From positions 3,088,001 through 3,152,000 of the forward strand of contig NZ_CP117834.1 in NCBI RefSeq assembly GCF_028735875.1: a stretch of DNA of 64,000 bases, given 5' to 3'. Origin of the DNA: Shouchella hunanensis. Its GTDB lineage: Bacteria; Bacillota; Bacilli; Bacillales; Bacillaceae_D. This document shows, piece by piece, positions 1 through 64,000 of the stretch (position 1 is the first letter of the stretch; each line of letters begins with the position of its first letter). A program made the translations under genes and the position numbers. The notes beneath the pieces are model-generated. The model did no database searches. It saw only the letters and a list, made by a program, of their open reading frames with translations, and had not been told where the DNA came from.

Positions 1-1
1 T

Positions 2-2587
2 GGCTTGGTTAAAGATTCTATTGGTCGTGCATTTGGTCGAATTGATACGATGGAACAATTCGAACGAGTCATGACGACAATGACAGGATCAAGTGAAAAG
101 GCAAACGAAGTCCTTGATACCACAAATGACATTGTAACTGGAACGGCCTATGGATTAGATGTGGCTGCATCAGCTGTACAGGGATTTGTGACAAGTAATA
201 TGGGTGTTGACAAAGCGACGGACTCTATAGCCGCGTGGGGAGATGCTGTTGCTTTTTACGGTGACGGTAGTAATGAATCCTTCGCTAGTGTTTCAACCGC
301 TTTATCTCAAATGTACGCCAAAGGTAAAGTACAGATGGACACAATGAATCGTTTGACCGAAGCGGGGATTCCGGCGATGCAAATTTACGCAGATGCTACT
401 GGTCAATCAGTTGAAGAAGTAGCGGATCAAATGAGTAAAGGTAAGTTAGATGCAGATAGTTTCATGAACGTTATGAATGACGCTTTAAAGAACGGAACTG
501 AAAACTTTGCTGGGATAGAAGGTGCCGCAAAAGAAGCGGGTGCATCATGGGGTGGTTCTTTTGACAACATGAGAGCAGCTATCGCGCGTGGAGTAACGAG
601 CATCATTCAAGGCATAGATGAAATGTTAGTTAGAAATGGTTTGCCTGATATGAGACAAATGGTTTCTGACTTCGGTAAAGCGTTTGAGGACGCTTTAAAG
701 TGGGTTGCTGGAAATATTCCGCCCGTTGTTGATGCAATTAAGCAGATGTATAACAACTTGAAACCTTGGTTGCCGATTTTAGGCTCTATAGCCTTGGCAG
801 TGGGCGCGGTGTTCACAGCCTATTCTACGTGGGTTTCTATAAAGAAAATAATTGACGCTGTAAAGAAGTCGCAACTAGCGTTAAATGTTGTTGCAATGTT
901 TAATCCATGGGGATTAATTGCTATGGCCGTGATTGCGGCGGCAGCGCTAATTTATATCTATTGGGAACCTATCTCAGCATTTTTCCAAGACCTTTGGAAC
1001 AAGATTAAGCTTTATTCAATGGTTGCATGGGAAGCTATTAAAAGCGTTTGGTCGGCGGCTGTGGATTGGTTTATTGGTGCATGGGAGTCCGTGAAATCAT
1101 TCTTTTCAGGTTTGTGGGATTGGTATAAGGAAGCCTTTAATAGTGTAGTAACTTTTTGGACAAACCTTATTACTGGTTTTATAGATTGGTATAAGAGTGC
1201 GTGGAATGCTGTCATTGATTTTTGGAAAGGTGTATGGGATACGATTGTTTCAATAGTCATGGCGATTGTCGAACCTTTAGTGGCAATAGCGGTGGCTATT
1301 TATAATGCGTTCATTGAGTTTATTTCTCCGCTACTCGAATTCTTTAGCGCAACATGGACAAACATTGTAGAAACAGCAAAAACCATTTGGGAATCCTTTA
1401 GCGAATGGATGTCCGCTTTCTGGGAAACAGTCAAAACCATTGCTGTTAACGCTTGGGAGATTCTTAAGAATGCAGTGTTAGGGGTTATTTTATTGTTCCT
1501 CGACCTAGTGACACTGGACTTTGAAAGCTTCTCAAGTCACCTGTCCCAAATCTGGAATAACATCAAACAAGCAGCTATGAACATTTGGAATGCGATCAAA
1601 GACTTCTTTGTTGCGACTGGTCAGTTTATATCTAGCACTATTCGTGCAGTGTGGGGTTCCATAAGGCAATTCCTAGTCGACTTATGGAATTACATTAAAG
1701 CAACGGCTACGAATACTTGGAACGCTATAACAACAGCCATAAGTGCTGCTATAAATTTAGCGAAAAGTATTATACAGAGCGTTTGGAACGCAATTAGAAC
1801 ATTTTTTACAGTGACGCTAGTCGCTATATGGAATAACATTCAACAAAAGTTTAATGACATGAGAAGTAGTATACAAACGGGTGTTAATAACGCTAGAAGC
1901 ACCATTCAGACCGTGTGGAATGCGATAAAATCGTTCTTCACAACTACGCTAGCAAACATATGGAACACAGTTAAGCAAAAGTTTGACGATATTAAAAACG
2001 CAATTAGAGAGCGTATGAACGATGCAAAGAACACCATACAAAACATTTGGAACACAGCGCAAAGATTTCTCGCTAACGTTAACCTTTTTTCAATCGGTAA
2101 GGACATCATTTCCGGGTTAATTCGAGGTATTGGAATCATGGCGAAAAAAGTATGGGACAAGGTTACTGAGATAACGGATGGTATTAAAGAGAAAATCACT
2201 GGTGCTCTCGGCATCTTCTCTCCGTCGCGTTGGATGCGGGATGAAGTCGGTGTCATGTTAATGCGCGGTTTTGGTATTGGTATCGACAAAGAAAAAAGCG
2301 CTACAATCGGAAAGATGGAAGAAGCTGCAGAGTGGATGAAACCGGAGTTACCAGAAGTGAGTGCCATTATGAACGATATAAAAGGGATAGCACGTACTTT
2401 AAACCCAAGTATACCTGTTCATCACACTGGCGGACTAAGCGCCTCAAGTTCCAACGCAGGTATGAATAGCGTTTACTCGCCCAATATTACGAACTACTTT
2501 ACGCCATCTGAATCAACCCCGGCGGAATCGGCAAGACAGCAGAAGAAACAACAAAAGCGGTTGGCGATGGAAATGGGGTTTAGCTAA
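2..2587 (+). CDS. Phage tail tape measure protein, C-terminal 861 residues (5' end outside window)
   Basis: The reading frame is open to the left edge, so the gene starts upstream of the window; the TTG at 5 is only the first in-frame start-like codon. The first ~170 residues match the tape-measure domain (segments such as TGTAYGLDVAASAVQGF and MNRLTEAGIPAMQIYA). Two hydrophobic segments follow near residues 260-325, then a long helical region with tryptophan-containing repeats of the type IWNxI/VWNAI (residues ~330-690). The C-terminus has the common GALGIFSPSRWM motif. Tape measure proteins set tail length and help DNA delivery in siphophages. The stop overlaps the start of the distal tail gene by one base (TAATG), indicating translational coupling. 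The family assignment is firm; the exact full length is unknown. Confidence 0.93.
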   Translation, partial: GLVKDSIGRAFGRIDTMEQFERVMTTMTGSSEKANEVLDTTNDIVTGTAYGLDVAASAVQGFVTSNMGVDKATDSIAAWGDAVAFYGDGSNESFASVSTALSQMYAKGKVQMDTMNRLTEAGIPAMQIYADATGQSVEEVADQMSKGKLDADSFMNVMNDALKNGTENFAGIEGAAKEAGASWGGSFDNMRAAIARGVTSIIQGIDEMLVRNGLPDMRQMVSDFGKAFEDALKWVAGNIPPVVDAIKQMYNNLKPWLPILGSIALAVGAVFTAYSTWVSIKKIIDAVKKSQLALNVVAMFNPWGLIAMAVIAAAALIYIYWEPISAFFQDLWNKIKLYSMVAWEAIKSVWSAAVDWFIGAWESVKSFFSGLWDWYKEAFNSVVTFWTNLITGFIDWYKSAWNAVIDFWKGVWDTIVSIVMAIVEPLVAIAVAIYNAFIEFISPLLEFFSATWTNIVETAKTIWESFSEWMSAFWETVKTIAVNAWEILKNAVLGVILLFLDLVTLDFESFSSHLSQIWNNIKQAAMNIWNAIKDFFVATGQFISSTIRAVWGSIRQFLVDLWNYIKATATNTWNAITTAISAAINLAKSIIQSVWNAIRTFFTVTLVAIWNNIQQKFNDMRSSIQTGVNNARSTIQTVWNAIKSFFTTTLANIWNTVKQKFDDIKNAIRERMNDAKNTIQNIWNTAQRFLANVNLFSIGKDIISGLIRGIGIMAKKVWDKVTEITDGIKEKITGALGIFSPSRWMRDEVGVMLMRGFGIGIDKEKSATIGKMEEAAEWMKPELPEVSAIMNDIKGIARTLNPSIPVHHTGGLSASSSNAGMNSVYSPNITNYFTPSESTPAESARQQKKQQKRLAMEMGFS

Positions 2588-3444
2588 TGTTTAAGTTGAA
2601 TTATGAAAATAGCAAAGGGCAGGTGGTCGAGTTTTATGCTCGGCCATACCGCCTTACTAGCTTTACAGGTTTAGGGGATACAGAGACAGAAATTCAGTCA
2701 CAAAAAACACCTTTCAAAGATGGGGCTGTATATATTGATTCTCTGCTTAATGATAAACAATTAGAAATAGGGTTAGTGATCGATGCTAGTGGTCAGGAAG
2801 ATCTTAACGCCAAACGCCGTTATCTCTCATCTGCATTTAATCCAAAGTTGGGTATGGGTACACTCCGCTATATTAGCGGTGCAGATATAAAAGAGATTTC
2901 GGTTGTACCAGAGAGCCTACCTTATTTTCCTGATGGTTCATCAAACCGAAAATCATTTTTTCAACGATCAACCATTACGTTAAGGGCTTTAAATCCTTAC
3001 TGGCGTGATCCAAATCAAACGAGCGTGCCATTAGTCGCTTACACAGGAAACTTCAAGCTACCATTCAGGCTTCCTTTTAAGCTAGGAATGTCAGGTGATT
3101 ATACAAGCTTATTCAACAGTGGGGACATGCCATCTGCGGTGAGGATTGATATACAAGGGCCTGTTAGTAATCCGCAAATTATCAACCGAACAAATGGCGA
3201 TTGGATGAGGATTAACCGATCTATAGCAGAAAATGAAATTCTGCATATTGATTGTACACCGGGAAGAAAACGCGTGGAGATTTATAGAGGAGGCACGGTA
3301 TTTAATGTGTTCGGAAGCCTTGACCCTGACTCGGATTGGTTAACGTTAGAGGTCGGCCATAACCGCATTGAACACATTGCAGATGCAGGAGACCTGTCTA
3401 GTTTAGTTGCAATCACATGGAATAACGAATATGTAGGCATTTGA
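2587..3444 (+). CDS. Distal tail protein (Dit, siphovirus tail component)
   Basis: This 285-residue protein lies directly after the tape measure gene and before the baseplate genes, the standard place of Dit. The N-terminal half (YARPYRLTSFTGLGDTETEIQ, then a KDGAVYIDSLLNDKQLEIGLVI segment) matches the Sipho_tail family. Family members form the hexameric hub that joins the tail tube to the baseplate. The start is ATG 2587, coupled to the upstream stop. A strong terminator begins within the last codons. The assignment rests on family pattern plus gene order. Confidence 0.88.
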   Translation: MFKLNYENSKGQVVEFYARPYRLTSFTGLGDTETEIQSQKTPFKDGAVYIDSLLNDKQLEIGLVIDASGQEDLNAKRRYLSSAFNPKLGMGTLRYISGADIKEISVVPESLPYFPDGSSNRKSFFQRSTITLRALNPYWRDPNQTSVPLVAYTGNFKLPFRLPFKLGMSGDYTSLFNSGDMPSAVRIDIQGPVSNPQIINRTNGDWMRINRSIAENEILHIDCTPGRKRVEIYRGGTVFNVFGSLDPDSDWLTLEVGHNRIEHIADAGDLSSLVAITWNNEYVGI

Positions 3445-3467
3445 ACTTTTGTTCAGATGCTTTTTTT
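3437..3467 (+). terminator. Rho-independent terminator after the Dit gene
   Basis: GCATTTGAAC, loop TTTT, GTTCAGATGC form a 10-bp stem (one G-U pair) followed by seven T. It overlaps the stop codon of the distal tail gene. It lies inside the tail operon, so it may only attenuate transcription into the downstream baseplate genes. Confidence 0.8.
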
Positions 3468-3484
3468 ATTGAAGGAGTGAGACT

Positions 3485-4459
3485 ATGGAGCGAATGTATT
3501 TTTTTGATAGCACCGAAACCGATGAACGTATCTATCAAGCTGCTGATTTTGCAAGATTTCACGCTCAAATCATTGGTAACGGTGTGTCAAACACTGAAAA
3601 CATGGCAGACTTAGCGGTTACGTCAAGGAGTAACATGGGTGTCGCATTGGGAACAGGATACATGTTTGCTAGAGGTTATATGTACGAGAACGACACGAGC
3701 TTAACCCTTACACATGCTATCGCAGACTCGCAGAATGACCGTATCGATAGGATCGTTATACGTTTTGACCTAAACCCTTCGGAACGTCGAATATATGCTT
3801 ATATTAAACGTGGTACACCAGCAAGCAACCCTGTTGCACCGGGGATGACTCGGAATGAGTATATCTTCGAAATGAGTGTAGCAAGAGTTCGAATCCCGGC
3901 GGGTAAGTCGTTCATTGAGCAGTCGCAAATTACAGATGAAAGACAAAATCAAAGTGTATGTGGGTATATCTTGCTTCATAACATCTATCGTGGGTTGTAT
4001 ATCAACGAAAAAGGCATGGTGACAATGCCGAATCAGTCATATGTAGAAATGTCTCACAATGTTAACTTAACGGTTGGCGGTCAATCCGGTTCCGGTTATG
4101 TTCAAACGAATGTACCGATTGTCCCAACGATTGACAAGCAAAGTGAAATCTCTGCACAGCAGTTCACGCCTAAAGCAGATGGGGTTTATCAATTTAATTT
4201 CCACGTTGCTTTTGAGGACTCGATGCGAACGACAGAAAAAATTGAGGCTTATTTAGTTATTAATGACCGAAATAACTTTGCTGATCGTGTCTACTTGTTC
4301 AACCGATCCGGTACTGGTTTCCAAGACATGCATTCATTTGGGTCAGGCATAAAACAATTAAATGCAGGTGACAAGGTACGCGTCGTAGTGGCTACGAGAG
4401 ATTTTGGCGGTAGCCGGGTTTCCCACTATAGACGATTAAGCATAACGAAAATCAGTTAA
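3485..4459 (+). CDS. Phage baseplate/receptor-binding-type structural protein
   Basis: This 324-residue protein lies between Dit and the large tail protein. Residues 1-155 (start MERMYFFDSTETDERIYQAADF, later DRIDRIVIRFDLNPSERRIYAYIKRG and EMSVARVRIPAG) have the pattern of the upper-baseplate/structural proteins of Gram-positive siphophages. The last ~110 residues read as a beta-sandwich: alternating hydrophobic strands (GVYQFNFHVAF, IEAYLVINDR, LNAGDKVRVVVATR) similar to C1q/TNF-like heads used for host binding. RBS GGAGTGAG precedes ATG 3485. The role as a host-recognition protein is inferred from architecture and position. Confidence 0.7.
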   Translation: MERMYFFDSTETDERIYQAADFARFHAQIIGNGVSNTENMADLAVTSRSNMGVALGTGYMFARGYMYENDTSLTLTHAIADSQNDRIDRIVIRFDLNPSERRIYAYIKRGTPASNPVAPGMTRNEYIFEMSVARVRIPAGKSFIEQSQITDERQNQSVCGYILLHNIYRGLYINEKGMVTMPNQSYVEMSHNVNLTVGGQSGSGYVQTNVPIVPTIDKQSEISAQQFTPKADGVYQFNFHVAFEDSMRTTEKIEAYLVINDRNNFADRVYLFNRSGTGFQDMHSFGSGIKQLNAGDKVRVVVATRDFGGSRVSHYRRLSITKIS

Positions 4460-4474
4460 GGGAGGATTGGAATT

Positions 4475-7400
4475 TTGAAGCCATCTATTAGAATTTACAA
4501 TCGATTCTTGGATTTGAAAGGCGAATTAGACAGTTACCAATCCCTCCAATTCGGTCGAAGTTTTCACGGTGTCGCAACTTTTGAATTGCACACGAATCGC
4601 TATATGCATGAATCACAAAAGATTGAAAAGGGCGACATTATAAGTCTTGATAAGACGGGGAAAAAAGCGGGCATCGTAGAAAGTAAAGAAATCTCTTTAG
4701 ATCAAAGTGGCAAGGTTGGAGAGAACTTTATTTTTAATGGAACTTCGCTGAATGGTCTAATGAATCGCCGACAGACGGTTCCACCAAGTCATACAGGCTA
4801 TGACCGAATTACAGCAAGTGCAGAAGAGGTTTTGAAACACTACGTCGAGCGGAACTTTATTAGTCCTGATGATCAACGTAGGTTTATGCCAAATCTTGAA
4901 ATTGCCCCTGTTTTAAACAGAGGCGAACGCATCGAATGGGAATCTCGATACAAGAATGTCGCTGATGAGCTTGAGAATATTTCGGTAAGATCCGGCTTAG
5001 GCTGGTATGTGTATGCTGACTTTCGCAATAAGAAATACATTTTTGATGTATTAGAAAGTTATGATTTAACACAGGGAAATCCAGAGGGATATAACCCTGT
5101 TTTTTTTAGTCCTGAATTTGAAACCGTCAAGTCTCAGGAATTTGTAGACAGTGACCAAGAGCTGAGAAACTTTGGTTATGTAGGCGGTGAAGGAGAGGGA
5201 GCTGAACGGAAGATTATCAGTGTGGGCAATGCTGTTGGTTGGGATCGTCGTGAATCATTTATAGACGCTAGGGACATAAACGGTAACGACGAAGAGGAGA
5301 ACTTAACAGAAGAGGAAGTTGAACAATTACTCATCCGCAGAGGTGAACAACGGCTTGGGGAAACGGTAACGATAAGAGCGCTCGAATCGGAAATACTTAC
5401 TCCTGGTGAAGACTCTCCTTTTAAATACCAACATGACTTTGATCTAGGTGATAAGGTCGATGTATTTAATAAGTCGTGGAATTTAAAAATGAGTGCGCCG
5501 ATAACCGGATTTCTTGAAGTCTATGAGGATTCAGGATTTAGAATTGACGCTACATTTGGACGTGCTGCACCTACACTCATACAAAAAGTTGATAACCGAC
5601 TTAAAAGGCTTGAAGGTGTAGAGCAACAAGAACTTCCGAGTCAGATAGCCGTTGAAAATAAGCAATATGTAGATAGAAGAATAAGTGCTGAGGAACAAGA
5701 AAGAATTAGACAAGCAGAAGAAAACTTTGAGCAATCAAAGCGTTTTACCGAAGAGTATGCTGAAAAAAGACGAGTCGAATCATCGGAACCTCCTTCTGAT
5801 CGATCAATTATATGGGTGGATACATCAGATCCTAAAAACGTTACGTGGAAGATTTTTAGCCAAGAATTAGGTGAATGGGTGACAGCTGGTCGAGGTCCGC
5901 AAGGATTGCCGGGTCCCGCTGGTCGAGATGGAACGTCTTTATATACATGGCTTAAGTATGCTGATGATAAGCAAGGAAACGGCATGGCAGACAGTCCAGA
6001 GGGAAAAGTGTATATGGGCTTATCATACAATAATGAAAGTCATGTAGAGAGTACGAATCCAAGAGATTATGAGTGGTCAAAGATCGAGGGTGAAAAGGGA
6101 GACACAGGTGTTTCGGGACCTCCGGGGGCAGACGGAGAGCCGAGGTTTACGTGGATTAAGTATGCCGATGATTCAAGAGGGAATGGGATGTCTGATAGTC
6201 CAGTTGGAAAAGAGTATATTGGATTATCCTATAATCAGCGTGAAGCCAGTGAGTCCAATAATCCAAACGATTACACTTGGTCACTCATTAAGGGAGATAA
6301 AGGAGATCGAGGCGAGAAGGGTGAAAAAGGCGACAGAGGTGCCCAAGGTATTCAAGGTCCTAAAGGAACAGACGGACAACCCACCTACACTTGGATTCGC
6401 TATGCTGATAACTCCAATGGTGGCGGAATGTCATCAACCCCTGCAAACAAAGAGTATATTGGATTGGCACCAAATAGAACAAATCCGAATCCTTCTAATA
6501 ATCCAGAGGATTATGTATGGGCAAAAATAAAAGGGGAAGAAGGTTCTAGGGGACAACAAGGGTTGCCGGGTCCTAAAGGAGCTGACGGTCAGCCAACCTA
6601 TACATGGATACGCTATGCCGACAATGTGAACGGTGGAGGAATGGCAAATTACCCGGACGGAAAACTTTATATAGGACTTGCTTATAACAAAAGTACTCCA
6701 AATGAGAGTAGTAACCCCGCTGATTACACGTGGGCGCTTATTAAAGGTGAAAAAGGAGAGAAAGGCGACCGGGGGTCTCAGGGTGTACAAGGTCCAAAAG
6801 GCGACAATGGACAACCTACGTATACTTGGATTCGCTACGCGGACACTGCAAGTGGTGGCGGTATGAGTGCGAGCCCAACGAATAAGACTTACATCGGTCT
6901 AGCTCCTAACAAAACGTCTCCTACTCCATCCAGTAATACAAGCGATTATACTTGGTCTCTAATAAAAGGAGAGCAAGGAGATCGAGGTCAGCAAGGTATT
7001 CAAGGCCCTAAAGGTTCTGACGGACAACCAACCTATACATGGGTGAAATACGCGGACACTGCAAGCGGTGGCGGCATGAGTAATTTTCCAGATGGTAAGG
7101 AGTACATTGGATTTGCTTACAATAAAAACACACCAATTGAATCGAACAATGCCAATGATTATAGTTGGGCGAAGATTAAAGGCGATAGGGGTGCTCAAGG
7201 AGACCGTGGTCCACAAGGTGGAAAGGGTGACAAAGGAGATCGAGGTGACAGGGGACCACAAGGACCAAACGTCGTTGACTTAAGTACAGTCTTTGGGACA
7301 GGGTGGTTTCGCGTTGAACATATCCAATCGTTAAATGGATTAAATGTAAATGACCAGTTTAAAGTTGATAATAGCGGAAATGTATCCCTTGGCGGTAATA

Positions 7401-8452
7401 ATATTCAAATTACTGCATCGGGTAGCAATGCTGGAATCAACATTCGTGAGGGTGCATTCACTGTTGAGGATCAATACTCAAACCAAAAGTATGACATTGC
7501 GCCAAAGAGTAATTTGCTATTAGATCATTCTTTTGAACTGATGCCTGTAAACGGAGCCTACAGCAACACAAATAATTGGTTTGAGATTATCACTTCGCCG
7601 CATTTACTAGGTTCGCAATGGCAAATAGTCGGTAGTCCGAAAGTTACGAGTACATTTTATCCGGTTGAAAAAAGAGCACAACCGATTTTCGGTAATAAGG
7701 GCGTGGCTGTAAGAAACGCAAACTATGTACGCCAATACCTGCAGCAAAGTATAGGTGTTGGTATTACCTATACATTAAGTGCTTTCTGGAAAAGGGTATG
7801 GAATGCGACGGGGGGAATTCCAAGAATCGAAGTTTGGCATGTGGGAAGCGATACGACTAGGAAAAGTCGATTGTTTGACCAACGTTTTCCAGCTGTCAGG
7901 TCAGATTATAACGTTAGAAGGGAATCTGTTACTTTCACAACACCATCAAATTATGTGTATGGAGACGCTTTAGAGATCATCTTCTCGGGCGGTGACAACA
8001 ATTGGGTACAGGTTGATGGGGCGCAGTTGGTCGAAGCGTCCATACCTTCTCTCTATAATCCAGAAGATTCGTTATGGGCGTCACTAGATGCTACTTACTG
8101 GACAATCAATAATATGCACCGTTTGTGGAGCGGAACAATTTACCCTACTAACACACAATCCGCTACACCCGTAAAACCTTTGAGGCTTTGTAGAAACGGT
8201 TGGGCGTTGGAATGGAGAGGGTACAACATCGGTGAAGGATGGCTAGATAGTGATTATAGTTATACCTACATTCCTAAAGCGATACTGAATGCAGTAGGAA
8301 ATAGTTATTGCGCTCATATAGCAAGGTACCGTACCACGGTTTATAAGTTTCTTTATATCAATGGTACAGACGGTACAAGTCTAACAGGACACCGGATCAA
8401 CAACGAGGGTGATAACAATAGATTAGCTTTAAATGCGATATATGAATGGTAA
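4475..8452 (+). CDS. Large tail protein: Gp37-like N-terminus plus collagen-like repeat stalk
   Basis: This 1325-residue protein starts with TTG 4475 behind GGAGG at 4461-4465. Residues 1-~370 resemble siphovirus ReqiPepy6 Gp37-like/tail-hub proteins (motifs GVATFELHTNRY and GIVESKEISLD). A charged, probably coiled-coil segment follows (~385-430). Residues ~470-930 alternate G-X-Y collagen-like stretches with six copies of a ~45-residue domain beginning YTWIRYAD and ending near DYTWSLIKG. Residues ~935-1325 are a distinct C-terminal region, including a lectin-like beta-rich segment (LLLDHSFELMP to VDGAQLVEAS) resembling carbohydrate-binding tail tips. It is probably a trimeric tail fibre or tip protein. 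Which part binds the receptor is inference. Confidence 0.8.
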   Translation: MKPSIRIYNRFLDLKGELDSYQSLQFGRSFHGVATFELHTNRYMHESQKIEKGDIISLDKTGKKAGIVESKEISLDQSGKVGENFIFNGTSLNGLMNRRQTVPPSHTGYDRITASAEEVLKHYVERNFISPDDQRRFMPNLEIAPVLNRGERIEWESRYKNVADELENISVRSGLGWYVYADFRNKKYIFDVLESYDLTQGNPEGYNPVFFSPEFETVKSQEFVDSDQELRNFGYVGGEGEGAERKIISVGNAVGWDRRESFIDARDINGNDEEENLTEEEVEQLLIRRGEQRLGETVTIRALESEILTPGEDSPFKYQHDFDLGDKVDVFNKSWNLKMSAPITGFLEVYEDSGFRIDATFGRAAPTLIQKVDNRLKRLEGVEQQELPSQIAVENKQYVDRRISAEEQERIRQAEENFEQSKRFTEEYAEKRRVESSEPPSDRSIIWVDTSDPKNVTWKIFSQELGEWVTAGRGPQGLPGPAGRDGTSLYTWLKYADDKQGNGMADSPEGKVYMGLSYNNESHVESTNPRDYEWSKIEGEKGDTGVSGPPGADGEPRFTWIKYADDSRGNGMSDSPVGKEYIGLSYNQREASESNNPNDYTWSLIKGDKGDRGEKGEKGDRGAQGIQGPKGTDGQPTYTWIRYADNSNGGGMSSTPANKEYIGLAPNRTNPNPSNNPEDYVWAKIKGEEGSRGQQGLPGPKGADGQPTYTWIRYADNVNGGGMANYPDGKLYIGLAYNKSTPNESSNPADYTWALIKGEKGEKGDRGSQGVQGPKGDNGQPTYTWIRYADTASGGGMSASPTNKTYIGLAPNKTSPTPSSNTSDYTWSLIKGEQGDRGQQGIQGPKGSDGQPTYTWVKYADTASGGGMSNFPDGKEYIGFAYNKNTPIESNNANDYSWAKIKGDRGAQGDRGPQGGKGDKGDRGDRGPQGPNVVDLSTVFGTGWFRVEHIQSLNGLNVNDQFKVDNSGNVSLGGNNIQITASGSNAGINIREGAFTVEDQYSNQKYDIAPKSNLLLDHSFELMPVNGAYSNTNNWFEIITSPHLLGSQWQIVGSPKVTSTFYPVEKRAQPIFGNKGVAVRNANYVRQYLQQSIGVGITYTLSAFWKRVWNATGGIPRIEVWHVGSDTTRKSRLFDQRFPAVRSDYNVRRESVTFTTPSNYVYGDALEIIFSGGDNNWVQVDGAQLVEASIPSLYNPEDSLWASLDATYWTINNMHRLWSGTIYPTNTQSATPVKPLRLCRNGWALEWRGYNIGEGWLDSDYSYTYIPKAILNAVGNSYCAHIARYRTTVYKFLYINGTDGTSLTGHRINNEGDNNRLALNAIYEW
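5928..7266 (+). repeat. Six-unit collagen/YTWIRYAD repeat array inside the tail protein
   Basis: Each unit is ~65-80 residues: a globular block (YTW-x-R/K-YAD, GGGM, YIGLAYN, DYTW) followed by a G-X-Y stretch such as GDRGAQGIQGPKG. Units begin near 5928, 6130, 6371, 6583, 6802 and 7018. The last collagen stretch is the longest and ends near 7266. Neighbouring units share long near-identical DNA, so the copy number may vary by recombination. Confidence 0.9.
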
Positions 8453-8466
8453 AAGGAGTGAGAGCA

Positions 8467-8748
8467 TTGCTTACAATTTATTTTAATATAGATGAAAAAG
8501 GTTACGTTGACGGTTATTCAACCACCGAATGTTATACGGAGTACAATATGAATGTTAATGAAAATCATGAGGTACTGAGTAACCCTTATATTTTCAAGCT
8601 AATAGATGGCGAACTCATAAAAGATGAAGAAAAACAAAAAGCCATCATAGAAGAGAGTGAAAAGCAGCGTAATCAACCTACGTTAGAAGAATTGAACGCA
8701 TTGGCAATCCTAGAGCTAGCGGAAAAGCTTGAAAGAGGTGAGGGCTAG
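8467..8748 (+). CDS. Small phage tail-region protein (XkdW-position)
   Basis: This is a 93-residue protein. An ATG lies at 8446 inside the previous gene, but the TTG at 8467 has a proper RBS (AAGGAG, 8453-8458), so TTG is preferred. The N-terminal half is a short beta-type segment (LTIYFNIDEKGYVDGY); the C-terminal half is acidic and helical (EEKQKAIIEESEKQRNQPTLEELNA). Small proteins of this build sit just before XkdX-like genes at the end of PBSX-type tail modules. Function is unknown. Its stop overlaps the next start by one base. Confidence 0.7.
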   Translation: MLTIYFNIDEKGYVDGYSTTECYTEYNMNVNENHEVLSNPYIFKLIDGELIKDEEKQKAIIEESEKQRNQPTLEELNALAILELAEKLERGEG

Positions 8749-8873
8749 TGGCTATGTTATACGCAAACCGCATTATCGCAGGTGTTTGGACATTTGATCG
8801 TGTGGCTGCAACGTGGAAAGAGGAAGTACGCGTTTTATTAATAGAATATGGTAGAAGCGATTTAATTACGTAA
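8748..8873 (+). CDS. XkdX-family-like small phage protein
   Basis: This 41-residue reading frame starts at GTG 8748, 7 bases after AGAGGTG; the alternative ATG 8754 is farther from the RBS. The pattern (YANRIIAGVWTFDRVAATWK, then VRVLLIEYGR) fits the very short XkdX-like proteins at the end of tail operons in Bacillus prophages. It is coupled to the preceding gene (TAGTG overlap) and followed at once by a terminator, which supports it being real despite its size. Confidence 0.65.
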   Translation: MAMLYANRIIAGVWTFDRVAATWKEEVRVLLIEYGRSDLIT

Positions 8874-8897
8874 AGCCCATAAAGGCTTTTTTATTTT
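8872..8897 (+). terminator. Terminator closing the tail operon
   Basis: AAAGCC and GGCTTT pair across a short loop and are followed by a T-rich run, starting at the stop codon of the XkdX-like gene. Confidence 0.65.
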
Positions 8898-8966
8898 GGA
8901 TAAAGGAGGGAGCATGTGGATTAATAGAAGCATTTAATCCAATATAATACATCTGATAAAAGTAAT

Positions 8967-8989
8967 ACCCCACACTTAGCGTGTGGGGT
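8967..8989 (-). terminator. Terminator of the minus-strand membrane protein gene
   Basis: ACCCCACAC and GTGTGGGGT form a perfect 9-bp stem with a 5-base loop. The loop holds the stop codon of the gene at 8976-9455, so the gene's last codons form one arm. Confidence 0.75.
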
Positions 8990-9455
8990 CAACATAACTT
9001 TCTAAATAACTTATAATTGAGATGTAAAGCATGCGATTACGTTCCTTGTGACTTTCCAAAAATAATATGATTAATGATATCAAAGCATAAAAAGCCGTAA
9101 CTATAAGAATGTGATTAAATAAAAAATCAAAAACCTGTAGATTATTATGATCTTCAATAGTCCCTTTATCTATAAGGCCTAATGATAAAGCAATTAAGAT
9201 AGCTAATATAGTTACTCCTATACCAAATAAAGATAACAATTCTGATACCCTACTTCTGTTTTTCTCAAGAAGTTGTTTGCAAATTGCAAGGGTCTCATGA
9301 TAATACTTTGGATTGCCAATCATAATATCTCTAACTAGCGAAGGGTTAGCGACAAGTTGATACTGTAGTTTTTTTAAAGCCTTTGCTTTTTTATCTGGAT
9401 TAGTTATATCTATAAATTTTTGTTTACTAATTTCAAAATAATTTTCTCTATTCAT
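8976..9455 (-). CDS. Unknown two-TM membrane protein (prophage moron)
   Basis: This 159-residue protein is encoded against the direction of the surrounding phage genes. Residues 1-70 are charged and helical (KKAKALKKLQYQLVANPS). Two hydrophobic segments lie near 76-94 (LFGIGVTILAILIALSLGL) and 111-132 (NHILIVTAFYALISLIILFL), and a short charged tail follows. RBS AGGAGGTTGAAATG fixes the start. It has its own terminator, and its position between tail and lysis modules is typical for lysogeny-expressed accessory genes. I do not recognise the family; superinfection exclusion or a small membrane effector are possibilities only. Confidence 0.75.
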   Translation of the reverse strand: MNRENYFEISKQKFIDITNPDKKAKALKKLQYQLVANPSLVRDIMIGNPKYYHETLAICKQLLEKNRSRVSELLSLFGIGVTILAILIALSLGLIDKGTIEDHNNLQVFDFLFNHILIVTAFYALISLIILFLESHKERNRMLYISIISYLESYVDPTR

Positions 9456-9491
9456 TTCAACCTCCTGTTTAAATGTATCGGCTTCTTTTTG

Positions 9492-9510
9492 AATTCAATT
9501 AATTTGAATT
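9492..9510. promoter_or_regulatory. AT-rich inverted repeat between divergent cargo genes
   Basis: AATTCAA and TTGAATT are perfect 7-bp arms around a 5-base centre, in the 112-bp gap between the divergent genes at 8976-9455 and 9568-10077. The position fits an operator or promoter, but no binding protein is known. Confidence 0.35.
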
Positions 9511-9567
9511 TGGAAGGATCACTCCTTTTTTTGTCGAAAAGTAGAAGTTGAAGAGGGTGATTAAATT

Positions 9568-10077
9568 ATGAATTCACATCAATGTGGTGTTGCTGCAGAA
9601 TCGTTCACAGCCACCATGTTTGCTTGGGCGGGTTATGATGTATCAGTCCAATACGGGGCAAACCAGCCAGAATACGATTTAGTAATTGTTAAGGGAGATA
9701 AGATGCTTAAGATATCCGTCAAAGGCAGTAACGTTGGTAGATGGGTGCTAACTGCATCACTAAAAAAAGATGAGACAATTTCTTATGCTGATGCAATAGA
9801 TACATGGAGGTCAAAACATAGTACAAAAACGGTATTTAGCCTTGTACAATTCAAAAATGCAGACATGAGCAATGCTGAAATGCCTAGGATATATCTTGCC
9901 ACTGTTGATGAGATTGCTAGAGAGTTAAACCTTATTAGAAATGGAACGGGTTATACTGCGCTATATGAGAACAATACTTACAAGTCCGGTACGTATAAGG
10001 GTTTGTGCGACAAAGTTCCTGACGAATGGATATTTTCTAAGGAGAGAGTTAATTATCTTATTGACTTATTTAACTAA
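9568..10077 (+). CDS. PD-(D/E)XK-like nuclease-fold protein
   Basis: This 169-residue protein begins GVAAESFTATMFAWAGYDVS and continues EYDLVIVKGDKMLKISVKGS. Glu11, Asp37 and the S-V-K triplet (residues 50-52) match the order E ... D ... (E/S)xK of the PD-(D/E)XK fold as seen in small group-I-intron-endonuclease-like and Holliday-resolvase-like families. The third acidic position is Ser, a known variation that can mean altered or lost activity. It has a good RBS (GAGGGTGA) and a terminator downstream. It is divergent from the two-TM protein gene. DNA cleavage is inferred, not shown; the catalytic assignment is by eye. Confidence 0.6.
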   Translation: MNSHQCGVAAESFTATMFAWAGYDVSVQYGANQPEYDLVIVKGDKMLKISVKGSNVGRWVLTASLKKDETISYADAIDTWRSKHSTKTVFSLVQFKNADMSNAEMPRIYLATVDEIARELNLIRNGTGYTALYENNTYKSGTYKGLCDKVPDEWIFSKERVNYLIDLFN

Positions 10078-10087
10078 AATGAGGTTT

Positions 10088-10115
10088 AAGCACACCTTTT
10101 TCGGGGTGCTTTTTC
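10088..10115 (+). terminator. Terminator after the nuclease-like gene
   Basis: AAGCACACC pairs with GGGGTGCTT across a short T-rich loop, followed by TTTTT. Confidence 0.7.
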
Positions 10116-10139
10116 TCATGAAACATAAGGAGGTGAGTC

Positions 10140-10580
10140 ATGAGGAATGATTTAAAAAACCTAGACGCTTTAATCCTGTACTTTGCGCTAACCTTAACAG
10201 CTAGGGGCATCTGGTTAGTAATCGTATCAAATGAACGCTTTCTCGCATCAGAAACATATCGCTTAATGAATGGTCTAATCCCTCAGTGGGGTTGGGCCAT
10301 TTTAAGTTTAGCAGGAGCCTTAATTTTGTTTCTGGCTATGACGATTAAATGGCACCGCTATATCTGGCTAGTGGTTGGAGGATTGTTAGCATCATTTATT
10401 TATTTGCTACTAGCCTTAGCCACGTGGGATGCGTCTAGCGTATCAATACTGACGTTTATACATGTTATAAGCGCGATTTTTTGTTTATCTATTGCATGGA
10501 TGGGAGGAGACGACTGGTGGAGAATGAAAAAATCAGCGCGGAGATTAGAGAATTTGTCCGAAAAGAGGATTCGAAAATAA
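10140..10580 (+). CDS. Four-TM phage membrane protein
   Basis: This 146-residue hydrophobic protein has helices near residues 9-29, 47-65, 76-96 and 102-119, and a basic tail (WWRMKKSARRLENLSEKRIRK). RBS AAGGAGGTGAG precedes ATG 10140. It is first in the lysis block and its 3' end overlaps the XhlA-like gene by 64 bases in another frame. Membrane proteins of this type often precede the holin cassette; no specific function is recognised. Confidence 0.7.
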   Translation: MRNDLKNLDALILYFALTLTARGIWLVIVSNERFLASETYRLMNGLIPQWGWAILSLAGALILFLAMTIKWHRYIWLVVGGLLASFIYLLLALATWDASSVSILTFIHVISAIFCLSIAWMGGDDWWRMKKSARRLENLSEKRIRK

Positions 10581-10924
10581 ACAAACGCCTTGATGATTTC
10601 AACACCATGTTTATCCGGCAATCCCATGAGAACCAAATAGCAATGCTTGAGGTATCAAATGCTCTAGGGGGGCTTACAAAAGCCATTGACGGTATGGTGG
10701 AACAGACAGGCAAGAGAGAGAAATATGTGGACGGAAAGCTAGAAGAACAGGATATCGCTTTGAAGGAGCACGAAAAAGCAGTTGCCGACCTACAGGACAC
10801 TCGCAAAGATCGGCATGAACGTAATCGAAACATGTACAAATTAATATTGTCGTTGCTCGGTAACACAGCCTTCATAGGCTTTTTATTTTGGCTTTTAAGC
10901 AAAGGTAGCTGGTCGCCGTTTTAA
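10517..10924 (+). CDS. XhlA-like haemolysin/holin-accessory protein
   Basis: The best start is GTG 10517, 7 bases behind GGGAGGAG; upstream in-frame codons lack an RBS. The ~135-residue product has a long charged coiled-coil (residues ~15-105) followed by a single hydrophobic segment (LILSLLGNTAFIGFLFWLL). This is the build of XhlA, which acts with a holin in PBSX-type lysis cassettes. It precedes an SPP1-type holin and an amidase, supporting the call. Confidence 0.7.
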   Translation: MENEKISAEIREFVRKEDSKINKRLDDFNTMFIRQSHENQIAMLEVSNALGGLTKAIDGMVEQTGKREKYVDGKLEEQDIALKEHEKAVADLQDTRKDRHERNRNMYKLILSLLGNTAFIGFLFWLLSKGSWSPF

Positions 10925-10955
10925 CCCTCGTTGTGAGACTCAACGGGGGATTTTT
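10925..10955 (+). terminator. Hairpin between XhlA-like and holin genes
   Basis: CCCTCGTTG and CAACGGGGG form a 9-bp stem with a 7-base loop followed by ATTTTT. It lies within the lysis cassette, so it may tune rather than stop transcription. Confidence 0.7.
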
Positions 10956-10973
10956 AATGAGGAGATGATTTGA

Positions 10974-11207
10974 ATGGATAAAGGAACGGTAGTACGGACG
11001 ATAGCAATGATCATTGTATGGATCAACGTATTTTTAACACAACAAGGTTTAATGCCTATCCCTGTGCTCGATGAAGGTATGATAGCCGCTGGTTTGGCTC
11101 TGGTGGTGTCAATTTGGACTTGGTTTAAGAATAACTACATCACATTAAAAGGCAGAAAACAAAAGCAAGAGTTAGTTAAAGCTGGGTTAGCGAAGGGAGA
11201 TAAATAA
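10974..11207 (+). CDS. Holin, SPP1 family
   Basis: This 77-residue protein has the SPP1 holin layout: MDKGTVVRTIAMIIVWINVFL as first TM segment, a polar turn (MPIPVLDEG), a second TM segment (MIAAGLALVVSIWTWF) and a basic tail (NNYITLKGRKQKQ). Holins time lysis by opening the membrane to the endolysin. It is placed two bases before the amidase gene. RBS GAGGAGATGA and start ATG 10974 are clear. Confidence 0.9.
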   Translation: MDKGTVVRTIAMIIVWINVFLTQQGLMPIPVLDEGMIAAGLALVVSIWTWFKNNYITLKGRKQKQELVKAGLAKGDK

Positions 11208-11209
11208 TT

Positions 11210-12304
11210 ATGCTTCTTAATATCGTACAGGACTTTATACCGGCTAGTAACCGCAACCGACCGCAATACACTTTGGTGCCGGTTTATATTACAATTCACG
11301 AAACGGCAAACACTAGCACAGGGGCGAACGCTGCTATGCACGCTCGGTATGTGAAGAATCCAACGACAGCGACAAGCTGGCACTTCACTGTAGACGATAG
11401 AGACACTGTATACCAACACCTACCACTGACAGAAAACGGGTGGCACGCTGGTGATGGCGGTAGTGGCACAGGGAATCGTCAGTCAATCGGTATCGAGATT
11501 TGCGTTAACCGTGACGGTAATCTTGACAAAGCAACGCAAAACGCTATTACCCTTACTAAATCATTGATGGAACAGTTTAAGATCCCTGTAAACAATGTAG
11601 TGCCACATAAACGTTGGAGTGGGAAGAATTGTCCCACTAACCTATTATCAAAGTTTGACTGGTTCAAAAGTCAGTTGACTAATAAGCAAGACAAGGTAGA
11701 GGTAACTAAGCCTGCTCCAACTCCTTCTAAGGGCGCAAATATGACGACAGGTAGCATCGTGACATACCTTAACAGCATTGGCGTAGACTCGTCATATACT
11801 AACCGCGCTCGTCTTGCTGGTCAACATGGCATCAGCAACTACACAGGCACAGCGGCGCATAATACACAGCTATTAGGAGTTTTACGTGACCAAGGGGTAA
11901 AAGCACCAGCAACACCACCTAAGCCGAAGCCGAAACCTGTAGCAAAAGGCAATATGACAACAGGTAGTATTGTCACTTATCTAAACAGCATCGGTGTCGA
12001 TAGCTCGTATGGAAACCGTGAACGATTAGCTAAACAACATGGTATTAACGGATATTCTGGAACCGCTAATCAAAATACCCGCTTGCTTAATATCCTTCGT
12101 AATGGTGGATCAACGGCAGCACCTTCAAAAAAATCAACCAAACCTGCTGTAAGAGCAGGAGAGGGTATTGTCAGTTATATGAACCGTGCAGGTATGGACT
12201 CGAGCATGGCAAATCGAAAAAGACTTGCTCAACAGCATGGTATTAGCAACTATAGAGGCACAGCAGCGCAAAACAGCCGTTTACTGACATTAATTAGTCG
12301 ATAA
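11210..12304 (+). CDS. Endolysin: N-acetylmuramoyl-L-alanine amidase with three C-terminal repeats
   Basis: This is a 364-residue protein. Residues 1-~155 are an Amidase_2 domain: YITIHETANTSTGANAAMH carries a zinc-binding His, WHFTVDD supplies another conserved His, and HKRWSGKNCP is the typical C-terminal motif (His, Cys). A proline-rich linker is followed by three ~48-residue repeats at roughly 176-226, 247-295 and 317-364, with the shared pattern TGSIVTYLNSIGVDSSY, NRxRLAxQHGI, Y-x-GTAxQNTxLL. These are probably cell-wall-binding modules. The enzyme cuts the amide bond between muramic acid and the stem peptide during lysis. RBS AGGGAG precedes ATG 11210. Confidence 0.92.
   Translation: MLLNIVQDFIPASNRNRPQYTLVPVYITIHETANTSTGANAAMHARYVKNPTTATSWHFTVDDRDTVYQHLPLTENGWHAGDGGSGTGNRQSIGIEICVNRDGNLDKATQNAITLTKSLMEQFKIPVNNVVPHKRWSGKNCPTNLLSKFDWFKSQLTNKQDKVEVTKPAPTPSKGANMTTGSIVTYLNSIGVDSSYTNRARLAGQHGISNYTGTAAHNTQLLGVLRDQGVKAPATPPKPKPKPVAKGNMTTGSIVTYLNSIGVDSSYGNRERLAKQHGINGYSGTANQNTRLLNILRNGGSTAAPSKKSTKPAVRAGEGIVSYMNRAGMDSSMANRKRLAQQHGISNYRGTAAQNSRLLTLISR
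11741..12301 (+). repeat. Three tandem ~48-aa wall-binding-type repeats in the endolysin
   Basis: Copies start near 11741, 11953 and 12161. The first two are most alike (ATGACxACAGGTAG); the third has diverged at its beginning (GEGIVSYMNRAGMDSSM). Linkers between copies are rich in Pro, Lys and Thr. Confidence 0.85.
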
Positions 12305-12366
12305 GTTGCTTTATTAATTTAAAGATTCATAAAATCTAGTAAGAAGAGCCTTTTTTCTACAATGAA

Positions 12367-12392
12367 AAGCGCCCCATCAGGGGTGTTTTTTT
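12367..12392 (+). terminator. Terminator after the endolysin gene
   Basis: AGCGCCCC and GGGGTGTT pair around ATCA and are followed by a T run. It ends the late operon. Confidence 0.75.
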
Positions 12393-12442
12393 AATTGACG
12401 TAAAATACGATTTGTTTTTGTTTATTTATTAACAAAAAACTG

Positions 12443-12472
12443 TTGACTTAGTTCACAATTATAATGTATATT
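12443..12472 (+). promoter_or_regulatory. Sigma-A-type promoter of the immunity genes
   Basis: TTGACT (12443-12448) and TATATT (12467-12472) are separated by 18 bases, about 57 bp upstream of the repressor start. A TATAAT at 12460 has no matching -35 at the usual spacing. Confidence 0.55.
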
Positions 12473-12528
12473 GAAATTACAGTCGGAATGAGGGAATTTA
12501 ATATTTGAATAGGAAGGAGGAACTTCCC

Positions 12529-12888
12529 ATGTTAAGCGCTTTTGGGAAATTTGTGAGGAAGCTGAGAATTGACAACGGGGAACTATTGAAAGAAATGGCA
12601 GATAAACTTGGTGTTACTTCATCATATTTATCAGCTGTAGAAAACAATAAACGAAATGTTCCTCAAGGTTGGTCTGAAATTATTATCAAAAACTATGCTC
12701 TGAATGAATTTGAGGCAAAGCAATTAGAAAAAGCAATTGAAGAGTCAATAATAATTAATAAAATCGATTTAAATCAATTTGGCAAAGAAGATAAAAACAT
12801 TGTTAAAGCTTTAGCTAGAGAATTAAAGAGTTTTGATGAAGCGGATAGAAAAAAATTAATTCAACTTCTTAATAAGGAAAGGGGGTAA
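12529..12888 (+). CDS. XRE-family phage repressor
   Basis: A TTG-initiated frame opens at 12505, but ATG 12529 follows GGAAGGAGG by 8 bases and is preferred, giving 119 residues. Residues 1-65 form an XRE helix-turn-helix (KLRIDNGELLKEMADKLGVTSSYLSAVENNKR). The C-terminal part is charged and helical. Directly downstream is an ImmA-type metalloprotease, so the pair resembles ImmR/ImmA of ICEBs1 and phi105-like phages, where the protease inactivates the repressor on induction. Confidence 0.85.
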   Translation: MLSAFGKFVRKLRIDNGELLKEMADKLGVTSSYLSAVENNKRNVPQGWSEIIIKNYALNEFEAKQLEKAIEESIIINKIDLNQFGKEDKNIVKALARELKSFDEADRKKLIQLLNKERG

Positions 12889-12895
12889 TCAATGA

Positions 12896-13402
12896 ATGTA
12901 CACTGCTCAACCAATATCAAGAAAAGAAATTCAAACATATGTTGGAGAAATGCGCGAGGCTTTAAATTTAGAGAATAAAGAGTATTTCCCGATATTGGAT
13001 TTTTTAGAATTGATTATCCCACAATTATTTAAAGATTTTGATTATGAGATATTAGAAGATAGTGAAATGCCTCGTGAATATGGGGTTACTCTAATAGAGG
13101 ATGGAAAAATTTTTTATAGAGAGAGCGTATATGTGAATGCATTAAAAGGCGTTGGCAGAGATCGTTTTACGATAGCTCATGAATTGGGACATTACTTTCT
13201 TCATAGAGATGGCAAAGTGTCATTGGCAAGAAGTGAAAGGAAAGTAAAAGCTTATGAAGATCCGGAATGGCAAGCGAATGAGTTTGCATCAGAACTTTTG
13301 GCTCCATTAAGTTTAATAAAGGGGTTAAACGCAGACGAAATAAGCGAAAGATTCGGTGTATCTAAAGAAATGGCAAAAATTCAACTTAGCAAAATAAAAT
13401 AA
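12896..13402 (+). CDS. ImmA/IrrE-family metalloprotease (anti-repressor)
   Basis: This 168-residue protein has the zinc-protease motif HELGH in RFTIAHELGHYFLHRDG and a downstream conserved acidic region (NEFASELLAPLSL), as in the M78 family. It starts 7 bases after the repressor stop, indicating co-expression. In related elements ImmA cleaves the cognate XRE repressor after DNA damage or other signals to lift lysogeny. That role here is inferred from pairing and motif. Confidence 0.87.
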   Translation: MYTAQPISRKEIQTYVGEMREALNLENKEYFPILDFLELIIPQLFKDFDYEILEDSEMPREYGVTLIEDGKIFYRESVYVNALKGVGRDRFTIAHELGHYFLHRDGKVSLARSERKVKAYEDPEWQANEFASELLAPLSLIKGLNADEISERFGVSKEMAKIQLSKIK

Positions 13403-13443
13403 CAATTTAGGGGGTGATGCAGTGGGGGTTATTAAAAATAAAT

Positions 13444-13469
13444 AAGGTCAGTGCTGGAACACTAACCTT
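13444..13469 (+). other. Imperfect hairpin in the gap after immA
   Basis: AAGGTCAGTG and CACTAACCTT pair with one mismatch around a 6-base loop. It lacks a downstream T run. Just upstream, GTG 13422 behind AGGGGGTGA opens a 7-codon frame (VGVIKNK) that is too short to call a gene. The rest of 13403-13624 shows nothing further that I can support. Confidence 0.35.
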
Positions 13470-13624
13470 ACAATAAAAATCTTAAGAAAAGAAGGTATAC
13501 AATGGTTCACCACAAATCACTGTATAGAACTATACTCTTAAATTTTATTATACTCTATAATATTACCACATTTATGAGTGGAAATCCTTCTTTCTTAAAA
13601 AAAATAAGAAAAGAGGAAACCAAA

Positions 13625-13915
13625 ATGACTTTTGAACTAAAAAGAGTTTTAAGCTTACTGCCAGTGAGTATGGACAAGCCTATTAAGTGCAAGGAGATAT
13701 CGAAATTAACTGGGTACTCCGAATCTCAAGTGAGGTTGATTATTCATACACTCGTTGAGAAGCATCAAATGAAAATAGGTGCTAGTAATGAGCGCTCGAG
13801 ACAAGGATATTATATCATTTCAAATGAAGATGAGATGAGTAAAGCAGTTCATAATTTAGAATCAAGAATCAAGGCGATGACTAAGCGCTTGAATGTTTTA
13901 AAGCAGAGTAGTTGA
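13625..13915 (+). CDS. Small winged-helix-like DNA-binding protein
   Basis: The frame is open from 13502, but the 41 upstream codons look non-coding, and ATG 13625 follows AGAGGAAAC, giving 96 residues. Residues 5-70 read as a winged-helix/MarR-type unit (PIKCKEISKLTGYSESQVRLIIHTLVEKHQMKIG). The tail is a short coiled-coil (VHNLESRIKAMTKRLNVLK). It is probably a prophage regulator; no named family is recognised. A terminator follows immediately. Confidence 0.6.
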   Translation: MTFELKRVLSLLPVSMDKPIKCKEISKLTGYSESQVRLIIHTLVEKHQMKIGASNERSRQGYYIISNEDEMSKAVHNLESRIKAMTKRLNVLKQSS

Positions 13916-13926
13916 TTCTTATTTAG

Positions 13927-13968
13927 AATACCCTTATCAGTAAAGTAAGGGTATTTTATTTTTAAAAA
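13927..13968 (+). terminator. Terminator after the winged-helix gene
   Basis: AATACCCTTA and TAAGGGTATT form a perfect 10-bp stem followed by TTATTTTT. Confidence 0.85.
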
Positions 13969-13988
13969 AGATCTATGGAGGGTTATTT

Positions 13989-15029
13989 ATTCGACATGTA
14001 TTTTTAGATACAAATGTTTTTGTAGGGAAGAATTTTGGTTTTAAATGGGAGACCCTTGATAGTTTACAAACATACTCTTTGAAAGGGTTTGTTCAAATAT
14101 ATATTACTGACATAGTTTATCATGAAGTTAAGAATAGAATTAATAATAATATAATAGAAGCAAAAAGTGCATTAAAAGCTTTTAAGAAGAAAGCAAAAAT
14201 ACTTAATAATATTCCTGCGGCTCATAGATTAATAAAAGAGTTAGATAAAGAAACAAATGAAGCTAGTGGCGAAAATATGTTGGAATTATTTGATAAGTAT
14301 ATTAAAGAAGCAAAAATTGAAATCATCTCAACTGACAAAGTCTCAGTTGAGGAAGTTTTTAAGTTATATTTTGAAAGGCAGGCGCCGTTCGGCAGTGGAA
14401 AGAAAAAAAGTGAATTTCCTGATGCTTTCAGTTTAGTAGGTTTAAATAATTATATATTAAATAAGGGATTAACTATGCATGTAATTAGTTCAGATAGAGA
14501 TTACCAGAATTTCTGTGCAGAAAAATCATACTATATCATGGTGGAAAGTTTAGATACTTTAATAAAAGAAATATCAGAGGAAGAATATGAAGAAGCATTG
14601 ACTGCACTTTTGGATTATACTCATGACAATCATGAGGATATAATACTTGAGAAGGTACAGGATTATTTAGCTGATGAAACCTATTTTATAGAAGATGATG
14701 GAGATGTTAGTGAAATTATAATTAACTCTTTAGAAATAATCGATAAAGATACTGCTTATACTGTTTTAGAAGTGACTGAAACCGAAATAATTGCTGAAGT
14801 AAGCTTAACAATTAAGATCGATTTAACCGGAAAAATATCAATAATTGATCATGATAGTTCATTTTGGGATTCAGAGGAGAAAGAATACTTGTTTAAGGAG
14901 TATATGGCTTCCAATATATCAAGTGAAGCGGAAATTAAAGTTTCATTGAGTTTAGAGGTTAATTATCATACAGATGAAGCGGTGTATAATGTACTAACTA
15001 TTAATGAAGGAAATGGTATTTGGATATAA
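13989..15029 (+). CDS. PIN-domain protein with apparent ATT start
   Basis: The first standard in-frame start is TTG 14079, but the frame is open upstream and encodes HVFLDTNVFVGKNFGF, the strand-1 motif of PIN nucleases with the first catalytic Asp. No ATG/GTG/TTG exists there; ATT 13989 lies 6 bases after GGAGGG (13977-13982) and is the likely start, giving 346 residues. Further PIN acids are in SEFPDAFSLVGL and VISSDRDYQNF. Residues ~190-346 form an acidic beta-rich domain I do not recognise. The build resembles stand-alone PIN proteins of the DUF4935 type. RNA cleavage, and a role in toxicity or phage defence, are inferred. The DNA is very AT-rich compared with the tail genes. Confidence 0.72.
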   Translation: MRHVFLDTNVFVGKNFGFKWETLDSLQTYSLKGFVQIYITDIVYHEVKNRINNNIIEAKSALKAFKKKAKILNNIPAAHRLIKELDKETNEASGENMLELFDKYIKEAKIEIISTDKVSVEEVFKLYFERQAPFGSGKKKSEFPDAFSLVGLNNYILNKGLTMHVISSDRDYQNFCAEKSYYIMVESLDTLIKEISEEEYEEALTALLDYTHDNHEDIILEKVQDYLADETYFIEDDGDVSEIIINSLEIIDKDTAYTVLEVTETEIIAEVSLTIKIDLTGKISIIDHDSSFWDSEEKEYLFKEYMASNISSEAEIKVSLSLEVNYHTDEAVYNVLTINEGNGIWI

Positions 15030-15086
15030 TCCAATCCATCAGTTAACAGCGGATACTAAATATTTATATCAAAAACCCCGCTTCTC

Positions 15087-15185
15087 GGCGAGGTCTCAAG
15101 AGGGCTTAATAAAGCCGTTGGGTTATTACACGATCCTGCATTGGGGGTTCCTATTGAGAAGTTTTTAGTAAGAGTGGTTGGCTGA
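15087..15185 (+). pseudogene. C-terminal remnant of an unidentified gene
   Basis: A 32-codon stretch (GEVSRGLNKAVGLLHDPALG onward, ending in TGA 15183-15185) has protein-like composition but no start or RBS. It looks like the tail end of a lost gene. The flanking 15030-15086 and 15186-15244 hold only short hairpins, one of them GGCTG/CAGCC just after the stop. Origin is unknown. Confidence 0.35.
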
Positions 15186-15244
15186 AGAGAGCCCAGCCTT
15201 TAACTTAATATTATCTATATAGAGATGGAGAAGGTGAATCTGAA

Positions 15245-15601
15245 GTGGATGATAAATTTACATTAAAAGAAGTGTTACTTGATTTGGAAGAAAAATTGTT
15301 AAAACCAGAAATTAGGGCATCAAAAGATGAGGTTACTCAATTACTTTCAGAAGATTTTTTTGAGTTCGGAAGTTCTGGTAAGGTTTTGTATAAAAATGAG
15401 AGCATTGATGAAGTGAGTCTTAGTGCGGTAAGTATGAAATTGAGTGATTTTGAAATTCATCCATTGTCTGAACAAATAGTTTTAACAACTTACAGAATAT
15501 ATAACGAAGTAAGTAAACAACATTCCTTACGTAGTTCGATATGGAGATTAACTGATGGAAAGTGGAAAATGCAATTTCATCAAGGTACACCAACAGCTTA
15601 A
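15245..15601 (+). CDS. NTF2-like (DUF4440/SnoaL-type) small protein
   Basis: The 118-residue product starts at GTG 15245 behind GGAGAAGGTG. It matches the DUF4440-like NTF2 fold: an N-terminal helix (LLDLEEKLLKPEIRASKDEV), LLSEDFFEFGSSGKV, and C-terminal strands (IVLTTYRIY, SSIWRLTDGKWKMQFHQGT). Such proteins are usually single-domain binding or hydrolytic units of unknown substrate. Here it lies between two gene remnants in prophage cargo, which suggests a passenger gene. Confidence 0.7.
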   Translation: MDDKFTLKEVLLDLEEKLLKPEIRASKDEVTQLLSEDFFEFGSSGKVLYKNESIDEVSLSAVSMKLSDFEIHPLSEQIVLTTYRIYNEVSKQHSLRSSIWRLTDGKWKMQFHQGTPTA

Positions 15602-15642
15602 TCACATTAATTCTTAATGCACTAACCGGGGCTTTAGTGTAA

Positions 15643-16029
15643 GTAGCTAAATTAAAAAATCGGTTCCTAAACGTTGTAAATCCGCATTTTCCTGACGCTA
15701 CCATCGTACAAAAGAAAAGAGACAGTCGTTATGAAATTGCTAATCGATCACATAACTGGTTAAAGTCATCAACTGGCAAACAGGATTTTTTTATTGCAGG
15801 TATAAGAAAAAAGGAATTTGGCTGGCTTTTGGAAGCTATGCTGGTGTAGTTGAATTTGTACCCCGCTAACGACAGGAAAGTATTGTATAGTCTCGTCGAT
15901 CAGCTTAAAACAGGATCAAAAGACTACATCTACATGGACCCGGTAATCAAGGTAGAAGTGAAGTACCGCAATTTAACCAGCAAAGGCTTATTACGCATAC
16001 CTGTTTTTGTTAAATTCATTTTGGAATAA
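15643..16029 (+). pseudogene. Decayed ATP-dependent DNA ligase (C-terminal half)
   Basis: Three frames together read as the C-terminal half of a phage-type ATP-dependent DNA ligase. The first (15643-15849) has YEIANRSHNWLK and FFIAGIRKKEFGWLL. A second frame has GSYAGVVEFVP. The third (~15863-16029) has PANDRKVLYSLVDQL and MDPVIKVEVKYRNLTSKGLL before the stop. At least two frameshifts and internal stops separate them, and the N-terminal adenylation motif KxDG is missing. The pattern is that of the LigB/YoqV-type ligases of SPbeta-like phages. The gene cannot be functional as it stands. Confidence 0.75.
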
Positions 16030-16083
16030 ACAAGAGCAGGTTTTTTGCTGTGTTCGTTGAATTTATGGGTTAGGAGGTTTTAT

Positions 16084-16434
16084 ATGAAGAGAGAATTTGA
16101 AGCATTTGCTTATCTATGGTCAATCCATGATGCCATTATTGAACGGTATCCTAACGCCAGTAGTCACTACGGTAATTACAATCAAGTTGTTAACTACGCA
16201 CTCTACAACTATGGTTTCGCATATACTGAGCAACAAAAAAGAGACCTACATCAATCGGTCTCCATACGCAACGACATTTGTCATTTCCGCCACATAAGCT
16301 ATAACGATTTAGAATTGCTCAATCGCTTATCCTCATCGCTTATACCCGCTAAAATTTCTTCCCATAACAGGTCTTCATCCATATCATCTAAGCGTCGCTC
16401 AAAGGCTTCCTCAAAAGGACATTTACTCACCTAG
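16084..16434 (+). CDS. Small HEPN-like protein with Rx4H motif
   Basis: ATG 16084 follows TAGGAGG by 8 bases; the earlier open frame from 16045 is not needed. The 116-residue product is helical and contains SVSIRNDICHFR, an R-N-x3-H motif (Rx4H, polar residue after Arg) diagnostic of HEPN ribonucleases, preceded by a helix pair (AFAYLWSIHDAIIERYP, NQVVNYALYNYGF). The last ~30 residues are Ser/Arg/Lys-rich. HEPN proteins are common in toxin-antitoxin and abortive-infection systems. No obvious antitoxin is next to it; the gene on the other strand overlaps its 3' end by 12 bases. Activity is inferred from the motif. Confidence 0.6.
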   Translation: MKREFEAFAYLWSIHDAIIERYPNASSHYGNYNQVVNYALYNYGFAYTEQQKRDLHQSVSIRNDICHFRHISYNDLELLNRLSSSLIPAKISSHNRSSSISSKRRSKASSKGHLLT

Positions 16435-16791
16435 TTTGCCCATGTAAAACAACAAGTTTCTTTTTACATCTTTTTTTAGAGTTGACCTTGTTCCGCCAAC
16501 AAATCCAGTCCGACCGTTACACCAAAAACGCCAGTTCAAAAATAAGCTGTCTACTTGGCTTGGTTGATCTTCAACCTTAATATTTTCTTCACTAAAATAA
16601 TGTCTCTTGGCAAATTGGTCATCTGCAATTAGTTTAAGTATCTGCTGGTGTAAATCAGGTGAGCGGTCATATATGTTGTGTAGGTACTCTCTCGTCAAGC
16701 GATTAATAATGTATGATCGAATACTTACCTCTGGTCGTTCATCGACTGTAAGTGAATCCCAACCGTCAAAAGAAGTTTCAGGTAGTTCCAT
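16423..16791 (-). CDS. Unknown cargo protein
   Basis: Two ATG codons exist (16800 and 16791); the second lies 8 bases after AAAGGA and fits better, giving 122 residues. The sequence starts MELPETSFDGWDSLTVDERP and ends with a conserved-looking block rich in aromatic and basic residues (LFLNWRFWCNGRTGFVGGTR, then KKDVKRNLLFYMGKLG). I do not recognise the family. It is convergent with, and overlaps, the HEPN-like gene and sits in the lysogenic cargo zone. Confidence 0.55.
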   Translation of the reverse strand: MELPETSFDGWDSLTVDERPEVSIRSYIINRLTREYLHNIYDRSPDLHQQILKLIADDQFAKRHYFSEENIKVEDQPSQVDSLFLNWRFWCNGRTGFVGGTRSTLKKDVKRNLLFYMGKLGE

Positions 16792-16850
16792 TTCAATCAT
16801 CCTTTCTTAGTTGCTTTATTATATGAGAATAAATGTTCGTATGCAACAAG

Positions 16851-16876
16851 AAAAAAGAACCAATTAAGGTTCTTTT
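16851..16876. terminator. Terminator downstream of the lipoprotein gene
   Basis: AAGAACC and GGTTCTT form a stem with T runs on both strands. On the minus strand it ends the lipoprotein gene at 16875-17507. Confidence 0.75.
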
Positions 16877-17507
16877 ATGGATTAACTGTGATTGTGAAAT
16901 CATCATCTACAGATCTATTATCGATAGAAGTTGATTTGAAGTGGAAGTTTAACTCTCCGATATCATCAATGCTTTCGTCGCCAAGATTATAGGATACAAA
17001 CTGTTCCTGCCTAACTTGACCTATGTGAGAAGATTCTCCGCCGTTTAGCATCATCTCAGCGTCTATTTGATTACCGGTGTCTGTTGTTAACGTTGCGGAG
17101 AATGAATGAAACGACGCTTCATCGTCAGAAGTATTTTCTGTTTTAATAACAGTTGTTACGATATTTATCGTTTCTTTATTTTCGTCATCAAAAGAAAATG
17201 TTCCCGCCTTAACTGATTCGAAATTGCCCTCAATTGGACCAGAGGTAAAATGCTCATTCACATTAATTACATCAGAGAAGTTAAATTCACCGTATCCACC
17301 GTCAACTACTCTTTCGCCCGCTTCTGCATCAAAAACGCTATCGGCTTCATCATTTGATTCATTAGTCTCATTAGAAGTATCTGTATTTGCTGAGGTCGTT
17401 TCTTCGCTTCCGGTCTCGTCCTGATCACTTGACGAAGTATTATCAGAGCCACATGCTGTTAATACAACAAGACCAATAGCTAGTAAAAAAGATAATTTTT
17501 TATTCAT
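16875..17507 (-). CDS. Prophage-encoded lipoprotein, DUF4352-like
   Basis: This 210-residue protein has a lipoprotein signal (MNKKLSFLLAIGLVVLTACG, lipobox LTAC with Cys19), then ~45 residues of Ser/Thr/Asp/Glu linker, then a beta-rich domain (GEFNFSDVINVNEHF, NIVTTVIKTENTSDDEASFHSF, EQFVSYNLGDES) that resembles the immunoglobulin-like DUF4352 fold of Bacillus lipoproteins. It should be anchored on the outer face of the membrane. Genes of this type are common lysogenic-conversion passengers. Function is unknown. Confidence 0.75.
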   Translation of the reverse strand: MNKKLSFLLAIGLVVLTACGSDNTSSSDQDETGSEETTSANTDTSNETNESNDEADSVFDAEAGERVVDGGYGEFNFSDVINVNEHFTSGPIEGNFESVKAGTFSFDDENKETINIVTTVIKTENTSDDEASFHSFSATLTTDTGNQIDAEMMLNGGESSHIGQVRQEQFVSYNLGDESIDDIGELNFHFKSTSIDNRSVDDDFTITVNP

Positions 17508-17665
17508 ATGTATTTATCCTCCTAAAGTCACATTAATAAAAGCATACTATTATTTAACGTCTAAACACAATGAAAAGTTTCAAAAGAATGTAAAGAGCTC
17601 TAGTCTTGAGACATAAAAAAATATTCTACTTTAAATTCAATTTTTTGAAAGCGAGTTTAGTACTA

Positions 17666-17695
17666 TTAAGAACATATGTTCCGTGTTAATATAAT
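17666..17695 (+). promoter_or_regulatory. Promoter with LexA (SOS) box
   Basis: GAACATATGTTC (17670-17681) matches the Gram-positive LexA box core GAACN4GTTC with purine/pyrimidine preferences also met. It covers the region between a weak -35 (TTAAGA, 17666-17671) and a perfect -10 (TATAAT, 17690-17695), spacing 18. LexA bound there would block transcription of the small genes downstream until DNA damage. Confidence 0.65.
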
Positions 17696-17721
17696 TATTA
17701 AAGGGATGTCTACCCATTAAA

Positions 17722-17832
17722 ATGCCTTTAAAAGAGGAGATATCGCCCTACAGACATATAGATGGGAAAGTGAGTTTCTTCCTATATAAATGTATGTTTG
17801 CTTTATCATTGTTTAAAGGGGTGTCAGCATGA
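17722..17832 (+). CDS. Putative 36-aa SOS-controlled peptide
   Basis: The ATG 17722 frame runs 36 codons, with a hydrophobic/aromatic C-terminal half (GKVSFFLYKCMFALSLFKGV). Its stop overlaps the next start (ATGA at 17829-17832), suggesting coupling. The RBS is weak (AAAGGG, 16 bases upstream). It is the first frame after the LexA-box promoter. It may be a small membrane peptide or only a leader; evidence is limited. Confidence 0.35.
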   Translation: MPLKEEISPYRHIDGKVSFFLYKCMFALSLFKGVSA

Positions 17833-18029
17833 AGTTTGAGGTGATTGCATTTTGGTCGGATAAAGATAAAGAAGGTATGGTTTGCGTGAAGAAAAACGGC
17901 TCTATTATTGATTCGGAATTAACCCCAAAAATGAACGAGTCGGAATTTTTGGTATGGAGAAAGGTGAAATCGCTAGCTTTTCTACATAAATACAATTTAA
18001 TGGGAGTAAATCCCGTATTAGTTAAATAA
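17829..18029 (+). CDS. Small unknown protein downstream of the SOS-type promoter
   Basis: This 66-residue protein begins MKFEVIAFWSDKDKEGMVCV, behind AAAGGGGTG with 7 bases to ATG 17829. The mix of beta-type N-terminus and helical middle (MNESEFLVWRKVKSLAFLHK) looks like a genuine small protein. It precedes the recombinase gene by ~145 bases. I do not recognise the family. A role in prophage induction or excision would fit the location but is only inference. Confidence 0.6.
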   Translation: MKFEVIAFWSDKDKEGMVCVKKNGSIIDSELTPKMNESEFLVWRKVKSLAFLHKYNLMGVNPVLVK

Positions 18030-18047
18030 GTAATTCGGACAATCGTA

Positions 18048-18081
18048 ACTGTCATACGCTCAAATGAGGAGTGATGACAGT
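18048..18081 (+). promoter_or_regulatory. Inverted repeat around the RBS upstream of the recombinase
   Basis: ACTGTCAT (18048-18055) and ATGACAGT (18074-18081) are perfect 8-bp arms. The second arm covers a start codon (ATG 18074), and the 18-base loop holds the RBS GAGGAG, so folded RNA would hide the start. A possible sigma-E-like -10 (CATACATC, 18121-18128) lies just downstream but lacks a clear -35. Confidence 0.35.
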
Positions 18082-18277
18082 GCGAGTCAAGGTAGTTACT
18101 GGTAAGTATACGGACAAGAACATACATCTTTGCTATGATTACCTTATAAAGCGATATAAGGAGGAACTAGAGCGTGATAGCGATATACGTGAGGGTATCG
18201 ACGGAAGAGCAAGGGAAGAAAGGGTACAGTGTCCGCAATCAGATACAGATGTGCAAGGACAAAGCAGGAACGAATGA
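18071..18277 (+). CDS. Doubtful small frame overlapping the recombinase start
   Basis: The frame opens at GTG/ATG 18071-18074 behind GAGGAG and gives ~67 residues (MTVRVKVVTGKYTDKNIHLC at the start). Its last 104 bases lie inside the recombinase gene in another frame and have a low-quality composition. The first ~33 codons could be a real short protein or leader coupled to the recombinase. I include it because of its good RBS; it may well be spurious. Confidence 0.25.
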   Translation: MMTVRVKVVTGKYTDKNIHLCYDYLIKRYKEELERDSDIREGIDGRAREERVQCPQSDTDVQGQSRNE

Positions 18278-19673
18278 TGTAATTCAATACGTTGACGAGG
18301 GTTTTTCCGGTGAGTTTTTGGAAAGACCGGATTTAGAAAGGCTAAGAAAAGATGTTAGGGAAGGTCTCATAACGAAAGTCGTTTGTTATGACCCTGATCG
18401 ACTCTCTAGGAAATTAATGAATGCTTTAATTATAGATGATGAGTTTCGAAAAAAAGATGTAGAAATGATATATGTAAATGGTGAATTTGCCTCCACTCCA
18501 GAAGGGCAACTTTTTTATAGCTTAAGGGGAGCGATTTCAGAGTTTGAGAAAGCTAAAATAAATGAACGTATGACGAGCGGACGAAAGCGAAAGGCCATTG
18601 AAGGAAAAGTGATAAAGAATAGTCATGCTTATGGATACGATTATGATAAAGAGAACGGCATGTATGTCGTAAATGAAAAAGAGGCAAATATCATAAGGTT
18701 TATCTTTGACATGTTTACAAAACCAACTAAAGATATCCAAGGGATGAATGGCATAGCAAAGTTTCTCACGGCCAAAGAAATACCTACAAAAAAAGGTGTA
18801 GGTGTTTGGCATAGACAAGTGGTAAGGCAGATACTATTAAATGAAATGTACACTGGCACATACTATCAAAATAAGTTTAATACTGAAGGTATGCTTGCCA
18901 ACAAATATAAAGCTGATAACAAAATAAAAATGACCATTAGAGATCAATCTGAATGGATCGAAACAGAAATACCTCAAATAATCGATCAAGAACAATTTGA
19001 TTATGCTCAAGAGCTGCTTAAACAAGCCCGTAGACGGTGGTCAAAGAGTACCAGTGCAAGAATGTATCTCCTGAGTGGGATTGTAAGGTGTGCCGATTGT
19101 GGGAATACAATGACAGGCATATACAGAAACAACTGGGGTACGAAACTTAGGTATTATACAGATGTAAAAAATAGCTCAGGAGCAAAAAATGAAGGTTGTA
19201 AGCATCACGTAAGGGCAGATAAGTTAGAAACAACCATATGGGATAAGATAGAAGAACTTTTAAATAATCCTGAGAGGTTGGAAGATTACAAACCAGAAAG
19301 TGGCGACACGTTCTCTAAATTTGAAATTGACCAAATTGATGATTTAAAAGAGCAAATTGATAAAGCGAAAAGCGGAAGAAAGAAACTGCTGCAGTTGTTT
19401 GCGCTTGAAGATATGGATACAGAAGAAATTAGAGACTCTATTGTTGAGTTAAAAAGTAAAGAGGAACGGTTGAAGAATCAACTTGTTGAGCTTGAAGGTA
19501 AAGTGAATAATCAAAAGGAAATGTCCAGTTCGTTTTTAATGTTAGATGAGGTTAGGAAGAGATGGTTGAAAGAAGATACTATTTCTGAGGAAGATAAAAA
19601 AGAAATTTTGCGTATGTTAGTGAAGGAAATTATCTTATCGAAAGATGGGGAAGTTTCAATTCAACTTCTTTAA
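18174..19673 (+). CDS. spoIVCA: Large serine recombinase of the sigK element (SpoIVCA-type)
   Basis: This 499-residue protein starts at GTG 18174, 8 bases after AAGGAGGA. Residues 1-~145 are the resolvase catalytic domain: [12 protein letters not shown] carries the nucleophilic Ser9, and [13 protein letters not shown] and [18 protein letters not shown] are conserved. A recombinase domain follows ([35 protein letters not shown]), then a zinc-ribbon ([10 protein letters not shown] ... CKHH) and a C-terminal coiled coil (residues ~385-460). The gene lies inside the element and converges on truncated sigK, overlapping it by 4 bases. By analogy with SpoIVCA it should cut and join the element's ends to restore sigK in the mother cell. 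Confidence 0.92.
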
Positions 19674-20044
19674 AGTTCTTTATGTAATAGTAATGACATT
19701 AGAATCTCGTTCTCAATACATCGTGCTGCATAAGTGGCTAATTTTGTTCCTTTACCATCTGAATAGCTTTCAATGGCTTTAATTAAGCCAATCGTGCCAA
19801 TGGAGATTAAATCTTCTGCATCTTCACGTGTGTTTTCAAACTTTTTGACAATATGAGCGACGAGACGTAGGTTATGCTCAATTAATAAGTTTCTTGCTTC
19901 TTGGTCACCCTGAGCAGCAAGTTGTAAGTACTTTTTTTCATCCTCTTTGCTTAAAGGTTGTGGGAAAGCATTATTTTTGACATAGGAAACAAATACAATA
20001 ACTTCCCTCATTAAGTATGAAACGGCTGCAAGTAATCCTGACAT
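19670..20044 (-). CDS. sigK: Sigma-K precursor, N-terminal part, interrupted by prophage
   Basis: The 124-residue frame begins with the pro-sequence [20 protein letters not shown], then [12 protein letters not shown], the SpoIVFB processing region of pro-sigma-K. The core-binding region follows ([42 protein letters not shown]). Homology then stops and eight phage-encoded residues plus a stop end the frame. A full SigK is ~230-240 residues, so the DNA-binding regions are missing; they should lie left of the window. The RBS GGAGGAGGTGAA is strong. The gene should be inactive in vegetative cells and restored by excision. Confidence 0.93.
19691..19701. other. attL/attR: Probable attachment-site core at the sigK junction
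   Basis: TAATGACATTA is an 11-bp palindrome exactly where the sigK-like protein sequence ends (after ENEILM) and phage DNA begins. The Met codon of that motif is within it. Serine recombinases use short near-palindromic cores, and the B. subtilis skin core is in the same part of sigK. The exact crossover bases cannot be fixed without the other junction. Confidence 0.6.
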
Positions 20045-20211
20045 TTGTTCACCTCCTCCATATACCTATGCAGCCGTAAGCATGTTCGTGTCTGTACAAA
20101 AAAAATACACGATGGTTCTGTGTAAAGCTTATCATTGCGAAACCATTGCAAGTCTGATAGGTTAAAACAAATGGCTGTAGCAGCGAGTTCAGATAGAAAG
20201 TGGAGAAAAAG

Positions 20212-21024
20212 ATGACATTACTAGCGAATTATCATATTGCGTTAACGGCGTCTCGGAAAACAGATGAGATGGAAGAATTGATTAGGAAACAAGGTGGAAC
20301 AAGTAGCGTGCGTTCCATGCAAGGTACAGTGATTGAGGATGAAACAATTGTGAAAGCGATGATCCGTGATGGCTTGAATGCTAATGTGGACTGGTTTGTT
20401 TTTACTACTGGAATCGGTATTCAAACGTTTATGCGGCACGCTGAGGAAATGGGAGTAAAAAAAACGTTTGTAGACAAGTTGAATAAAGCTAGAATTGCAG
20501 TTCGAGGTTACAAAGCGATTGCCGCATTAAAGAAAGAAGGCGTTTCATACGAAGTTGCATCAGAAGATGGTACAACAAAGGATTTACTCGTTAAATTAAG
20601 CGCCTTTCCGTTTCAAAAAAAACATGTTGTCGTCCAACTTTATGGAATTCCATCGCCAGAAATGGAGCAATTTTTTTCAGTCAAACAAGCCGTATTAACG
20701 ACTTGGCTCCCATACCACCATCTTCCTCCTGAAGAGAGTGTAGCGGATCAATTATTAAGAGAATTAGTGATGGCTAAAAGTTATCAAGCGGTTTGTTTTA
20801 CATCTGCATTACAAGTAAAAGCCCTCTTTTCCTGCGCCGAGAATCGAGGTCTTACAGAAGAAGTCATCGCCAGTTTTGAAGATGATGTCATTGCGACTGC
20901 AGTCGGAAAGGTAACAGCAGAAGCGTTATATGAATCAGGAGTAACGAATGTAGTATATCCAGCTAAAGAAAGAATGGGTGCAATGATTATTCATTTAGGA
21001 AAATACATAGCTTCTACCAAGTAA
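20212..21024 (+). CDS. Uroporphyrinogen-III synthase (HEM4 family)
   Basis: A GTG at 20200 is in frame, but GGAG at 20202-20205 serves ATG 20212, giving 270 residues. The sequence shows the HEM4 two-lobe pattern: ALTASRKTDEMEELIRKQGG, DWFVFTTGIGIQTFM, IAVRGYKAIAALKKEG, QAVCFTSALQVKALF and IATAVGKVTAEALYESG. Uroporphyrinogen-III synthase closes and inverts ring D of hydroxymethylbilane in haem and sirohaem synthesis. The gene stands alone next to sigK rather than in a hem operon, so it may be a paralogue with a different role. Confidence 0.8.
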   Translation: MTLLANYHIALTASRKTDEMEELIRKQGGTSSVRSMQGTVIEDETIVKAMIRDGLNANVDWFVFTTGIGIQTFMRHAEEMGVKKTFVDKLNKARIAVRGYKAIAALKKEGVSYEVASEDGTTKDLLVKLSAFPFQKKHVVVQLYGIPSPEMEQFFSVKQAVLTTWLPYHHLPPEESVADQLLRELVMAKSYQAVCFTSALQVKALFSCAENRGLTEEVIASFEDDVIATAVGKVTAEALYESGVTNVVYPAKERMGAMIIHLGKYIASTK

Positions 21025-21056
21025 AAACCCGTTGCCTGTTAAGACAACGGGTTTTT
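21023..21056. terminator. Bidirectional terminator
   Basis: AAAACCCGTTG and CAACGGGTTTT form a perfect stem with T runs on both strands, between the convergent HEM4 and BCCT genes. Confidence 0.9.
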
Positions 21057-21059
21057 GCT

Positions 21060-22712
21060 TTATTCTTCTTTAGGCTTTTTAATACCCTTCTTTTTCTTCG
21101 TTTTTTCTGTTTTTTTCTGTTTTTGTTCTTCTTGCTTATGACGTTTTCTTTCTGCTCGTTCTGTCTTACTCTTAAATTGCCGAAGCTCTGCAATTTCTCG
21201 TAGCAAACGACGTTCTTTTACTTCTTTCTTCAACTGTTCATGTCGTAAGGCTTTAAAAAGAGAAATAACCATTAAAAGCATGATAATTGAAAACGGAAAT
21301 GCAACGACAATCATTGTATTTTGTAATCCTTGTAACCCACCACTATAGAGAAGTACAGCAGCAGTTGCTGACATTAGAACGCCCCATAAGATCTTGATTT
21401 TTGTAGGAGGATTTAATGACCCATTCGTTGATTGGCTACCTAACACATGTGTAGCCGAATCTGCAGATGTAATGAAGAAAACGGCGATTAAGAAAATGGT
21501 AATATACGATGTAATTGTACTAAATGGCATGGCTCCTAATACCCCAAATAAGGCCTCTTCATCAGCCAAATTGGAAATCGTTGTTAGACCTTGAGATTCA
21601 AAAGATATCGCTGTGCCCCCCAAGAAAGAAAACCAAACAAAGCCAAGAAGAGATGGTACAAGCAACACGCCAATAACAAACTCTCTTAGCGTTCTACCTC
21701 TTGAAACACGGGCGATGAACGTTCCGACATAAGGAGACCAAGCCATCCACCAAGCCCAGTAGAATAGCGTCCACGCATTAATCCATTCACGATGTTCAGA
21801 GCTATTCGGCGCAATGGTAAAGCTTAATTCAGGTAACGACTGAATGTATTGTCCGAGTGTGTTCGTAAAAAGGTTTAAAGAATATAAAGAGGCACCAAAA
21901 ATCATGAAAAATAATAACATAAGCATAACTAAAATCATATTCATGCGGCTTAAAACACGAATACCTTTGTCAATTCCTGTACTTGCAGAGATTAAAAATA
22001 AAATGGTGACAATAACAATAATCACAAGTTGTAGACCGAAGCTATTCGGTATATTCGTTAAAAAAGATATTCCACCATTCATTTGTGCAGCACCAAAACC
22101 GAGTGTAGTCGCTATACCTGATAGTGTCGCAACAATAGCAATAACATCGATTGTTTGACCCCAAAAGCCTCTTGGATTAATAAGTGGGGAAAGGGTGGCA
22201 CTGATTAAGCCTGGCATATCCTTGCGGAAATTAAAGTAAGCAAGGCAAATAGCGACAATGGCATAAATTGCCCATCCATGAAAACCCCAATGCAAAAAAA
22301 CGAATTTAAGCGACTCTAGGGCTGCTTGACCAGTCGCTTCATCTGCGGTAGGAGCATCAATGGCATAGTGAGCTATCGGTTCAGCGGCTCCAAAAAACAG
22401 TAAGCCAACCCCAAGACCAGCACTAAATAAAAAGGCGAACCACGTTAAGTAGCTGTACTCTGGACGATCTTCTTCTTTTCCGAGGCGTAACCTTCCAAAC
22501 GGGCTAACAATAAAAAATAGGCAAACCAACAAGAAAATGGTGACGACAATTAAGTAGTACCAGCCAAAGAAATTAGCTATAAATTGGCGTACAGTCGCAG
22601 TGATAGCTTCAAGCTGGCTAGGAAAGAGGATGCCAATGGCTACAAAAACAATTAAAATGCCTAGCGTCCAATAAAAAACGTTTGTCAGTGTACCGGCGGT
22701 CTTTTTTCTCAA
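21060..22712 (-). CDS. BCCT-family (betaine/carnitine/choline) transporter
   Basis: This 550-residue membrane protein has about 12 TM segments. BCCT signatures are present: the tryptophan-rich segment in TM8 (LFYWAWWMAWSPYVGTFIARV with the following SRGRT), the glycine-rich stretch GLGVGLLFFGAAEPIAHYA, and FFITSADSATHVLG. Such carriers import glycine betaine or related osmolytes with Na+ or H+. The last ~70 residues are very basic and charged (KKTEKTKKKKGIKKPKEE), resembling osmosensing tails of OpuD/BetP-type carriers. It fits a halo/alkali-tolerant lifestyle. The substrate is not determined by sequence. Confidence 0.9.
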   Translation of the reverse strand: MRKKTAGTLTNVFYWTLGILIVFVAIGILFPSQLEAITATVRQFIANFFGWYYLIVVTIFLLVCLFFIVSPFGRLRLGKEEDRPEYSYLTWFAFLFSAGLGVGLLFFGAAEPIAHYAIDAPTADEATGQAALESLKFVFLHWGFHGWAIYAIVAICLAYFNFRKDMPGLISATLSPLINPRGFWGQTIDVIAIVATLSGIATTLGFGAAQMNGGISFLTNIPNSFGLQLVIIVIVTILFLISASTGIDKGIRVLSRMNMILVMLMLLFFMIFGASLYSLNLFTNTLGQYIQSLPELSFTIAPNSSEHREWINAWTLFYWAWWMAWSPYVGTFIARVSRGRTLREFVIGVLLVPSLLGFVWFSFLGGTAISFESQGLTTISNLADEEALFGVLGAMPFSTITSYITIFLIAVFFITSADSATHVLGSQSTNGSLNPPTKIKILWGVLMSATAAVLLYSGGLQGLQNTMIVVAFPFSIIMLLMVISLFKALRHEQLKKEVKERRLLREIAELRQFKSKTERAERKRHKQEEQKQKKTEKTKKKKGIKKPKEE

Positions 22713-22756
22713 TGAAAGTTCTCCTAACGTAATTATGTATTAATGGGCATAAGCAG

Positions 22757-22785
22757 ATTATAAAGATCTATTGCTTCGATGTCTA
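22757..22785 (-). promoter_or_regulatory. Sigma-A-type promoter of the BCCT transporter
   Basis: On the minus strand TAGACA (22785-22780) and TATAAT (22762-22757) are separated by 17 bases, ~45 bp upstream of the start. Confidence 0.7.
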
Positions 22786-22936
22786 ATTTTAATAAGAGCA
22801 GGATAAACGGCCTTTGATTATCTATACTTTATTATTTGTTCGATTCTGGAATCAATTCAACCTAGTAGTAAGCAAGTACGATTTTCTTTTTTTAAAAGTA
22901 TTAAAACCGAGTTGACGATGATTTTCTAAAGTTGCA

Positions 22937-22963
22937 TAGAAAATAGGTGACACCTATTTTCTA
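22937..22963. repeat. 27-bp perfect palindrome in the BCCT-bclA gap
   Basis: TAGAAAATAGGTG and CACCTATTTTCTA are 13-bp perfect arms around one A. A second, looser repeat follows (GAACCAT ... ATGGTTC, ~22964-22996). The rest of the 344-bp gap 22713-23056 holds the transporter promoter and the sigma-K-like promoter. The palindrome has no T run on either side, so it is not a usual terminator. Confidence 0.7.
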
Positions 22964-22983
22964 GAACCATGGTTTCTACACAA

Positions 22984-23011
22984 ACACTATGGTTCGCTAA
23001 AACATAAAATT
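22984..23011 (+). promoter_or_regulatory. Sigma-K-type promoter of the BclA-like gene
   Basis: AC at 22984-22985, 17 bases, then CATAAAATT at 23003-23011 fit the sigma-K consensus (-35 AC, -10 CATAnnnT). It lies ~50 bp upstream of the BclA-like start, as expected for a late mother-cell spore-surface gene. Confidence 0.6.
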
Positions 23012-23056
23012 ATATAGCTGTAATGTAAGCAGCAATAAAAGTAGGAGGAGCTAAAA

Positions 23057-24715
<1,659 letters not shown>

Positions 24716-24724
24716 GTGAACAGA

Positions 24725-24748
24725 AGCCTACCAAATAAGGTAGGCTTT
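24725..24748 (+). terminator. Terminator of the BclA-like gene
   Basis: AGCCTACC and GGTAGGCT pair around a 6-base loop, followed by a short T run. Confidence 0.7.
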
Positions 24749-24757
24749 ACATAGCCA

Positions 24758-25576
24758 TTAATTCTGACTAGAAGAAGCGTGTAAACGATAAGCCCAGTGA
24801 TTTGTAGGTCCGTAACCATGACCAATATTTAAAGAATGGGCTATGGCTGCAGCTGTAAATTGTTTGGCTTTTTTTACTGCATCAAAAACAGATACTCCTT
24901 TTGCCAGTTCAGACGTGATGGCTGCAGAAAACGTACAGCCTGTCCCGTGTGTATGTTTCGTATCGGTTCTTGGTGCATCTAATATATGAAACCCACAACT
25001 CTTGCCATAAAAAACATCCGTAGCTTCTCCGTTTAAGCTACCACCTTTAATGACTACGTAATGAGCACCTAATTCATGTATTATACGCTCAGCAGCTTTT
25101 TTCATATCTTCAAGTGTATCAATTTTCATTTCTATCAAATCTTCAGCTTCCGCAATGTTGGGTGTGACGATGGTTGCTAAAGGTACTAATGTATCGCGTA
25201 AAAAAGAGCGTACATCTTTTTCTAACAGAGCGTCACCATTTTTAGCCATCATAACGGGGTCACAAATGTAAGGAACATCTTTAAGCGAACGGAGTTTCGT
25301 TGCTAAGAGCGCCATCATTTCTTTTTGTGCAATCATGCCCGTTTTTATTGCATGCGGATAGATATCTTCTATAACCGATTGTAACTGTAGCTCTATAAAG
25401 CCTATTGGAAGGTGGTGTATATCTTTCACACCCATTGTATTCTGCGCAACAATGGATGTGAGGACAGACATCCCATAGACATGCAGTTCCTGAAACGTCT
25501 TTAAATCCGCTTGAATACCTGCACCACCAGTAGGATCTGTCCCAGCGATCGTTAAGGCATGACTTATTGGATTCAC
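24758..25576 (-). CDS. thiD: Hydroxymethylpyrimidine (phosphate) kinase / pyridoxal kinase
   Basis: The start is GTG 25576, 5 bases after AGGAGGAGGTT; the longer open frame upstream is the riboswitch terminator. The 272-residue product has the ThiD motifs ALTIAGTDPTGGAGIQADLK near the N-terminus, VCDPVM-type YICDPVMMAKNG in the middle and TKHTHGTGCTFSAAI with the catalytic Asp-equivalent glycine-rich anion hole near the C-terminus. It phosphorylates HMP and HMP-P in thiamine synthesis; some Bacillus paralogues act on pyridoxal. The TPP riboswitch upstream favours the thiamine role. It is apparently monocistronic. Confidence 0.9.
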   Translation of the reverse strand: MNPISHALTIAGTDPTGGAGIQADLKTFQELHVYGMSVLTSIVAQNTMGVKDIHHLPIGFIELQLQSVIEDIYPHAIKTGMIAQKEMMALLATKLRSLKDVPYICDPVMMAKNGDALLEKDVRSFLRDTLVPLATIVTPNIAEAEDLIEMKIDTLEDMKKAAERIIHELGAHYVVIKGGSLNGEATDVFYGKSCGFHILDAPRTDTKHTHGTGCTFSAAITSELAKGVSVFDAVKKAKQFTAAAIAHSLNIGHGYGPTNHWAYRLHASSSQN

Positions 25577-25743
25577 TTTTAACCTCCTCCTTTCAAATAA
25601 GAAAAAACGGCCGCAATGAGGCGGCCGTTTTGAGCAATTGTGCATTGCTTATCCACTTCCCTACGCTAGTGTTAACTAGATCAGGTTGAAGAGTTAAAGG
25701 TTTCCCTTTTCTCAGCATTCAAGCACCCCTAGTGGAATTTAGT
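25577..25743 (-). promoter_or_regulatory. TPP riboswitch (THI element) controlling thiD
   Basis: On the minus strand the conserved TPP aptamer pieces appear in order: ACTAGGGGTGC, GCTGAGA, a pyrimidine-sensor loop, CAACCTGATCTAGTTAA and AGCGTAGGGAAGTGG (about 25738 down to 25651). A strong GC terminator follows (25630-25602), then the thiD RBS. TPP binding should therefore favour early termination. A -10 TATAAT lies at 25749-25744. Confidence 0.95.
25602..25630 (-). terminator. Riboswitch expression-platform terminator
   Basis: AAACGGCCGC and GCGGCCGTTT form a 10-bp GC-rich stem around CTCATT, followed by T residues on the minus strand, between aptamer and thiD RBS. Confidence 0.9.
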
Positions 25744-25763
25744 ATTATACAGTTAAACCGTTC

Positions 25764-26039
25764 TTATGAATTAACTGCGTCTTTAAGTTGTTTACCTGGT
25801 TTGAACGCAGGATTTTTAGTTGCTGGAATTTCAATTTCTTCTCCAGTTTGTGGGTTACGTCCTTTTCTTGCAGAACGCTCTCTTACTTCAAAGCTACCAA
25901 AGCCAACAAGTTGAACTTTGCCTCCGTTCACTAATGAATCAGTGATGCCTTCAAATACAGCGTCTACTGCTTTTGACGCATCCTTTTTAGAGATTTCTGC
26001 TTGTTCGGAAACTGCATTAATCAGATCTGTTTTGTTCAT
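25764..26039 (-). CDS. hup: HU family DNA-binding protein
   Basis: This 91-residue protein begins [20 protein letters not shown], with the HU arm motif [21 protein letters not shown] and [13 protein letters not shown] is the main nucleoid protein of Bacillus, a dimer that bends and compacts DNA. RBS AAAGGAG precedes ATG 26039. Length and sequence are canonical. The 222-bp gap upstream holds a GGGCAG/CTGCCC hairpin (~26126-26152). Confidence 0.97.
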
Positions 26040-26261
26040 CTGTAAAAACTCCTTTTCTTTACATAGAATAACCTATTATTCTGTTACGCTAGAATAATAT
26101 GTATGCTTTAAATCCGCTTTATAAGCGGGCAGACGTTACTGCCTGCCCTTAATTTACTCATGAATCCTGCTACTGTCAAGTTAAAAGCAGTAATTTTAAG
26201 GTTAGAGAATAGAAAAGTAGACTTATGAATCAATTTCAGTAACATTACACGGAAAATGCGG

Positions 26262-26807
26262 TTACACTTTCTTTACACGAATGTTGCTGATCATTAATCC
26301 AGAAAGACATATCATGAAAATAACGTAAAACGTAGCTGGCAACTGTTCCGTAAACAATGTTGAAAAAGCTACTATACATCCAGCTGCTGTAATTGGTAAA
26401 CCAATAAACTCATTCGGCGAGTCAGTAATATTAAAGCGAGCTAAGCGCAACGCACCACATAAAATAAATAGAACAACAGCAAGTCCACCAACAAAGCTAA
26501 GTGGCATCAAAGTGGCTTGTTGAACGAGAAGAGCAGGTGCGACACCAAATGAGACAAGGTCACTTAAAGAATCTAGTTGCTTTCCTAATTCAGATTCAAT
26601 CTTCATTTTTCTAGCAACCATGCCATCGAATCGATCAAACAAAGCAGCTAGAGCTATAAATAAGAAGCCATACCAAATACTTCCTTGTAAAATAAACATA
26701 ATTGCAGTAATCCCAAGTCCTAAATTAATAAGTGTTAACGCGTTAGCGAGCTGCCCTTTTATTTTCTTACGCGTAGAGACGAGTTGATTTAATAAAAACA
26801 CGTACAT
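26262..26807 (-). CDS. pssA: CDP-diacylglycerol-serine O-phosphatidyltransferase
   Basis: This 181-residue membrane protein has the CDP-alcohol phosphotransferase motif: D-x2-D-G-x2-A-R in DRFDGMVARKM, then G-x3-D-x3-D in GKQLDSLSD. Several TM helices follow. It makes phosphatidylserine from CDP-diacylglycerol and serine. It is divergent from psd, which converts the product to phosphatidylethanolamine; the 93-bp gap contains TATAAT at 26837-26842 for the psd direction. B. subtilis PssA is 177 residues, so the gene is full length. Confidence 0.93.
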   Translation of the reverse strand: MYVFLLNQLVSTRKKIKGQLANALTLINLGLGITAIMFILQGSIWYGFLFIALAALFDRFDGMVARKMKIESELGKQLDSLSDLVSFGVAPALLVQQATLMPLSFVGGLAVVLFILCGALRLARFNITDSPNEFIGLPITAAGCIVAFSTLFTEQLPATFYVIFMICLSGLMISNIRVKKV

Positions 26808-26900
26808 TTCACCTCTTTTCGAGTTTATTTACGTGCTATAATACCAAAGTATACCATAAAATGATTAGCAATGAGGAAATAATGTGTTAAAGGTGATGAG

Positions 26901-27698
26901 ATGAAAAGGAAAATCTTTCAGATAAGTGTTGAATTAACCAATCACAAATGGAGCTCTGTACTAATAAAACGGTTTACAATGTCGAGGTTAAGTAAACCTT
27001 TCATTCCACTTTTTATTAGGACTTATAAGATTAATGTTGAAGAATCTGCGCGACCATATGCTGAGCACAAAAGTCTCCATTCTTTTTTTACTCGGCAAAT
27101 AAAAATGGCTAAACGTCCAATTGATCAGTCCGCTGAAAGTGTTGTGTCACCAGTAGATGGCCGTTGTGAAGAAACAGGTATCATCAACGAAGAGACAAGC
27201 TTTGTTGTGAAGGGTCAAACTTATAAAATTGAAGAGATGTTGCAATCAAATGAAAGAGCTTCTGACTATAATGGGGGAATGTATGTCATTTTATATTTAA
27301 GCCCCCGGGATTATCATCGTATTCATAGCCCTTTCAATTGCGTTTGTACAGAGACCGTAAGCTTAGGAAATCGTTCTTATCCAGTAAATGAAACAGGCTT
27401 AAAGTATGGTGTTAAACCTCTATCCCACAATTATCGGACGGTAAATTATTTACAAGCTGAAAGTGTTTCAGCTGCTATGATTGAGGTTGGAGCTATGAAT
27501 ATCAATACAATTGTGCGGACAAAAACAGATCCCCGATGGACAAAGGGGGAGGAAGTTGGTTACTTTTCGTTCGGTTCTACTGTTATTCTTTTGTTTAAAA
27601 AGGACACATTTACTTTAGAGTTAAGCAGCAATGAAGTGAAAGTGGGCGAGAAAATCGGTCTATTGCATAAAGAGAGAACCCCCTTGGACATCTGGTAA
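26901..27698 (+). CDS. psd: Phosphatidylserine decarboxylase proenzyme
   Basis: This 265-residue protein has the PSD pattern: VVSPVDGRCEETG, YLSPRDYHRIHSP with the catalytic-dyad His, and FGSTVILLF, the GST self-cleavage motif that forms the pyruvoyl group at Ser. The C-terminal alpha chain would be ~35 residues. It produces phosphatidylethanolamine at the membrane. Start ATG 26901 follows AAGGTGATGAG. The last codons form one arm of the terminator shared with the mrp operon. Confidence 0.95.
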   Translation: MKRKIFQISVELTNHKWSSVLIKRFTMSRLSKPFIPLFIRTYKINVEESARPYAEHKSLHSFFTRQIKMAKRPIDQSAESVVSPVDGRCEETGIINEETSFVVKGQTYKIEEMLQSNERASDYNGGMYVILYLSPRDYHRIHSPFNCVCTETVSLGNRSYPVNETGLKYGVKPLSHNYRTVNYLQAESVSAAMIEVGAMNINTIVRTKTDPRWTKGEEVGYFSFGSTVILLFKKDTFTLELSSNEVKVGEKIGLLHKERTPLDIW

Positions 27699-27713
27699 TA
27701 TTCCAAGGGGGTT
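27678..27713. terminator. Bidirectional terminator between psd and mrpG
   Basis: AGAACCCCCTTGGA and TCCAAGGGGGTT pair over at least 11 bases. One arm is inside psd. T runs follow on both strands. Confidence 0.85.
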
Positions 27714-27717
27714 GTTC

Positions 27718-28086
27718 TTATTCGTTTTTTGCTGGTGAAGCCTTCTCATTGTCATAATAAGGCTTCATTTCGTCTCTAACAGATTCCTTGGACATAGGTA
27801 TACCTATTCGATACGCTGATCTTGAAATCAACAGTGCGGCAACAGGAGTTGTTAGAAAGACAAACAAAATGGTAAGGAGGATTTTCCCGATAAAAAGCTG
27901 ATGTTCGTAAAGAAAGTAAATAAATGTTGCTGACATGATAAGAATGACGCTTGCTGTTGCGTTTTTTCCAGTTGCATGAAGTCGAGAATATACATCTGGG
28001 AAGCGAACTAAGCCGATACCAGCAGCAATACTAAAAAGGGTTCCGACAGCTAAAAAGATAATAATGATCCATTCAATCGCGGTCAA
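27718..28086 (-). CDS. mrpG: Mrp Na+/H+ antiporter subunit G
   Basis: This 122-residue protein has three TM helices and the MnhG/PhaG family core (VGTLFSIAAGIGLVRFPDVY, SRLHATGKNATASVILIM). It is last in the operon and overlaps mrpF by 14 bases. MrpG is a small membrane subunit needed for assembly and activity of the hetero-oligomeric antiporter. The charged C-terminal tail (DEMKPYYDNEKASPAKNE) is longer than the core requires. Confidence 0.95.
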   Translation of the reverse strand: MTAIEWIIIIFLAVGTLFSIAAGIGLVRFPDVYSRLHATGKNATASVILIMSATFIYFLYEHQLFIGKILLTILFVFLTTPVAALLISRSAYRIGIPMSKESVRDEMKPYYDNEKASPAKNE

Positions 28087-28348
28087 ATAAATTCCCCCTC
28101 TCTAAATATTTTGCCAGTGCGACAGAACCGATAAATGCTAAAATTGCCACTACGAGAATGACTTCGGTATAAGCCATCGTATCTTGAAGAATCATGAGAA
28201 TACCGACAAAGCCAATTAACATTAGTCCCAACGTATCAAGTGCAGCAATTCGATCGGAATGGGTTGGTCCAATCAATACACGGATGATGCATAGTAAAGC
28301 GCCAACACACTTTATGAGCAAAAGCCAAGTTAGAATTGTGTCGAACAT
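28073..28348 (-). CDS. mrpF: Mrp antiporter subunit F
   Basis: This 91-residue protein has three TM segments and the family motif VLIGPTHSDRIAALDTLGLM, with the conserved Asp in the second helix region. It shares one base with mrpE upstream and overlaps mrpG downstream, consistent with tight operon coupling. In Bacillus, MrpF is also linked to bile salt/cholate efflux. Confidence 0.95.
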   Translation of the reverse strand: MFDTILTWLLLIKCVGALLCIIRVLIGPTHSDRIAALDTLGLMLIGFVGILMILQDTMAYTEVILVVAILAFIGSVALAKYLERGNLFDRD

Positions 28349-28827
28349 TATCTCCGTGTCACCTCCAAAATGCCTCGTTCAAACGTATTTTGAACTGTAT
28401 CAATAATCTCATCTCGGTTCCTAGCATCTAATGCGTGTACGAATATCACATTTGAATCTAGCGAGAATTCAATGGATAGTGTTCCAGGTGTCAATGTCAT
28501 CATAACTGCAAACATTGTTTTTTCTGTTTCAGTTTCGAGTCGAGTAGGGACCGCTACGATTCCCGGTGCTACGTCCATCTTAGGGCTTAATGCGGTCTTT
28601 AATACAACCACATTAGCTATAGCCAGCTCTTTCATGAAAACGAGAATGAGCTTTATGAGAGACCACACCCGGGAAAAGTAAAATTCATAGCCTTTAAACC
28701 TTATCAGTACTAAGACAACGAAAAATCCAATCGTATAGCCAACCACAAAATCAACAATGGTGAAGCTATTCTGAAACAGCATCCAAACAATGGCAAGAAC
28801 GACGTTAATTAATAATTGAAAAGCCAT
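28348..28827 (-). CDS. mrpE: Mrp antiporter subunit E
   Basis: This 159-residue protein has two N-terminal TM helices (LLINVVLAIVWMLFQ, VVGYTIGFFVVLVLI) and a soluble C-terminal part with the MnhE pattern (VPTRLETETEKTMFAVMMTL, TPGTLSIEFSLDSNVIFVHAL). It is a subunit of the Mrp complex. It lies 7 bases after mrpD. Confidence 0.95.
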   Translation of the reverse strand: MAFQLLINVVLAIVWMLFQNSFTIVDFVVGYTIGFFVVLVLIRFKGYEFYFSRVWSLIKLILVFMKELAIANVVVLKTALSPKMDVAPGIVAVPTRLETETEKTMFAVMMTLTPGTLSIEFSLDSNVIFVHALDARNRDEIIDTVQNTFERGILEVTRR

Positions 28828-28834
28828 AATGTAC

Positions 28835-30319
28835 CTACTCCTTCAGAACAGATTGAATGTAAACAGATGGATTAAGAAGATCTTCCGCAATGACTTCTGT
28901 ATAAGCGAAAAACGGTTCTGCGAAAAGACCGAGAATAATTGTCAAAATGACTAAAGGTGATGCCGCTAATAACGTTGGTGTAATAGAGAGAGTTGCTTGC
29001 TCCTTCGTATGTTGGGGAGCTCCCCAATAGACGTTCATGAAGATTTTAATCATTGAAAATAACGTGAGCATCCCGACAAATAAAGAAAGAAAGACTAAGA
29101 AGTAGCTTGATTCTTCTGCTGCAGCAACAATCAATGGGAACTTTCCAAAGAAACCACTCAATGGGGGAATTCCAGCGATAGACAAGCCGAGAATAAGAAA
29201 AGACCATGCTAATACTGGATGCGTTTTAAGTAGTCCGCCCATCTTTTTTAAGTCCGTTGTACCAGTAATTTTCTCAGTAGCACCAGACATTAAAATTAAA
29301 CCGGTCTTTACAATCATGTTATGGGCAAGGAAATAGATAGCTCCAGCTAAGGCTAGTGCAGTATTTAAGCCAATACCCATTATCATATAGCCTATCTGAC
29401 TGATGATATGAAAGGATAAAATACGTTTATAATCAAATTGTGCAACTGCACCAAGTACACCGAGTAGCATCGTTAAACCACCAAGTACAAGCATAATCGT
29501 ATGGTGGGTAAAGCTGATGTCAAATGTAAACACGAGGGTATACATACGAATGATGCAATAAACGCCAACTTTGGTTAATAAACCACCGAATAAAGCGGTA
29601 ACTGCTGTTGGAGGACCTACATAAGAATGTGGAAGCCAAAAATACAGCGGAAACAGAGCACCTTTTGTAGCAAAAACAAGAAAAAGTAATATGGCTACGA
29701 CTTGTAAGACCCCTGTTTGCTCTACTTCAGCAACTCGCTCTGCCATGTGAGCGAAATTAACCGTACCTAAAATGCCATACACGTACGCAATGGCCACTAG
29801 GAATAACATGGAAGAGAATGCGTTAATAACCGCGTATTTAAAAGTTTCTCTAAGCTGGAACTTCGTACTTCCTGTTACCATTAAGGCATATGACGCAAGC
29901 AACATCACTTCAAAAAAAACGAAGAGATTAAACAAATCCCCAGTTAAAAATGCACCGTTCACACCAGTTACTAAATAAAAAAACAGTGGATAAAAGTAGT
30001 AGCGTTCCCGTCTTTTATCAATGGTTGTAAAAGCGAAAAAAAGACATGTTGCACTAACGATACTCGTTAAGACAACCATAAAGGCGGCGAGATTATCAGC
30101 GACAATGGCAATTCCAAAAGGAGCCTCCCATCCACCAAGCCCAATTGAAAGGGGGCCTTCTTCATAAACAAGCCACGCAATGTAAATCGAAACGATGGTT
30201 AATCCAACCGCTGTAATGGAGCTAAGGATCCGCTGAGTGAGATGTTTTTTTGCGAATAAAATTAATAACGTCCCCATAAAAAATGGGATGATAATTGGCA
30301 GCATAATTATATTATTCAT
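28835..30319 (-). CDS. mrpD: Mrp antiporter subunit D
   Basis: This 494-residue protein has about 14 TM helices and belongs to the proton-pumping NuoN/NuoM-like family. Conserved motifs include FFEVMLLASYALMVTG (TM5 Glu), ATKGALFPLYFWLPHSYVGPPTAV (TM7 Lys) and FHIISQIGYMIMGIG. MrpA and MrpD carry the ion-translocation half-channels. It overlaps mrpC by 8 bases. Confidence 0.96.
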   Translation of the reverse strand: MNNIIMLPIIIPFFMGTLLILFAKKHLTQRILSSITAVGLTIVSIYIAWLVYEEGPLSIGLGGWEAPFGIAIVADNLAAFMVVLTSIVSATCLFFAFTTIDKRRERYYFYPLFFYLVTGVNGAFLTGDLFNLFVFFEVMLLASYALMVTGSTKFQLRETFKYAVINAFSSMLFLVAIAYVYGILGTVNFAHMAERVAEVEQTGVLQVVAILLFLVFATKGALFPLYFWLPHSYVGPPTAVTALFGGLLTKVGVYCIIRMYTLVFTFDISFTHHTIMLVLGGLTMLLGVLGAVAQFDYKRILSFHIISQIGYMIMGIGLNTALALAGAIYFLAHNMIVKTGLILMSGATEKITGTTDLKKMGGLLKTHPVLAWSFLILGLSIAGIPPLSGFFGKFPLIVAAAEESSYFLVFLSLFVGMLTLFSMIKIFMNVYWGAPQHTKEQATLSITPTLLAASPLVILTIILGLFAEPFFAYTEVIAEDLLNPSVYIQSVLKE

Positions 30320-30650
30320 CGTCAGAACCCCTTAACTTATCCAAGTCTTCCGTTTTGTTTACTCGATAGGTTCGATAGGCGAGAACAACAAGAAATGCTG
30401 TAATGCCAAAACTAATGACGATCGCTGTTAAGATCATAGCTTGTGGTAAAGGGTCTGTTGCCTCGCTACCGGAAAGATCAACGAGAGGAGGAACCCCTTG
30501 TCTTAAGCCTGCCATTGTTAAAAGCAGCATGTGTGCGCCATGAGAGATAAGCAGAATGCCAATAATAACTTTTAATAAACTTCTGCAAAGAATAAAGTAA
30601 GTCCCAACTGCAAAAAGAACGCCTATGGCAATAAACATTAAGATTTCCAT
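30312..30650 (-). CDS. mrpC: Mrp antiporter subunit C
   Basis: This 112-residue protein is a NuoK homologue with three TM helices (IAIGVLFAVGTYFILC, GILLISHGAHMLLL, TAIVISFGITAFLVVLAY). The motif QAMILTAIVISFG is strongly conserved in MnhC. It overlaps mrpB by 13 bases and mrpD by 8. Confidence 0.96.
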   Translation of the reverse strand: MEILMFIAIGVLFAVGTYFILCRSLLKVIIGILLISHGAHMLLLTMAGLRQGVPPLVDLSGSEATDPLPQAMILTAIVISFGITAFLVVLAYRTYRVNKTEDLDKLRGSDDE

Positions 30651-31084
30651 TTTGATTCATCCTCCGCAATTGTTACTGTAGCCGCCATTGCCATCCCAAC
30701 AACAACTAGATAAATACCAAAATCAAACGGGACTGCTGTTGTTAACTCAACTTCGCCAAAGAATGGTAAGTCGAAGTAATCGAAATACTGAGTAAACATC
30801 TCGTCACCAAAAACCGGACCAATGAGGCCAACGAAAAGAGATACGAACAATCCGGTTGCTAAAATACCCGGAAATGAAAAACGGATAATTCGGTTAGCTA
30901 CACGTCGATCAAAAATAAGGTAGATTAAAATAAACGCACTTGCTGTCATTAGCCCACCTATAAAGCCTCCACCCGGATTATTGTGACCTGCGAAGAACAG
31001 ATAAAAGGAAAACGCAACGAGAAAATATATGGTAATTGTAATTAAGACTCGTTGCATGACGTCATGGGATCTTGAATACTTCAC
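30638..31084 (-). CDS. mrpB: Mrp antiporter subunit B
   Basis: This 148-residue protein has four TM helices and the family signature FAGHNNPGGGFIGGLMTASAF near residue 30-50. It has the usual length for MrpB. Its start overlaps the mrpA stop (31081-31084). Confidence 0.96.
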   Translation of the reverse strand: MKYSRSHDVMQRVLITITIYFLVAFSFYLFFAGHNNPGGGFIGGLMTASAFILIYLIFDRRVANRIIRFSFPGILATGLFVSLFVGLIGPVFGDEMFTQYFDYFDLPFFGEVELTTAVPFDFGIYLVVVGMAMAATVTIAEDESKWKS

Positions 31085-33492
31085 ACGTCTTCGCCTCCTT
31101 TAAATCGAAGTTTGACCATCATCAAGATTGCTAAAGCCACGATCGCAAGGACAAGAACTTCTAAAATCGTATCGAGCCCACGAAAATCAACTAGAATTAC
31201 ATTGACCATGTTCTCTCCACCGGCTAATGAATACGAATTCTCGATAAAGTATTCAGAGATAGGGGTGAAATTTGCATCATTTCGAAGTGCAAATGATGCT
31301 GTTCCAATTAAGAAAACTAACAATCCTACACTTGCTGAAAGGGCAATGTGTAAAGATTTTCTTAACCTTGAACCTGTCTCTTGCACCATCTCTGGTAAGT
31401 GTCTGAACGCTAAAAGCAATAGTACAACGGTTACGGTTTCTATTAAGAGTTGGGTCATTGCCAAATCTTGTGCACTAAATACAGCGAAAAGTAAGGCCAT
31501 CAAAAAGCCAACAACGCCGATAGTAATAATGAGTGGAATGCGTTCTTTCATAAATAAAAGAGCTATTGTACTAAGAATTGTCAAGAAAACAATTCCGTAC
31601 AAAAACAATGGTGCTTCTTCAGTTTGAGTAAATGAGAGGGTAAAGCTATCAGAACGAATGAAACTGTATGTTAACAAACTGACAATAAATAAAAGCATGT
31701 AAGTGAAATAGTCTTTTAATCGACCTGTCATTTGTACATTTGTTATCCATTCAGAACTGGTTGATAACCCATCAAGACCTTTATCATAGACTGAATTGAA
31801 AGGATCGCGATCCTGTTGCATTATCGCAAGGTTTTTCCATTTTGGATACGTCATATAGAGTGTTGTTCCAAAACCAATGACACCAAGTGACATTAGTAAT
31901 TCGGTGTTTAAACCGTGCCATAAACTTAAGTTAATGGTTAGTTCTTCAGCAGGCAAATGAGGCAAGATACTTGCGACTGCTGGTTCAATCACTGTTGGAA
32001 CGAGTAAGTTAGGAAATAATCCTAAAACAATAACAAGCCCGCCTAAAATAATAGGACTAATCAGCATGCCGAGTGGAGCTTCATGCACTTCTTTTGAGAA
32101 ATTCTTTTTTTCGAAAGGGCCAAAAAACGTTTTAAAGAATAAGATGGCACAATATAAAAACGTAAATACGCTTGCAATCCAAGCGACTGCTAGTATCACA
32201 ACTCCCCATGTTTCGACACCTGAGACATTCATTGACGAAATTTGAAGAAGCTCCGTAAAGAACATTTCTTTACTAATAAAGCCGTTAAAAGGTGGTATTC
32301 CAGCCATAGAGGCTAGTCCAACTAAAGATATGGTAAAAGTCACAGGCATAATAGCCATTAACCCACCTAATTTTTGAAGATTTCTTGTTCCGGTTTCGTG
32401 GTCAATGATACCAACTGCCATAAATAAACTACCTTTAAACGTGGCATGATTAAATAAGTGAATGACTGCAGTCATAATCGCTGCTGAGTAAACAAGATTT
32501 TCATCAATCGTTTCACCTGTAAAGGCTGCTGATCCGAGTCCAAGTAAAACCATAAGTAAACCTAATTGACTAATGGTTGAAAATGCAAGAATCCCTTTTA
32601 AATCTTTTTGTCGAACTGCCGAAACGGACCCCCATACAAGCGTAATAAGACCTGTAACGACGATAATCCAAAACCATTCAGAGGCACCAGCAAAGACAGG
32701 TGTCATCCTCGCAACTAAATAAATCCCTGCTTTTACCATTGTGGCTGAATGAAGATAAGCACTAACAGGGGTTGGAGCTTCCATTGCATCTGGTAACCAA
32801 AAGTGAAATGGGAATTGAGCTGACTTTGTAAATGCTCCTAATAAGACTAAAATCATTGCTGGAATAAAGTACGGACTAGCCATAATGAGATCACGTTGAT
32901 CGATTAGTGCTTGAATACTAAATGTTCCGGTTTCCATATAAAGAAGAATAAATCCAGCCATCATCGCAAAACCACCGAATACAGTGACCAGCATGGACTT
33001 TCTAGCACCGAAAATGGATCCTTTGTTCGTGAACCAATAGCTGATGAGTAACGCGGAAGACAAACTCGTTATTTCCCAGAAAATATACAGTACGATAAGA
33101 TTATCTGATAAAACAATACCGAGCATAGCGCCCATAAACATTAAAAGGTACACATAGAAATTTGCCAGTTGTTCTTTTGTTTTATCAAGGTAAAAAATAG
33201 AGTAGAGAACAACCAAAGCGCCAATACCTGTAATTAACAAGGCAAACAGCAGGCCTAGCCCATCTAGATATGCATCGAAGTTAATGTCTAAAGATGGAAC
33301 CCAAGCCATTTCCTCTACTATGTACCCGCCGTTAGCTGTATCTTCTAATCGAAAAACGAAATACATAAATAATGCTGTTGGAATAAGCATAGTGATCCAG
33401 CCAGTGTGTAAACGTTTTGTCAGCGGGTAGATGAATGGAATGACAATGGCTGCAATAAAAGGCAGCAAAATCGCAAGATGCAGGCTTGACAT
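31081..33492 (-). CDS. mrpA: Mrp antiporter subunit A
   Basis: This 803-residue protein is the large first subunit. The NuoL-like N-terminal two thirds have FWEITSLSSALLISYW (TM5 Glu), LGAFTKSAQFPFHFWLPDAMEAPTPVSAYLHSATMVKAG in pieces (conserved Lys and His) and AFSTISQLGLLM. The C-terminal part is the MrpA-specific extension with the MbhE-like domain. With MrpD it exchanges cytoplasmic Na+ for external H+, the main pH-homeostasis system of alkaliphiles. RBS AAAGGAGG precedes ATG 33492. The length is typical of Bacillus MrpA (~800). Confidence 0.97.
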   Translation of the reverse strand: MSSLHLAILLPFIAAIVIPFIYPLTKRLHTGWITMLIPTALFMYFVFRLEDTANGGYIVEEMAWVPSLDINFDAYLDGLGLLFALLITGIGALVVLYSIFYLDKTKEQLANFYVYLLMFMGAMLGIVLSDNLIVLYIFWEITSLSSALLISYWFTNKGSIFGARKSMLVTVFGGFAMMAGFILLYMETGTFSIQALIDQRDLIMASPYFIPAMILVLLGAFTKSAQFPFHFWLPDAMEAPTPVSAYLHSATMVKAGIYLVARMTPVFAGASEWFWIIVVTGLITLVWGSVSAVRQKDLKGILAFSTISQLGLLMVLLGLGSAAFTGETIDENLVYSAAIMTAVIHLFNHATFKGSLFMAVGIIDHETGTRNLQKLGGLMAIMPVTFTISLVGLASMAGIPPFNGFISKEMFFTELLQISSMNVSGVETWGVVILAVAWIASVFTFLYCAILFFKTFFGPFEKKNFSKEVHEAPLGMLISPIILGGLVIVLGLFPNLLVPTVIEPAVASILPHLPAEELTINLSLWHGLNTELLMSLGVIGFGTTLYMTYPKWKNLAIMQQDRDPFNSVYDKGLDGLSTSSEWITNVQMTGRLKDYFTYMLLFIVSLLTYSFIRSDSFTLSFTQTEEAPLFLYGIVFLTILSTIALLFMKERIPLIITIGVVGFLMALLFAVFSAQDLAMTQLLIETVTVVLLLLAFRHLPEMVQETGSRLRKSLHIALSASVGLLVFLIGTASFALRNDANFTPISEYFIENSYSLAGGENMVNVILVDFRGLDTILEVLVLAIVALAILMMVKLRFKGGEDV

Positions 33493-33538
33493 GTTTAACC
33501 TCCTTTATTTAAATAGCAACATTACATGAATCTCCGCC

Positions 33539-33567
33539 ATTATAGCGTAAAAAAAATAAAGTTGCAC
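33539..33567 (-). promoter_or_regulatory. Promoter of the mrp operon
   Basis: A perfect TATAAT (33544-33539) and a weak -35 GTGCAA (33567-33562) are separated by 17 bases, about 47 bp upstream of mrpA. Confidence 0.6.
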
Positions 33568-33660
33568 ATTTTTTTACTTGACTTTTCGTAAACTTGAATT
33601 TCGTATTAAATAGGATGAAACACAACAAAAATAATGAAAAAAATGTATAAGATGTGATAA

Positions 33661-33693
33661 AAAACGCCACCTTTATAACAAAGGAGGCGTTTT
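33661..33693 (+). promoter_or_regulatory. Hairpin that encloses the RBS of a small gene
   Basis: AAAACGCC ... GGCGTTTT with an inner CCTTT/AAAGG stem forms a strong hairpin. It looks like a terminator, but no gene precedes it on the plus strand, and its right arm contains AAAGGAGG, which would serve as RBS for the frame starting at ATT 33694. The rest of 33493-33660 holds the mrp promoter only. Confidence 0.5.
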
Positions 33694-33915
33694 ATTATTC
33701 GCACGCGAACTAAAGTCTATGTATCAGCATCTATATTCATTAGCATGTTTAGTATAAGTTGGTATGTATGTGAAGAAAACGATCTTTATTCAAAGACGGT
33801 TACGGATCAAGAAGGCTTACAACTGCTCCAACAAAATGATGAGTTATTTGCGCCTCGTCAATATATTAAACTTGTTCCGGAGAAGTCTCCGTTAAAAAAA
33901 GAGGAAGCGAGGTAG
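33694..33915 (+). CDS. Putative 73-aa single-TM protein with apparent ATT start
   Basis: The open frame codes for a basic N-terminus (IIRTRTK), a hydrophobic helix (VYVSASIFISMFSISWYVC) and a polar tail (EENDLYSKTVTDQEGLQLLQ, later ending KKEEAR). That is a membrane-protein layout. The only ATG (33745) is inside the helix and has no RBS, while ATT 33694 lies 6 bases after AAGGAGG. The stop codon lies in the loop of a terminator, supporting a real transcription unit. I do not recognise the family. It could alternatively start at 33745 or be spurious. Confidence 0.5.
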   Translation: MIRTRTKVYVSASIFISMFSISWYVCEENDLYSKTVTDQEGLQLLQQNDELFAPRQYIKLVPEKSPLKKEEAR

Positions 33916-33931
33916 ATGCTTCCTTTTTTGT
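33902..33931 (+). terminator. Terminator after the 73-aa frame
   Basis: AGGAAGC and GCTTCCT pair around a loop containing the TAG stop; six T follow. Confidence 0.8.
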
Positions 33932-33970
33932 CTAGCTATTTTTAAGACTGGTCGTAGGGATGTCAAATAC

Positions 33971-34111
33971 TTAAGAAGTTAATTTTACCCGATCATGGAG
34001 TGAACGCTTGTACAATTCCTTGTAGATTAAGTCAATGAAGTCTTGGTTTAAATTTAAATCAAGTGCTTTTCGATAGGTTTCAATTAAAAGCTCATCTGAC
34101 AATTGTTCCAT
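33971..34111 (-). CDS. sda: Sda, checkpoint inhibitor of sporulation kinase
   Basis: The C-terminal 46 codons of a longer open frame give [20 protein letters not shown] and a continuation [18 protein letters not shown], the Sda helical hairpin. Sda binds the dimerisation/phosphotransfer domain of KinA (and related kinases) and blocks sporulation when replication is disturbed. Start ATG 34111 gives the canonical 46-residue length; an in-frame GTG two codons earlier (34117) is an alternative. The strong RBS AGGAGGTGAA (34145-34136) is separated from the start by a small hairpin. DnaA boxes and a LexA-like site lie upstream. It is next to yqeG as in B. subtilis. Confidence 0.9.
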
Positions 34112-34119
34112 TTTCACTG

Positions 34120-34145
34120 CCTGCTTCTGAGCAGGTTCACCTCCT
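34120..34145 (-). promoter_or_regulatory. Structured RBS-start spacer of sda
   Basis: On the minus strand AGGAGGTGAA is followed by CCTGCT-CAGA-AGCAGG, a perfect 6-bp hairpin, before GTGAAAATG. Linear spacing from RBS to the start is too long (over 20 bases). With the hairpin folded, GTG 34117 is about 6 bases from the RBS and ATG 34111 about 12. Confidence 0.6.
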
Positions 34146-34208
34146 GTACAAACATACATACGACCATAATTGTTTGATTTCTTGTATCCTACCACGTTCC
34201 TTGTTGTA

Positions 34209-34220
34209 GAACAACCGTTC
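34209..34220. promoter_or_regulatory. LexA-like palindrome upstream of sda
   Basis: GAACAACCGTTC fits GAACN4GTTC; on the minus strand it is flanked as CGAACGGTTGTTCT, one position off the Bacillus LexA consensus. It lies about 100 bp upstream of sda, overlapping its probable promoter zone (TTGTTC, 17 bases, TAGGAT on the minus strand). Confidence 0.5.
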
Positions 34221-34223
34221 GTT

Positions 34224-34323
34224 TTATCCACATTCAACCGTGAATAACTTGTGGGTTAATTGTGGGTTAAGGTTGGATAACGTTAATATACTAATGTTTA
34301 TAACGTGTATAACGTTATCCACA
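34224..34323. promoter_or_regulatory. DnaA-box cluster between sda and yqeG
   Basis: Two perfect DnaA boxes TTATCCACA lie at 34224-34232 and 34315-34323. Between them are a one-mismatch box (complement of TTATACACG near 34304), a looser TTATCCAA complement near 34273, and two tandem 11-bp repeats TTGTGGGTTAA (34249-34270). DnaA is known to bind near sda in B. subtilis. The rest of the 365-bp gap 34112-34476 carries the sda and yqeG leaders. Confidence 0.85.
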
Positions 34324-34476
34324 GGTTTAGTATTTAGGGGTTTTTGTCGAAAAATTTTAGCGATTTCCAGAATACATTTAGGAAGATCAAGGTTTTATTT
34401 GAAATATATGAGTGTAGCAGGTATAGTTGATGTTTGACTACAAGTTTTTTGATTGAAAGAGAAATGAGGTGCACAT

Positions 34477-35007
34477 GTGTTTGATCGCCTAATGCCAGAT
34501 CAATATGTGAAGAGTATATATGAGATTGATTTTACCAGTTTAAAAACTAAAGGAATAAAAGCTGTTATAACAGATTTAGATAATACACTTGTTGAATGGC
34601 ACCGCGCAGAGGCAACGCCAGAAGTGCAAGATTGGTTTAGACATTTAGATGAGTATGGCTTGAAAGTAACGATTGTCTCTAATAATAATGAGAGAAGAGT
34701 TCGTGCATTCTGTGACCCAGAAAAGCGAGTTTTTATTCATAGCGCGAAAAAACCAAGAAGAAAAGCGTTTCGACAAGCATGTGAGCGAATGCAGGTCAAG
34801 CCTGAAGAGACGGTAGTCATTGGAGATCAAATTTTCACAGATGTGCTTGGCGGAAACCGAGCTGGTATACACACTATTTTGGTTGTGCCCGTTACGCAAA
34901 CAGATGATTGGATGACAAAAGCAAATCGGAAGATGGAACGCTTTGTCTTAAGGAAATTGAAAAAAAGAGGGCTTGTGAAATGGGAGGATACGAAAAGTAA
35001 TGAGTAA
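34477..35007 (+). CDS. yqeG: YqeG, HAD IIIA-type phosphatase
   Basis: This 176-residue protein has the HAD motifs: ITDLDNTLVEW with nucleophile and acid Asp, VTIVSNNNERRV (motif II), KKPRRKAF (motif III Lys) and VIGDQIFTDVLGGNRAG (motif IV). YqeG is conserved beside yqeH in Firmicutes; its substrate is not established, though relatives dephosphorylate phosphatidylglycerol phosphate. Start GTG 34477 follows GAGGTG. It overlaps yqeH by 8 bases. Confidence 0.93.
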   Translation: MFDRLMPDQYVKSIYEIDFTSLKTKGIKAVITDLDNTLVEWHRAEATPEVQDWFRHLDEYGLKVTIVSNNNERRVRAFCDPEKRVFIHSAKKPRRKAFRQACERMQVKPEETVVIGDQIFTDVLGGNRAGIHTILVVPVTQTDDWMTKANRKMERFVLRKLKKRGLVKWEDTKSNE

Positions 35008-36118
35008 GAATGAAGAACACTATTTTTGTTCAGGGTGTGGTGTCCAAATACAAACTAGTGAACCTAAAAAAATCGGCTATGCCCCAGCTTCTGCCCTAAC
35101 AAGAGAACATGTTGTATGCAAAAGGTGTTTTCGGCTAACGCATTATAATGAGATCCAGCCGAGTGGTATTTCAGACCAAGAATTTCTAGACTTGATTCAC
35201 ACACTAAGTCATAAAGATGCGTTAATTGTAAACATTGTTGATGTTGTTGACTTATATGGCAGTTGGATATCGAGCATTAAGCGGCTTATAGGTAATAATA
35301 CGTTGCTTCTTGTTGCGAACAAGATCGATTTGCTGCCTAAATCTTTGAACCGGAATAAACTCCAGCATTGGTTAATGCGTGAAGCTGGTCAGCAAGGTTT
35401 AAAACCGGCGGGCAGTACAATTATTAGTACAGTTACAGGCGAAGGGTTAGATGAAACCATTTCGATTATTGATGAAATGAGAAATGGGAAAGATGTTTAC
35501 ATTGTTGGAAGTGCAAACGTTGGGAAGTCTTCTTTTATCAACCAGCTGTTAAAGCGACATGGTGGTGAAAAGGATCCACTAATTACGACTTCACATTTTC
35601 CAGGCACAACGTTAAACATGATTCAAATTCCATTAGATCAACAACAATCGCTATACGATACCCCAGGAATTATTAACCGTCATCAACTTTCTCATTATCT
35701 GAGTGATAAGAGCTTAAAGCTTATTACGCCAACAAAAGAAATTAAACCTATGGTATATCAATTAAACCCTGGCCAAACACTTTTTATAGGTGGGTTAGCA
35801 AGGTTAGACTTTATTAAAGGTGAGCCAACATCATTTATTGTTTACGTATCCAATCGATTAACGATTCATCGTACTAAACTAGAAAAAGCGGATCAGCTTT
35901 ATCAAAACCATATTGGTGAACTTCTTCAACCACCAACAGCCGAAGATGAGCAAGCTGTGTTCAATTTAAAAAGCCAGACATTTAAATTGAAGGACGGCTC
36001 TGTTGATATTGTTTTTTCTGGACTTGGATGGATTACAATTAAAGGTGCAGGGGTAACTGTGAATGCTCATGCGCCAAAAGAGGTTGCCATTTCTCACCGG
36101 ACATCAATTTTGGCGTAA
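35000..36118 (+). CDS. yqeH: Ribosome biogenesis GTPase YqeH
   Basis: This 372-residue circularly permuted GTPase has an N-terminal treble-clef zinc finger (CSGCGVQIQ ... CKRCFRLTHY), G4 (VANKIDLLP), G1 (VGSANVGKSSFINQLL), G2 (PGTTLNMIQ) and G3 (YDTPGI), in the permuted order G4-G1-G3, and a C-terminal domain. YqeH is needed for 30S subunit assembly. The frame overlaps yqeG. Confidence 0.96.
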   Translation: MSKNEEHYFCSGCGVQIQTSEPKKIGYAPASALTREHVVCKRCFRLTHYNEIQPSGISDQEFLDLIHTLSHKDALIVNIVDVVDLYGSWISSIKRLIGNNTLLLVANKIDLLPKSLNRNKLQHWLMREAGQQGLKPAGSTIISTVTGEGLDETISIIDEMRNGKDVYIVGSANVGKSSFINQLLKRHGGEKDPLITTSHFPGTTLNMIQIPLDQQQSLYDTPGIINRHQLSHYLSDKSLKLITPTKEIKPMVYQLNPGQTLFIGGLARLDFIKGEPTSFIVYVSNRLTIHRTKLEKADQLYQNHIGELLQPPTAEDEQAVFNLKSQTFKLKDGSVDIVFSGLGWITIKGAGVTVNAHAPKEVAISHRTSILA

Positions 36119-36140
36119 CGGGGTTTAGGAGGGTTCTAAA

Positions 36141-36965
36141 GTGAAGAAATTTGCGTTAATTGGTCAACCATTAAGTCACAGCCTAAGCCCAAGTATTCAT
36201 CGAGCTGCTTATCATCACATGCAACTCCTTGGGCGCTATGAACTCTTAGAGACTGCGGCTGAGCAAGTGGAGGACGTTATTGAGTTAGTTCGAACGGGAG
36301 AGATCGATGGCTTAAATGTGACGATCCCTCATAAAGTTGCGGTAATGCCCTTTTTAGATGCAATTGATGAAGATGCCATCGCAATCGGCGCTGTTAATAC
36401 CATTAAAAAAGTAGGAAATCAAGTGATCGGCTACAATACAGACGCTGAAGGCTTTAAAGAATCGCTACTAGAGCGATTGCACATAAATACTGTAAGGGAG
36501 CAACGAGTACTTGTAATAGGTGCTGGAGGAGCGGCAAGAGCGATTGTTCATACACTCGGTAAAGATGGAGCCGTGCTCACCATTGTGAACCGGACAATGA
36601 GTAAAGCGGAAGATTTGGCGGCGATGTACCCGTTTGACGTAACAGTCCTGACGATTGAGGCAGCGGAAGCGATGTTGAATCAATTTGACATTGTGATCAA
36701 TACTACATCTGTTGGGATGTCGTCCTTTACAAATGCATCACCGATAAAGCTTAATCAACTGGCGAGCTCAACTCTTGTTTGTGATCTTATTTATAATCCG
36801 TTAGAAACGACATTATTAAAAGAGGCAAAAAGTCGAGGCAATGCTACTCTAAACGGCGTAGGTATGCTTGTGAATCAAGCGGCTTTAGCTATTGAAATTT
36901 GGACAGGACAAAAACCAAATCGCAAGTTAATGGAAGTAACGCTTGTAAGTGAAGTAAGGAAATGA
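36141..36965 (+). CDS. aroE: Shikimate 5-dehydrogenase
   Basis: This 274-residue protein begins FALIGQPLSHSLSPSIHRAA with the shikimate-binding Ser pair, then GLNVTIPHKVAVMPFLD with the catalytic Lys, AVNTIKK, GYNTDAEGF with the catalytic Asp, and a NADP-binding GAGGAARAI. It reduces 3-dehydroshikimate to shikimate in aromatic amino acid synthesis. It lies within the yqe cluster as in Bacillus. Confidence 0.96.
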   Translation: MKKFALIGQPLSHSLSPSIHRAAYHHMQLLGRYELLETAAEQVEDVIELVRTGEIDGLNVTIPHKVAVMPFLDAIDEDAIAIGAVNTIKKVGNQVIGYNTDAEGFKESLLERLHINTVREQRVLVIGAGGAARAIVHTLGKDGAVLTIVNRTMSKAEDLAAMYPFDVTVLTIEAAEAMLNQFDIVINTTSVGMSSFTNASPIKLNQLASSTLVCDLIYNPLETTLLKEAKSRGNATLNGVGMLVNQAALAIEIWTGQKPNRKLMEVTLVSEVRK

Positions 36966-36977
36966 TGGAGGAATCAC

Positions 36978-37271
36978 ATGTTAACGAATAAGCAGAAACG
37001 ATTTTTGAGAAGTAAATCTCATCCCATTCAGCCGATTTTTCAGGTTGGAAAAGCGGGTGTGAATGAAAATATGATCACACAAATAAATGAAGCACTTGAA
37101 GTAAGAGAACTTATAAAAGTATCGATTTTACAAAACTGTATGGAAGACAAAGATTCAATCACAGCGGAAATGGTGGAAGGTACGAAAGCGCATGTCGTTC
37201 AGGTAATTGGTAGTACAATCATTCTATACAAAAAATCGGTAAACAATCCTAAGCTACAACTACCAAATTAA
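36978..37271 (+). CDS. yhbY: YhbY-type CRM-domain RNA-binding protein
   Basis: This 97-residue protein has the CRM fold pattern: LTNKQKRFLRSKSHPIQPIF, then VGKAGVNENMITQINEAL (GxxG loop) and RELIKVSILQN. Family members bind pre-50S ribosomal RNA during assembly. It follows aroE by 12 bases and precedes nadD. Confidence 0.95.
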   Translation: MLTNKQKRFLRSKSHPIQPIFQVGKAGVNENMITQINEALEVRELIKVSILQNCMEDKDSITAEMVEGTKAHVVQVIGSTIILYKKSVNNPKLQLPN

Positions 37272-37287
37272 CCTTGGAGGTAAGCGG

Positions 37288-37911
37288 ATGCGAAGAATTG
37301 GATTGTTTGGTGGAACGTTTGATCCACCACACCATGGGCATTTATTAATTGCACAAGAAGCACAACTTCAGTTAGGACTAGATGAAGTGTGGTTTATTCC
37401 TGTTTCAAGCCCACCTCATAAAGTGCGAACCGGATTAACATCTGGTGCAAATCGACTTGCATTAACGAAAGCTGCTGTGAACGGACATCCTGCATTTAAA
37501 GTGCTTGACCTAGAAGTAGAACGTAAAGGAAAGTCGTACACATATGATACGGTGTATGAGTTACGAGAGCAATATCCGCGCGACCACTTTTATTTTCTTA
37601 TTGGTGCCGATATGGTGGAACAACTAGATCATTGGTACAACATCAGCCAGCTTAAGGATATGGTGACATTTGCTGCGTTTGATCGACCAGGTTCGCGTAT
37701 TGATAAAGCAACAGGAGTAACACGTATTCCATTTCCTCAAATAGACATTTCGTCTTCGTTTATTCGTGAACGAGTTAAGGCAAACATGCCAATTCGCTAT
37801 TTCGTTCCAGAATTAGTAAGGAAAATCATAGAGGAGCAATCATTATATGACGGTAACAACAACAGAAGCATGGAACATCGTCCGTCGTCATTTACCAGAG
37901 AAACGTTTTAA
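37288..37911 (+). CDS. nadD: Nicotinate-nucleotide adenylyltransferase
   Basis: This 207-residue protein begins with the nucleotidyltransferase motif GLFGGTFDPPHHGHLLIAQE (GTFDPxHxGH) and ends with ISSSFIRERV (SSxxR). It makes nicotinic acid adenine dinucleotide from NaMN and ATP. The family normally ends ~190 residues, soon after the LYD-type motif; here the frame runs on for ~18 more codons into yqeK, giving a 65-base out-of-frame overlap. Confidence 0.95.
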   Translation: MRRIGLFGGTFDPPHHGHLLIAQEAQLQLGLDEVWFIPVSSPPHKVRTGLTSGANRLALTKAAVNGHPAFKVLDLEVERKGKSYTYDTVYELREQYPRDHFYFLIGADMVEQLDHWYNISQLKDMVTFAAFDRPGSRIDKATGVTRIPFPQIDISSSFIRERVKANMPIRYFVPELVRKIIEEQSLYDGNNNRSMEHRPSSFTRETF

Positions 37912-38422
37912 ACATACGGTTGGTGTTCGTGATACAGCGATTCAACTAGCACAACACTATCAAGTTGATGAAAAAAAAGCAGAGCTAGCAGCCATTGTTC
38001 ATGATCTTTGCAAATACTTTAATATTGATGAAATGAAGCAAGGCTTAGCTACTGTAGGAGAACATCATTGGGCAACATGTGGAAGTGAACTGCTTCACGC
38101 TCCATATTGCGCGATATATGTGGAAAAAGAACTTGGTATTAAAGATAACGATGTCCTTCAAGCGATTCGCTCACATACAACAGGTAGGGCTGCTATGAGT
38201 CCATTGGAACAAGTTGTTTTTGTAGCCGATTATATTGAACCAAACCGTTCTTTTCTTGGAGTAGATGAAGCACGGAAGTATGCAACAGTTAGCCTGGACG
38301 CTGCTTGTCTTTTTAGTTTAACGAATACCATTCAGTATTTACTCTCGAAGAAGTCACCAATTCATCCGTATACCGTTGAAGCATATAATTATTACACATT
38401 GAAAGGGGAACAAAAAGGTTGA
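37847..38422 (+). CDS. yqeK: YqeK, HD-domain Ap4A hydrolase
   Basis: This 191-residue HD protein has KRFKHTVGVRDTAIQLA (first His), AAIVHDLCKYFN (HD pair), GEHHWATCGSELLH, and QAIRSHTTGRAAMSPLEQVVFVAD in pieces (further metal ligands). YqeK homologues hydrolyse diadenosine tetraphosphate symmetrically with an iron centre. Start ATG 37847 has GAGGAG upstream and is inside nadD. Confidence 0.93.
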   Translation: MTVTTTEAWNIVRRHLPEKRFKHTVGVRDTAIQLAQHYQVDEKKAELAAIVHDLCKYFNIDEMKQGLATVGEHHWATCGSELLHAPYCAIYVEKELGIKDNDVLQAIRSHTTGRAAMSPLEQVVFVADYIEPNRSFLGVDEARKYATVSLDAACLFSLTNTIQYLLSKKSPIHPYTVEAYNYYTLKGEQKG

Positions 38423-38769
38423 ATTCATTTTTAAAATTAGCTGTTCATACAATAGACGATAAACGAGGTCATAACATTACGGCTCTTGACATGAAAGGAA
38501 TCTCTCCGATTGCAGATTACTTTGTTATTTGTCACGGTAATTCTGAAAAACAAGTACAAGCAATCGCTCATGAATTAAAAAAAGTATTTCAAGAAGAAGG
38601 TTTAGAAATTAAACGACTTGAAGGGTATGACCAAGCCCGTTGGGTATTACTTGATATAGGAGATGTGGTTGTCCATATTTTCCATAAAGAGGAACGTGTT
38701 TACTATAATTTAGAAAAGCTTTGGGGTGACGCACCATCTGTCCCATTACAAGAGGTTATTAGCCAATGA
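38419..38769 (+). CDS. rsfS: Ribosomal silencing factor RsfS
   Basis: This 116-residue protein has the Iojap/RsfS pattern: HNITALDMKGISPIADYFVI, the AIAHELKK helix, LEGYDQARWVLLDIGDVVVH and FYLEKLWGDA-type YYNLEKLWGDAP. It binds ribosomal protein uL14 and prevents subunit joining when nutrients are scarce. Start TTG 38419 overlaps the yqeK stop by 4 bases. Confidence 0.95.
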   Translation: MNSFLKLAVHTIDDKRGHNITALDMKGISPIADYFVICHGNSEKQVQAIAHELKKVFQEEGLEIKRLEGYDQARWVLLDIGDVVVHIFHKEERVYYNLEKLWGDAPSVPLQEVISQ

Positions 38770-39620
38770 TGAGACCTGGAGAGTCCGCAACTCTTACCGT
38801 AGTAAGAGAAGCTTCTTTCGGCTATTTTCTTTCAGACGGTAATGAAGATGTGTTGCTGCATAAAAATGATGTGACGGAAGCGATTGCGATTGATGATTCT
38901 TTGAGCGTTTTTTTATATCACGACCACCAAAATCGATTAAGTGCGACCATGAAGACTCCTGTCATTAAAGATGACGAGATTGGCTGGTTAGAAGTCGTAC
39001 AAGTGAGACCTACACATGGTGTGTTTGTTTATAACGGGATTTCGCGAGATTTATTCATCTCTATGGACGAATTTCCACAAGATCGGAGCGAATGGCCCGA
39101 AAAAGGAGATCGTTTATGCTGCTCGCTTACATGGGATAAAAAAGGGCGTCTCATGGGACGACTCGTAAAAGGTGCGCCAATTACGGACAAAGCGATTGCG
39201 GCTGATCAGTCTTGGCTTAATCGTGAAGTGACAGGGGTTGTGTACCACTTTTTAGACGAAGGTGCAGCCATTTACGTAAAAGATGGTCCAATCGCTTTTT
39301 TACATCAAGATGAAGCTGATGGAATACCACGACTTGGACAAAGTATTAAAGGGCGTGTGCACTATGTACGCGAAGACGGACGCATCAATATTACCCAACG
39401 TTTAAAACGAACAGATCAACAAGACATTGATGCGAAAAAAGTGTTAACCTATCTTGAGAGTCGACGTAATCAGGCGATGCCGTTAACGGACAAATCAGCA
39501 CCAGAAGACATTGAGCGTGCAGTAGGAATGAGTAAAGCAGCGTTTAAACGAGCTCTTGGTAAGCTTATGAAACAAAAGCTTATTGAGCAAAAAGAAGGAT
39601 TTACCCATAAAGTAAAATGA
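38766..39620 (+). CDS. cvfB: S1-domain RNA-binding protein, CvfB family
   Basis: This 284-residue protein has tandem S1-like beta-barrels (ATLTVVREASFGYFLSDG, DEIGWLEVVQVRPTHGVFV, GVVYHFLDEGAAIYVKDG) and a C-terminal winged helix (MSKAAFKRALGKLMKQKLI). It matches CvfB/YitL, an RNA-binding regulator of virulence and stress genes in Gram-positives. Here it is inserted between rsfS and yqeM, overlapping the rsfS stop by ATGA, an arrangement not seen in B. subtilis. Confidence 0.88.
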   Translation: MMRPGESATLTVVREASFGYFLSDGNEDVLLHKNDVTEAIAIDDSLSVFLYHDHQNRLSATMKTPVIKDDEIGWLEVVQVRPTHGVFVYNGISRDLFISMDEFPQDRSEWPEKGDRLCCSLTWDKKGRLMGRLVKGAPITDKAIAADQSWLNREVTGVVYHFLDEGAAIYVKDGPIAFLHQDEADGIPRLGQSIKGRVHYVREDGRINITQRLKRTDQQDIDAKKVLTYLESRRNQAMPLTDKSAPEDIERAVGMSKAAFKRALGKLMKQKLIEQKEGFTHKVK

Positions 39621-39636
39621 ACGGAAGATTGATTGC

Positions 39637-40389
39637 ATGAAACCTTATATACATTTTGCGAACATTTATGATCATTTAATGGCCCACGTAGAGTATGAAC
39701 ATTGGATAACGTATATGAAAACCGTCTTTGAAGAAAGAAATGTTCGCGTATCAAAGGTGCTAGATGTAGGCTGTGGAACAGGCGAGCTCATGCTACGTAT
39801 GAATCAAGCTGGTTTTGTTCCAACTGGTCTAGACATCTCTGAAGATATGCTAGCGGTAGCGCAGCGGAAATTACAATCTGCCCAGACTCAACCGCAGCTC
39901 TTTCAAGAGGACATGAGTCAATTCTCGGTGCTTGAAAGGTACGATGCGATAACGATTTTTTGTGACTCGTTAAACTATCTTGAAAAAGAAGAAGATGTAA
40001 AACGTGTTTTTCTTCGCTGTTACGATGCCTTACAGGAAAATGGCATTTTACTTTTTGATGTTCATTCCCCCTTTAAAATTCAGCAGTTTTATCAGGCTAC
40101 ATTCGCAGATGAATTAGACGGTGTTTCCTATATTTGGCATTCGTTTGCTGGGGAAGAACCACTCAGCGTGGAGCATGAGCTTACGTTTTTTATTGAGACA
40201 GAGAATGGTCTATATGAGCGCGTGGAAGAGCTTCATAAAGAACGAACGTTTGACATAGCTACGTATACAAAGTGGTTGATGGAAGCTGGTTTTACAGATA
40301 TTCGCGTAACAGGTGATTTTCATCAGTCGGAGCCACATGATCAAACAGAAAGAATTTTCTTTTCGGCGAGGAAAAAAGCAGGAAATTAG
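39637..40389 (+). CDS. yqeM: YqeM, SAM-dependent methyltransferase
   Basis: This 250-residue class I methyltransferase has motif I VLDVGCGTGELMLRM, motif II with GLDISEDMLAVAQ and a YDAITIFCDSLNYL segment. It is the usual last gene of the yqeG cluster, before comER. The substrate is unknown. Start ATG 39637. Confidence 0.9.
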   Translation: MKPYIHFANIYDHLMAHVEYEHWITYMKTVFEERNVRVSKVLDVGCGTGELMLRMNQAGFVPTGLDISEDMLAVAQRKLQSAQTQPQLFQEDMSQFSVLERYDAITIFCDSLNYLEKEEDVKRVFLRCYDALQENGILLFDVHSPFKIQQFYQATFADELDGVSYIWHSFAGEEPLSVEHELTFFIETENGLYERVEELHKERTFDIATYTKWLMEAGFTDIRVTGDFHQSEPHDQTERIFFSARKKAGN

Positions 40390-40432
40390 CAAATACTAGC
40401 GAAAAGGTTAAAATAAGTTAGGAGACCCTAAC

Positions 40433-41257
40433 TTATTTTAACTGAAATTCCTGCGCTAGTTTTTTCTTTTCCGTTGCATATTTCTCTTCGGTTAAACGAA
40501 ACAATGAGCCAAATCCCTCTCCTAACAATTGATCTAAATGAGCAATGCCCACTCCTGTAATACCTCCTGGAACACAGACTCTTTCTTGTAACGTAGGAAG
40601 TGTGTAATACCCTTCTTGTAACAACTTCCCTAAGCCAATTAACATGGATGTCGTTAATTCTGTTGCTTCTTTTTCGCCTAATGGCGTCTCTGATACAGCC
40701 CCTTCAATAAATCGTTGCGCCATAAATGCAAAAAATGCAGGCCCACAACTTACAATGTCAGAAGAGACTCGAGTAACATTCTCGTCAATAAATAAAGGAC
40801 GCGATATGGATGAGACAAAAGAAATGATCGCTTCTTCATCAGTGCTTGTGCAACGAGAGCTAAAACTAACAAGGGTAGAACCAGACTGTGCTCGGTTTAA
40901 AATACTCGGAATAATACGAGCTACTTTACAAGGAAAAAGCTCTTCTAAATGGTGGATTGATACTGGACTCGTTATAGAGATCATTACGTGTTCCCTTGAT
41001 AAATATGGGATAACTGTCGGTGTGAAGCTGGGAATGTCCTTTGGCTTTACACATATGAAAATCCATCTACACTGTCGTGTTAACTCTTCAATATCGGAAG
41101 CGATATGAATAGCCGGGTAGATTTCTTTTAGCTTGATCGCTTTTTCAATTGTACGGTTAATAATGACAATGTCTTCTTCTTTTATTGTCTTCGCTTCAAG
41201 TAACGTATCAATTAGCATACTGCCCATACTCCCTGTTCCGATAAAGCCAATCTTCAT
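40433..41257 (-). CDS. comER: ComER, pyrroline-5-carboxylate reductase-like protein
   Basis: The start is ATG 41257 behind GGGAGGT; six extra upstream codons lie within the RBS and are excluded, giving 274 residues. The N-terminus MKIGFIGTGSMGSMLIDTLL is the Rossmann dinucleotide motif of ProC; GGITGVGIAHLDQLL matches the C-terminal family motif. ComER is divergent from comEA as in Bacillus. It is not required for DNA uptake; it has been linked to biofilm and sporulation timing. Confidence 0.93.
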   Translation of the reverse strand: MKIGFIGTGSMGSMLIDTLLEAKTIKEEDIVIINRTIEKAIKLKEIYPAIHIASDIEELTRQCRWIFICVKPKDIPSFTPTVIPYLSREHVMISITSPVSIHHLEELFPCKVARIIPSILNRAQSGSTLVSFSSRCTSTDEEAIISFVSSISRPLFIDENVTRVSSDIVSCGPAFFAFMAQRFIEGAVSETPLGEKEATELTTSMLIGLGKLLQEGYYTLPTLQERVCVPGGITGVGIAHLDQLLGEGFGSLFRLTEEKYATEKKKLAQEFQLK

Positions 41258-41347
41258 CCTAATTACCTCCCTCAAGACGTAGCTTTACTCATGGTATGCG
41301 CCGATGCTTGGTTAACATTCATACAAATTCGTATAGGAGGCTAAAAG

Positions 41348-41971
41348 GTGAAGCGACTACTCCACTATGTAAAACATCACTATTTAGTTGTTGCTTTAAT
41401 GATGGGAATGGCGATCATTTTTATTTTCCTTCTGCTCAACAGAGGTGTGACAAATAATAACGAGGAGGATCCTTTTGCAAAGACGCCTTCCTTTTTAACG
41501 ATGGAGCAAGAGGAAGATTCAACAGATGACGTGCCGCTTACGTTAATGATTGATGTGAAAGGTGCGGTAAGGCAACCTGGAATCTATACGTTTACTGAAG
41601 GGGATCGAATTGACGACGCCATAAAAAGAGCTGGAGGCTTTACAGAGGATGCTGAAGACATGCATGTGAACTTAGCTCTTAAACTCGTAGATGAACAAGT
41701 GATTTATGTACCAAAAATCGGAGAGACACCCGTTGAAATGGAACAATTCTGGAGAGAAGCAGGGGAGGGGGAGTCTGGAAAAATTAATTTAAATACAGCA
41801 ACGATTGAAGAGCTTCAGACGCTGACAGGTATTGGACCAGCAAAAGCTGCGACAATCGTACAACATCGAGAAGAACAAGGTCCTTATCAAACGATTGATG
41901 ATTTGAAGAATGTTAGTGGAATAGGTGAAAAATCATTTGATTCTTTAAAAGACTTTATTACTGCCAAATAA
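41348..41971 (+). CDS. comEA: ComEA, DNA receptor for transformation
   Basis: This 207-residue protein has one N-terminal TM helix (YLVVALMMGMAIIFIFLLL), a SLBB-like domain (LMIDVKGAVRQPGIYTF, DRIDDAIKRAGGF) and a C-terminal double helix-hairpin-helix (NLNTATIEELQTLTGIGPAKA, NVSGIGEKSFDSL) that binds double-stranded DNA outside the membrane. Start GTG 41348 follows AGGAGG. Confidence 0.96.
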   Translation: MKRLLHYVKHHYLVVALMMGMAIIFIFLLLNRGVTNNNEEDPFAKTPSFLTMEQEEDSTDDVPLTLMIDVKGAVRQPGIYTFTEGDRIDDAIKRAGGFTEDAEDMHVNLALKLVDEQVIYVPKIGETPVEMEQFWREAGEGESGKINLNTATIEELQTLTGIGPAKAATIVQHREEQGPYQTIDDLKNVSGIGEKSFDSLKDFITAK

Positions 41972-42039
41972 TCCACTATTTGACGCTTTCCATTATTCAT
42001 TTTACACTCTTATATATGCAAGAGAAAAGGAGTACAAAC

Positions 42040-42615
42040 ATGGAACGAATTTCGTGGGATTTATATTTTATGTCACAAAGTCAACTGCTTTCGTTACGAA
42101 GTACGTGCCCGAGACTAAAAGTAGGCGCGACAATTGTTAGAGAAAAGCGTATTATTGCAGGTGGCTATAATGGTTCTGTAACAGGATCTGATCACTGCTT
42201 AGATCAAGGGTGTTATGTTGTTGATGGACATTGCATCAGAACCGTTCACGCAGAAGTAAATGCGTTATTACAATGTGCCAAGTTTGGCGTGCCGACAAAA
42301 GGTGCGGAAATTTATATTACCCATTTTCCGTGTGTGCATTGTGCAAAGTCGTTGATACAAGCAGGTATCTCCAAGGTGCACTATGCGAATGACTACAAAA
42401 ACCAGCCGTATGCAGAGCAGTTGTTTGCGGAAGCGGGAATTGAGTGTATAGAAGTAGAGCTAGATCCAACTGTATTTGACACACTGTTTCACGATAAGCT
42501 CTCGCTAACGACAGAACTGTTACAAGAAGTAGAAGAGCTCGGGGTGTCAAGCGAACGATTAGAAGAACTTGTCACGAAGACCAAAACATTGTATTTCTCA
42601 AAAGTAAGTGAATAA
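42040..42615 (+). CDS. comEB: ComEB, dCMP deaminase-family protein
   Basis: The start is ATG 42040 behind AAAAGGAG, giving 191 residues; the longer open frame from 41980 lacks an RBS. Zinc cytidine-deaminase motifs HAEVNALLQ and PCVHCAKSLI are present. It converts dCMP to dUMP; in Bacillus it is also part of the competence operon, apparently not needed for uptake itself. It overlaps comEC by 8 bases. Confidence 0.95.
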   Translation: MERISWDLYFMSQSQLLSLRSTCPRLKVGATIVREKRIIAGGYNGSVTGSDHCLDQGCYVVDGHCIRTVHAEVNALLQCAKFGVPTKGAEIYITHFPCVHCAKSLIQAGISKVHYANDYKNQPYAEQLFAEAGIECIEVELDPTVFDTLFHDKLSLTTELLQEVEELGVSSERLEELVTKTKTLYFSKVSE

Positions 42616-44938
42616 AGCGTTTATTTCTTTTTTATCCGCCATCTCCGCTATTTTATTTGTTGTTCAAAAAGAACAAACTCTCGCATGGATCTTTTTAGTA
42701 ATGGCTCTTGTTCTTTCTTCCTTTTCGTTTAGTAAAGGGGAAAGAACAGCTCCTCTCTTTTTTCTTCTACCTTTTAGCTTGTACTTTTTCTCTACTTCCT
42801 TTATTGATGATCGAAATACTTCCTCTCTCGAACCAGGACAAACATCTCTCACTTTTTACATTAACGATGCTCCATATGTAAACGGGAATCAGTTAACGAC
42901 GACAATTGAAACAATCGACGGGGAAACCTTGTTACTGTTAGGCTACGCTAAAGAGGAGGTTGAGCTCTACCCTCCAGATATGAGTATAGGGAGCATCTGC
43001 CAAGCAAAAGGGGATTTAACGCAACCGCCAAATGCAAGAAACCGTTTTGGATTTGACTATCGTCAGTATTTATATTATCAGCATATACACATGCTCTACC
43101 GCGTGACGCAGCTGGCCACGATTACATGCAAACCGCTAGAATCACAGCCTTTCGTTACTAAATTGCAAGAGTACAGACATAGCGCAACGCACCGGCTACA
43201 AGAGCAGCTACCGCCGTCATTAAGTGGTATTGTGCTTGCTTTAACATTTGGGGAGCGCCGCTATATAGAACCTGATGTTATGGAGGCTTATTCAAAGCTT
43301 GGTGTTATTCATTTACTAGCTATATCTGGCCTACATGTTGGCATATTGACAGGGACGAGCTTCTATCTTATGATACGAATCGGTATTCCAAGAGAAATTG
43401 TTCTCATTAGTCTTCTTATGTTTCTTCCTGTTTTCATCATTCTTACTGGTGCATCACCTCCTGTAATCCGAGCAGCCATTATGACGATGATTTACTTTTT
43501 TCTCGTACTTCTTCGTGTTCCCATTCACCCTTTTTATGGCTTTTCATCAATCTTTCTTCTTTATTTACTCATTCAACCGTATGCGCTATTTCAATTAGGC
43601 TTCCAGCTGTCTTTCCTCGTTTCTTTTACACTGATTTTAATGCAAAAACCCATTATGAATCGATATCACTCTTATGGAAAACGGCTTTTTTGTGTAACGA
43701 CAATTGCTCAATTAGTTGGTTTACCTTTAATTGCGTATCATTTCTTTCAGTGGTCCCCGCTTAGTTTACTAATCAACCTTGTCTACATTCCGTTTGTTTC
43801 TCTTGTTTTGTTACCTTACAGTTTTTTTCTCGTTTTCCTGAGTGAGCTCCGCTTCATACCCTTAGATTCGTTTGTGGTGGCATCAGAAACCTTATTGGTT
43901 TGGATACATAAATGGATCGTTGAACTAGGTAATCATGTGTATATGTGGGTGATGGGCAGGCCATCAATTGTTCTGATGCTGTTGTTATATGGCTGTCTAG
44001 TTGTCATTGGCCTCCTGTGGGAAAAGCGTTCTCGCTGGACGTGGGTTGTGATCGGTTTATTTTGTGTTACTCTAGCGATTCCATCACAGTTGCCGAAATT
44101 AAATGGAGATGCAGTTATTACAATGCTTGACGTAGGACAAGGAGATAGCTTTCTCATTGAAACCCCAAATCGGAAAGAAGTCTACCTTGTTGATACTGGT
44201 GGGGTTATGTCGTTTGCAACAGAGGACTGGGAAGAAAAGAAAAAAACGTTTGACACAGGAAAAGACATTGTTGTGCCTTATTTAAAGGCAAAAGGGATCA
44301 AAACAATAACCGGGCTCATTTTAACTCATGGTGATTTTGATCATATCGGAGGGGCAAAAGCGGTTTTAGAGAATGTGCATGTCGAAAATGTCTATTATCC
44401 AGAAGGAGAGCTAGAAAAAGAAATCGAAATCGAATTATTCCAACAAGTAGAAGACGAAAAAATGGTTCTCGTTCAAGTAGGGGACACGATTTCCACTCAA
44501 TTCTATGTTCTTCATCCAACGAATGATAGAAAATGGAGCGGAAACGATCAATCCATTGTGCTTTATGGTTCATTTCACGGAAAATCTATTTTACTAACCG
44601 GCGATTTAGAAGAAGAGGGGGAGATGCATTTACTTAATAGCTTCCCTAATTTAGAAGTAGACTTATTAAAAGTTGGGCATCATGGGAGTCGAACATCAAC
44701 CCAAGAGCCGTTGCTTGATCAACTCAGGCCTAAGATAGCGCTCGTATCAGCAGGCGTGAACAATCGATTTGGTCATCCACATCCAGATGTACTAAAGCGC
44801 CTACAAGCACGAGATATTCAGGTCTATCAAACGAATGTCGATGGAACAGTAGAACTTTCGATAGGGAGCGACGGTATCAACATTCGTAAAAGTGTGTATC
44901 AAGTAAATGAAAAAACAGTTCCTGAATCAATAGACTAA
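42608..44938 (+). CDS. comEC: ComEC, DNA-uptake channel protein
   Basis: This 776-residue protein has N-terminal TM helices, an OB-like extracellular domain (~60-150), a multi-TM competence domain (LSGIVLALTFGERRYI, YSKLGVIHLLAISGLHVGI) and a C-terminal metallo-beta-lactamase domain (TMLDVGQGDSFLIET, LTHGDFDHIGG, KVGHHGSRTSTQE). It transports single-stranded DNA across the membrane, and the MBL domain is thought to be a nuclease. Start GTG 42608. All three comE genes look intact. Confidence 0.96.
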   Translation: MNKAFISFLSAISAILFVVQKEQTLAWIFLVMALVLSSFSFSKGERTAPLFFLLPFSLYFFSTSFIDDRNTSSLEPGQTSLTFYINDAPYVNGNQLTTTIETIDGETLLLLGYAKEEVELYPPDMSIGSICQAKGDLTQPPNARNRFGFDYRQYLYYQHIHMLYRVTQLATITCKPLESQPFVTKLQEYRHSATHRLQEQLPPSLSGIVLALTFGERRYIEPDVMEAYSKLGVIHLLAISGLHVGILTGTSFYLMIRIGIPREIVLISLLMFLPVFIILTGASPPVIRAAIMTMIYFFLVLLRVPIHPFYGFSSIFLLYLLIQPYALFQLGFQLSFLVSFTLILMQKPIMNRYHSYGKRLFCVTTIAQLVGLPLIAYHFFQWSPLSLLINLVYIPFVSLVLLPYSFFLVFLSELRFIPLDSFVVASETLLVWIHKWIVELGNHVYMWVMGRPSIVLMLLLYGCLVVIGLLWEKRSRWTWVVIGLFCVTLAIPSQLPKLNGDAVITMLDVGQGDSFLIETPNRKEVYLVDTGGVMSFATEDWEEKKKTFDTGKDIVVPYLKAKGIKTITGLILTHGDFDHIGGAKAVLENVHVENVYYPEGELEKEIEIELFQQVEDEKMVLVQVGDTISTQFYVLHPTNDRKWSGNDQSIVLYGSFHGKSILLTGDLEEEGEMHLLNSFPNLEVDLLKVGHHGSRTSTQEPLLDQLRPKIALVSAGVNNRFGHPHPDVLKRLQARDIQVYQTNVDGTVELSIGSDGINIRKSVYQVNEKTVPESID

Positions 44939-44990
44939 GTAGGTTTCTATGTACGAAGGTTCGACTAAACCCCATTCATGCGGAAACGTT

Positions 44991-45023
44991 TTCTTTTTAG
45001 TCAACTAAAAGGAACTGTTTTTT
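44991..45023. terminator. Hairpin between comEC and yqzM
   Basis: TTCTTTTTAGT and ACTAAAAGGAA pair over about nine bases and are followed by TTTTTT after a short gap. It lies between convergent genes. Confidence 0.5.
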
Positions 45024-45033
45024 CTGTTGGCAA

Positions 45034-45168
45034 TTAGTGTGTTGCTACATCCACAATATTAGCGATGACAAAAATTAATGCAAAAAATCCAAAAGAGGCA
45101 ACAAAACCAACAACAGAAGGGACAATGTCGTTTGCTTTGTCTTGTACGTCTTTTTCAAATTTATTCAT
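45034..45168 (-). CDS. yqzM: YqzM family small membrane protein
   Basis: ATG 45168 behind GAGGAGGTG gives 44 residues; the longer frame is not used. MNKFEKDVQDKANDIVPSVV is followed by one TM helix (GFFALIFVIANIVDV). This matches YqzM, a small protein of unknown function that sits between comEC and holA in Bacillus. Confidence 0.88.
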   Translation of the reverse strand: MNKFEKDVQDKANDIVPSVVGFVASFGFFALIFVIANIVDVATH

Positions 45169-45321
45169 TTCTTGCACCTCCTCTACGAAGTAAGTATACG
45201 TGATTTCAGTGTAAATGAAAAGATTCGATCGTGGTGAACACGACGTTTTACGAAATAAATCGGATATTAGCACCGAACAACCATTGATTGCATAAGGTGA
45301 GAGTAAGAAATGAAGGTGGCC

Positions 45322-45394
45322 CGCTTTTAACGGGAAGTCCTAGGGTCTTCGTTAAAAGCGTTCATTATAGATAGGGGGAGAGAATATCTCTCCC
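45322..45394 (+). other. Two strong hairpins upstream of holA
   Basis: CGCTTTTAACG (45322-45332) and CGTTAAAAGCG (45350-45360) form a perfect 11-bp stem with a 17-base loop. A second stem GGGAGAGA/TCTCTCCC with a 3-base loop follows at 45376-45394. No RNA family is recognised. They may be a structured leader, a small RNA or terminators. Confidence 0.5.
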
Positions 45395-45456
45395 TTGCTC
45401 ATTTGTTAGAAAGTGTCTAAACTAGAATGGATGAGCATGAGATTGGAGTTATACAT

Positions 45457-46482
45457 ATGACCATTTTAGCAACAATAAAACAATTGAAACGTGATACGTT
45501 ACAAAAGGTTTATTTTCTTTACGGCGTAGAAACGTTCTTAATAAATGAGTTTGTCGATAAAGTTCATCAGTTATTGTTTACTGAAGACGATGAGACAATG
45601 AACGATATCCGCTTTCAGCTAATAGACACACCTATCCAACATGTTGTGGAAGAGGCAGCGACAATACCATTTTTCTCAAATCGGAAACTCGTTGTTGTGC
45701 ACGATTTTTATTTAGTATCTAGCCAGAAAGTAAAGGCAAAAGTTGAGCATGATGTACAAGCGTTAGAAGACTATTTGACAACACCAGCTGACTCAACGGT
45801 CCTTATTATTATTGCCCCATATGAAAAAATTGATGAACGAAAAAAGCTAACAAAACGATTAAAAAAGGAAACCACAATAGTAGAGTGTAACCCGTTGAAC
45901 GAAGAGCAAGTAAAGCAGTGGATTACAAATTCTCTTCATGAACATGGGTTTCATATTGATCAGCGGGCATCACAACTTTTATTTTCAAGAGTTGGTTCCA
46001 ATTTAATGTTACTTGAGAAGGAATTGGAAAAATGTATGCTCTATACAACAGAAAAAAGACAGATAATGGAGCAGGATGTGAAAGAACTAGTCGCAGAGAC
46101 GGTAGATGAAAGCATCTTTTCCGTTGTGGAGAGTGTTGCTTTAGGTAAAACCGAGCGTGCGTTGCTTGTCTATCATAAATTATTGCGACAAAAAGAAGAG
46201 CCGTTAGCGATTCTTGCATTGTTAACAAGACAATTCAGAAATTTGCTCTACGTAAAGATAAGACAAGAAAAAGGCTACGGACAAAAGGAAATTGCCAGTC
46301 AACTAAAGCTGCACCCATATGTCGTACAACTGGCTCTTCAGCAAACAAAGCGCTATTCAAAACCTCATTTACGTCGTGCGTTAATTGCGTGTGCAGACAC
46401 GGATTACGCTATTAAGACAGGTAGAGATGTAAAAGAACGGGCAGTAGAGCTGCTTCTTATTACAATAAGCATGCGACCATAA
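45457..46482 (+). CDS. holA: DNA polymerase III delta subunit
   Basis: ATG 45457, 8 bases after GGAG, gives 341 residues; an upstream in-frame ATG (45427) has no RBS. The pattern fits HolA/YqeN: KVYFLYGVETFLINEFVDKV, EEAATIPFFSNRKLVVVHDF, VGSNLMLLEKELEKCMLY and LLTRQFRNLLYVKI. Delta opens the beta clamp in the clamp loader. The position after comEC is conserved. Confidence 0.94.
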   Translation: MTILATIKQLKRDTLQKVYFLYGVETFLINEFVDKVHQLLFTEDDETMNDIRFQLIDTPIQHVVEEAATIPFFSNRKLVVVHDFYLVSSQKVKAKVEHDVQALEDYLTTPADSTVLIIIAPYEKIDERKKLTKRLKKETTIVECNPLNEEQVKQWITNSLHEHGFHIDQRASQLLFSRVGSNLMLLEKELEKCMLYTTEKRQIMEQDVKELVAETVDESIFSVVESVALGKTERALLVYHKLLRQKEEPLAILALLTRQFRNLLYVKIRQEKGYGQKEIASQLKLHPYVVQLALQQTKRYSKPHLRRALIACADTDYAIKTGRDVKERAVELLLITISMRP

Positions 46483-46483
46483 T

Positions 46484-46517
46484 AAAAAACGATTCACCAT
46501 TTGGTGAATCGTTTTTT
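46484..46517. terminator. Bidirectional terminator between holA and rpsT
   Basis: AAAAAACGATTCACC and GGTGAATCGTTTTTT form a perfect stem with a 4-5-base loop and T runs on both strands. Confidence 0.95.
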
Positions 46518-46538
46518 ATGTTTTATAAACAAAATGTC

Positions 46539-46805
46539 TTATGCAGACAGGCTGTTTAATTTTTTAGCAAGACGAGATTTTTGACGCGCTGCAGCGTTTT
46601 TATGGATAAGTCCTTTTGTTGCAGCTTTATCAATCTTCTTCGTTGCTTCAGCAAAAGCAGTTTTTGCTTCGTCTGCGTTACCGTTAGATGCAGCAGTTTC
46701 AAAGTTCTTAACTGCAGAACGTAAAGCAGATTTTTGCGCTGCGTTTTGCACGCGACGTTTATCGTTTGTTTTAACACGTTTAATAGCAGATTTAATGTTT
46801 GGCAT
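46539..46805 (-). CDS. rpsT: 30S ribosomal protein S20
   Basis: This 88-residue basic protein begins [20 protein letters not shown] and contains [20 protein letters not shown]. It is canonical bS20, which binds 16S rRNA early in 30S assembly. RBS GGAGGTGA. A leader hairpin (GGCCT/AGGCC, ~46830-46845) precedes the gene. Confidence 0.98.
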
Positions 46806-46880
46806 TTATTTCACCTCCGTCATAAAATGGCCTATGCGAAGGCCTCTCTAGATCACTGTTTCAGCAGTACAACACTCTGC

Positions 46881-46909
46881 ATTTTATCAAACATACTGCA
46901 CGAATGCAA
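46881..46909 (-). promoter_or_regulatory. rpsT promoter
   Basis: On the minus strand TTGCAT (46909-46904) and TAAAAT (46886-46881) are 17 bases apart, about 76 bp upstream of rpsT. Confidence 0.7.
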
Positions 46910-46936
46910 TACAAAGTGTTGAAGTCTTCTATCTTC

Positions 46937-46967
46937 TGAATGTTTTCTTTTTGACTCGGTCATATTA
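46937..46967 (+). promoter_or_regulatory. Sigma-G-type promoter of gpr
   Basis: TGAATG (46937-46942), 18 bases, CATATTA (46961-46967) fit the sigma-G/F consensus TGAATA-17/18-CATACTA. gpr is known to be expressed in the forespore under these factors. Confidence 0.7.
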
Positions 46968-47001
46968 AAGGCATGACATTGACGAAGGAGAAGCGATAAA
47001 A

Positions 47002-48117
47002 ATGGGAAATTTAAACATGGAACCATATGCAATTCGTACCGATCTTGCACTTGAGGCACACGAGATGGTGGTAGAGGAACAAGTAAATCAAAACGTGAAA
47101 GACCCAACTAAAGTGGATGATGTGCTAGTAGTGGAAGAAACAATAGAGAATGTAAAAGTAACAAAAGTGAAAATTGGGGTCAAAGGTGCAGAACGATTAG
47201 GGAAACAAGCTGGTAATTACTTAACGTTTGAAGCCCAAGGAATTAGGCAAAAAGATACCGAGCTTCAGGCTGATCTTGAACGAGTGTTCGCAAACGAGTT
47301 CTCTGCTTTCCTTAAACGCTCCTCTATTAATGAAGACGCTACATGTCTAATTGTTGGGCTGGGAAATTGGAATGTGACACCTGATGCGCTAGGGCCGCTT
47401 GCTGTAGAAGAGATTTTAGTCACAAAGCATTTATTTAAACTTGCACCAGAAGAAGTTCAAGACGGGTATCGCTCAGTTAGTGCCATTACACCTGGAGTTA
47501 TGGGTGTGACCGGAATCGAAACGAGCGATGTTGTATTTGGTGTCATTGAAAAAACAAAACCAGATTTTTTAATTGTTATTGATGCGCTCGCTTCACGTTC
47601 CATAGAAAGAGTCAACACGACTATTCAAATAGCGGATACAGGTATTCACCCAGGTAGCGGAGTGGGAAATAATCGAAAAGCAATGAATCAAGAAACACTG
47701 GGGATTCCGGTTATTGCCATCGGGATTCCGACTGTAGTCGACGCAGTAACGATTACTTCTGATGCCATTGATTTCGTTCTTAAGCATATGGGCAAAGAAA
47801 TGCGTGAAGGAGATAAGCCGTCAAGACGATTAGCGCCTGCTGGCATGACATTTGGAGAAAAACGAACGCTAACAGATAAAGACTTACCAGATGAAGCAGG
47901 TCGAAAAGCCATTTTAGGTATGGTGGGAGGATTAGAAATGGAAGAGAAGCGTAGTCTTATTCAAGAAGTTCTCGCCCCTCTCGGACATAATTTAATGGTC
48001 ACACCAAAAGAAATAGACGTTTTTATAGAAGATATGGCCCACGTGATTGCTGGTGGATTAAACGCTGCCTTACATGGAAAAGTAAACCAAGGAAATGTCG
48101 GAGCGTATACAAAATAA
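47002..48117 (+). CDS. gpr: Germination protease GPR
   Basis: This 371-residue protein begins [20 protein letters not shown], the propeptide with the RTDLA processing site. [38 protein letters not shown] and [20 protein letters not shown] match the A25 protease family. It is made as an inactive zymogen in the forespore and degrades small acid-soluble spore proteins on germination. Full length. Confidence 0.97.
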
Positions 48118-48282
48118 AGCGTGAGAGGAGCTTTCTCGGCGGTTGTTAGAGACCTTATGAGAGCAGTTCCTTTTTTATGGGAAATGGGTCGATTATAATA
48201 GTTTTTGTTCTGTTTCTCTTCTCCTTGCATACAGTATACAAATGGACAGGCTGTTTGAATCGAGCTAGAGAGGGTGGACGAT

Positions 48283-48633
48283 ATGAAAACTGCGAAACGT
48301 CGATTTTTCTTATTATTTTTTAGTATTTTATTTGGCTTAATGATGGGTGTGCAGTTAATGAGTGAGCATGCTGGGTTAAATGAACCGAAGCCATTAAACA
48401 TAGAATTTACAGCAAAAAAGGAAGAAGATAAACCGCAGCTGCAAACGGATTCGGCTCAAGAAGAAGTCGCGGAAAAGAAACCTTTGACTACGGATCGAGA
48501 AGAAAAAGGATTATCTAATTTATTTTCTGATTTAGGCTCGGCGTTAGCCGATCACACAGAAGGGGCAACTCGGTCAGGCTTGGAGAAAGTGGTTTCTATC
48601 GTACAAGGCAGCGTAAATAAAGACGACAGGTAG
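48283..48633 (+). CDS. yqxA: YqxA family protein (DUF3679)
   Basis: ATG 48283 behind GAGAGGGTGG gives 116 residues. There is one N-terminal TM helix (FFLLFFSILFGLMMGVQLM), a charged middle and a C-terminal amphipathic segment (GLSNLFSDLGSALADHTEG). It matches YqxA, which in B. subtilis lies between spoIIP and lepA. Here gpr precedes it directly; spoIIP is missing. Function is unknown. Confidence 0.85.
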   Translation: MKTAKRRFFLLFFSILFGLMMGVQLMSEHAGLNEPKPLNIEFTAKKEEDKPQLQTDSAQEEVAEKKPLTTDREEKGLSNLFSDLGSALADHTEGATRSGLEKVVSIVQGSVNKDDR

Positions 48634-48651
48634 GTTGATCAAAAGCTTTTA

Positions 48652-48680
48652 TTGCTGGTGTGCCTTAACCTTGTTATAAT
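48652..48680 (+). promoter_or_regulatory. lepA promoter
   Basis: TTGCTG (48652-48657), 17 bases and a perfect TATAAT (48675-48680), about 45 bp upstream of lepA. Confidence 0.7.
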
Positions 48681-48725
48681 AAGGGATAGTGTAAATGTAG
48701 GTTTTTTAGGGGTGAAGGCAAACGA

Positions 48726-50549
48726 ATGAAAAAGGATCAAAAACGAGAGCGCCAATCCAGAATTCGTAATTTCTCGATTATCGCTCATATTGACCACGGT
48801 AAATCAACGCTGGCTGATCGGATATTGGAACGAACCGGCGCATTAACTGACCGAGAAATGAAAGACCAGACGCTTGATGCAATGGACCTTGAAAGAGAAC
48901 GTGGCATTACAATTAAACTAAATGCGGTTCAGCTTAAATATAAAGCGAAAGATGGCGAAGAGTACATTTTTCACTTAATTGATACACCAGGACATGTCGA
49001 TTTTACATATGAAGTTTCACGAAGCTTAGCTGCTTGTGAAGGTGCTCTATTAATTGTTGATAGCGCACAAGGAATTGAAGCTCAAACGTTGGCTAATGTG
49101 TACTTAGCGTTAGACAATGATTTAGAAATTCTTCCTGTTATAAATAAAATCGATTTGCCAAGCGCTGAGCCTGAACGTGTTAAGCAAGAAGTTGAAGATG
49201 TCATTGGGCTAGATGCTTCGGATGCCGTACTCGCATCTGCAAAAAACGGGATCGGTATAGAAGAAATTTTGGAGCAAGTTGTTGAAAAGGTACCAGCACC
49301 AACTGGAGATCCAAGTGCTCCGTTAAAAGCCCTTATTTTTGATTCTCTCTATGATCCGTATCGTGGTGTGATTGCCTACATTCGAATTGTGGAAGGTACG
49401 GTTAAACCAGGACAAAAAATTCGCATGATGCAAACAGGTAAAGAGTTTGAAGTGAACGAAGTAGGTGTGTTTACGCCGAAAGCGATTAAATGCGACGAAT
49501 TGTCTGTAGGAGATGTAGGGTTTTTAACAGCGGCTATAAAAAATGTAGGAGATTCCCGTGTGGGGGATACGATTACAAGTGCTGATACACCAGCAGACGA
49601 CCCATTACCAGGTTATCGCAGAATGAATCCGATGGTATACTGTGGCCTATACCCAATTGATACGGGAGAATATAATGATCTTCGTGAAGCGCTGGAACGT
49701 TTGGAACTAAACGATTCTTCATTGCAATATGAGGCAGAAACATCTCAAGCGTTAGGCTTTGGCTTCCGTTGTGGATTCCTTGGCTTGCTGCATATGGAGA
49801 TTATACAAGAAAGAATTGAACGAGAATTTGGCATTTCTCTAATTACAACAGCTCCTTCTGTTATTTATAATGTAACGTTAACGGATCAGGAGACAGTGAA
49901 GATTGATAATCCAGCTAACATGCCTGATGCGCAAAAGGTTGATCACGTTGAAGAGCCTTACGTAAAAGCAACAATTATGGTACCAAATGATTATGTTGGC
50001 GCTGTAATGGAACTCTGTCAGGGCAAGCGTGGTGTGTTTATGGACATGCAATACTTGGATGAAGTACGCGTACAAATTATTTATGAAATTCCGCTTTCAG
50101 AAATTGTTTATGACTTTTTCGATCAGCTTAAGTCGAATACAAAAGGCTACGCGTCATTTGACTACGAGCTTGTTGGTTATCGAGAATCCAAGCTTGTGAA
50201 AATGGATATTTTGTTAAACGGTGAAAAAGTTGATGCGCTATCTGTCATTGTTCATAGAGACTCTGCCTATGAACGTGGAAAGATCATCGTAGAGAAATTG
50301 AAGAAACTTATTCCGCGACAGCAATTTGAAGTTCCTGTACAAGCAAGTATAGGCACAAAAGTAATTGCTCGTTCGACGATAAAAGCAATGCGTAAGAACG
50401 TTCTTTCAAAATGTTACGGTGGAGATATCTCTCGTAAACGTAAGCTTTTAGAAAAGCAAAAAGAAGGTAAGAAACGTATGAAGGCTGTCGGAAACGTGGA
50501 AGTCCCACAAGAAGCGTTTATGGCAGTATTACGAATGGACGAGGATTAA
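48726..50549 (+). CDS. lepA: Elongation factor 4 (LepA)
   Basis: This 607-residue translational GTPase has G1 [17 protein letters not shown]2 [10 protein letters not shown]3 [12 protein letters not shown] and G4 [10 protein letters not shown], and a conserved C-terminal domain ([20 protein letters not shown]). LepA helps back-translocation or ribosome assembly under stress. RBS GGGGTGAAGG. A terminator separates it from hemW. Confidence 0.98.
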
Positions 50550-50557
50550 AAAGGGAG

Positions 50558-50587
50558 AAAGCCGGCTTACGTAAAGTGGGCTTTTTT
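50558..50587 (+). terminator. Terminator after lepA
   Basis: AAAGCC and GGGCTTT pair around a loop that itself contains a TACGTA palindrome, followed by T residues. Confidence 0.75.
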
Positions 50588-50606
50588 CCTGTTAGGAGGA
50601 ACGTAC

Positions 50607-51764
50607 TTGAGCGAGTCTATTTATATACACATTCCATTTTGTGAGCATATTTGTCACTACTGCGATTTTAACAAAGTGTTTTTAGAGAATCAGCCAGTAG
50701 AAGCATACATGGATGCCCTCATTAAAGAAGTGGAAAGATCGAAACAAGCAAGAGAACAAGTACCAGTAAAAACCATTTATATTGGTGGTGGCACACCTAC
50801 TGCTCTTACGGCGGTGCAATTAGAGCGGTTATTTGTGGCCTTGCACCAGCTATTAAATTTGAAAGAACTTATAGAATTTTCGGTTGAAGTCAATCCCGAT
50901 AGTGCCACAACAGATCGGCTGAACGTTATGAAACGATTCGGTGTAAATCGATTAAGCTTAGGAGTCCAAACGTTTTCACAACCGATTTTAACGGAAATAG
51001 GACGGACTCATTCTCCGGAAGGTGTGAATGAGGCGATTCAAAAAGCACGGAAAAGTGGATTTACGAATCTTTCTGTTGATTTAATGTTAGGGCTACCAAA
51101 TCAGAGTGTCGCAGATTTTAAAGAGTCACTTGAAAAAGCACTTAATCTAGGTGTAGAGCATATTTCTGCTTATATGTTAAAAGTCGAGAAACAAACGGTG
51201 TTTTACAATCGTAAAAAGAAGGGCACGTTATCTTTGCCGCCAGAAGAAGATGATGTTGCCATGTATGATTTGTTAACGGAAACGACAAAAGCCCATGGTC
51301 TCTACCAGTATGAATTAAGCAATTTTGGTAAGCCTGGCTATGAAAGCAAACACAATTTAGTTTATTGGAATAACCGCTCGTATGCAGGGTTCGGGGCAGG
51401 AGCTTCAGGCTATGAAGATCGCATCCGCTATCAAAATAGTAATCCAATCCAGAAGTATATTGATGCAATAAACGAGAAAGGCAACGCTAAATATCGAACG
51501 CATAATGTTTCAACAGCAGAATGGTTGGAGGAAGCAGTGTTCTTAGGGTTAAGAAAGAGAGAAGGTATTCATAAAAAGCAATTTTATAATCAATACGGCT
51601 ATGAGCTAGATGCGCTTTTCAAAGAAGAAATAGCGATAGGCACACGAAGAGGCTTGTTGGAAAACGGAATCGACTACCTGTCGTTAACAGAAGAAGGATT
51701 ACTGCTAGCAAATGAAGCATTTGAATTATTTGTGGCTTCACTAGATGAGTCTGTTTATTCATAG
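50607..51764 (+). CDS. hemW: HemW, radical-SAM haem chaperone (HemN-like)
   Basis: This 385-residue protein starts with TTG 50607 after AGGAGGA. YIHIPFCEHICHYCDFNK gives the radical SAM CxxxCxxC motif, IYIGGGTPTALT the SAM GGGTP motif, and LSVDLMLGLPNQS and a HemW-type C-terminal winged helix follow. It lacks the extra features of true oxygen-independent coproporphyrinogen oxidase, so the haem-chaperone role is more likely. Confidence 0.92.
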   Translation: MSESIYIHIPFCEHICHYCDFNKVFLENQPVEAYMDALIKEVERSKQAREQVPVKTIYIGGGTPTALTAVQLERLFVALHQLLNLKELIEFSVEVNPDSATTDRLNVMKRFGVNRLSLGVQTFSQPILTEIGRTHSPEGVNEAIQKARKSGFTNLSVDLMLGLPNQSVADFKESLEKALNLGVEHISAYMLKVEKQTVFYNRKKKGTLSLPPEEDDVAMYDLLTETTKAHGLYQYELSNFGKPGYESKHNLVYWNNRSYAGFGAGASGYEDRIRYQNSNPIQKYIDAINEKGNAKYRTHNVSTAEWLEEAVFLGLRKREGIHKKQFYNQYGYELDALFKEEIAIGTRRGLLENGIDYLSLTEEGLLLANEAFELFVASLDESVYS

Positions 51765-51782
51765 TAAAAACATGTTTTTTAA

Positions 51783-51848
51783 TTGACAAAAGAGGTGCCT
51801 TTTGATAGTGTAACTATAGCATTAGCACTCAACAGCATAGAGTGCTAA
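51783..51848 (+). promoter_or_regulatory. hrcA promoter with CIRCE operator
   Basis: TTGACA (51783-51788), 17 bases, TAGTGT (51806-51811) form the promoter. A perfect CIRCE element follows: TTAGCACTC (51822-51830), 9 bases, GAGTGCTAA (51840-51848). HrcA binds CIRCE and represses the operon in the absence of heat stress. Confidence 0.96.
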
Positions 51849-51864
51849 CAGGGAGGTGCTAGGA

Positions 51865-52887
51865 ATGTTGACTGAAAGACAACTCTTGATCTTACATGCA
51901 ATCGTTGACGACTATGTACGTTCCGCTGAGCCAGTTGGTTCTAGAAGCATCTCTAAGCGTGCTGATGTCCAATTCAGCTCAGCTACGATACGGAATGAAA
52001 TGGCCGACTTAGAAGAACTTGGTTTTCTTGATAAACCGCATAGTTCTGCCGGACGAGTTCCTTCTCAAAAGGGCTATCGTTACTATGTAGACCATTTACT
52101 CTCCCCACATCGATTAACAGTTGCTGAACGATCGAGGCTTTCAACGATTGCTTCAGCGAAAATACAAGCGATTGAAGAAGTGTTTCAAGAGTCGGCACGA
52201 ATCCTTTCAGAAATGACGAGCTATGTATCGATTGTTTTAGGTTCAGAGCTATTAAATGAGCGCCTGCAAAAGATCCAAATTGTTCCGCTTGAAGGAATGA
52301 AAGCCATCGTTATTTTAATTAGCGAAACAGGCCATATTGAAAACCATATTGTGCAATTAGATGAACACGTAACGACAGAAGATCTAGAGCGAACAGTCAA
52401 TCTATTGAATGAACGTTTACGTGGTGTTGCATTCTCGCAGTTGCAACAGAAGATCCACCTTGAACTAAATCATTTATTTAAAGCGCATGTAAGAAACTAT
52501 AAACAAGTATTAGGTATGCTTGAACCAACACTTTCGCCAGCTATTACAGAAAAACTGATCTTTTCGGGCCGGTCGAATTTAATGGAGCAGCCAGAATTTC
52601 AAGATATTGAAAAGATGAGAATGGTATACAAAGCGCTTGAGGAAGAAACATTGCTTTATGACTGGTTGAAAACACAACATGTGAATGGTTTGAATGTTTC
52701 AATTGGAAATGAAAATCAGCTAAAGGCACTTGATGAATGTAGTATCGTTACGGCATCTTTTGCGATAAATGGGCAGCATGTTGGCACATTAGGTGTCATT
52801 GGTCCAACCCGCATGGAATATCGCCGAATGTTAAAAGTAGTCGATTCATTATCGAAAAACATGTCAAAGCTACTAACGGATCACTAA
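51865..52887 (+). CDS. hrcA: Heat-inducible transcription repressor HrcA
   Basis: ATG 51865, 8 bases after GGGAGG, gives 340 residues; a GTG at 51856 lies in the RBS. The N-terminal winged helix (LTERQLLILHAIVDDYVRSA, SSATIRNEMADLEELGFLDK) and the GAF-like C-terminal domain (GTLGVIGPTRMEYRRML) are canonical. HrcA binds CIRCE just upstream of its own gene, giving autoregulation. Confidence 0.97.
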   Translation: MLTERQLLILHAIVDDYVRSAEPVGSRSISKRADVQFSSATIRNEMADLEELGFLDKPHSSAGRVPSQKGYRYYVDHLLSPHRLTVAERSRLSTIASAKIQAIEEVFQESARILSEMTSYVSIVLGSELLNERLQKIQIVPLEGMKAIVILISETGHIENHIVQLDEHVTTEDLERTVNLLNERLRGVAFSQLQQKIHLELNHLFKAHVRNYKQVLGMLEPTLSPAITEKLIFSGRSNLMEQPEFQDIEKMRMVYKALEEETLLYDWLKTQHVNGLNVSIGNENQLKALDECSIVTASFAINGQHVGTLGVIGPTRMEYRRMLKVVDSLSKNMSKLLTDH

Positions 52888-53040
52888 ACGTACATGTCTA
52901 AGTAGTGGTGTAAGCTGCTACTTAACATACATAAAAACGCAAGAGCAAGAATGATTGCATCTTGTGAACATTTTTTGATATCCTGACGAAGGGTAGCAAG
53001 AGATGTACATGAGTATTGATTTTAGCAGGAGGTGAACAAG

Positions 53041-53613
53041 ATGCCAGAGCAAAACAAAAAAGAAGCTGAAGAAAAGCAAGAACATGGCACTGAAGAAGTA
53101 GTAGAAGAACATCATTCTGATGAACAAATGGATGAACAGAGTGATGTTCAAGAAGAACAAGAAGCTGAAGTTGTTCATCCTCTTGAAGTAGAATTAAAAG
53201 AAGCAAATGATCGACTCGCTCGAACGAAAGCTGATTATGACAACTTCAGAAGAAGAACAAAAGAAGAGCGTGAAGCTCAGCTTAAATATAAATCACAAGG
53301 GTTAATTGAGAGTCTATTACCAGCTCTTGATAACTTTGAGCGTGCCCTTGCTGTAGAGCCGCAAAGTGATGAAGCAAAACAACTTCTTCAAGGAATGGAA
53401 ATGGTATACCGTCAAATTGAAGAAGCGCTGCAAAATGAAGGTGTAACGGTCATTCCAACAGAGGGAGAAACATTTGATCCTCATTTGCACCAAGCAGTGA
53501 TGCAAGTGGAAGAAGAGGGTTACGAAAGTAATCAAATTGTTGCTGAGCTACAAAAAGGATATCAATTAAAAGATCGTGTCATTCGCCATTCAATGGTTAA
53601 AGTGAATTCATAG
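53041..53613 (+). CDS. grpE: Nucleotide exchange factor GrpE
   Basis: ATG 53041 behind AGGAGGTGA gives 190 residues. The N-terminal ~45 residues are very acidic ([20 protein letters not shown]). Then come the coiled coil ([20 protein letters not shown]) and the beta domain ([39 protein letters not shown]). It drives ADP release from DnaK and acts as a thermosensor. Confidence 0.96.
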
Positions 53614-53632
53614 GCTTAGGAGGAAAAGAGTT

Positions 53633-55468
53633 ATGAGTAAAATTATTGGAATTGACTTAGGTACAACAAACTCATGTGTAGCAGTAATGGAAGGTGGAGA
53701 AGCAACGGTTATCCCGAATCCAGAAGGTAACCGTACAACACCATCTGTTGTTGCTTTTAAAGATGGGGAGCGTCTAGTAGGGGAAGTGGCGAAACGCCAA
53801 GCGATTACAAATCCGAACACAGTGATCTCCATTAAGCGTCATATGGGTACAGATTACAAAGTGGAAGTAGAAGGTAAAAGCTACTCTCCACAAGAACTTT
53901 CTGCGATTATTTTACAAAAACTTAAATCAGATGCAGAAGCATACTTAGGTGAAAAAGTTACAAAAGCTGTTATTACGGTTCCAGCTTATTTCAACGATTC
54001 TCAGCGTCAAGCAACAAAGGATGCTGGTAAAATTGCTGGTCTAGAAGTAGATCGTATTGTCAATGAGCCAACTGCCGCAGCGCTTGCTTACGGTTTAGAA
54101 AAAGAAGAAGATCAAACGATTCTTGTTTACGACCTTGGTGGCGGTACATTTGACGTATCGATTCTTGAACTAGGCGATGGTTTCTTTGAAGTTAAAGCAA
54201 CGTCTGGTGATAATAAGCTAGGTGGAGATGATTTTGATGATGTAATCATGGATCATCTTGTAGCAGAATTCAAAAAAGAAAACGGCATTGACTTATCACA
54301 AGATAAAATGGCTATGCAACGTTTAAAAGATGCGGCAGAAAAAGCGAAAAAAGATCTTTCTGGCGTTACACAAACTCAGATTTCGTTACCGTTTATTACA
54401 GCAGACTCTACTGGTCCAAAGCATTTAGAAATGAACTTAACTCGTGCGAAGTTTGATGAGATTTCAAGTGATCTTGTAGAACGTACTCTAGCACCAACCC
54501 GCCGTGCCCTTTCTGATGCTGGTCTTTCAGCTTCTGAAATTGACAAAGTTGTTCTTGTTGGTGGCTCTACTCGTATTCCTGCTGTACAAGAAGCGATTAA
54601 ACGTTTAACAGGTAAAGACTCTCACAAAGGAGTAAATCCTGATGAAGTGGTTGCACTCGGTGCTGCGATCCAAGCAGGTGTTTTAACAGGTGATGTAAAA
54701 GACGTAGTTCTACTTGACGTTACACCATTATCTCTAGGTATTGAAACAATGGGTGGTGTATTTACGAAATTAATCGAGCGTAATACAACCATTCCTACAT
54801 CTAAATCGCAAACATTCTCAACAGCCGCTGATAACCAGCCATCTGTAGATATACATGTGCTTCAAGGTGAACGTGAAATGGCAGCAGATAATAAAACTCT
54901 TGGTCGTTTCCAGTTAAACGATATCCCGCCAGCACCACGTGGTGTTCCACAAATCGAAGTAAGCTTTGATATTGATGCGAACGGTATCGTAAACGTAAAG
55001 GCGAAAGATCTTGGTACCAACAAGGAGCAATCCATTACCATTACATCTTCATCAGGTCTATCAGATGAAGACATCGAAAAAATGGTTCAAGATGCAGAAG
55101 AAAATGCAGAAGCCGATAAGAAGCGTCGCGAGCAAGTCGAACTTCGTAATGAAGCAGACCAGCTTGTATTCTCAACTGAAAAAACATTAACGGACCTTGG
55201 CGATAATGTGGATCAAGGTGAAAAAGAAAAAGCGGAAGCTGCAAAAGATAAGTTAAAAGCAGCACTTGAAAGTGATAATGAAGAAGAAATCAAAACCGCT
55301 AAAGACGAGCTCCAAGAAATTGTAACAGCTTTAACTACGAAAATGTATGAGCAAGCAGCACAAGCGGCACAGGCACAACAAGGCGCTGAAGGCGAAAACG
55401 CTGGCCAGCAAGATGATAATGTTGTCGATGCTGAATATGAAGAAGTAAATGACGACGAAAAGAAATAA
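53633..55468 (+). CDS. dnaK: Chaperone DnaK (Hsp70)
   Basis: This 611-residue Hsp70 begins [20 protein letters not shown], with [32 protein letters not shown] and the substrate-binding domain start [19 protein letters not shown]. It ends with the acidic tail [10 protein letters not shown]. It folds and protects proteins in an ATP cycle with DnaJ and GrpE. RBS TTAGGAGGAAAAG. Confidence 0.98.
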
Positions 55469-55478
55469 GTGTCATGAG

Positions 55479-55518
55479 AAAAGTCAAAGTCAGTTTCAAG
55501 GGCTTTGACTTTTTTTTA
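55479..55518 (+). terminator. Terminator between dnaK and dnaJ
   Basis: AAAAGTCAAAG and CTTTGACTTTT form a 10-11-bp stem followed by a T run of eight. It suggests lower, or partly separate, expression of dnaJ. Confidence 0.85.
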
Positions 55519-55549
55519 AGAAGTCTTTTATGCCAGTTGCGCGAAAGAC

Positions 55550-55578
55550 TTGACTGATGATAAGATGAACGTTATGTG
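55550..55578 (+). promoter_or_regulatory. Possible internal promoter for dnaJ
   Basis: TTGACT (55550-55555), 17 bases, TATGTG (55573-55578), about 47 bp upstream of dnaJ and directly after the dnaK terminator. Confidence 0.5.
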
Positions 55579-55624
55579 AGAATAGGTAAAGCAGCGAGAA
55601 TGCTTTGTAGTCGGGAGGAAAACC

Positions 55625-56743
55625 GTGAGTAAACGAGATTTTTATGAAGTGTTAGGTGTTAGCCAAAATGCTTCTGAAGACGAAGTGAAAAAAGCATACC
55701 GAAAATTAGCTCGCCAATACCACCCTGATGTGAATAAAGAAGAGGGTGCAGAAGCGAAATTTAAAGAAGTAAAAGAAGCGTATGATACATTAAGTGATCC
55801 GCAAAAGAAAGCACACTACGATCAGTTCGGTCATACAGATCCAAACCAAGGTTTTGGTGGGGCAGGAGCTGGTGATTTTGGTGGCTTTAGCGATATTTTT
55901 GACATGTTTTTCGGAGGTCAAGGTGGCGGAAGAAGAAATCCGAATGCCCCTAGACAAGGGAATGATCTTCAATACACAATGACACTTGAATTCAAAGAAG
56001 CTGTTTTTGGGAAAGAAACAGAGATTGAAATTCCACGGGAAGAGAACTGTGAAACGTGTGACGGCTCAGGGGCAAAGCCCGGAACTAAGCCTGAAACATG
56101 CTCACACTGTAAAGGTTCTGGCCAGCTAAATGTTGAGCAAAACACACCGTTTGGTCGTGTTGTGAATCGCCGCGTTTGTAACCATTGTGAAGGTACCGGA
56201 AAGATGATTAAAGATAAATGTACCACATGCCATGGTAAAGGAAAGGTTCGGAAGCGTAAAAAAATCAACGTAAAAGTACCAGCTGGTATTGATAACGGAC
56301 AGCAGCTTCGTGTTTCTAGTCAAGGGGAAGCTGGAACAAATGGAGGTCCTGCAGGGGACTTGTATGTAGTGTTCCAAGTGAAAGAACATGAATTCTTTGA
56401 GCGTGAAGGCGAAGATATTTATTGCGAAGTTCCTCTAACGTTCCCACAAGTTGCCTTAGGCGACGAAATTGAGGTACCAACGTTAACGGGGAAAATTAAG
56501 CTGAAGATTCCAGCTGGCACTCAAACAGGAACGAACTTTAGGCTTAAAGGCAAGGGTGTACCAAATGTTCACGGTCGTGGCCAAGGAGATCAGCACGTAC
56601 AGGTACGTGTTGTCACACCAAAAACATTAAACGAAAATGAGAAAGAATTGATGAGAGAATTCGCAGGTATGAGTGGCGGTCGTCCGGAAGAGCAAAATGA
56701 CGGTTTTTTTGATAAATTGCGCCGCGCATTTAAAGGCGAGTAA
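55625..56743 (+). CDS. dnaJ: Chaperone DnaJ
   Basis: This 372-residue type I J-protein has the J domain ([24 protein letters not shown] for HPD), a Gly/Phe region, and a zinc domain with four CxxCxGxG repeats ([32 protein letters not shown]), followed by the C-terminal substrate domains. It stimulates DnaK ATPase. Start GTG 55625 follows GGGAGGA. Confidence 0.98.
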
Positions 56744-56749
56744 GAAGGT

Positions 56750-56792
56750 AGTGAAGAGAAGGGATCCTTTTCTTCACTTCTTTTACGAGTGA
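56750..56792 (+). terminator. Hairpin between dnaJ and prmA
   Basis: AGTGAAGAGAAGG and CCTTTTCTTCACT pair almost perfectly around GATC, followed by a short T run. Confidence 0.75.
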
Positions 56793-56814
56793 AAACGAAA
56801 AGGTGGACAAACTG

Positions 56815-57759
56815 ATGAAATGGGCAGAATTTCGCGTTCATACGACGCAAGAAGCGGTAGAACCCGTTTCAAACATCCTTCACGAAGAAGGCGCGGCAGG
56901 GGTTGCGATAGAAGATCCGAAAGATTTAGTAACCGAATGGAGCGTCAAGTTTGGTGAAGTTTATGAACTTTCTCCAGATGACTATCCAACAGAAGGCGTT
57001 ATGATCAAAGCGTATTTCCCGATGAATGATTCATTTAAACGTACAATTGCGGAAGTTGAAGACCGAATTAAAGGCCTTGTAGCATTTGATATTCCAATTG
57101 CACCTGGAACGACAGGGTATGTAGAAGTAAACGATGATGATTGGGCAAACGCATGGAAAAAATACTATCACCCTGTTAAAGTAACGGATCAGATTGTCAT
57201 TGTTCCTACTTGGGAAGACTATGATAAAAAAGATCATGAACTTATTATTGAACTGGACCCAGGTATGGCTTTTGGTACAGGAACTCATCCAACAACAGTA
57301 CTTTCTTTACAAGCGTTAGAGAAAACTGTACAAAAAGGTGATGCGGTCATTGACGTTGGAACTGGGTCAGGCGTGCTCGCTCTCGCTGCATGGAAATTAG
57401 GGGCAGAAACGATACATGCGTATGATTTGGATGACGTTGCTGTAACGAGTGCAAGGGAAAACTTTAAACTGAACCAAGCGGAAAGTCTGATTAACATTAA
57501 TCAAAATGACTTACTGAAAAATATTGAACCACATTCTGCTGAAATTGTTGTAGCGAATATTTTAGCAGAAGTAATTGTCACCTTCACAGATGATGCTTAT
57601 CGAGTTGTAAAGCCGGGTGGTACTTTTATTACTTCAGGCATTATTGAACGCAAAGAACAACTAGTGAAAGATGCAATTGAAGCGTCAGGCTTTGCAATTG
57701 ACTCCATTGAGCGTCAAGAAGGCTGGGTTGCAATTATCGCTAAAAAAGTCAGTGAGTGA
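56815..57759 (+). CDS. prmA: Ribosomal protein L11 methyltransferase
   Basis: ATG 56815 lies 8 bases after AAGGTGG, giving 314 residues starting MKWAEFRVHTTQEAVEPVSN as in Bacillus PrmA; the GTG at 56803 is in the RBS. SAM motif VIDVGTGSGVLALAAWKLGA and the NPPY-like VVANILAEVI are present. It trimethylates L11. Part of the dnaK operon as usual. Confidence 0.95.
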   Translation: MKWAEFRVHTTQEAVEPVSNILHEEGAAGVAIEDPKDLVTEWSVKFGEVYELSPDDYPTEGVMIKAYFPMNDSFKRTIAEVEDRIKGLVAFDIPIAPGTTGYVEVNDDDWANAWKKYYHPVKVTDQIVIVPTWEDYDKKDHELIIELDPGMAFGTGTHPTTVLSLQALEKTVQKGDAVIDVGTGSGVLALAAWKLGAETIHAYDLDDVAVTSARENFKLNQAESLININQNDLLKNIEPHSAEIVVANILAEVIVTFTDDAYRVVKPGGTFITSGIIERKEQLVKDAIEASGFAIDSIERQEGWVAIIAKKVSE

Positions 57760-57767
57760 GGTGGCGT

Positions 57768-58514
57768 ATGCAGCGTTATTTTATCGCAAATGAACAAATG
57801 AGCGACACGCAGGTAACGGTAACAGGTGAAGATGCTGCTCATATTCGGAAAGTGATGCGAATGGTGGCGGGGGATGACATTATTTGTGTAAATAAAAGTG
57901 GTCGAGCTGTTGTAGCGACGATTACAGCACTTTCTGAGGATAAAGTGGATGGAGACATTCTTTACGAAGAAAGGAAACAAACCGATTTACCTGTTAATGT
58001 TACGCTTGCCCAAGGCTTGCCAAAAGGGGACAAATTTGAATTCATTATTCAAAAAGCCACGGAATTAGGTGTTCACGCAATCATTCCTTTTATTGCAGAA
58101 CGGTCTATTGTAAAATGGGATGAGAAAAAAATGCAAAAAAAACTTGTTCGATTTGAGAAAATCGCTAAAGAGGCGGCAGAACAGTCCCATCGTTCCTCTG
58201 TGCCTACCATTTTCAGCCCTTTAAACAGACAATCGTTAGTAACTGATTTACATACATACGATCTTTGTTTAGTTTGTGATGAAGATGAGGCAAAACTAGG
58301 CCGAAAAGGCGTGTTAAAGGAGCAGCTAGAAAAAGTAGCACCTGGTATGCGCGTGTTGATCATTGTTGGTCCAGAAGGCGGGATGGCAAGACAAGAAGTG
58401 GATCAGTTAACGGAAGCAGGAGCCATTCCATGCAGCTTAGGTCCAAGAATTCTTAGAACAGAAACGGCGAGTTTATATATGCTAGCCGCACTCTCTTATC
58501 AAGTAGAATTATGA
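57768..58514 (+). CDS. rsmE: 16S rRNA (uracil1498-N3)-methyltransferase
   Basis: ATG 57768 behind GAGGTGG gives 248 residues. MQRYFIANEQMSDTQVTVTG, IQKATELGVHAIIPFIAERS, IIVGPEGGMARQEVDQLTEA and LGPRILRTETASLYML are the RsmE/SPOUT knot motifs. It methylates U1498 in the 30S subunit. It overlaps none of its neighbours but is within 10 bases of both. Confidence 0.96.
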   Translation: MQRYFIANEQMSDTQVTVTGEDAAHIRKVMRMVAGDDIICVNKSGRAVVATITALSEDKVDGDILYEERKQTDLPVNVTLAQGLPKGDKFEFIIQKATELGVHAIIPFIAERSIVKWDEKKMQKKLVRFEKIAKEAAEQSHRSSVPTIFSPLNRQSLVTDLHTYDLCLVCDEDEAKLGRKGVLKEQLEKVAPGMRVLIIVGPEGGMARQEVDQLTEAGAIPCSLGPRILRTETASLYMLAALSYQVEL

Positions 58515-58524
58515 GGTGAAAGAC

Positions 58525-59862
58525 ATGTCAACCGTTGCGTTTCATACATTAGGTTGTAAAGTGAATCATTACGAAACAGAGGCTATCTGGCAACTGTTTA
58601 AGCAAGAAGGCTATGAAAAAGTAGAGTACGAAGAAACAGCAGACGTGTACGTGATTAATACATGTACCGTAACCAATACAGGGGATAAAAAGAGTAGACA
58701 AGTCATCCGTCGTGCAATCCGAAAAAATCCAGACGCTGTTATTTGTGTCACAGGCTGTTATGCGCAGACCTCTCCTGCTGAAATAATGGCGATTCCTGGT
58801 GTGGATGTTGTCGTTGGGACACAAGATCGTCCAAAGATGCTCGGTTATATTGAACAATATAAAAAAGAACGTCAGCCGATTAACGGTGTAGGAAATATAA
58901 TGAAAACAAGGGTTTATGAGGAGTTAGACGTTCCTTCATTTACAGATCGTACAAGAGCATCTTTAAAGATTCAAGAAGGTTGTAATAACTTCTGTACATT
59001 CTGCATTATCCCGTGGGCGAGAGGGTTAATGCGTTCTCGTGACCCAGAAGAAGTTGTACGTCAAGCGACACAGCTTGTGGAAGCAGGCTACAAAGAGATC
59101 GTTTTAACAGGGATCCATACAGGTGGATACGGCGAAGATTTAAAAGATTATAGTCTTGCCCGTTTGCTAGAAGATTTAGAGACGGTTAAGGGCTTGAAGC
59201 GAATTCGCATTTCTTCAATAGAAGCGAGTCAGTTAACAGATGAAGTCATTGCTGTTATTGGGAAATCAACGAAAATTGTGCGCCACATGCATATTCCGCT
59301 TCAGTCAGGTTCTGATACAGTATTAAAGCGGATGCGTCGTAAATATACAATGACTGCTTTTGCAGAACGCATCACAAAATTAAAAGCGGTTTTACCCCGA
59401 TTAGCGATTACGTCTGATGTGATTGTTGGTTTTCCTGGTGAAACAGAAGAAGAATTTCAAGAAACCTATGATTTCATTGCGGAGCATAAATTTAGTGAAC
59501 TTCATGTGTTTCCTTATTCGATGAGAACGGGGACACCAGCTGCTCGAATGACAGATCAAGTAGAGGAAGAACTAAAAAACGAAAGAGTTCATCGTTTAAT
59601 TGAACTATCAAACCAATTAGCGAAAGAATATGCATCTTCGTTTGAAAATGAAGTCTTAGAAGTTATACCGGAGGAACGGGATAAAGAAAACCCTGAAAGT
59701 GGTCTGTTTGTCGGTTATACAGATAATTACCTGAAAGTAAAGCTTGTTTGTGATGAGTCAATGATTGGTAAAATTGTGCGAGTGAAGCTTACTGAAGCAG
59801 GTTATCCCTTTAATAAAGGCGAATTTGTACGTGTGCTAGAAGATCACGAACAACTTGTTTAA
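58525..59862 (+). CDS. mtaB: tRNA t6A37 methylthiotransferase
   Basis: ATG 58525 behind GAGGTGAAAG gives 445 residues. N-terminal UPF0004 domain (VAFHTLGCKVNHYETEAI, VINTCTVTNTGDKKSRQ, CVTGCYAQT) supplies one cluster; the radical SAM motif is CNNFCTFCIIPWARG; a C-terminal TRAM domain follows. It makes ms2t6A in ANN-decoding tRNAs. Confidence 0.96.
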   Translation: MSTVAFHTLGCKVNHYETEAIWQLFKQEGYEKVEYEETADVYVINTCTVTNTGDKKSRQVIRRAIRKNPDAVICVTGCYAQTSPAEIMAIPGVDVVVGTQDRPKMLGYIEQYKKERQPINGVGNIMKTRVYEELDVPSFTDRTRASLKIQEGCNNFCTFCIIPWARGLMRSRDPEEVVRQATQLVEAGYKEIVLTGIHTGGYGEDLKDYSLARLLEDLETVKGLKRIRISSIEASQLTDEVIAVIGKSTKIVRHMHIPLQSGSDTVLKRMRRKYTMTAFAERITKLKAVLPRLAITSDVIVGFPGETEEEFQETYDFIAEHKFSELHVFPYSMRTGTPAARMTDQVEEELKNERVHRLIELSNQLAKEYASSFENEVLEVIPEERDKENPESGLFVGYTDNYLKVKLVCDESMIGKIVRVKLTEAGYPFNKGEFVRVLEDHEQLV

Positions 59863-59887
59863 ACCAATAGAGACGAATGATCGTTTT

Positions 59888-59927
59888 AAAGATGAACCCT
59901 AAAGAACGAAACGGGTTCATCTTTTTT
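59888..59927 (+). terminator. Terminator after mtaB
   Basis: AAAGATGAACCC and GGGTTCATCTTT form a perfect 12-bp stem followed by T residues. It ends the hrcA-dnaK-mtaB operon. Confidence 0.92.
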
Positions 59928-60082
59928 ATGTACAAGTGGAGGGTATTTAATTGGATTGAACCATCTTTCCTTTTGATCTTAATGCTATTCGCTCTCCTTA
60001 TAGATGATGATAAGAAAACGGTCTTATCCATATCAAAGCAGTTCGCTTATACTAAATGTAGTAAAAAGGAGGACTGATTGGT

Positions 60083-60847
60083 ATGGGAAAAAGTTCAAAA
60101 GAACAATTCGGGGCATATGCCGAAGCGTACGTTACAAGCAACCTTCATGCAAAAGGAAAAGATTTATTCATATTGGAGCAATTAGTGAAAGAGCGTGATT
60201 ACCAATCTATAATTGATATTGCAACTGGTGGTGGCCATGTAGCGAAGAAATTGGCAGCGTATGCAAAAGACATCGTTGCAGTTGATTTAACACCAGAAAT
60301 GTTAGCAGTTGCTAAAAAGCACCTAAGTGATGCTGGAATTAATCATGTTCAATATGTAGAGGCATCTGCGGAAAATTTACCTTTTGAAGACGAACGATTT
60401 GATTTGGCGGTTAATCGCATTGCGGCTCATCACTTTATAAATGTAACGAAATTTCTAAATGAGACCTATCGTGTACTATCGAAAGAGGGGCGTTTTTTTC
60501 TTCTTGATAACGTGGCATTTGAAGATGATGTCGTTGATAACGCCTACAATGAGCTAGAAAAGAAACGCGATGGTAGCCATGTAAGAGCCTATAAGAAATC
60601 TCAATGGATTTCAATGGTAGAGCAGGCGGGATTTACGGTCAAGCATATGCATACGTTTGAGAAACCATTCCTTTTTCAAGATTGGACGGATCGAGTTCAG
60701 TTTACATCAACTCAAAAGCAAGAACTCTCTAGTTGGATGAATCAGTTACCTGCTAGTGTTAAAGATGCACTCTGTATAAAAGAAGACCACGCAGGTGTGC
60801 ATTCGTTTAAGGGTCAGTCTATTTTGCTTGAAGCGATCAAAGGATAA
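60083..60847 (+). CDS. Class I SAM-dependent methyltransferase (UbiE-like)
   Basis: This 254-residue protein has the motif I region IIDIATGGGHVAKKLAAYAK, VAVDLTPEMLAVAKKHL, ENLPFEDERFDLAVNRIAAH and an EGRFFLLDNVAF post-II strand. It resembles the YcgJ/UbiE-type small-molecule methyltransferases of Bacillus. Start ATG 60083 follows AAAAAGGAGG. The substrate is unknown; it is a separate unit between the dnaK operon and deoC. Confidence 0.85.
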   Translation: MGKSSKEQFGAYAEAYVTSNLHAKGKDLFILEQLVKERDYQSIIDIATGGGHVAKKLAAYAKDIVAVDLTPEMLAVAKKHLSDAGINHVQYVEASAENLPFEDERFDLAVNRIAAHHFINVTKFLNETYRVLSKEGRFFLLDNVAFEDDVVDNAYNELEKKRDGSHVRAYKKSQWISMVEQAGFTVKHMHTFEKPFLFQDWTDRVQFTSTQKQELSSWMNQLPASVKDALCIKEDHAGVHSFKGQSILLEAIKG

Positions 60848-60949
60848 CTTTCAACGGTATAAGGAAAGGGAAGCAGTCTTCCACTCGTGTTGCGCTCTTT
60901 TTCATGTTATGATGAACAAGAGATTACAACAGATGAAAGGATGAGTGAA

Positions 60950-61624
60950 ATGGCTGAATCAGTCGCCCACCTCATTGACCACACGCTTCTTAAAGCGGAT
61001 GCAACCAAACAACAAATTTTCCATTTATGTGAAGAGGCAAAGCAATACAAGTTTGCTTCTGTCTGTATTCAGCCTTACTGGGTCAAGACCGCAGCTCAGG
61101 TTTTAGCCGAAGAGCCAGAAGTGAAAGTGTGTACGGTCATTGGCTTCCCTCTAGGACAAAATACAGCCGCTATTAAAGCGATGGAAACAAAAGATGCTAT
61201 TGAAAACGGTGCAACAGAAGTTGACATGGTGATCAACATTGCTGCATTAAAAGATCAAGACGACGAAACCGTTCTAGCCGACATAAAAGCAGTGGTAGAC
61301 GCAGCGAAAAATAAAGCCTTGACGAAAGTTATTATCGAAACGAGCCTTCTTACAAATGAAGAAAAAGAAAGAGCTTGTCGTTTGGCTGTTCAAGCTGGCG
61401 CTGATTTCGTGAAAACGTCTACTGGTTTTTCTACAGGTGGTGCTACAGTTGAAGATATTCGTTTAATGCGCACAACAGTAGGTCCGCAAGTAGGGGTGAA
61501 AGCGTCTGGTGGTGTCAGAAGTTTAGAGGATGTACAAGCGATGGTTGAAGCAGGAGCTACTCGGATTGGCGCAAGTTCTGGCGTTGCAATTGCGAAAGGG
61601 TTAGAAAGCGAATCAACTTATTAA
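60950..61624 (+). CDS. deoC: Deoxyribose-phosphate aldolase
   Basis: ATG 60950 gives 224 residues, the usual length; an in-frame ATG three codons earlier is too close to the [69 protein letters not shown] with the Schiff-base Lys, and [16 protein letters not shown] are present. It cleaves 2-deoxyribose 5-phosphate to acetaldehyde and glyceraldehyde 3-phosphate. Confidence 0.95.
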
Positions 61625-61657
61625 AAAAGCTGGGGAGTAATTTATTCCCCAGCTTTT
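61623..61657 (+). terminator. Terminator of deoC
   Basis: AAAAGCTGGGGA and TCCCCAGCTTTT form a stem across a short loop, with T residues after; it also faces the convergent reductase gene. Confidence 0.9.
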
Positions 61658-61661
61658 CTGT

Positions 61662-62591
61662 TTAAAACAAGGTGTCAATAAATCGTTTATCCTCTTCTGA
61701 CAACGTAACATTGACGCTTTTCGCATTGTCTAACAGTTGCTCGGCTCGCTTAGCACCTGGAATAATAATATCAATTTCTGGTCTAGCTAAATACCAAGCA
61801 AGCACAATATGTGCGATATCAACATGGTGCTTTGCAGCAATTGGTTTTAGTTGATTTACTTTCTCGATGTTTTGTTTGAACGTGGTTCCTTGAAAGTGTC
61901 CTTGTTGGTTTCGTAAATCACCATCCGGAAAGACGGTATCTTCTGTATACTTACCAGCTAGAAGTCCAGATACGAGTGGAAAGTAAGGAATAAAAGAAAT
62001 GGTATGCTTAAGCATATATGGGAAAAGTTCTTTTTCTGCCTCGCGATTCAATAAATTGTATTCGCCTTGATAAACATCAACGTAGCCATCTTGATTCGCC
62101 TCTTTTAATTGTTCAATCGAAAAATTTGACACCCCAATGGAACGTATTTTCCCTGCTTCTTTCATTTCTTGGAGGGCGGCAACTGCGTCTCTTTTAGGTG
62201 TATCTTTATCTGGAAAGTGAATGTAAAAAAGGTCAATGTAATCAACGTTTAAACGTTTTAGCGCATCATCGACTGACGCTTTAAGAAAGGCTGGCGAGTT
62301 ATCGAAAACGTACTCATCGCCGTTTTTTCGATGCGCGGCTTTTGTGGCAATGATAACATCTTCTCGTTTGAACTCTTGAAGGACTTCACCGATAAGCTCT
62401 TCTGAACGACCTTCACCGTAGATAAAAGCAGTATCAATAAAATCCACTCCGTTTTTAATCCCATCGCGAACTAATGCCTTTCCTTTCGCTTCGTCAAGAT
62501 TAGGATATAAGTTATGCCCACCAACTGCATTGGCGCCTAATCCGATTGGAAACACATGGATACCTGAATGCCCTAATTCTTTTTTACGCAC
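61662..62591 (-). CDS. Aldo/keto reductase
   Basis: This 309-residue TIM-barrel protein has [20 protein letters not shown] (catalytic Asp and Tyr), [11 protein letters not shown] (Lys), [11 protein letters not shown] (His), [14 protein letters not shown] and [13 protein letters not shown]. It reduces aldehydes or ketones with NADPH. The specific substrate is not evident. RBS AGGAGGAGATAG precedes ATG 62591. Confidence 0.93.
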
Positions 62592-62633
62592 TTCTATCTC
62601 CTCCTAAAAGCTGTAATTGAGTACAATTTTATT

Positions 62634-63572
62634 TTAAAGGTCTTTATTCGATCGTGCAAAAAATTGAACGAAACGTGCGAATCGATCGACAAAAGGGAGA
62701 ACAAGCAAGGAACAAATGACATTATAGATTGTACTTGCATGAGCCAGTTGTACACTCGGACTATCACTTAACAATGAAGAAAAATGAGCCAAAAATTCGA
62801 TAAGTGGATAGAAGAGAAGAGCGCCTAATAGATTAAGCCATATATGGGCGTGAGCAACGAGGCGAGCTGTTTTCCCCGCACCAACACTGGCAATGTAAGC
62901 TGTGAAGCATGTGCCAATATTTGCGCCAAGCATGATGGCTACGCCAGATTCACTCGTCAAGCTCATTCCTTCAATAAAACTCATCGCAATGCCAATTGTT
63001 GCTGTGCTTGATTGGATAATCGTTGTAATGATAGCTCCAACAGTAATCCCGGCTACATAATGGTCGTTTGTCCACGTGAAGAAGTGTTCTGTAAGCGGTA
63101 GTGTGCGTAAGGGCTCTGCAAGACCTTCTAGTCCGTTCATAGATAAGAAAATACAACCAATTCCAAATAACACACAGCCAATGACATAAAAAGAGGTGTG
63201 TGACAAAAGCAAGCATAGAAAGCCGATAATTAGAAGTGGAACAGCCAAGTCGGTTATATTAAAAGCGATTAACTCCAATGTGAAGCACGAACCAATATTT
63301 GCACCAAGTATTACTCCAATCGAATGTTTAAATTGAATGAAACCAGCGGCAACAAGGCCCACTAATAAAACAGTCACTACCGAACTACTTTGAAAGAGCA
63401 TTGTTATAAGAATACCAACGATGAGCCCTTTTAATGGAGAATTGGTCGTTTTTATTAAGATCGATTTTACTGTTGACGTTCCGACTTGCAAAAGACCAGA
63501 TCTTAAGATGTAAATACCAAATAAAAATAAAGCAATAAAGACAATTAATAAGGAAAGAAACTCCTTAACCAT
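62634..63572 (-). CDS. yqeW: Na/Pi cotransporter family protein (YqeW-type)
   Basis: ATG 63572 lies 8 bases after GAGGTGA, giving 312 residues; upstream in-frame ATGs have poor spacing. Two inverted NptA-type repeats are seen, with QSSSVVTVLLVG and QSSTATIGIAMSF as the QSS motifs and GVILGANIGSCFT and AIMLGANIGTCFT as their partners. About eight TM helices. It is predicted to move phosphate or another anion with Na+. In B. subtilis yqeW also lies just before rpsU; here it is on the opposite strand to rpsU. Confidence 0.88.
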   Translation of the reverse strand: MVKEFLSLLIVFIALFLFGIYILRSGLLQVGTSTVKSILIKTTNSPLKGLIVGILITMLFQSSSVVTVLLVGLVAAGFIQFKHSIGVILGANIGSCFTLELIAFNITDLAVPLLIIGFLCLLLSHTSFYVIGCVLFGIGCIFLSMNGLEGLAEPLRTLPLTEHFFTWTNDHYVAGITVGAIITTIIQSSTATIGIAMSFIEGMSLTSESGVAIMLGANIGTCFTAYIASVGAGKTARLVAHAHIWLNLLGALLFYPLIEFLAHFSSLLSDSPSVQLAHASTIYNVICSLLVLPFVDRFARFVQFFARSNKDL

Positions 63573-63665
63573 GCTGAACATCACCTCGTCATTCCCACTA
63601 TATGGTCTAAAAAGAAGAAGCATGTCTTTTTTCTTTAGGTAGATATGGATATTGAGATCTTATAG

Positions 63666-63694
63666 TTGACCATAATCCTTGACTGTATTATAAT
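63666..63694 (+). promoter_or_regulatory. rpsU promoter
   Basis: TTGACC (63666-63671), 17 bases, TATAAT (63689-63694): a near-consensus sigma-A promoter about 60 bp upstream of rpsU. Confidence 0.85.
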
Positions 63695-63755
63695 TACTGC
63701 AGACGTGTCATAAGCACGTATTGAGTTTGGTTGTTTTCGGAGGGAGGGAAATAGA

Positions 63756-63929
63756 ATGGCAGAAACTCGTGTTCGCAAAAACGAATCGATTGATGCTGCA
63801 CTTCGTCGCTTTAAGAGATCGCTCTCTAAAGAAGGAACGTTAGCTGAGGTAAAAAAACGTAAACACTTCGAAAAGCCAAGTGTGAAGCGTAAAAAGAAAT
63901 CAGAAGCAGCTAGAAAACGTAAATTCTAG
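63756..63929 (+). CDS. rpsU: 30S ribosomal protein S21
   Basis: This 57-residue very basic protein reads [20 protein letters not shown], then [20 protein letters not shown] and a Lys/Arg tail. It is canonical bS21. RBS GGAGGGAGGG precedes ATG 63756. It is too short for a 60-residue ORF cutoff but certain by sequence and place before yqeY. Confidence 0.97.
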
Positions 63930-63955
63930 TTCTGATTAGGAGAGGATGATTTCAC

Positions 63956-64000
63956 TTGACTCTTCTTGAGAGGTTAAACCTGGACCTGAAGACTGCGATG
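63956..64000 (+). CDS. yqeY: YqeY (GatB/YqeY domain), first 15 codons
   Basis: TTG 63956 opens TLLERLNLDLKTAM, the N-terminus of YqeY-type proteins (usually SLLERLN..MKxAM), truncated by the window end. RBS AGGAGAGG lies 10 bases upstream. The order rpsU-yqeY is conserved in Bacillus. YqeY resembles the tRNA-binding tail of GatB. Confidence 0.8.
   Translation, partial: MTLLERLNLDLKTAM

Follow-up and report, generated by a model that had tools for sequence, protein, structure and literature searches.

A phage-sized, skin-type element splits sigK in Shouchella hunanensis

The sigK gene of Shouchella hunanensis is divided by a prophage, and the locus raises the question of whether the gene can be restored by a developmentally timed excision or is lost to the cell for as long as the prophage stays in place. 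We analysed a window of 64,000 nucleotides (bases 3088001-3152000) of the chromosome, a complete single contig of 4,064,600 bases (4.06 Mb) with 99.99% completeness, together with the adjoining sequence and related genomes. Positions refer to the window unless they are given as genome positions.

The two halves of sigK and their junctions

The original prediction held that a skin-like prophage interrupts sigK, and this was borne out. The 5' half lies on the minus strand at 19670-20044 and encodes 124 aa, running from the start of pro-SigK through host codons that end in CIENEILM and on into eight prophage-encoded codons (SLLLHKEL) before it terminates at 19670. The C-terminal half, expected at the other prophage end with the same core, was indeed found there with the SigK model, at genome positions 3055767-3056123 on the minus strand and 51.6 kb left of the N-terminal half. 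Both halves thus reside on the same strand with the element between them. The 12-bp core CATTAGAATCTC is present at both prophage/host junctions, at 19697-19708 and, as a second copy, at genome position 3056103 beside the C-terminal half; two copies were found in the 64-kb stretch searched. The element between the cores comprises 51,594 bp, and its removal in silico leaves a single open frame of 243 codons, or 236 aa when counted from the ATG; the product scores 363 bits with the SigK model (cut-off 298.65). A second intact sigK, which would have spoken against the split, was sought in the complete genome and no protein exceeded the SigK cut-off. The best near-full-length match was a sigma factor at 266 bits, which we take to be SigE. 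Same-strand halves, matching cores with an in-frame join, a recombinase at one end and no other sigK, all of them seen here, are what characterizes a skin-type element.

The joined gene has counterparts among close relatives. In 10 of the 13 genomes of the genus, sigK is unbroken and reads ENEILMHLR across the site, which means that the empty site also occurs in nature. The remaining three are split at exactly this codon, two by a phage-sized and one by a small element, and their recombinases are 98.6-100% identical. Among close relatives the site is thus seen at different stages. In Shouchella oshimensis the left core carries one mismatch (CATGAG vs CATTAG), and a relative with unbroken sigK (G037) also reads ATTCTCATG at this position, so that the exchange most likely takes place within the minimal shared core AGAATCTC at 19701-19708. 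The 11-bp palindrome TAATGACATTA at 19691-19701, at which the 5' sigK frame had been thought to stop, does exist, but the frame runs past it to its end at 19670. We reject the palindrome as a junction signal, because 58 such palindromes occur in the 64-kb window and this one is uninformative by itself; it is the 12-bp core that marks the junction. Around attB and attP, no inverted repeats exceeded the 95% level of shuffles.

The recombinase, an overlapping reading frame and the motif upstream

The SpoIVCA-type recombinase that had been predicted to face sigK is encoded on the plus strand at 18174-19673, and its end overlaps the end of the minus-strand sigK frame. It is a large serine recombinase of the SpoIVCA/integrase type with an intact frame of 499 aa and with Resolvase, Recombinase and zinc-ribbon domains, it is the sole match to PF07508 in the whole genome, and it shares 98-99% identity with the recombinases of S. 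oshimensis DSM 18940 and S. miscanthi AK13, the latter species being classed under S. hunanensis by NCBI taxonomy. Directly upstream, a small plus-strand ORF with a GTG start (18080-18277, 65 aa, Skr1) shares 104 nt with the start of the recombinase gene but is read in another frame. According to PMC6957869, skr of Bacillus subtilis encodes a recombination directionality factor (RDF) of 64 aa that is required for excision, and the gene has an overlap of 101 nt with spoIVCA. The Shouchella ORF matches it in place and size and is a candidate RDF. Neither this ORF nor the second Skr-like ORF described below gave a family match in Pfam and NCBIfam at E<=1.

In order to see how widespread the arrangement is, we assembled 116 loci of recombinase relatives, 79 from genomes (taken from the best 80 of 297) and 37 from viral contigs, and the recombinase start could be placed in 115 of them. 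Upon two-fold cross-validation, a Skr1 profile built on the non-overlapping N-terminal part of the ORF recovered it in 53 of 55 training loci, and of 60 unseen loci 26 gave a match, the genome loci in both sets stemming from the best 80 of 297. A recognisable Skr1 was absent from the other 34 unseen loci, which include a large group of distant recombinases from metagenome-assembled genomes.

A candidate sigma-E promoter with a SpoIIID-like box precedes skr1 on the plus strand (18032-18060), with AATT at 18032-18035, GGACAA at 18037-18042 and CATACGCT at 18053-18060. GGACAA fits a SpoIIID box next to the sigma-E -10 motif CATACNNT. For the window alone, the score of a simple sigma-E pattern was not significant (p 0.275); the search with this pattern returned the same motif arrangement at the same place in many recombinase loci. 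We evaluated 76 upstream regions, hand-picked mostly where Skr1 was visible, of which 73 remained after removal of near-duplicates. ACAA-N9-13-CATA was found upstream of the recombinase in 44 of these 73 and was missing from 29, as compared with a mean of 1.8 and a maximum of 5 in shuffles, a contrast that is somewhat optimistic because the pattern was framed after a first look at overlapping loci. The reverse strand yielded 1 occurrence and windows 1 kb upstream none in 69, and 40 of the 44 motifs are located 120-147 nt before the recombinase start. A vegetative promoter inside skr1 (18111-18139), which would serve the integrase alone, was also considered and rejected, as there was one extended -10 match and the counts were at chance (4 found, mean 3.2). 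Neither an intrinsic terminator (window 17500-18300) nor a known RNA family (window 17000-22000) was detected.

In B. subtilis, spoIVCA needs both sigma-E and SpoIIID, as reported in PMC517825 and PMC5025042, and the same control may apply to the Shouchella element. The S. hunanensis genome contains a SpoIIID gene over its cut-off, and this gene, the Skr-like ORF and the conserved motif together point to an excision that would be timed by development. We consider it very probable that the prophage is a skin-type, phage-sized element that is removed by Int and Skr1 in the mother cell, restoring sigK. The large serine recombinase would have integrated the phage at the codons EILM, leaving same-strand 5' and 3' halves of the gene. 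In the mother cell, sigma-E with SpoIIID would most likely transcribe skr1 together with the recombinase gene, whereupon Int and the overlapping RDF would recombine attL with attR, release a circle and re-establish an unbroken pro-sigK. In the spore, the prophage would be retained.

The phage genes, a shared cassette and a second Skr-like frame

The window contains the right-hand 19.7 kb of the prophage (1-19696, plus strand), which continues left to genome position 3056103 with about 31.9 kb outside the window. Plus-strand genes in the window part encode a tail tape measure protein (5-2587, the gene starting left of the window), the distal tail protein Dit (2587-3444), a minor tail or collagen-like tail protein (4475-8452), a holin (10974-11207) and an endolysin of the amidase type (11210-12304). 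Lysis genes had been part of the original prediction and are present, along with structural genes. A PHROG scan covering 34 of the 78 predicted ORFs of the element gave matches to small and large terminase, portal, minor head, scaffold, major capsid and head-tail adaptor proteins, to major tail, tape measure, Dit, tail fibre-like, holin and endolysin proteins and to a DnaC-type helicase loader, SSB, Erf, an anti-repressor and repressor-like regulators. Each of the modules for packaging, head, tail, lysis and replication is represented, which by gene content gives the element the appearance of a complete phage, and its gene set suggests a siphophage type. At 12529-13402, near the lysis genes and away from the repressor at the far end, a gene for a second HTH regulator precedes one for an ImmA-type metalloprotease.

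We compared the element with those of the two other interrupted Shouchella genomes. Of its 51.6 kb, 8.9 kb could be aligned at the nucleotide level with the 57.3-kb element of S. oshimensis and 5.6 kb with the 20.5-kb one of S. miscanthi. The right part of a common integration cassette (17617-19708, plus strand) is 96-98% identical in all three and includes a 66-aa ORF upstream of skr1 (17829-18029, plus strand; 98-100% identical). The rightmost 2.08 kb, i.e. the 66-aa ORF, skr1 and the recombinase gene, are 97.9% identical to S. oshimensis, as against 88.7% (1.7 kb) and 90.0% (only 390 nt aligned) for the host flanks. The left 1.23 kb with genes for a repressor and an HTH protein and with skr2 is 92.9% identical to S. 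oshimensis, only little above host DNA. In the circular form, this left block adjoins the right block across attP, resulting in a 3.3-kb cassette. Relative to S. miscanthi AK13 the situation is reversed, the host flanks being 99.5-99.6% and the integration unit only 96.5% identical. From these values for units and flanks in both species, the elements most likely arrived separately.

Outside the cassette, at E<=1e-4, the S. oshimensis element contains no match to the portal, minor head, scaffold, capsid, head-tail adaptor, major tail, Dit, tail-fibre or endolysin proteins; the large terminase and tape measure proteins share 23-24% identity and the holins 57.5%. The S. oshimensis element does possess its own portal, capsid, terminase, tape measure, Dit and endolysin. 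Its portal, terminase and Dit belong to the same PHROGs as those of S. hunanensis and its capsid to a different one. The common PHROGs indicate that the head-tail modules are highly diverged and not wholly unrelated. In the 20.5-kb S. miscanthi AK13 element, no match was obtained to the packaging, head, tail and lysis genes of the S. hunanensis phage, and PHROGs revealed no packaging, capsid or lysis genes among the 10 of 23 ORFs of at least 80 aa that were scanned. What the PHROGs did recognize were a helicase loader, two transposases and two collagen-like GXT-repeat ORFs that match tail-fibre families (L039:4142-6565). The latter could also be spore-surface-type proteins and as such possible cargo of a sporulation-linked element. 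Another collagen-like GXT-repeat ORF, reminiscent of spore-surface proteins too, is located in host DNA close to sigK (23057-24715).

The second Skr-like ORF, Skr2, is free-standing, 38 aa long and situated at the far end of the element behind the repressor and HTH genes (genome 3056966-3057082). It shares 47-50% identity with Skr1 over 32 aa (E about 4e-8) and is recovered at E 2.3e-5 by a model built without it. The protein is identical in S. oshimensis and absent from the 20.5-kb S. miscanthi AK13 element, where only Skr1 is found. In principle, one integrase could thus be served by two RDFs: Skr1, tied to the integrase by the overlap, would be fired by the mother-cell programme of the host, and Skr2, behind the repressor in an early operon, by lytic induction. 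The 3.3-kb cassette skr1-int-attP-repressor-HTH-skr2 would move as a unit between phages with highly diverged head-tail genes, and a decayed phage would keep Skr1 alone because sporulation still needs it. We put this forward tentatively, as less likely than not. Should Skr2 prove to be an excision factor, one could understand how a single integrase serves both the spore programme of the host and the lytic cycle of the phage, and why small remnants keep only the sporulation switch. The Shouchella cassette is also a natural candidate example of the cassette exchange proposed by Suzuki et al. (PMC6957869).

Equally well, with chances that we regard as even, Skr2 may be another early-operon phage protein that shares a short motif with Skr1 and is no excision factor. 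This fits its length of only 38 aa and its weak PHROG matches, which are to families of unknown function. It also fits the rarity of second copies. We found no support for a second Skr as a general feature of phage-sized sigK elements: a second match at E<=0.01 was seen in only 3 of 39 genomes chosen from the 79 genome loci (G087, G094 and G097). One of these three represents a second recombinase copy, and the two matches of G094 correspond to the two Skr1-type ORFs of one locus (L104). Note that no Skr at all was found in 11 of these 39, several of which have Skr1 by the other profile, so that misses in this search weigh little. Far-end stretches of ten further elements gave best E values of 0.084 with the Skr1 plus Skr2 model and 0.014 with the Skr2-only model, and tblastn of Skr2 in the phage collection returned only chance-level matches. 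The similarity of Skr2 to Skr1, its recovery by the model built without it and its absence from the 20.5-kb element argue against an unrelated function, and so does the distribution of Skr matches: at E<=1e-9 they occur at just 8 places in 41 genomes of the family (next match 1.8e-4), namely five Skr1 beside this recombinase family, the two copies at the far ends and, in G033, one at 2.7 kb from an intact sigK. This tests specificity and not discovery, since the far-end copy had gone into the model together with Skr1 of the window, G028, G012 and others. Stand-alone Skr candidates in viral contigs reached E 1.5e-6 at best, or 3.9e-9 for L169 in a cross-validation fold, and the far end of the G028 element has a weaker one (E 0.001-0.004); some weak candidates entered later models, which renders their later scores circular. 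Of eight stand-alone copies, seven lack the promoter motif upstream, and the eighth has it at another distance. The lone Skr2-like ORF of G033 (L215/L203), about 2.7 kb from sigK in a genome with no recombinase match at E<=1e-30, is possibly the scar of a lost element; the gene order around sigK differs there from that in the window.

Alternatives, known systems and the spread of sigK interruptions

The locus could be explained differently if the prophage were an ordinary temperate phage with sigK as its attB, leaving the chromosome on lytic induction only, in which case lysogens could not finish sporulation. Its appearance as a complete phage suits this explanation, and so does the lower identity of the cassette than of the flanks within one species (96.5% vs 99.5%), indicating elements that are not vertically inherited and move. 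We nevertheless regard it as improbable, since in 44 of 73 loci the Skr1-int arrangement is accompanied by a sigma-E/SpoIIID-like motif at a conserved position. In addition, a sigK piece (>=50% identical) lies within 700 nt of the recombinase in 54 of the 79 genome loci (from the best 80 of 297), and it seems unlikely that so many spore formers would bear a Spo-minus burden. An insertion locked or decaying in a lineage that no longer sporulates is hardly credible, because the 20.5-kb S. miscanthi AK13 element, which has no packaging, capsid or lysis matches among its scanned ORFs and makes it seem that such elements do decay, retains even so Skr1, the recombinase and the att sites, and because S. 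hunanensis has an intact recombinase frame, both cores, both sigK halves, SpoIIID over its cut-off and a SigE-like gene.

As a skin-type element excised in the mother cell, the Shouchella prophage would have several counterparts. In B. subtilis skin, the recombinase lies beside the sigK 5' half and faces it. Insertion in sigK, a large serine recombinase and a small RDF ORF overlapping the recombinase start are also common to both (PMC6957869). Skin is a defective prophage, whereas in the Shouchella element the set of genes for packaging, head, tail and lysis is full; moreover, the second Skr-like ORF is a feature of the Shouchella element, and the comparison with skin covers the first Skr only. 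In a collection of 50,697 phage records, Alicyclobacillus phage MMB025 was the sole record with a recombinase match at E<=1e-50 (46.5% identity). This active phage is reported to integrate in sigK with a core TCTC (PMC13141910), which falls inside the AGAATCTC core of the Shouchella element. MMB025 is a 105-kb contractile-tailed phage, while the 51.6-kb Shouchella prophage is probably of the siphophage type. The element joins the skin/MMB025 kind, and this kind of arrangement is already known; what it adds is a case in which the prophage that splits sigK has well-defined ends and retains the look of an entire phage.

Skin-Cd of Clostridioides difficile likewise interrupts sigK and encodes a large serine recombinase (CD1231), and its RDF CD1234 restricts excision to the mother cell (PMC5025042). 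As described there, it differs in its site and orientation, which are unlike those of B. subtilis skin, with the recombinase beside the 3' half, in an RDF gene that is apart from the recombinase gene and in a SigK without a pro-sequence. SP-beta, an active phage with SprA/SprB, splits another mother-cell gene, spsM, and is excised both in sporulation and after stress. It manages with one RDF gene under stress and mother-cell promoters according to PMC6957869, whereas in Shouchella two Skr-like ORFs may divide the work. Our literature search retrieved nothing on sigK under the present genus name Shouchella, older genus names being outside its range. Among the matches listed in a search for a described two-RDF arrangement, RDF nearly always has other meanings, and one title concerns a Vibrio island; this is not proof of novelty.

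Within the family, sigK is split in 8 of 41 genomes and at three places: at the EILM site in G000, G030, G032, G028 and G012, around codons 61-74 in G018 and around codons 139-147 in G024 and G025. G003 gave no match to the SigK model in this set. Beside the G018 junction lies a recombinase of only about 30% identity (loci of G018, G024 and G025: L045, L220, L222, L218, L219). The different places and this distant recombinase make it seem that sigK has been hit independently several times in one family. Differing sigK sites and orientations are also on record for B. subtilis vs C. difficile (PMC5025042). Among the 79 genome loci from the best 80 of 297, the most common layout has the C-terminal half after the recombinase (33 loci); that of the window, with the recombinase facing the N-terminal half, was called in 4, and L090, scored as 'other', probably has it as well. 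Intact sigK genes with an extra 3' fragment downstream were encountered in G007 (L216) and G020 (L217), 16 kb or 1.6 kb away, as if an element had come with a sigK 3' end of its own and had not disrupted the gene. Contig C140 of G012 (L221) carries two sigK 3' halves that resemble each other and are separated by 8.5 kb, the 5' half being located on a different contig; perhaps these are tandem elements at one site.
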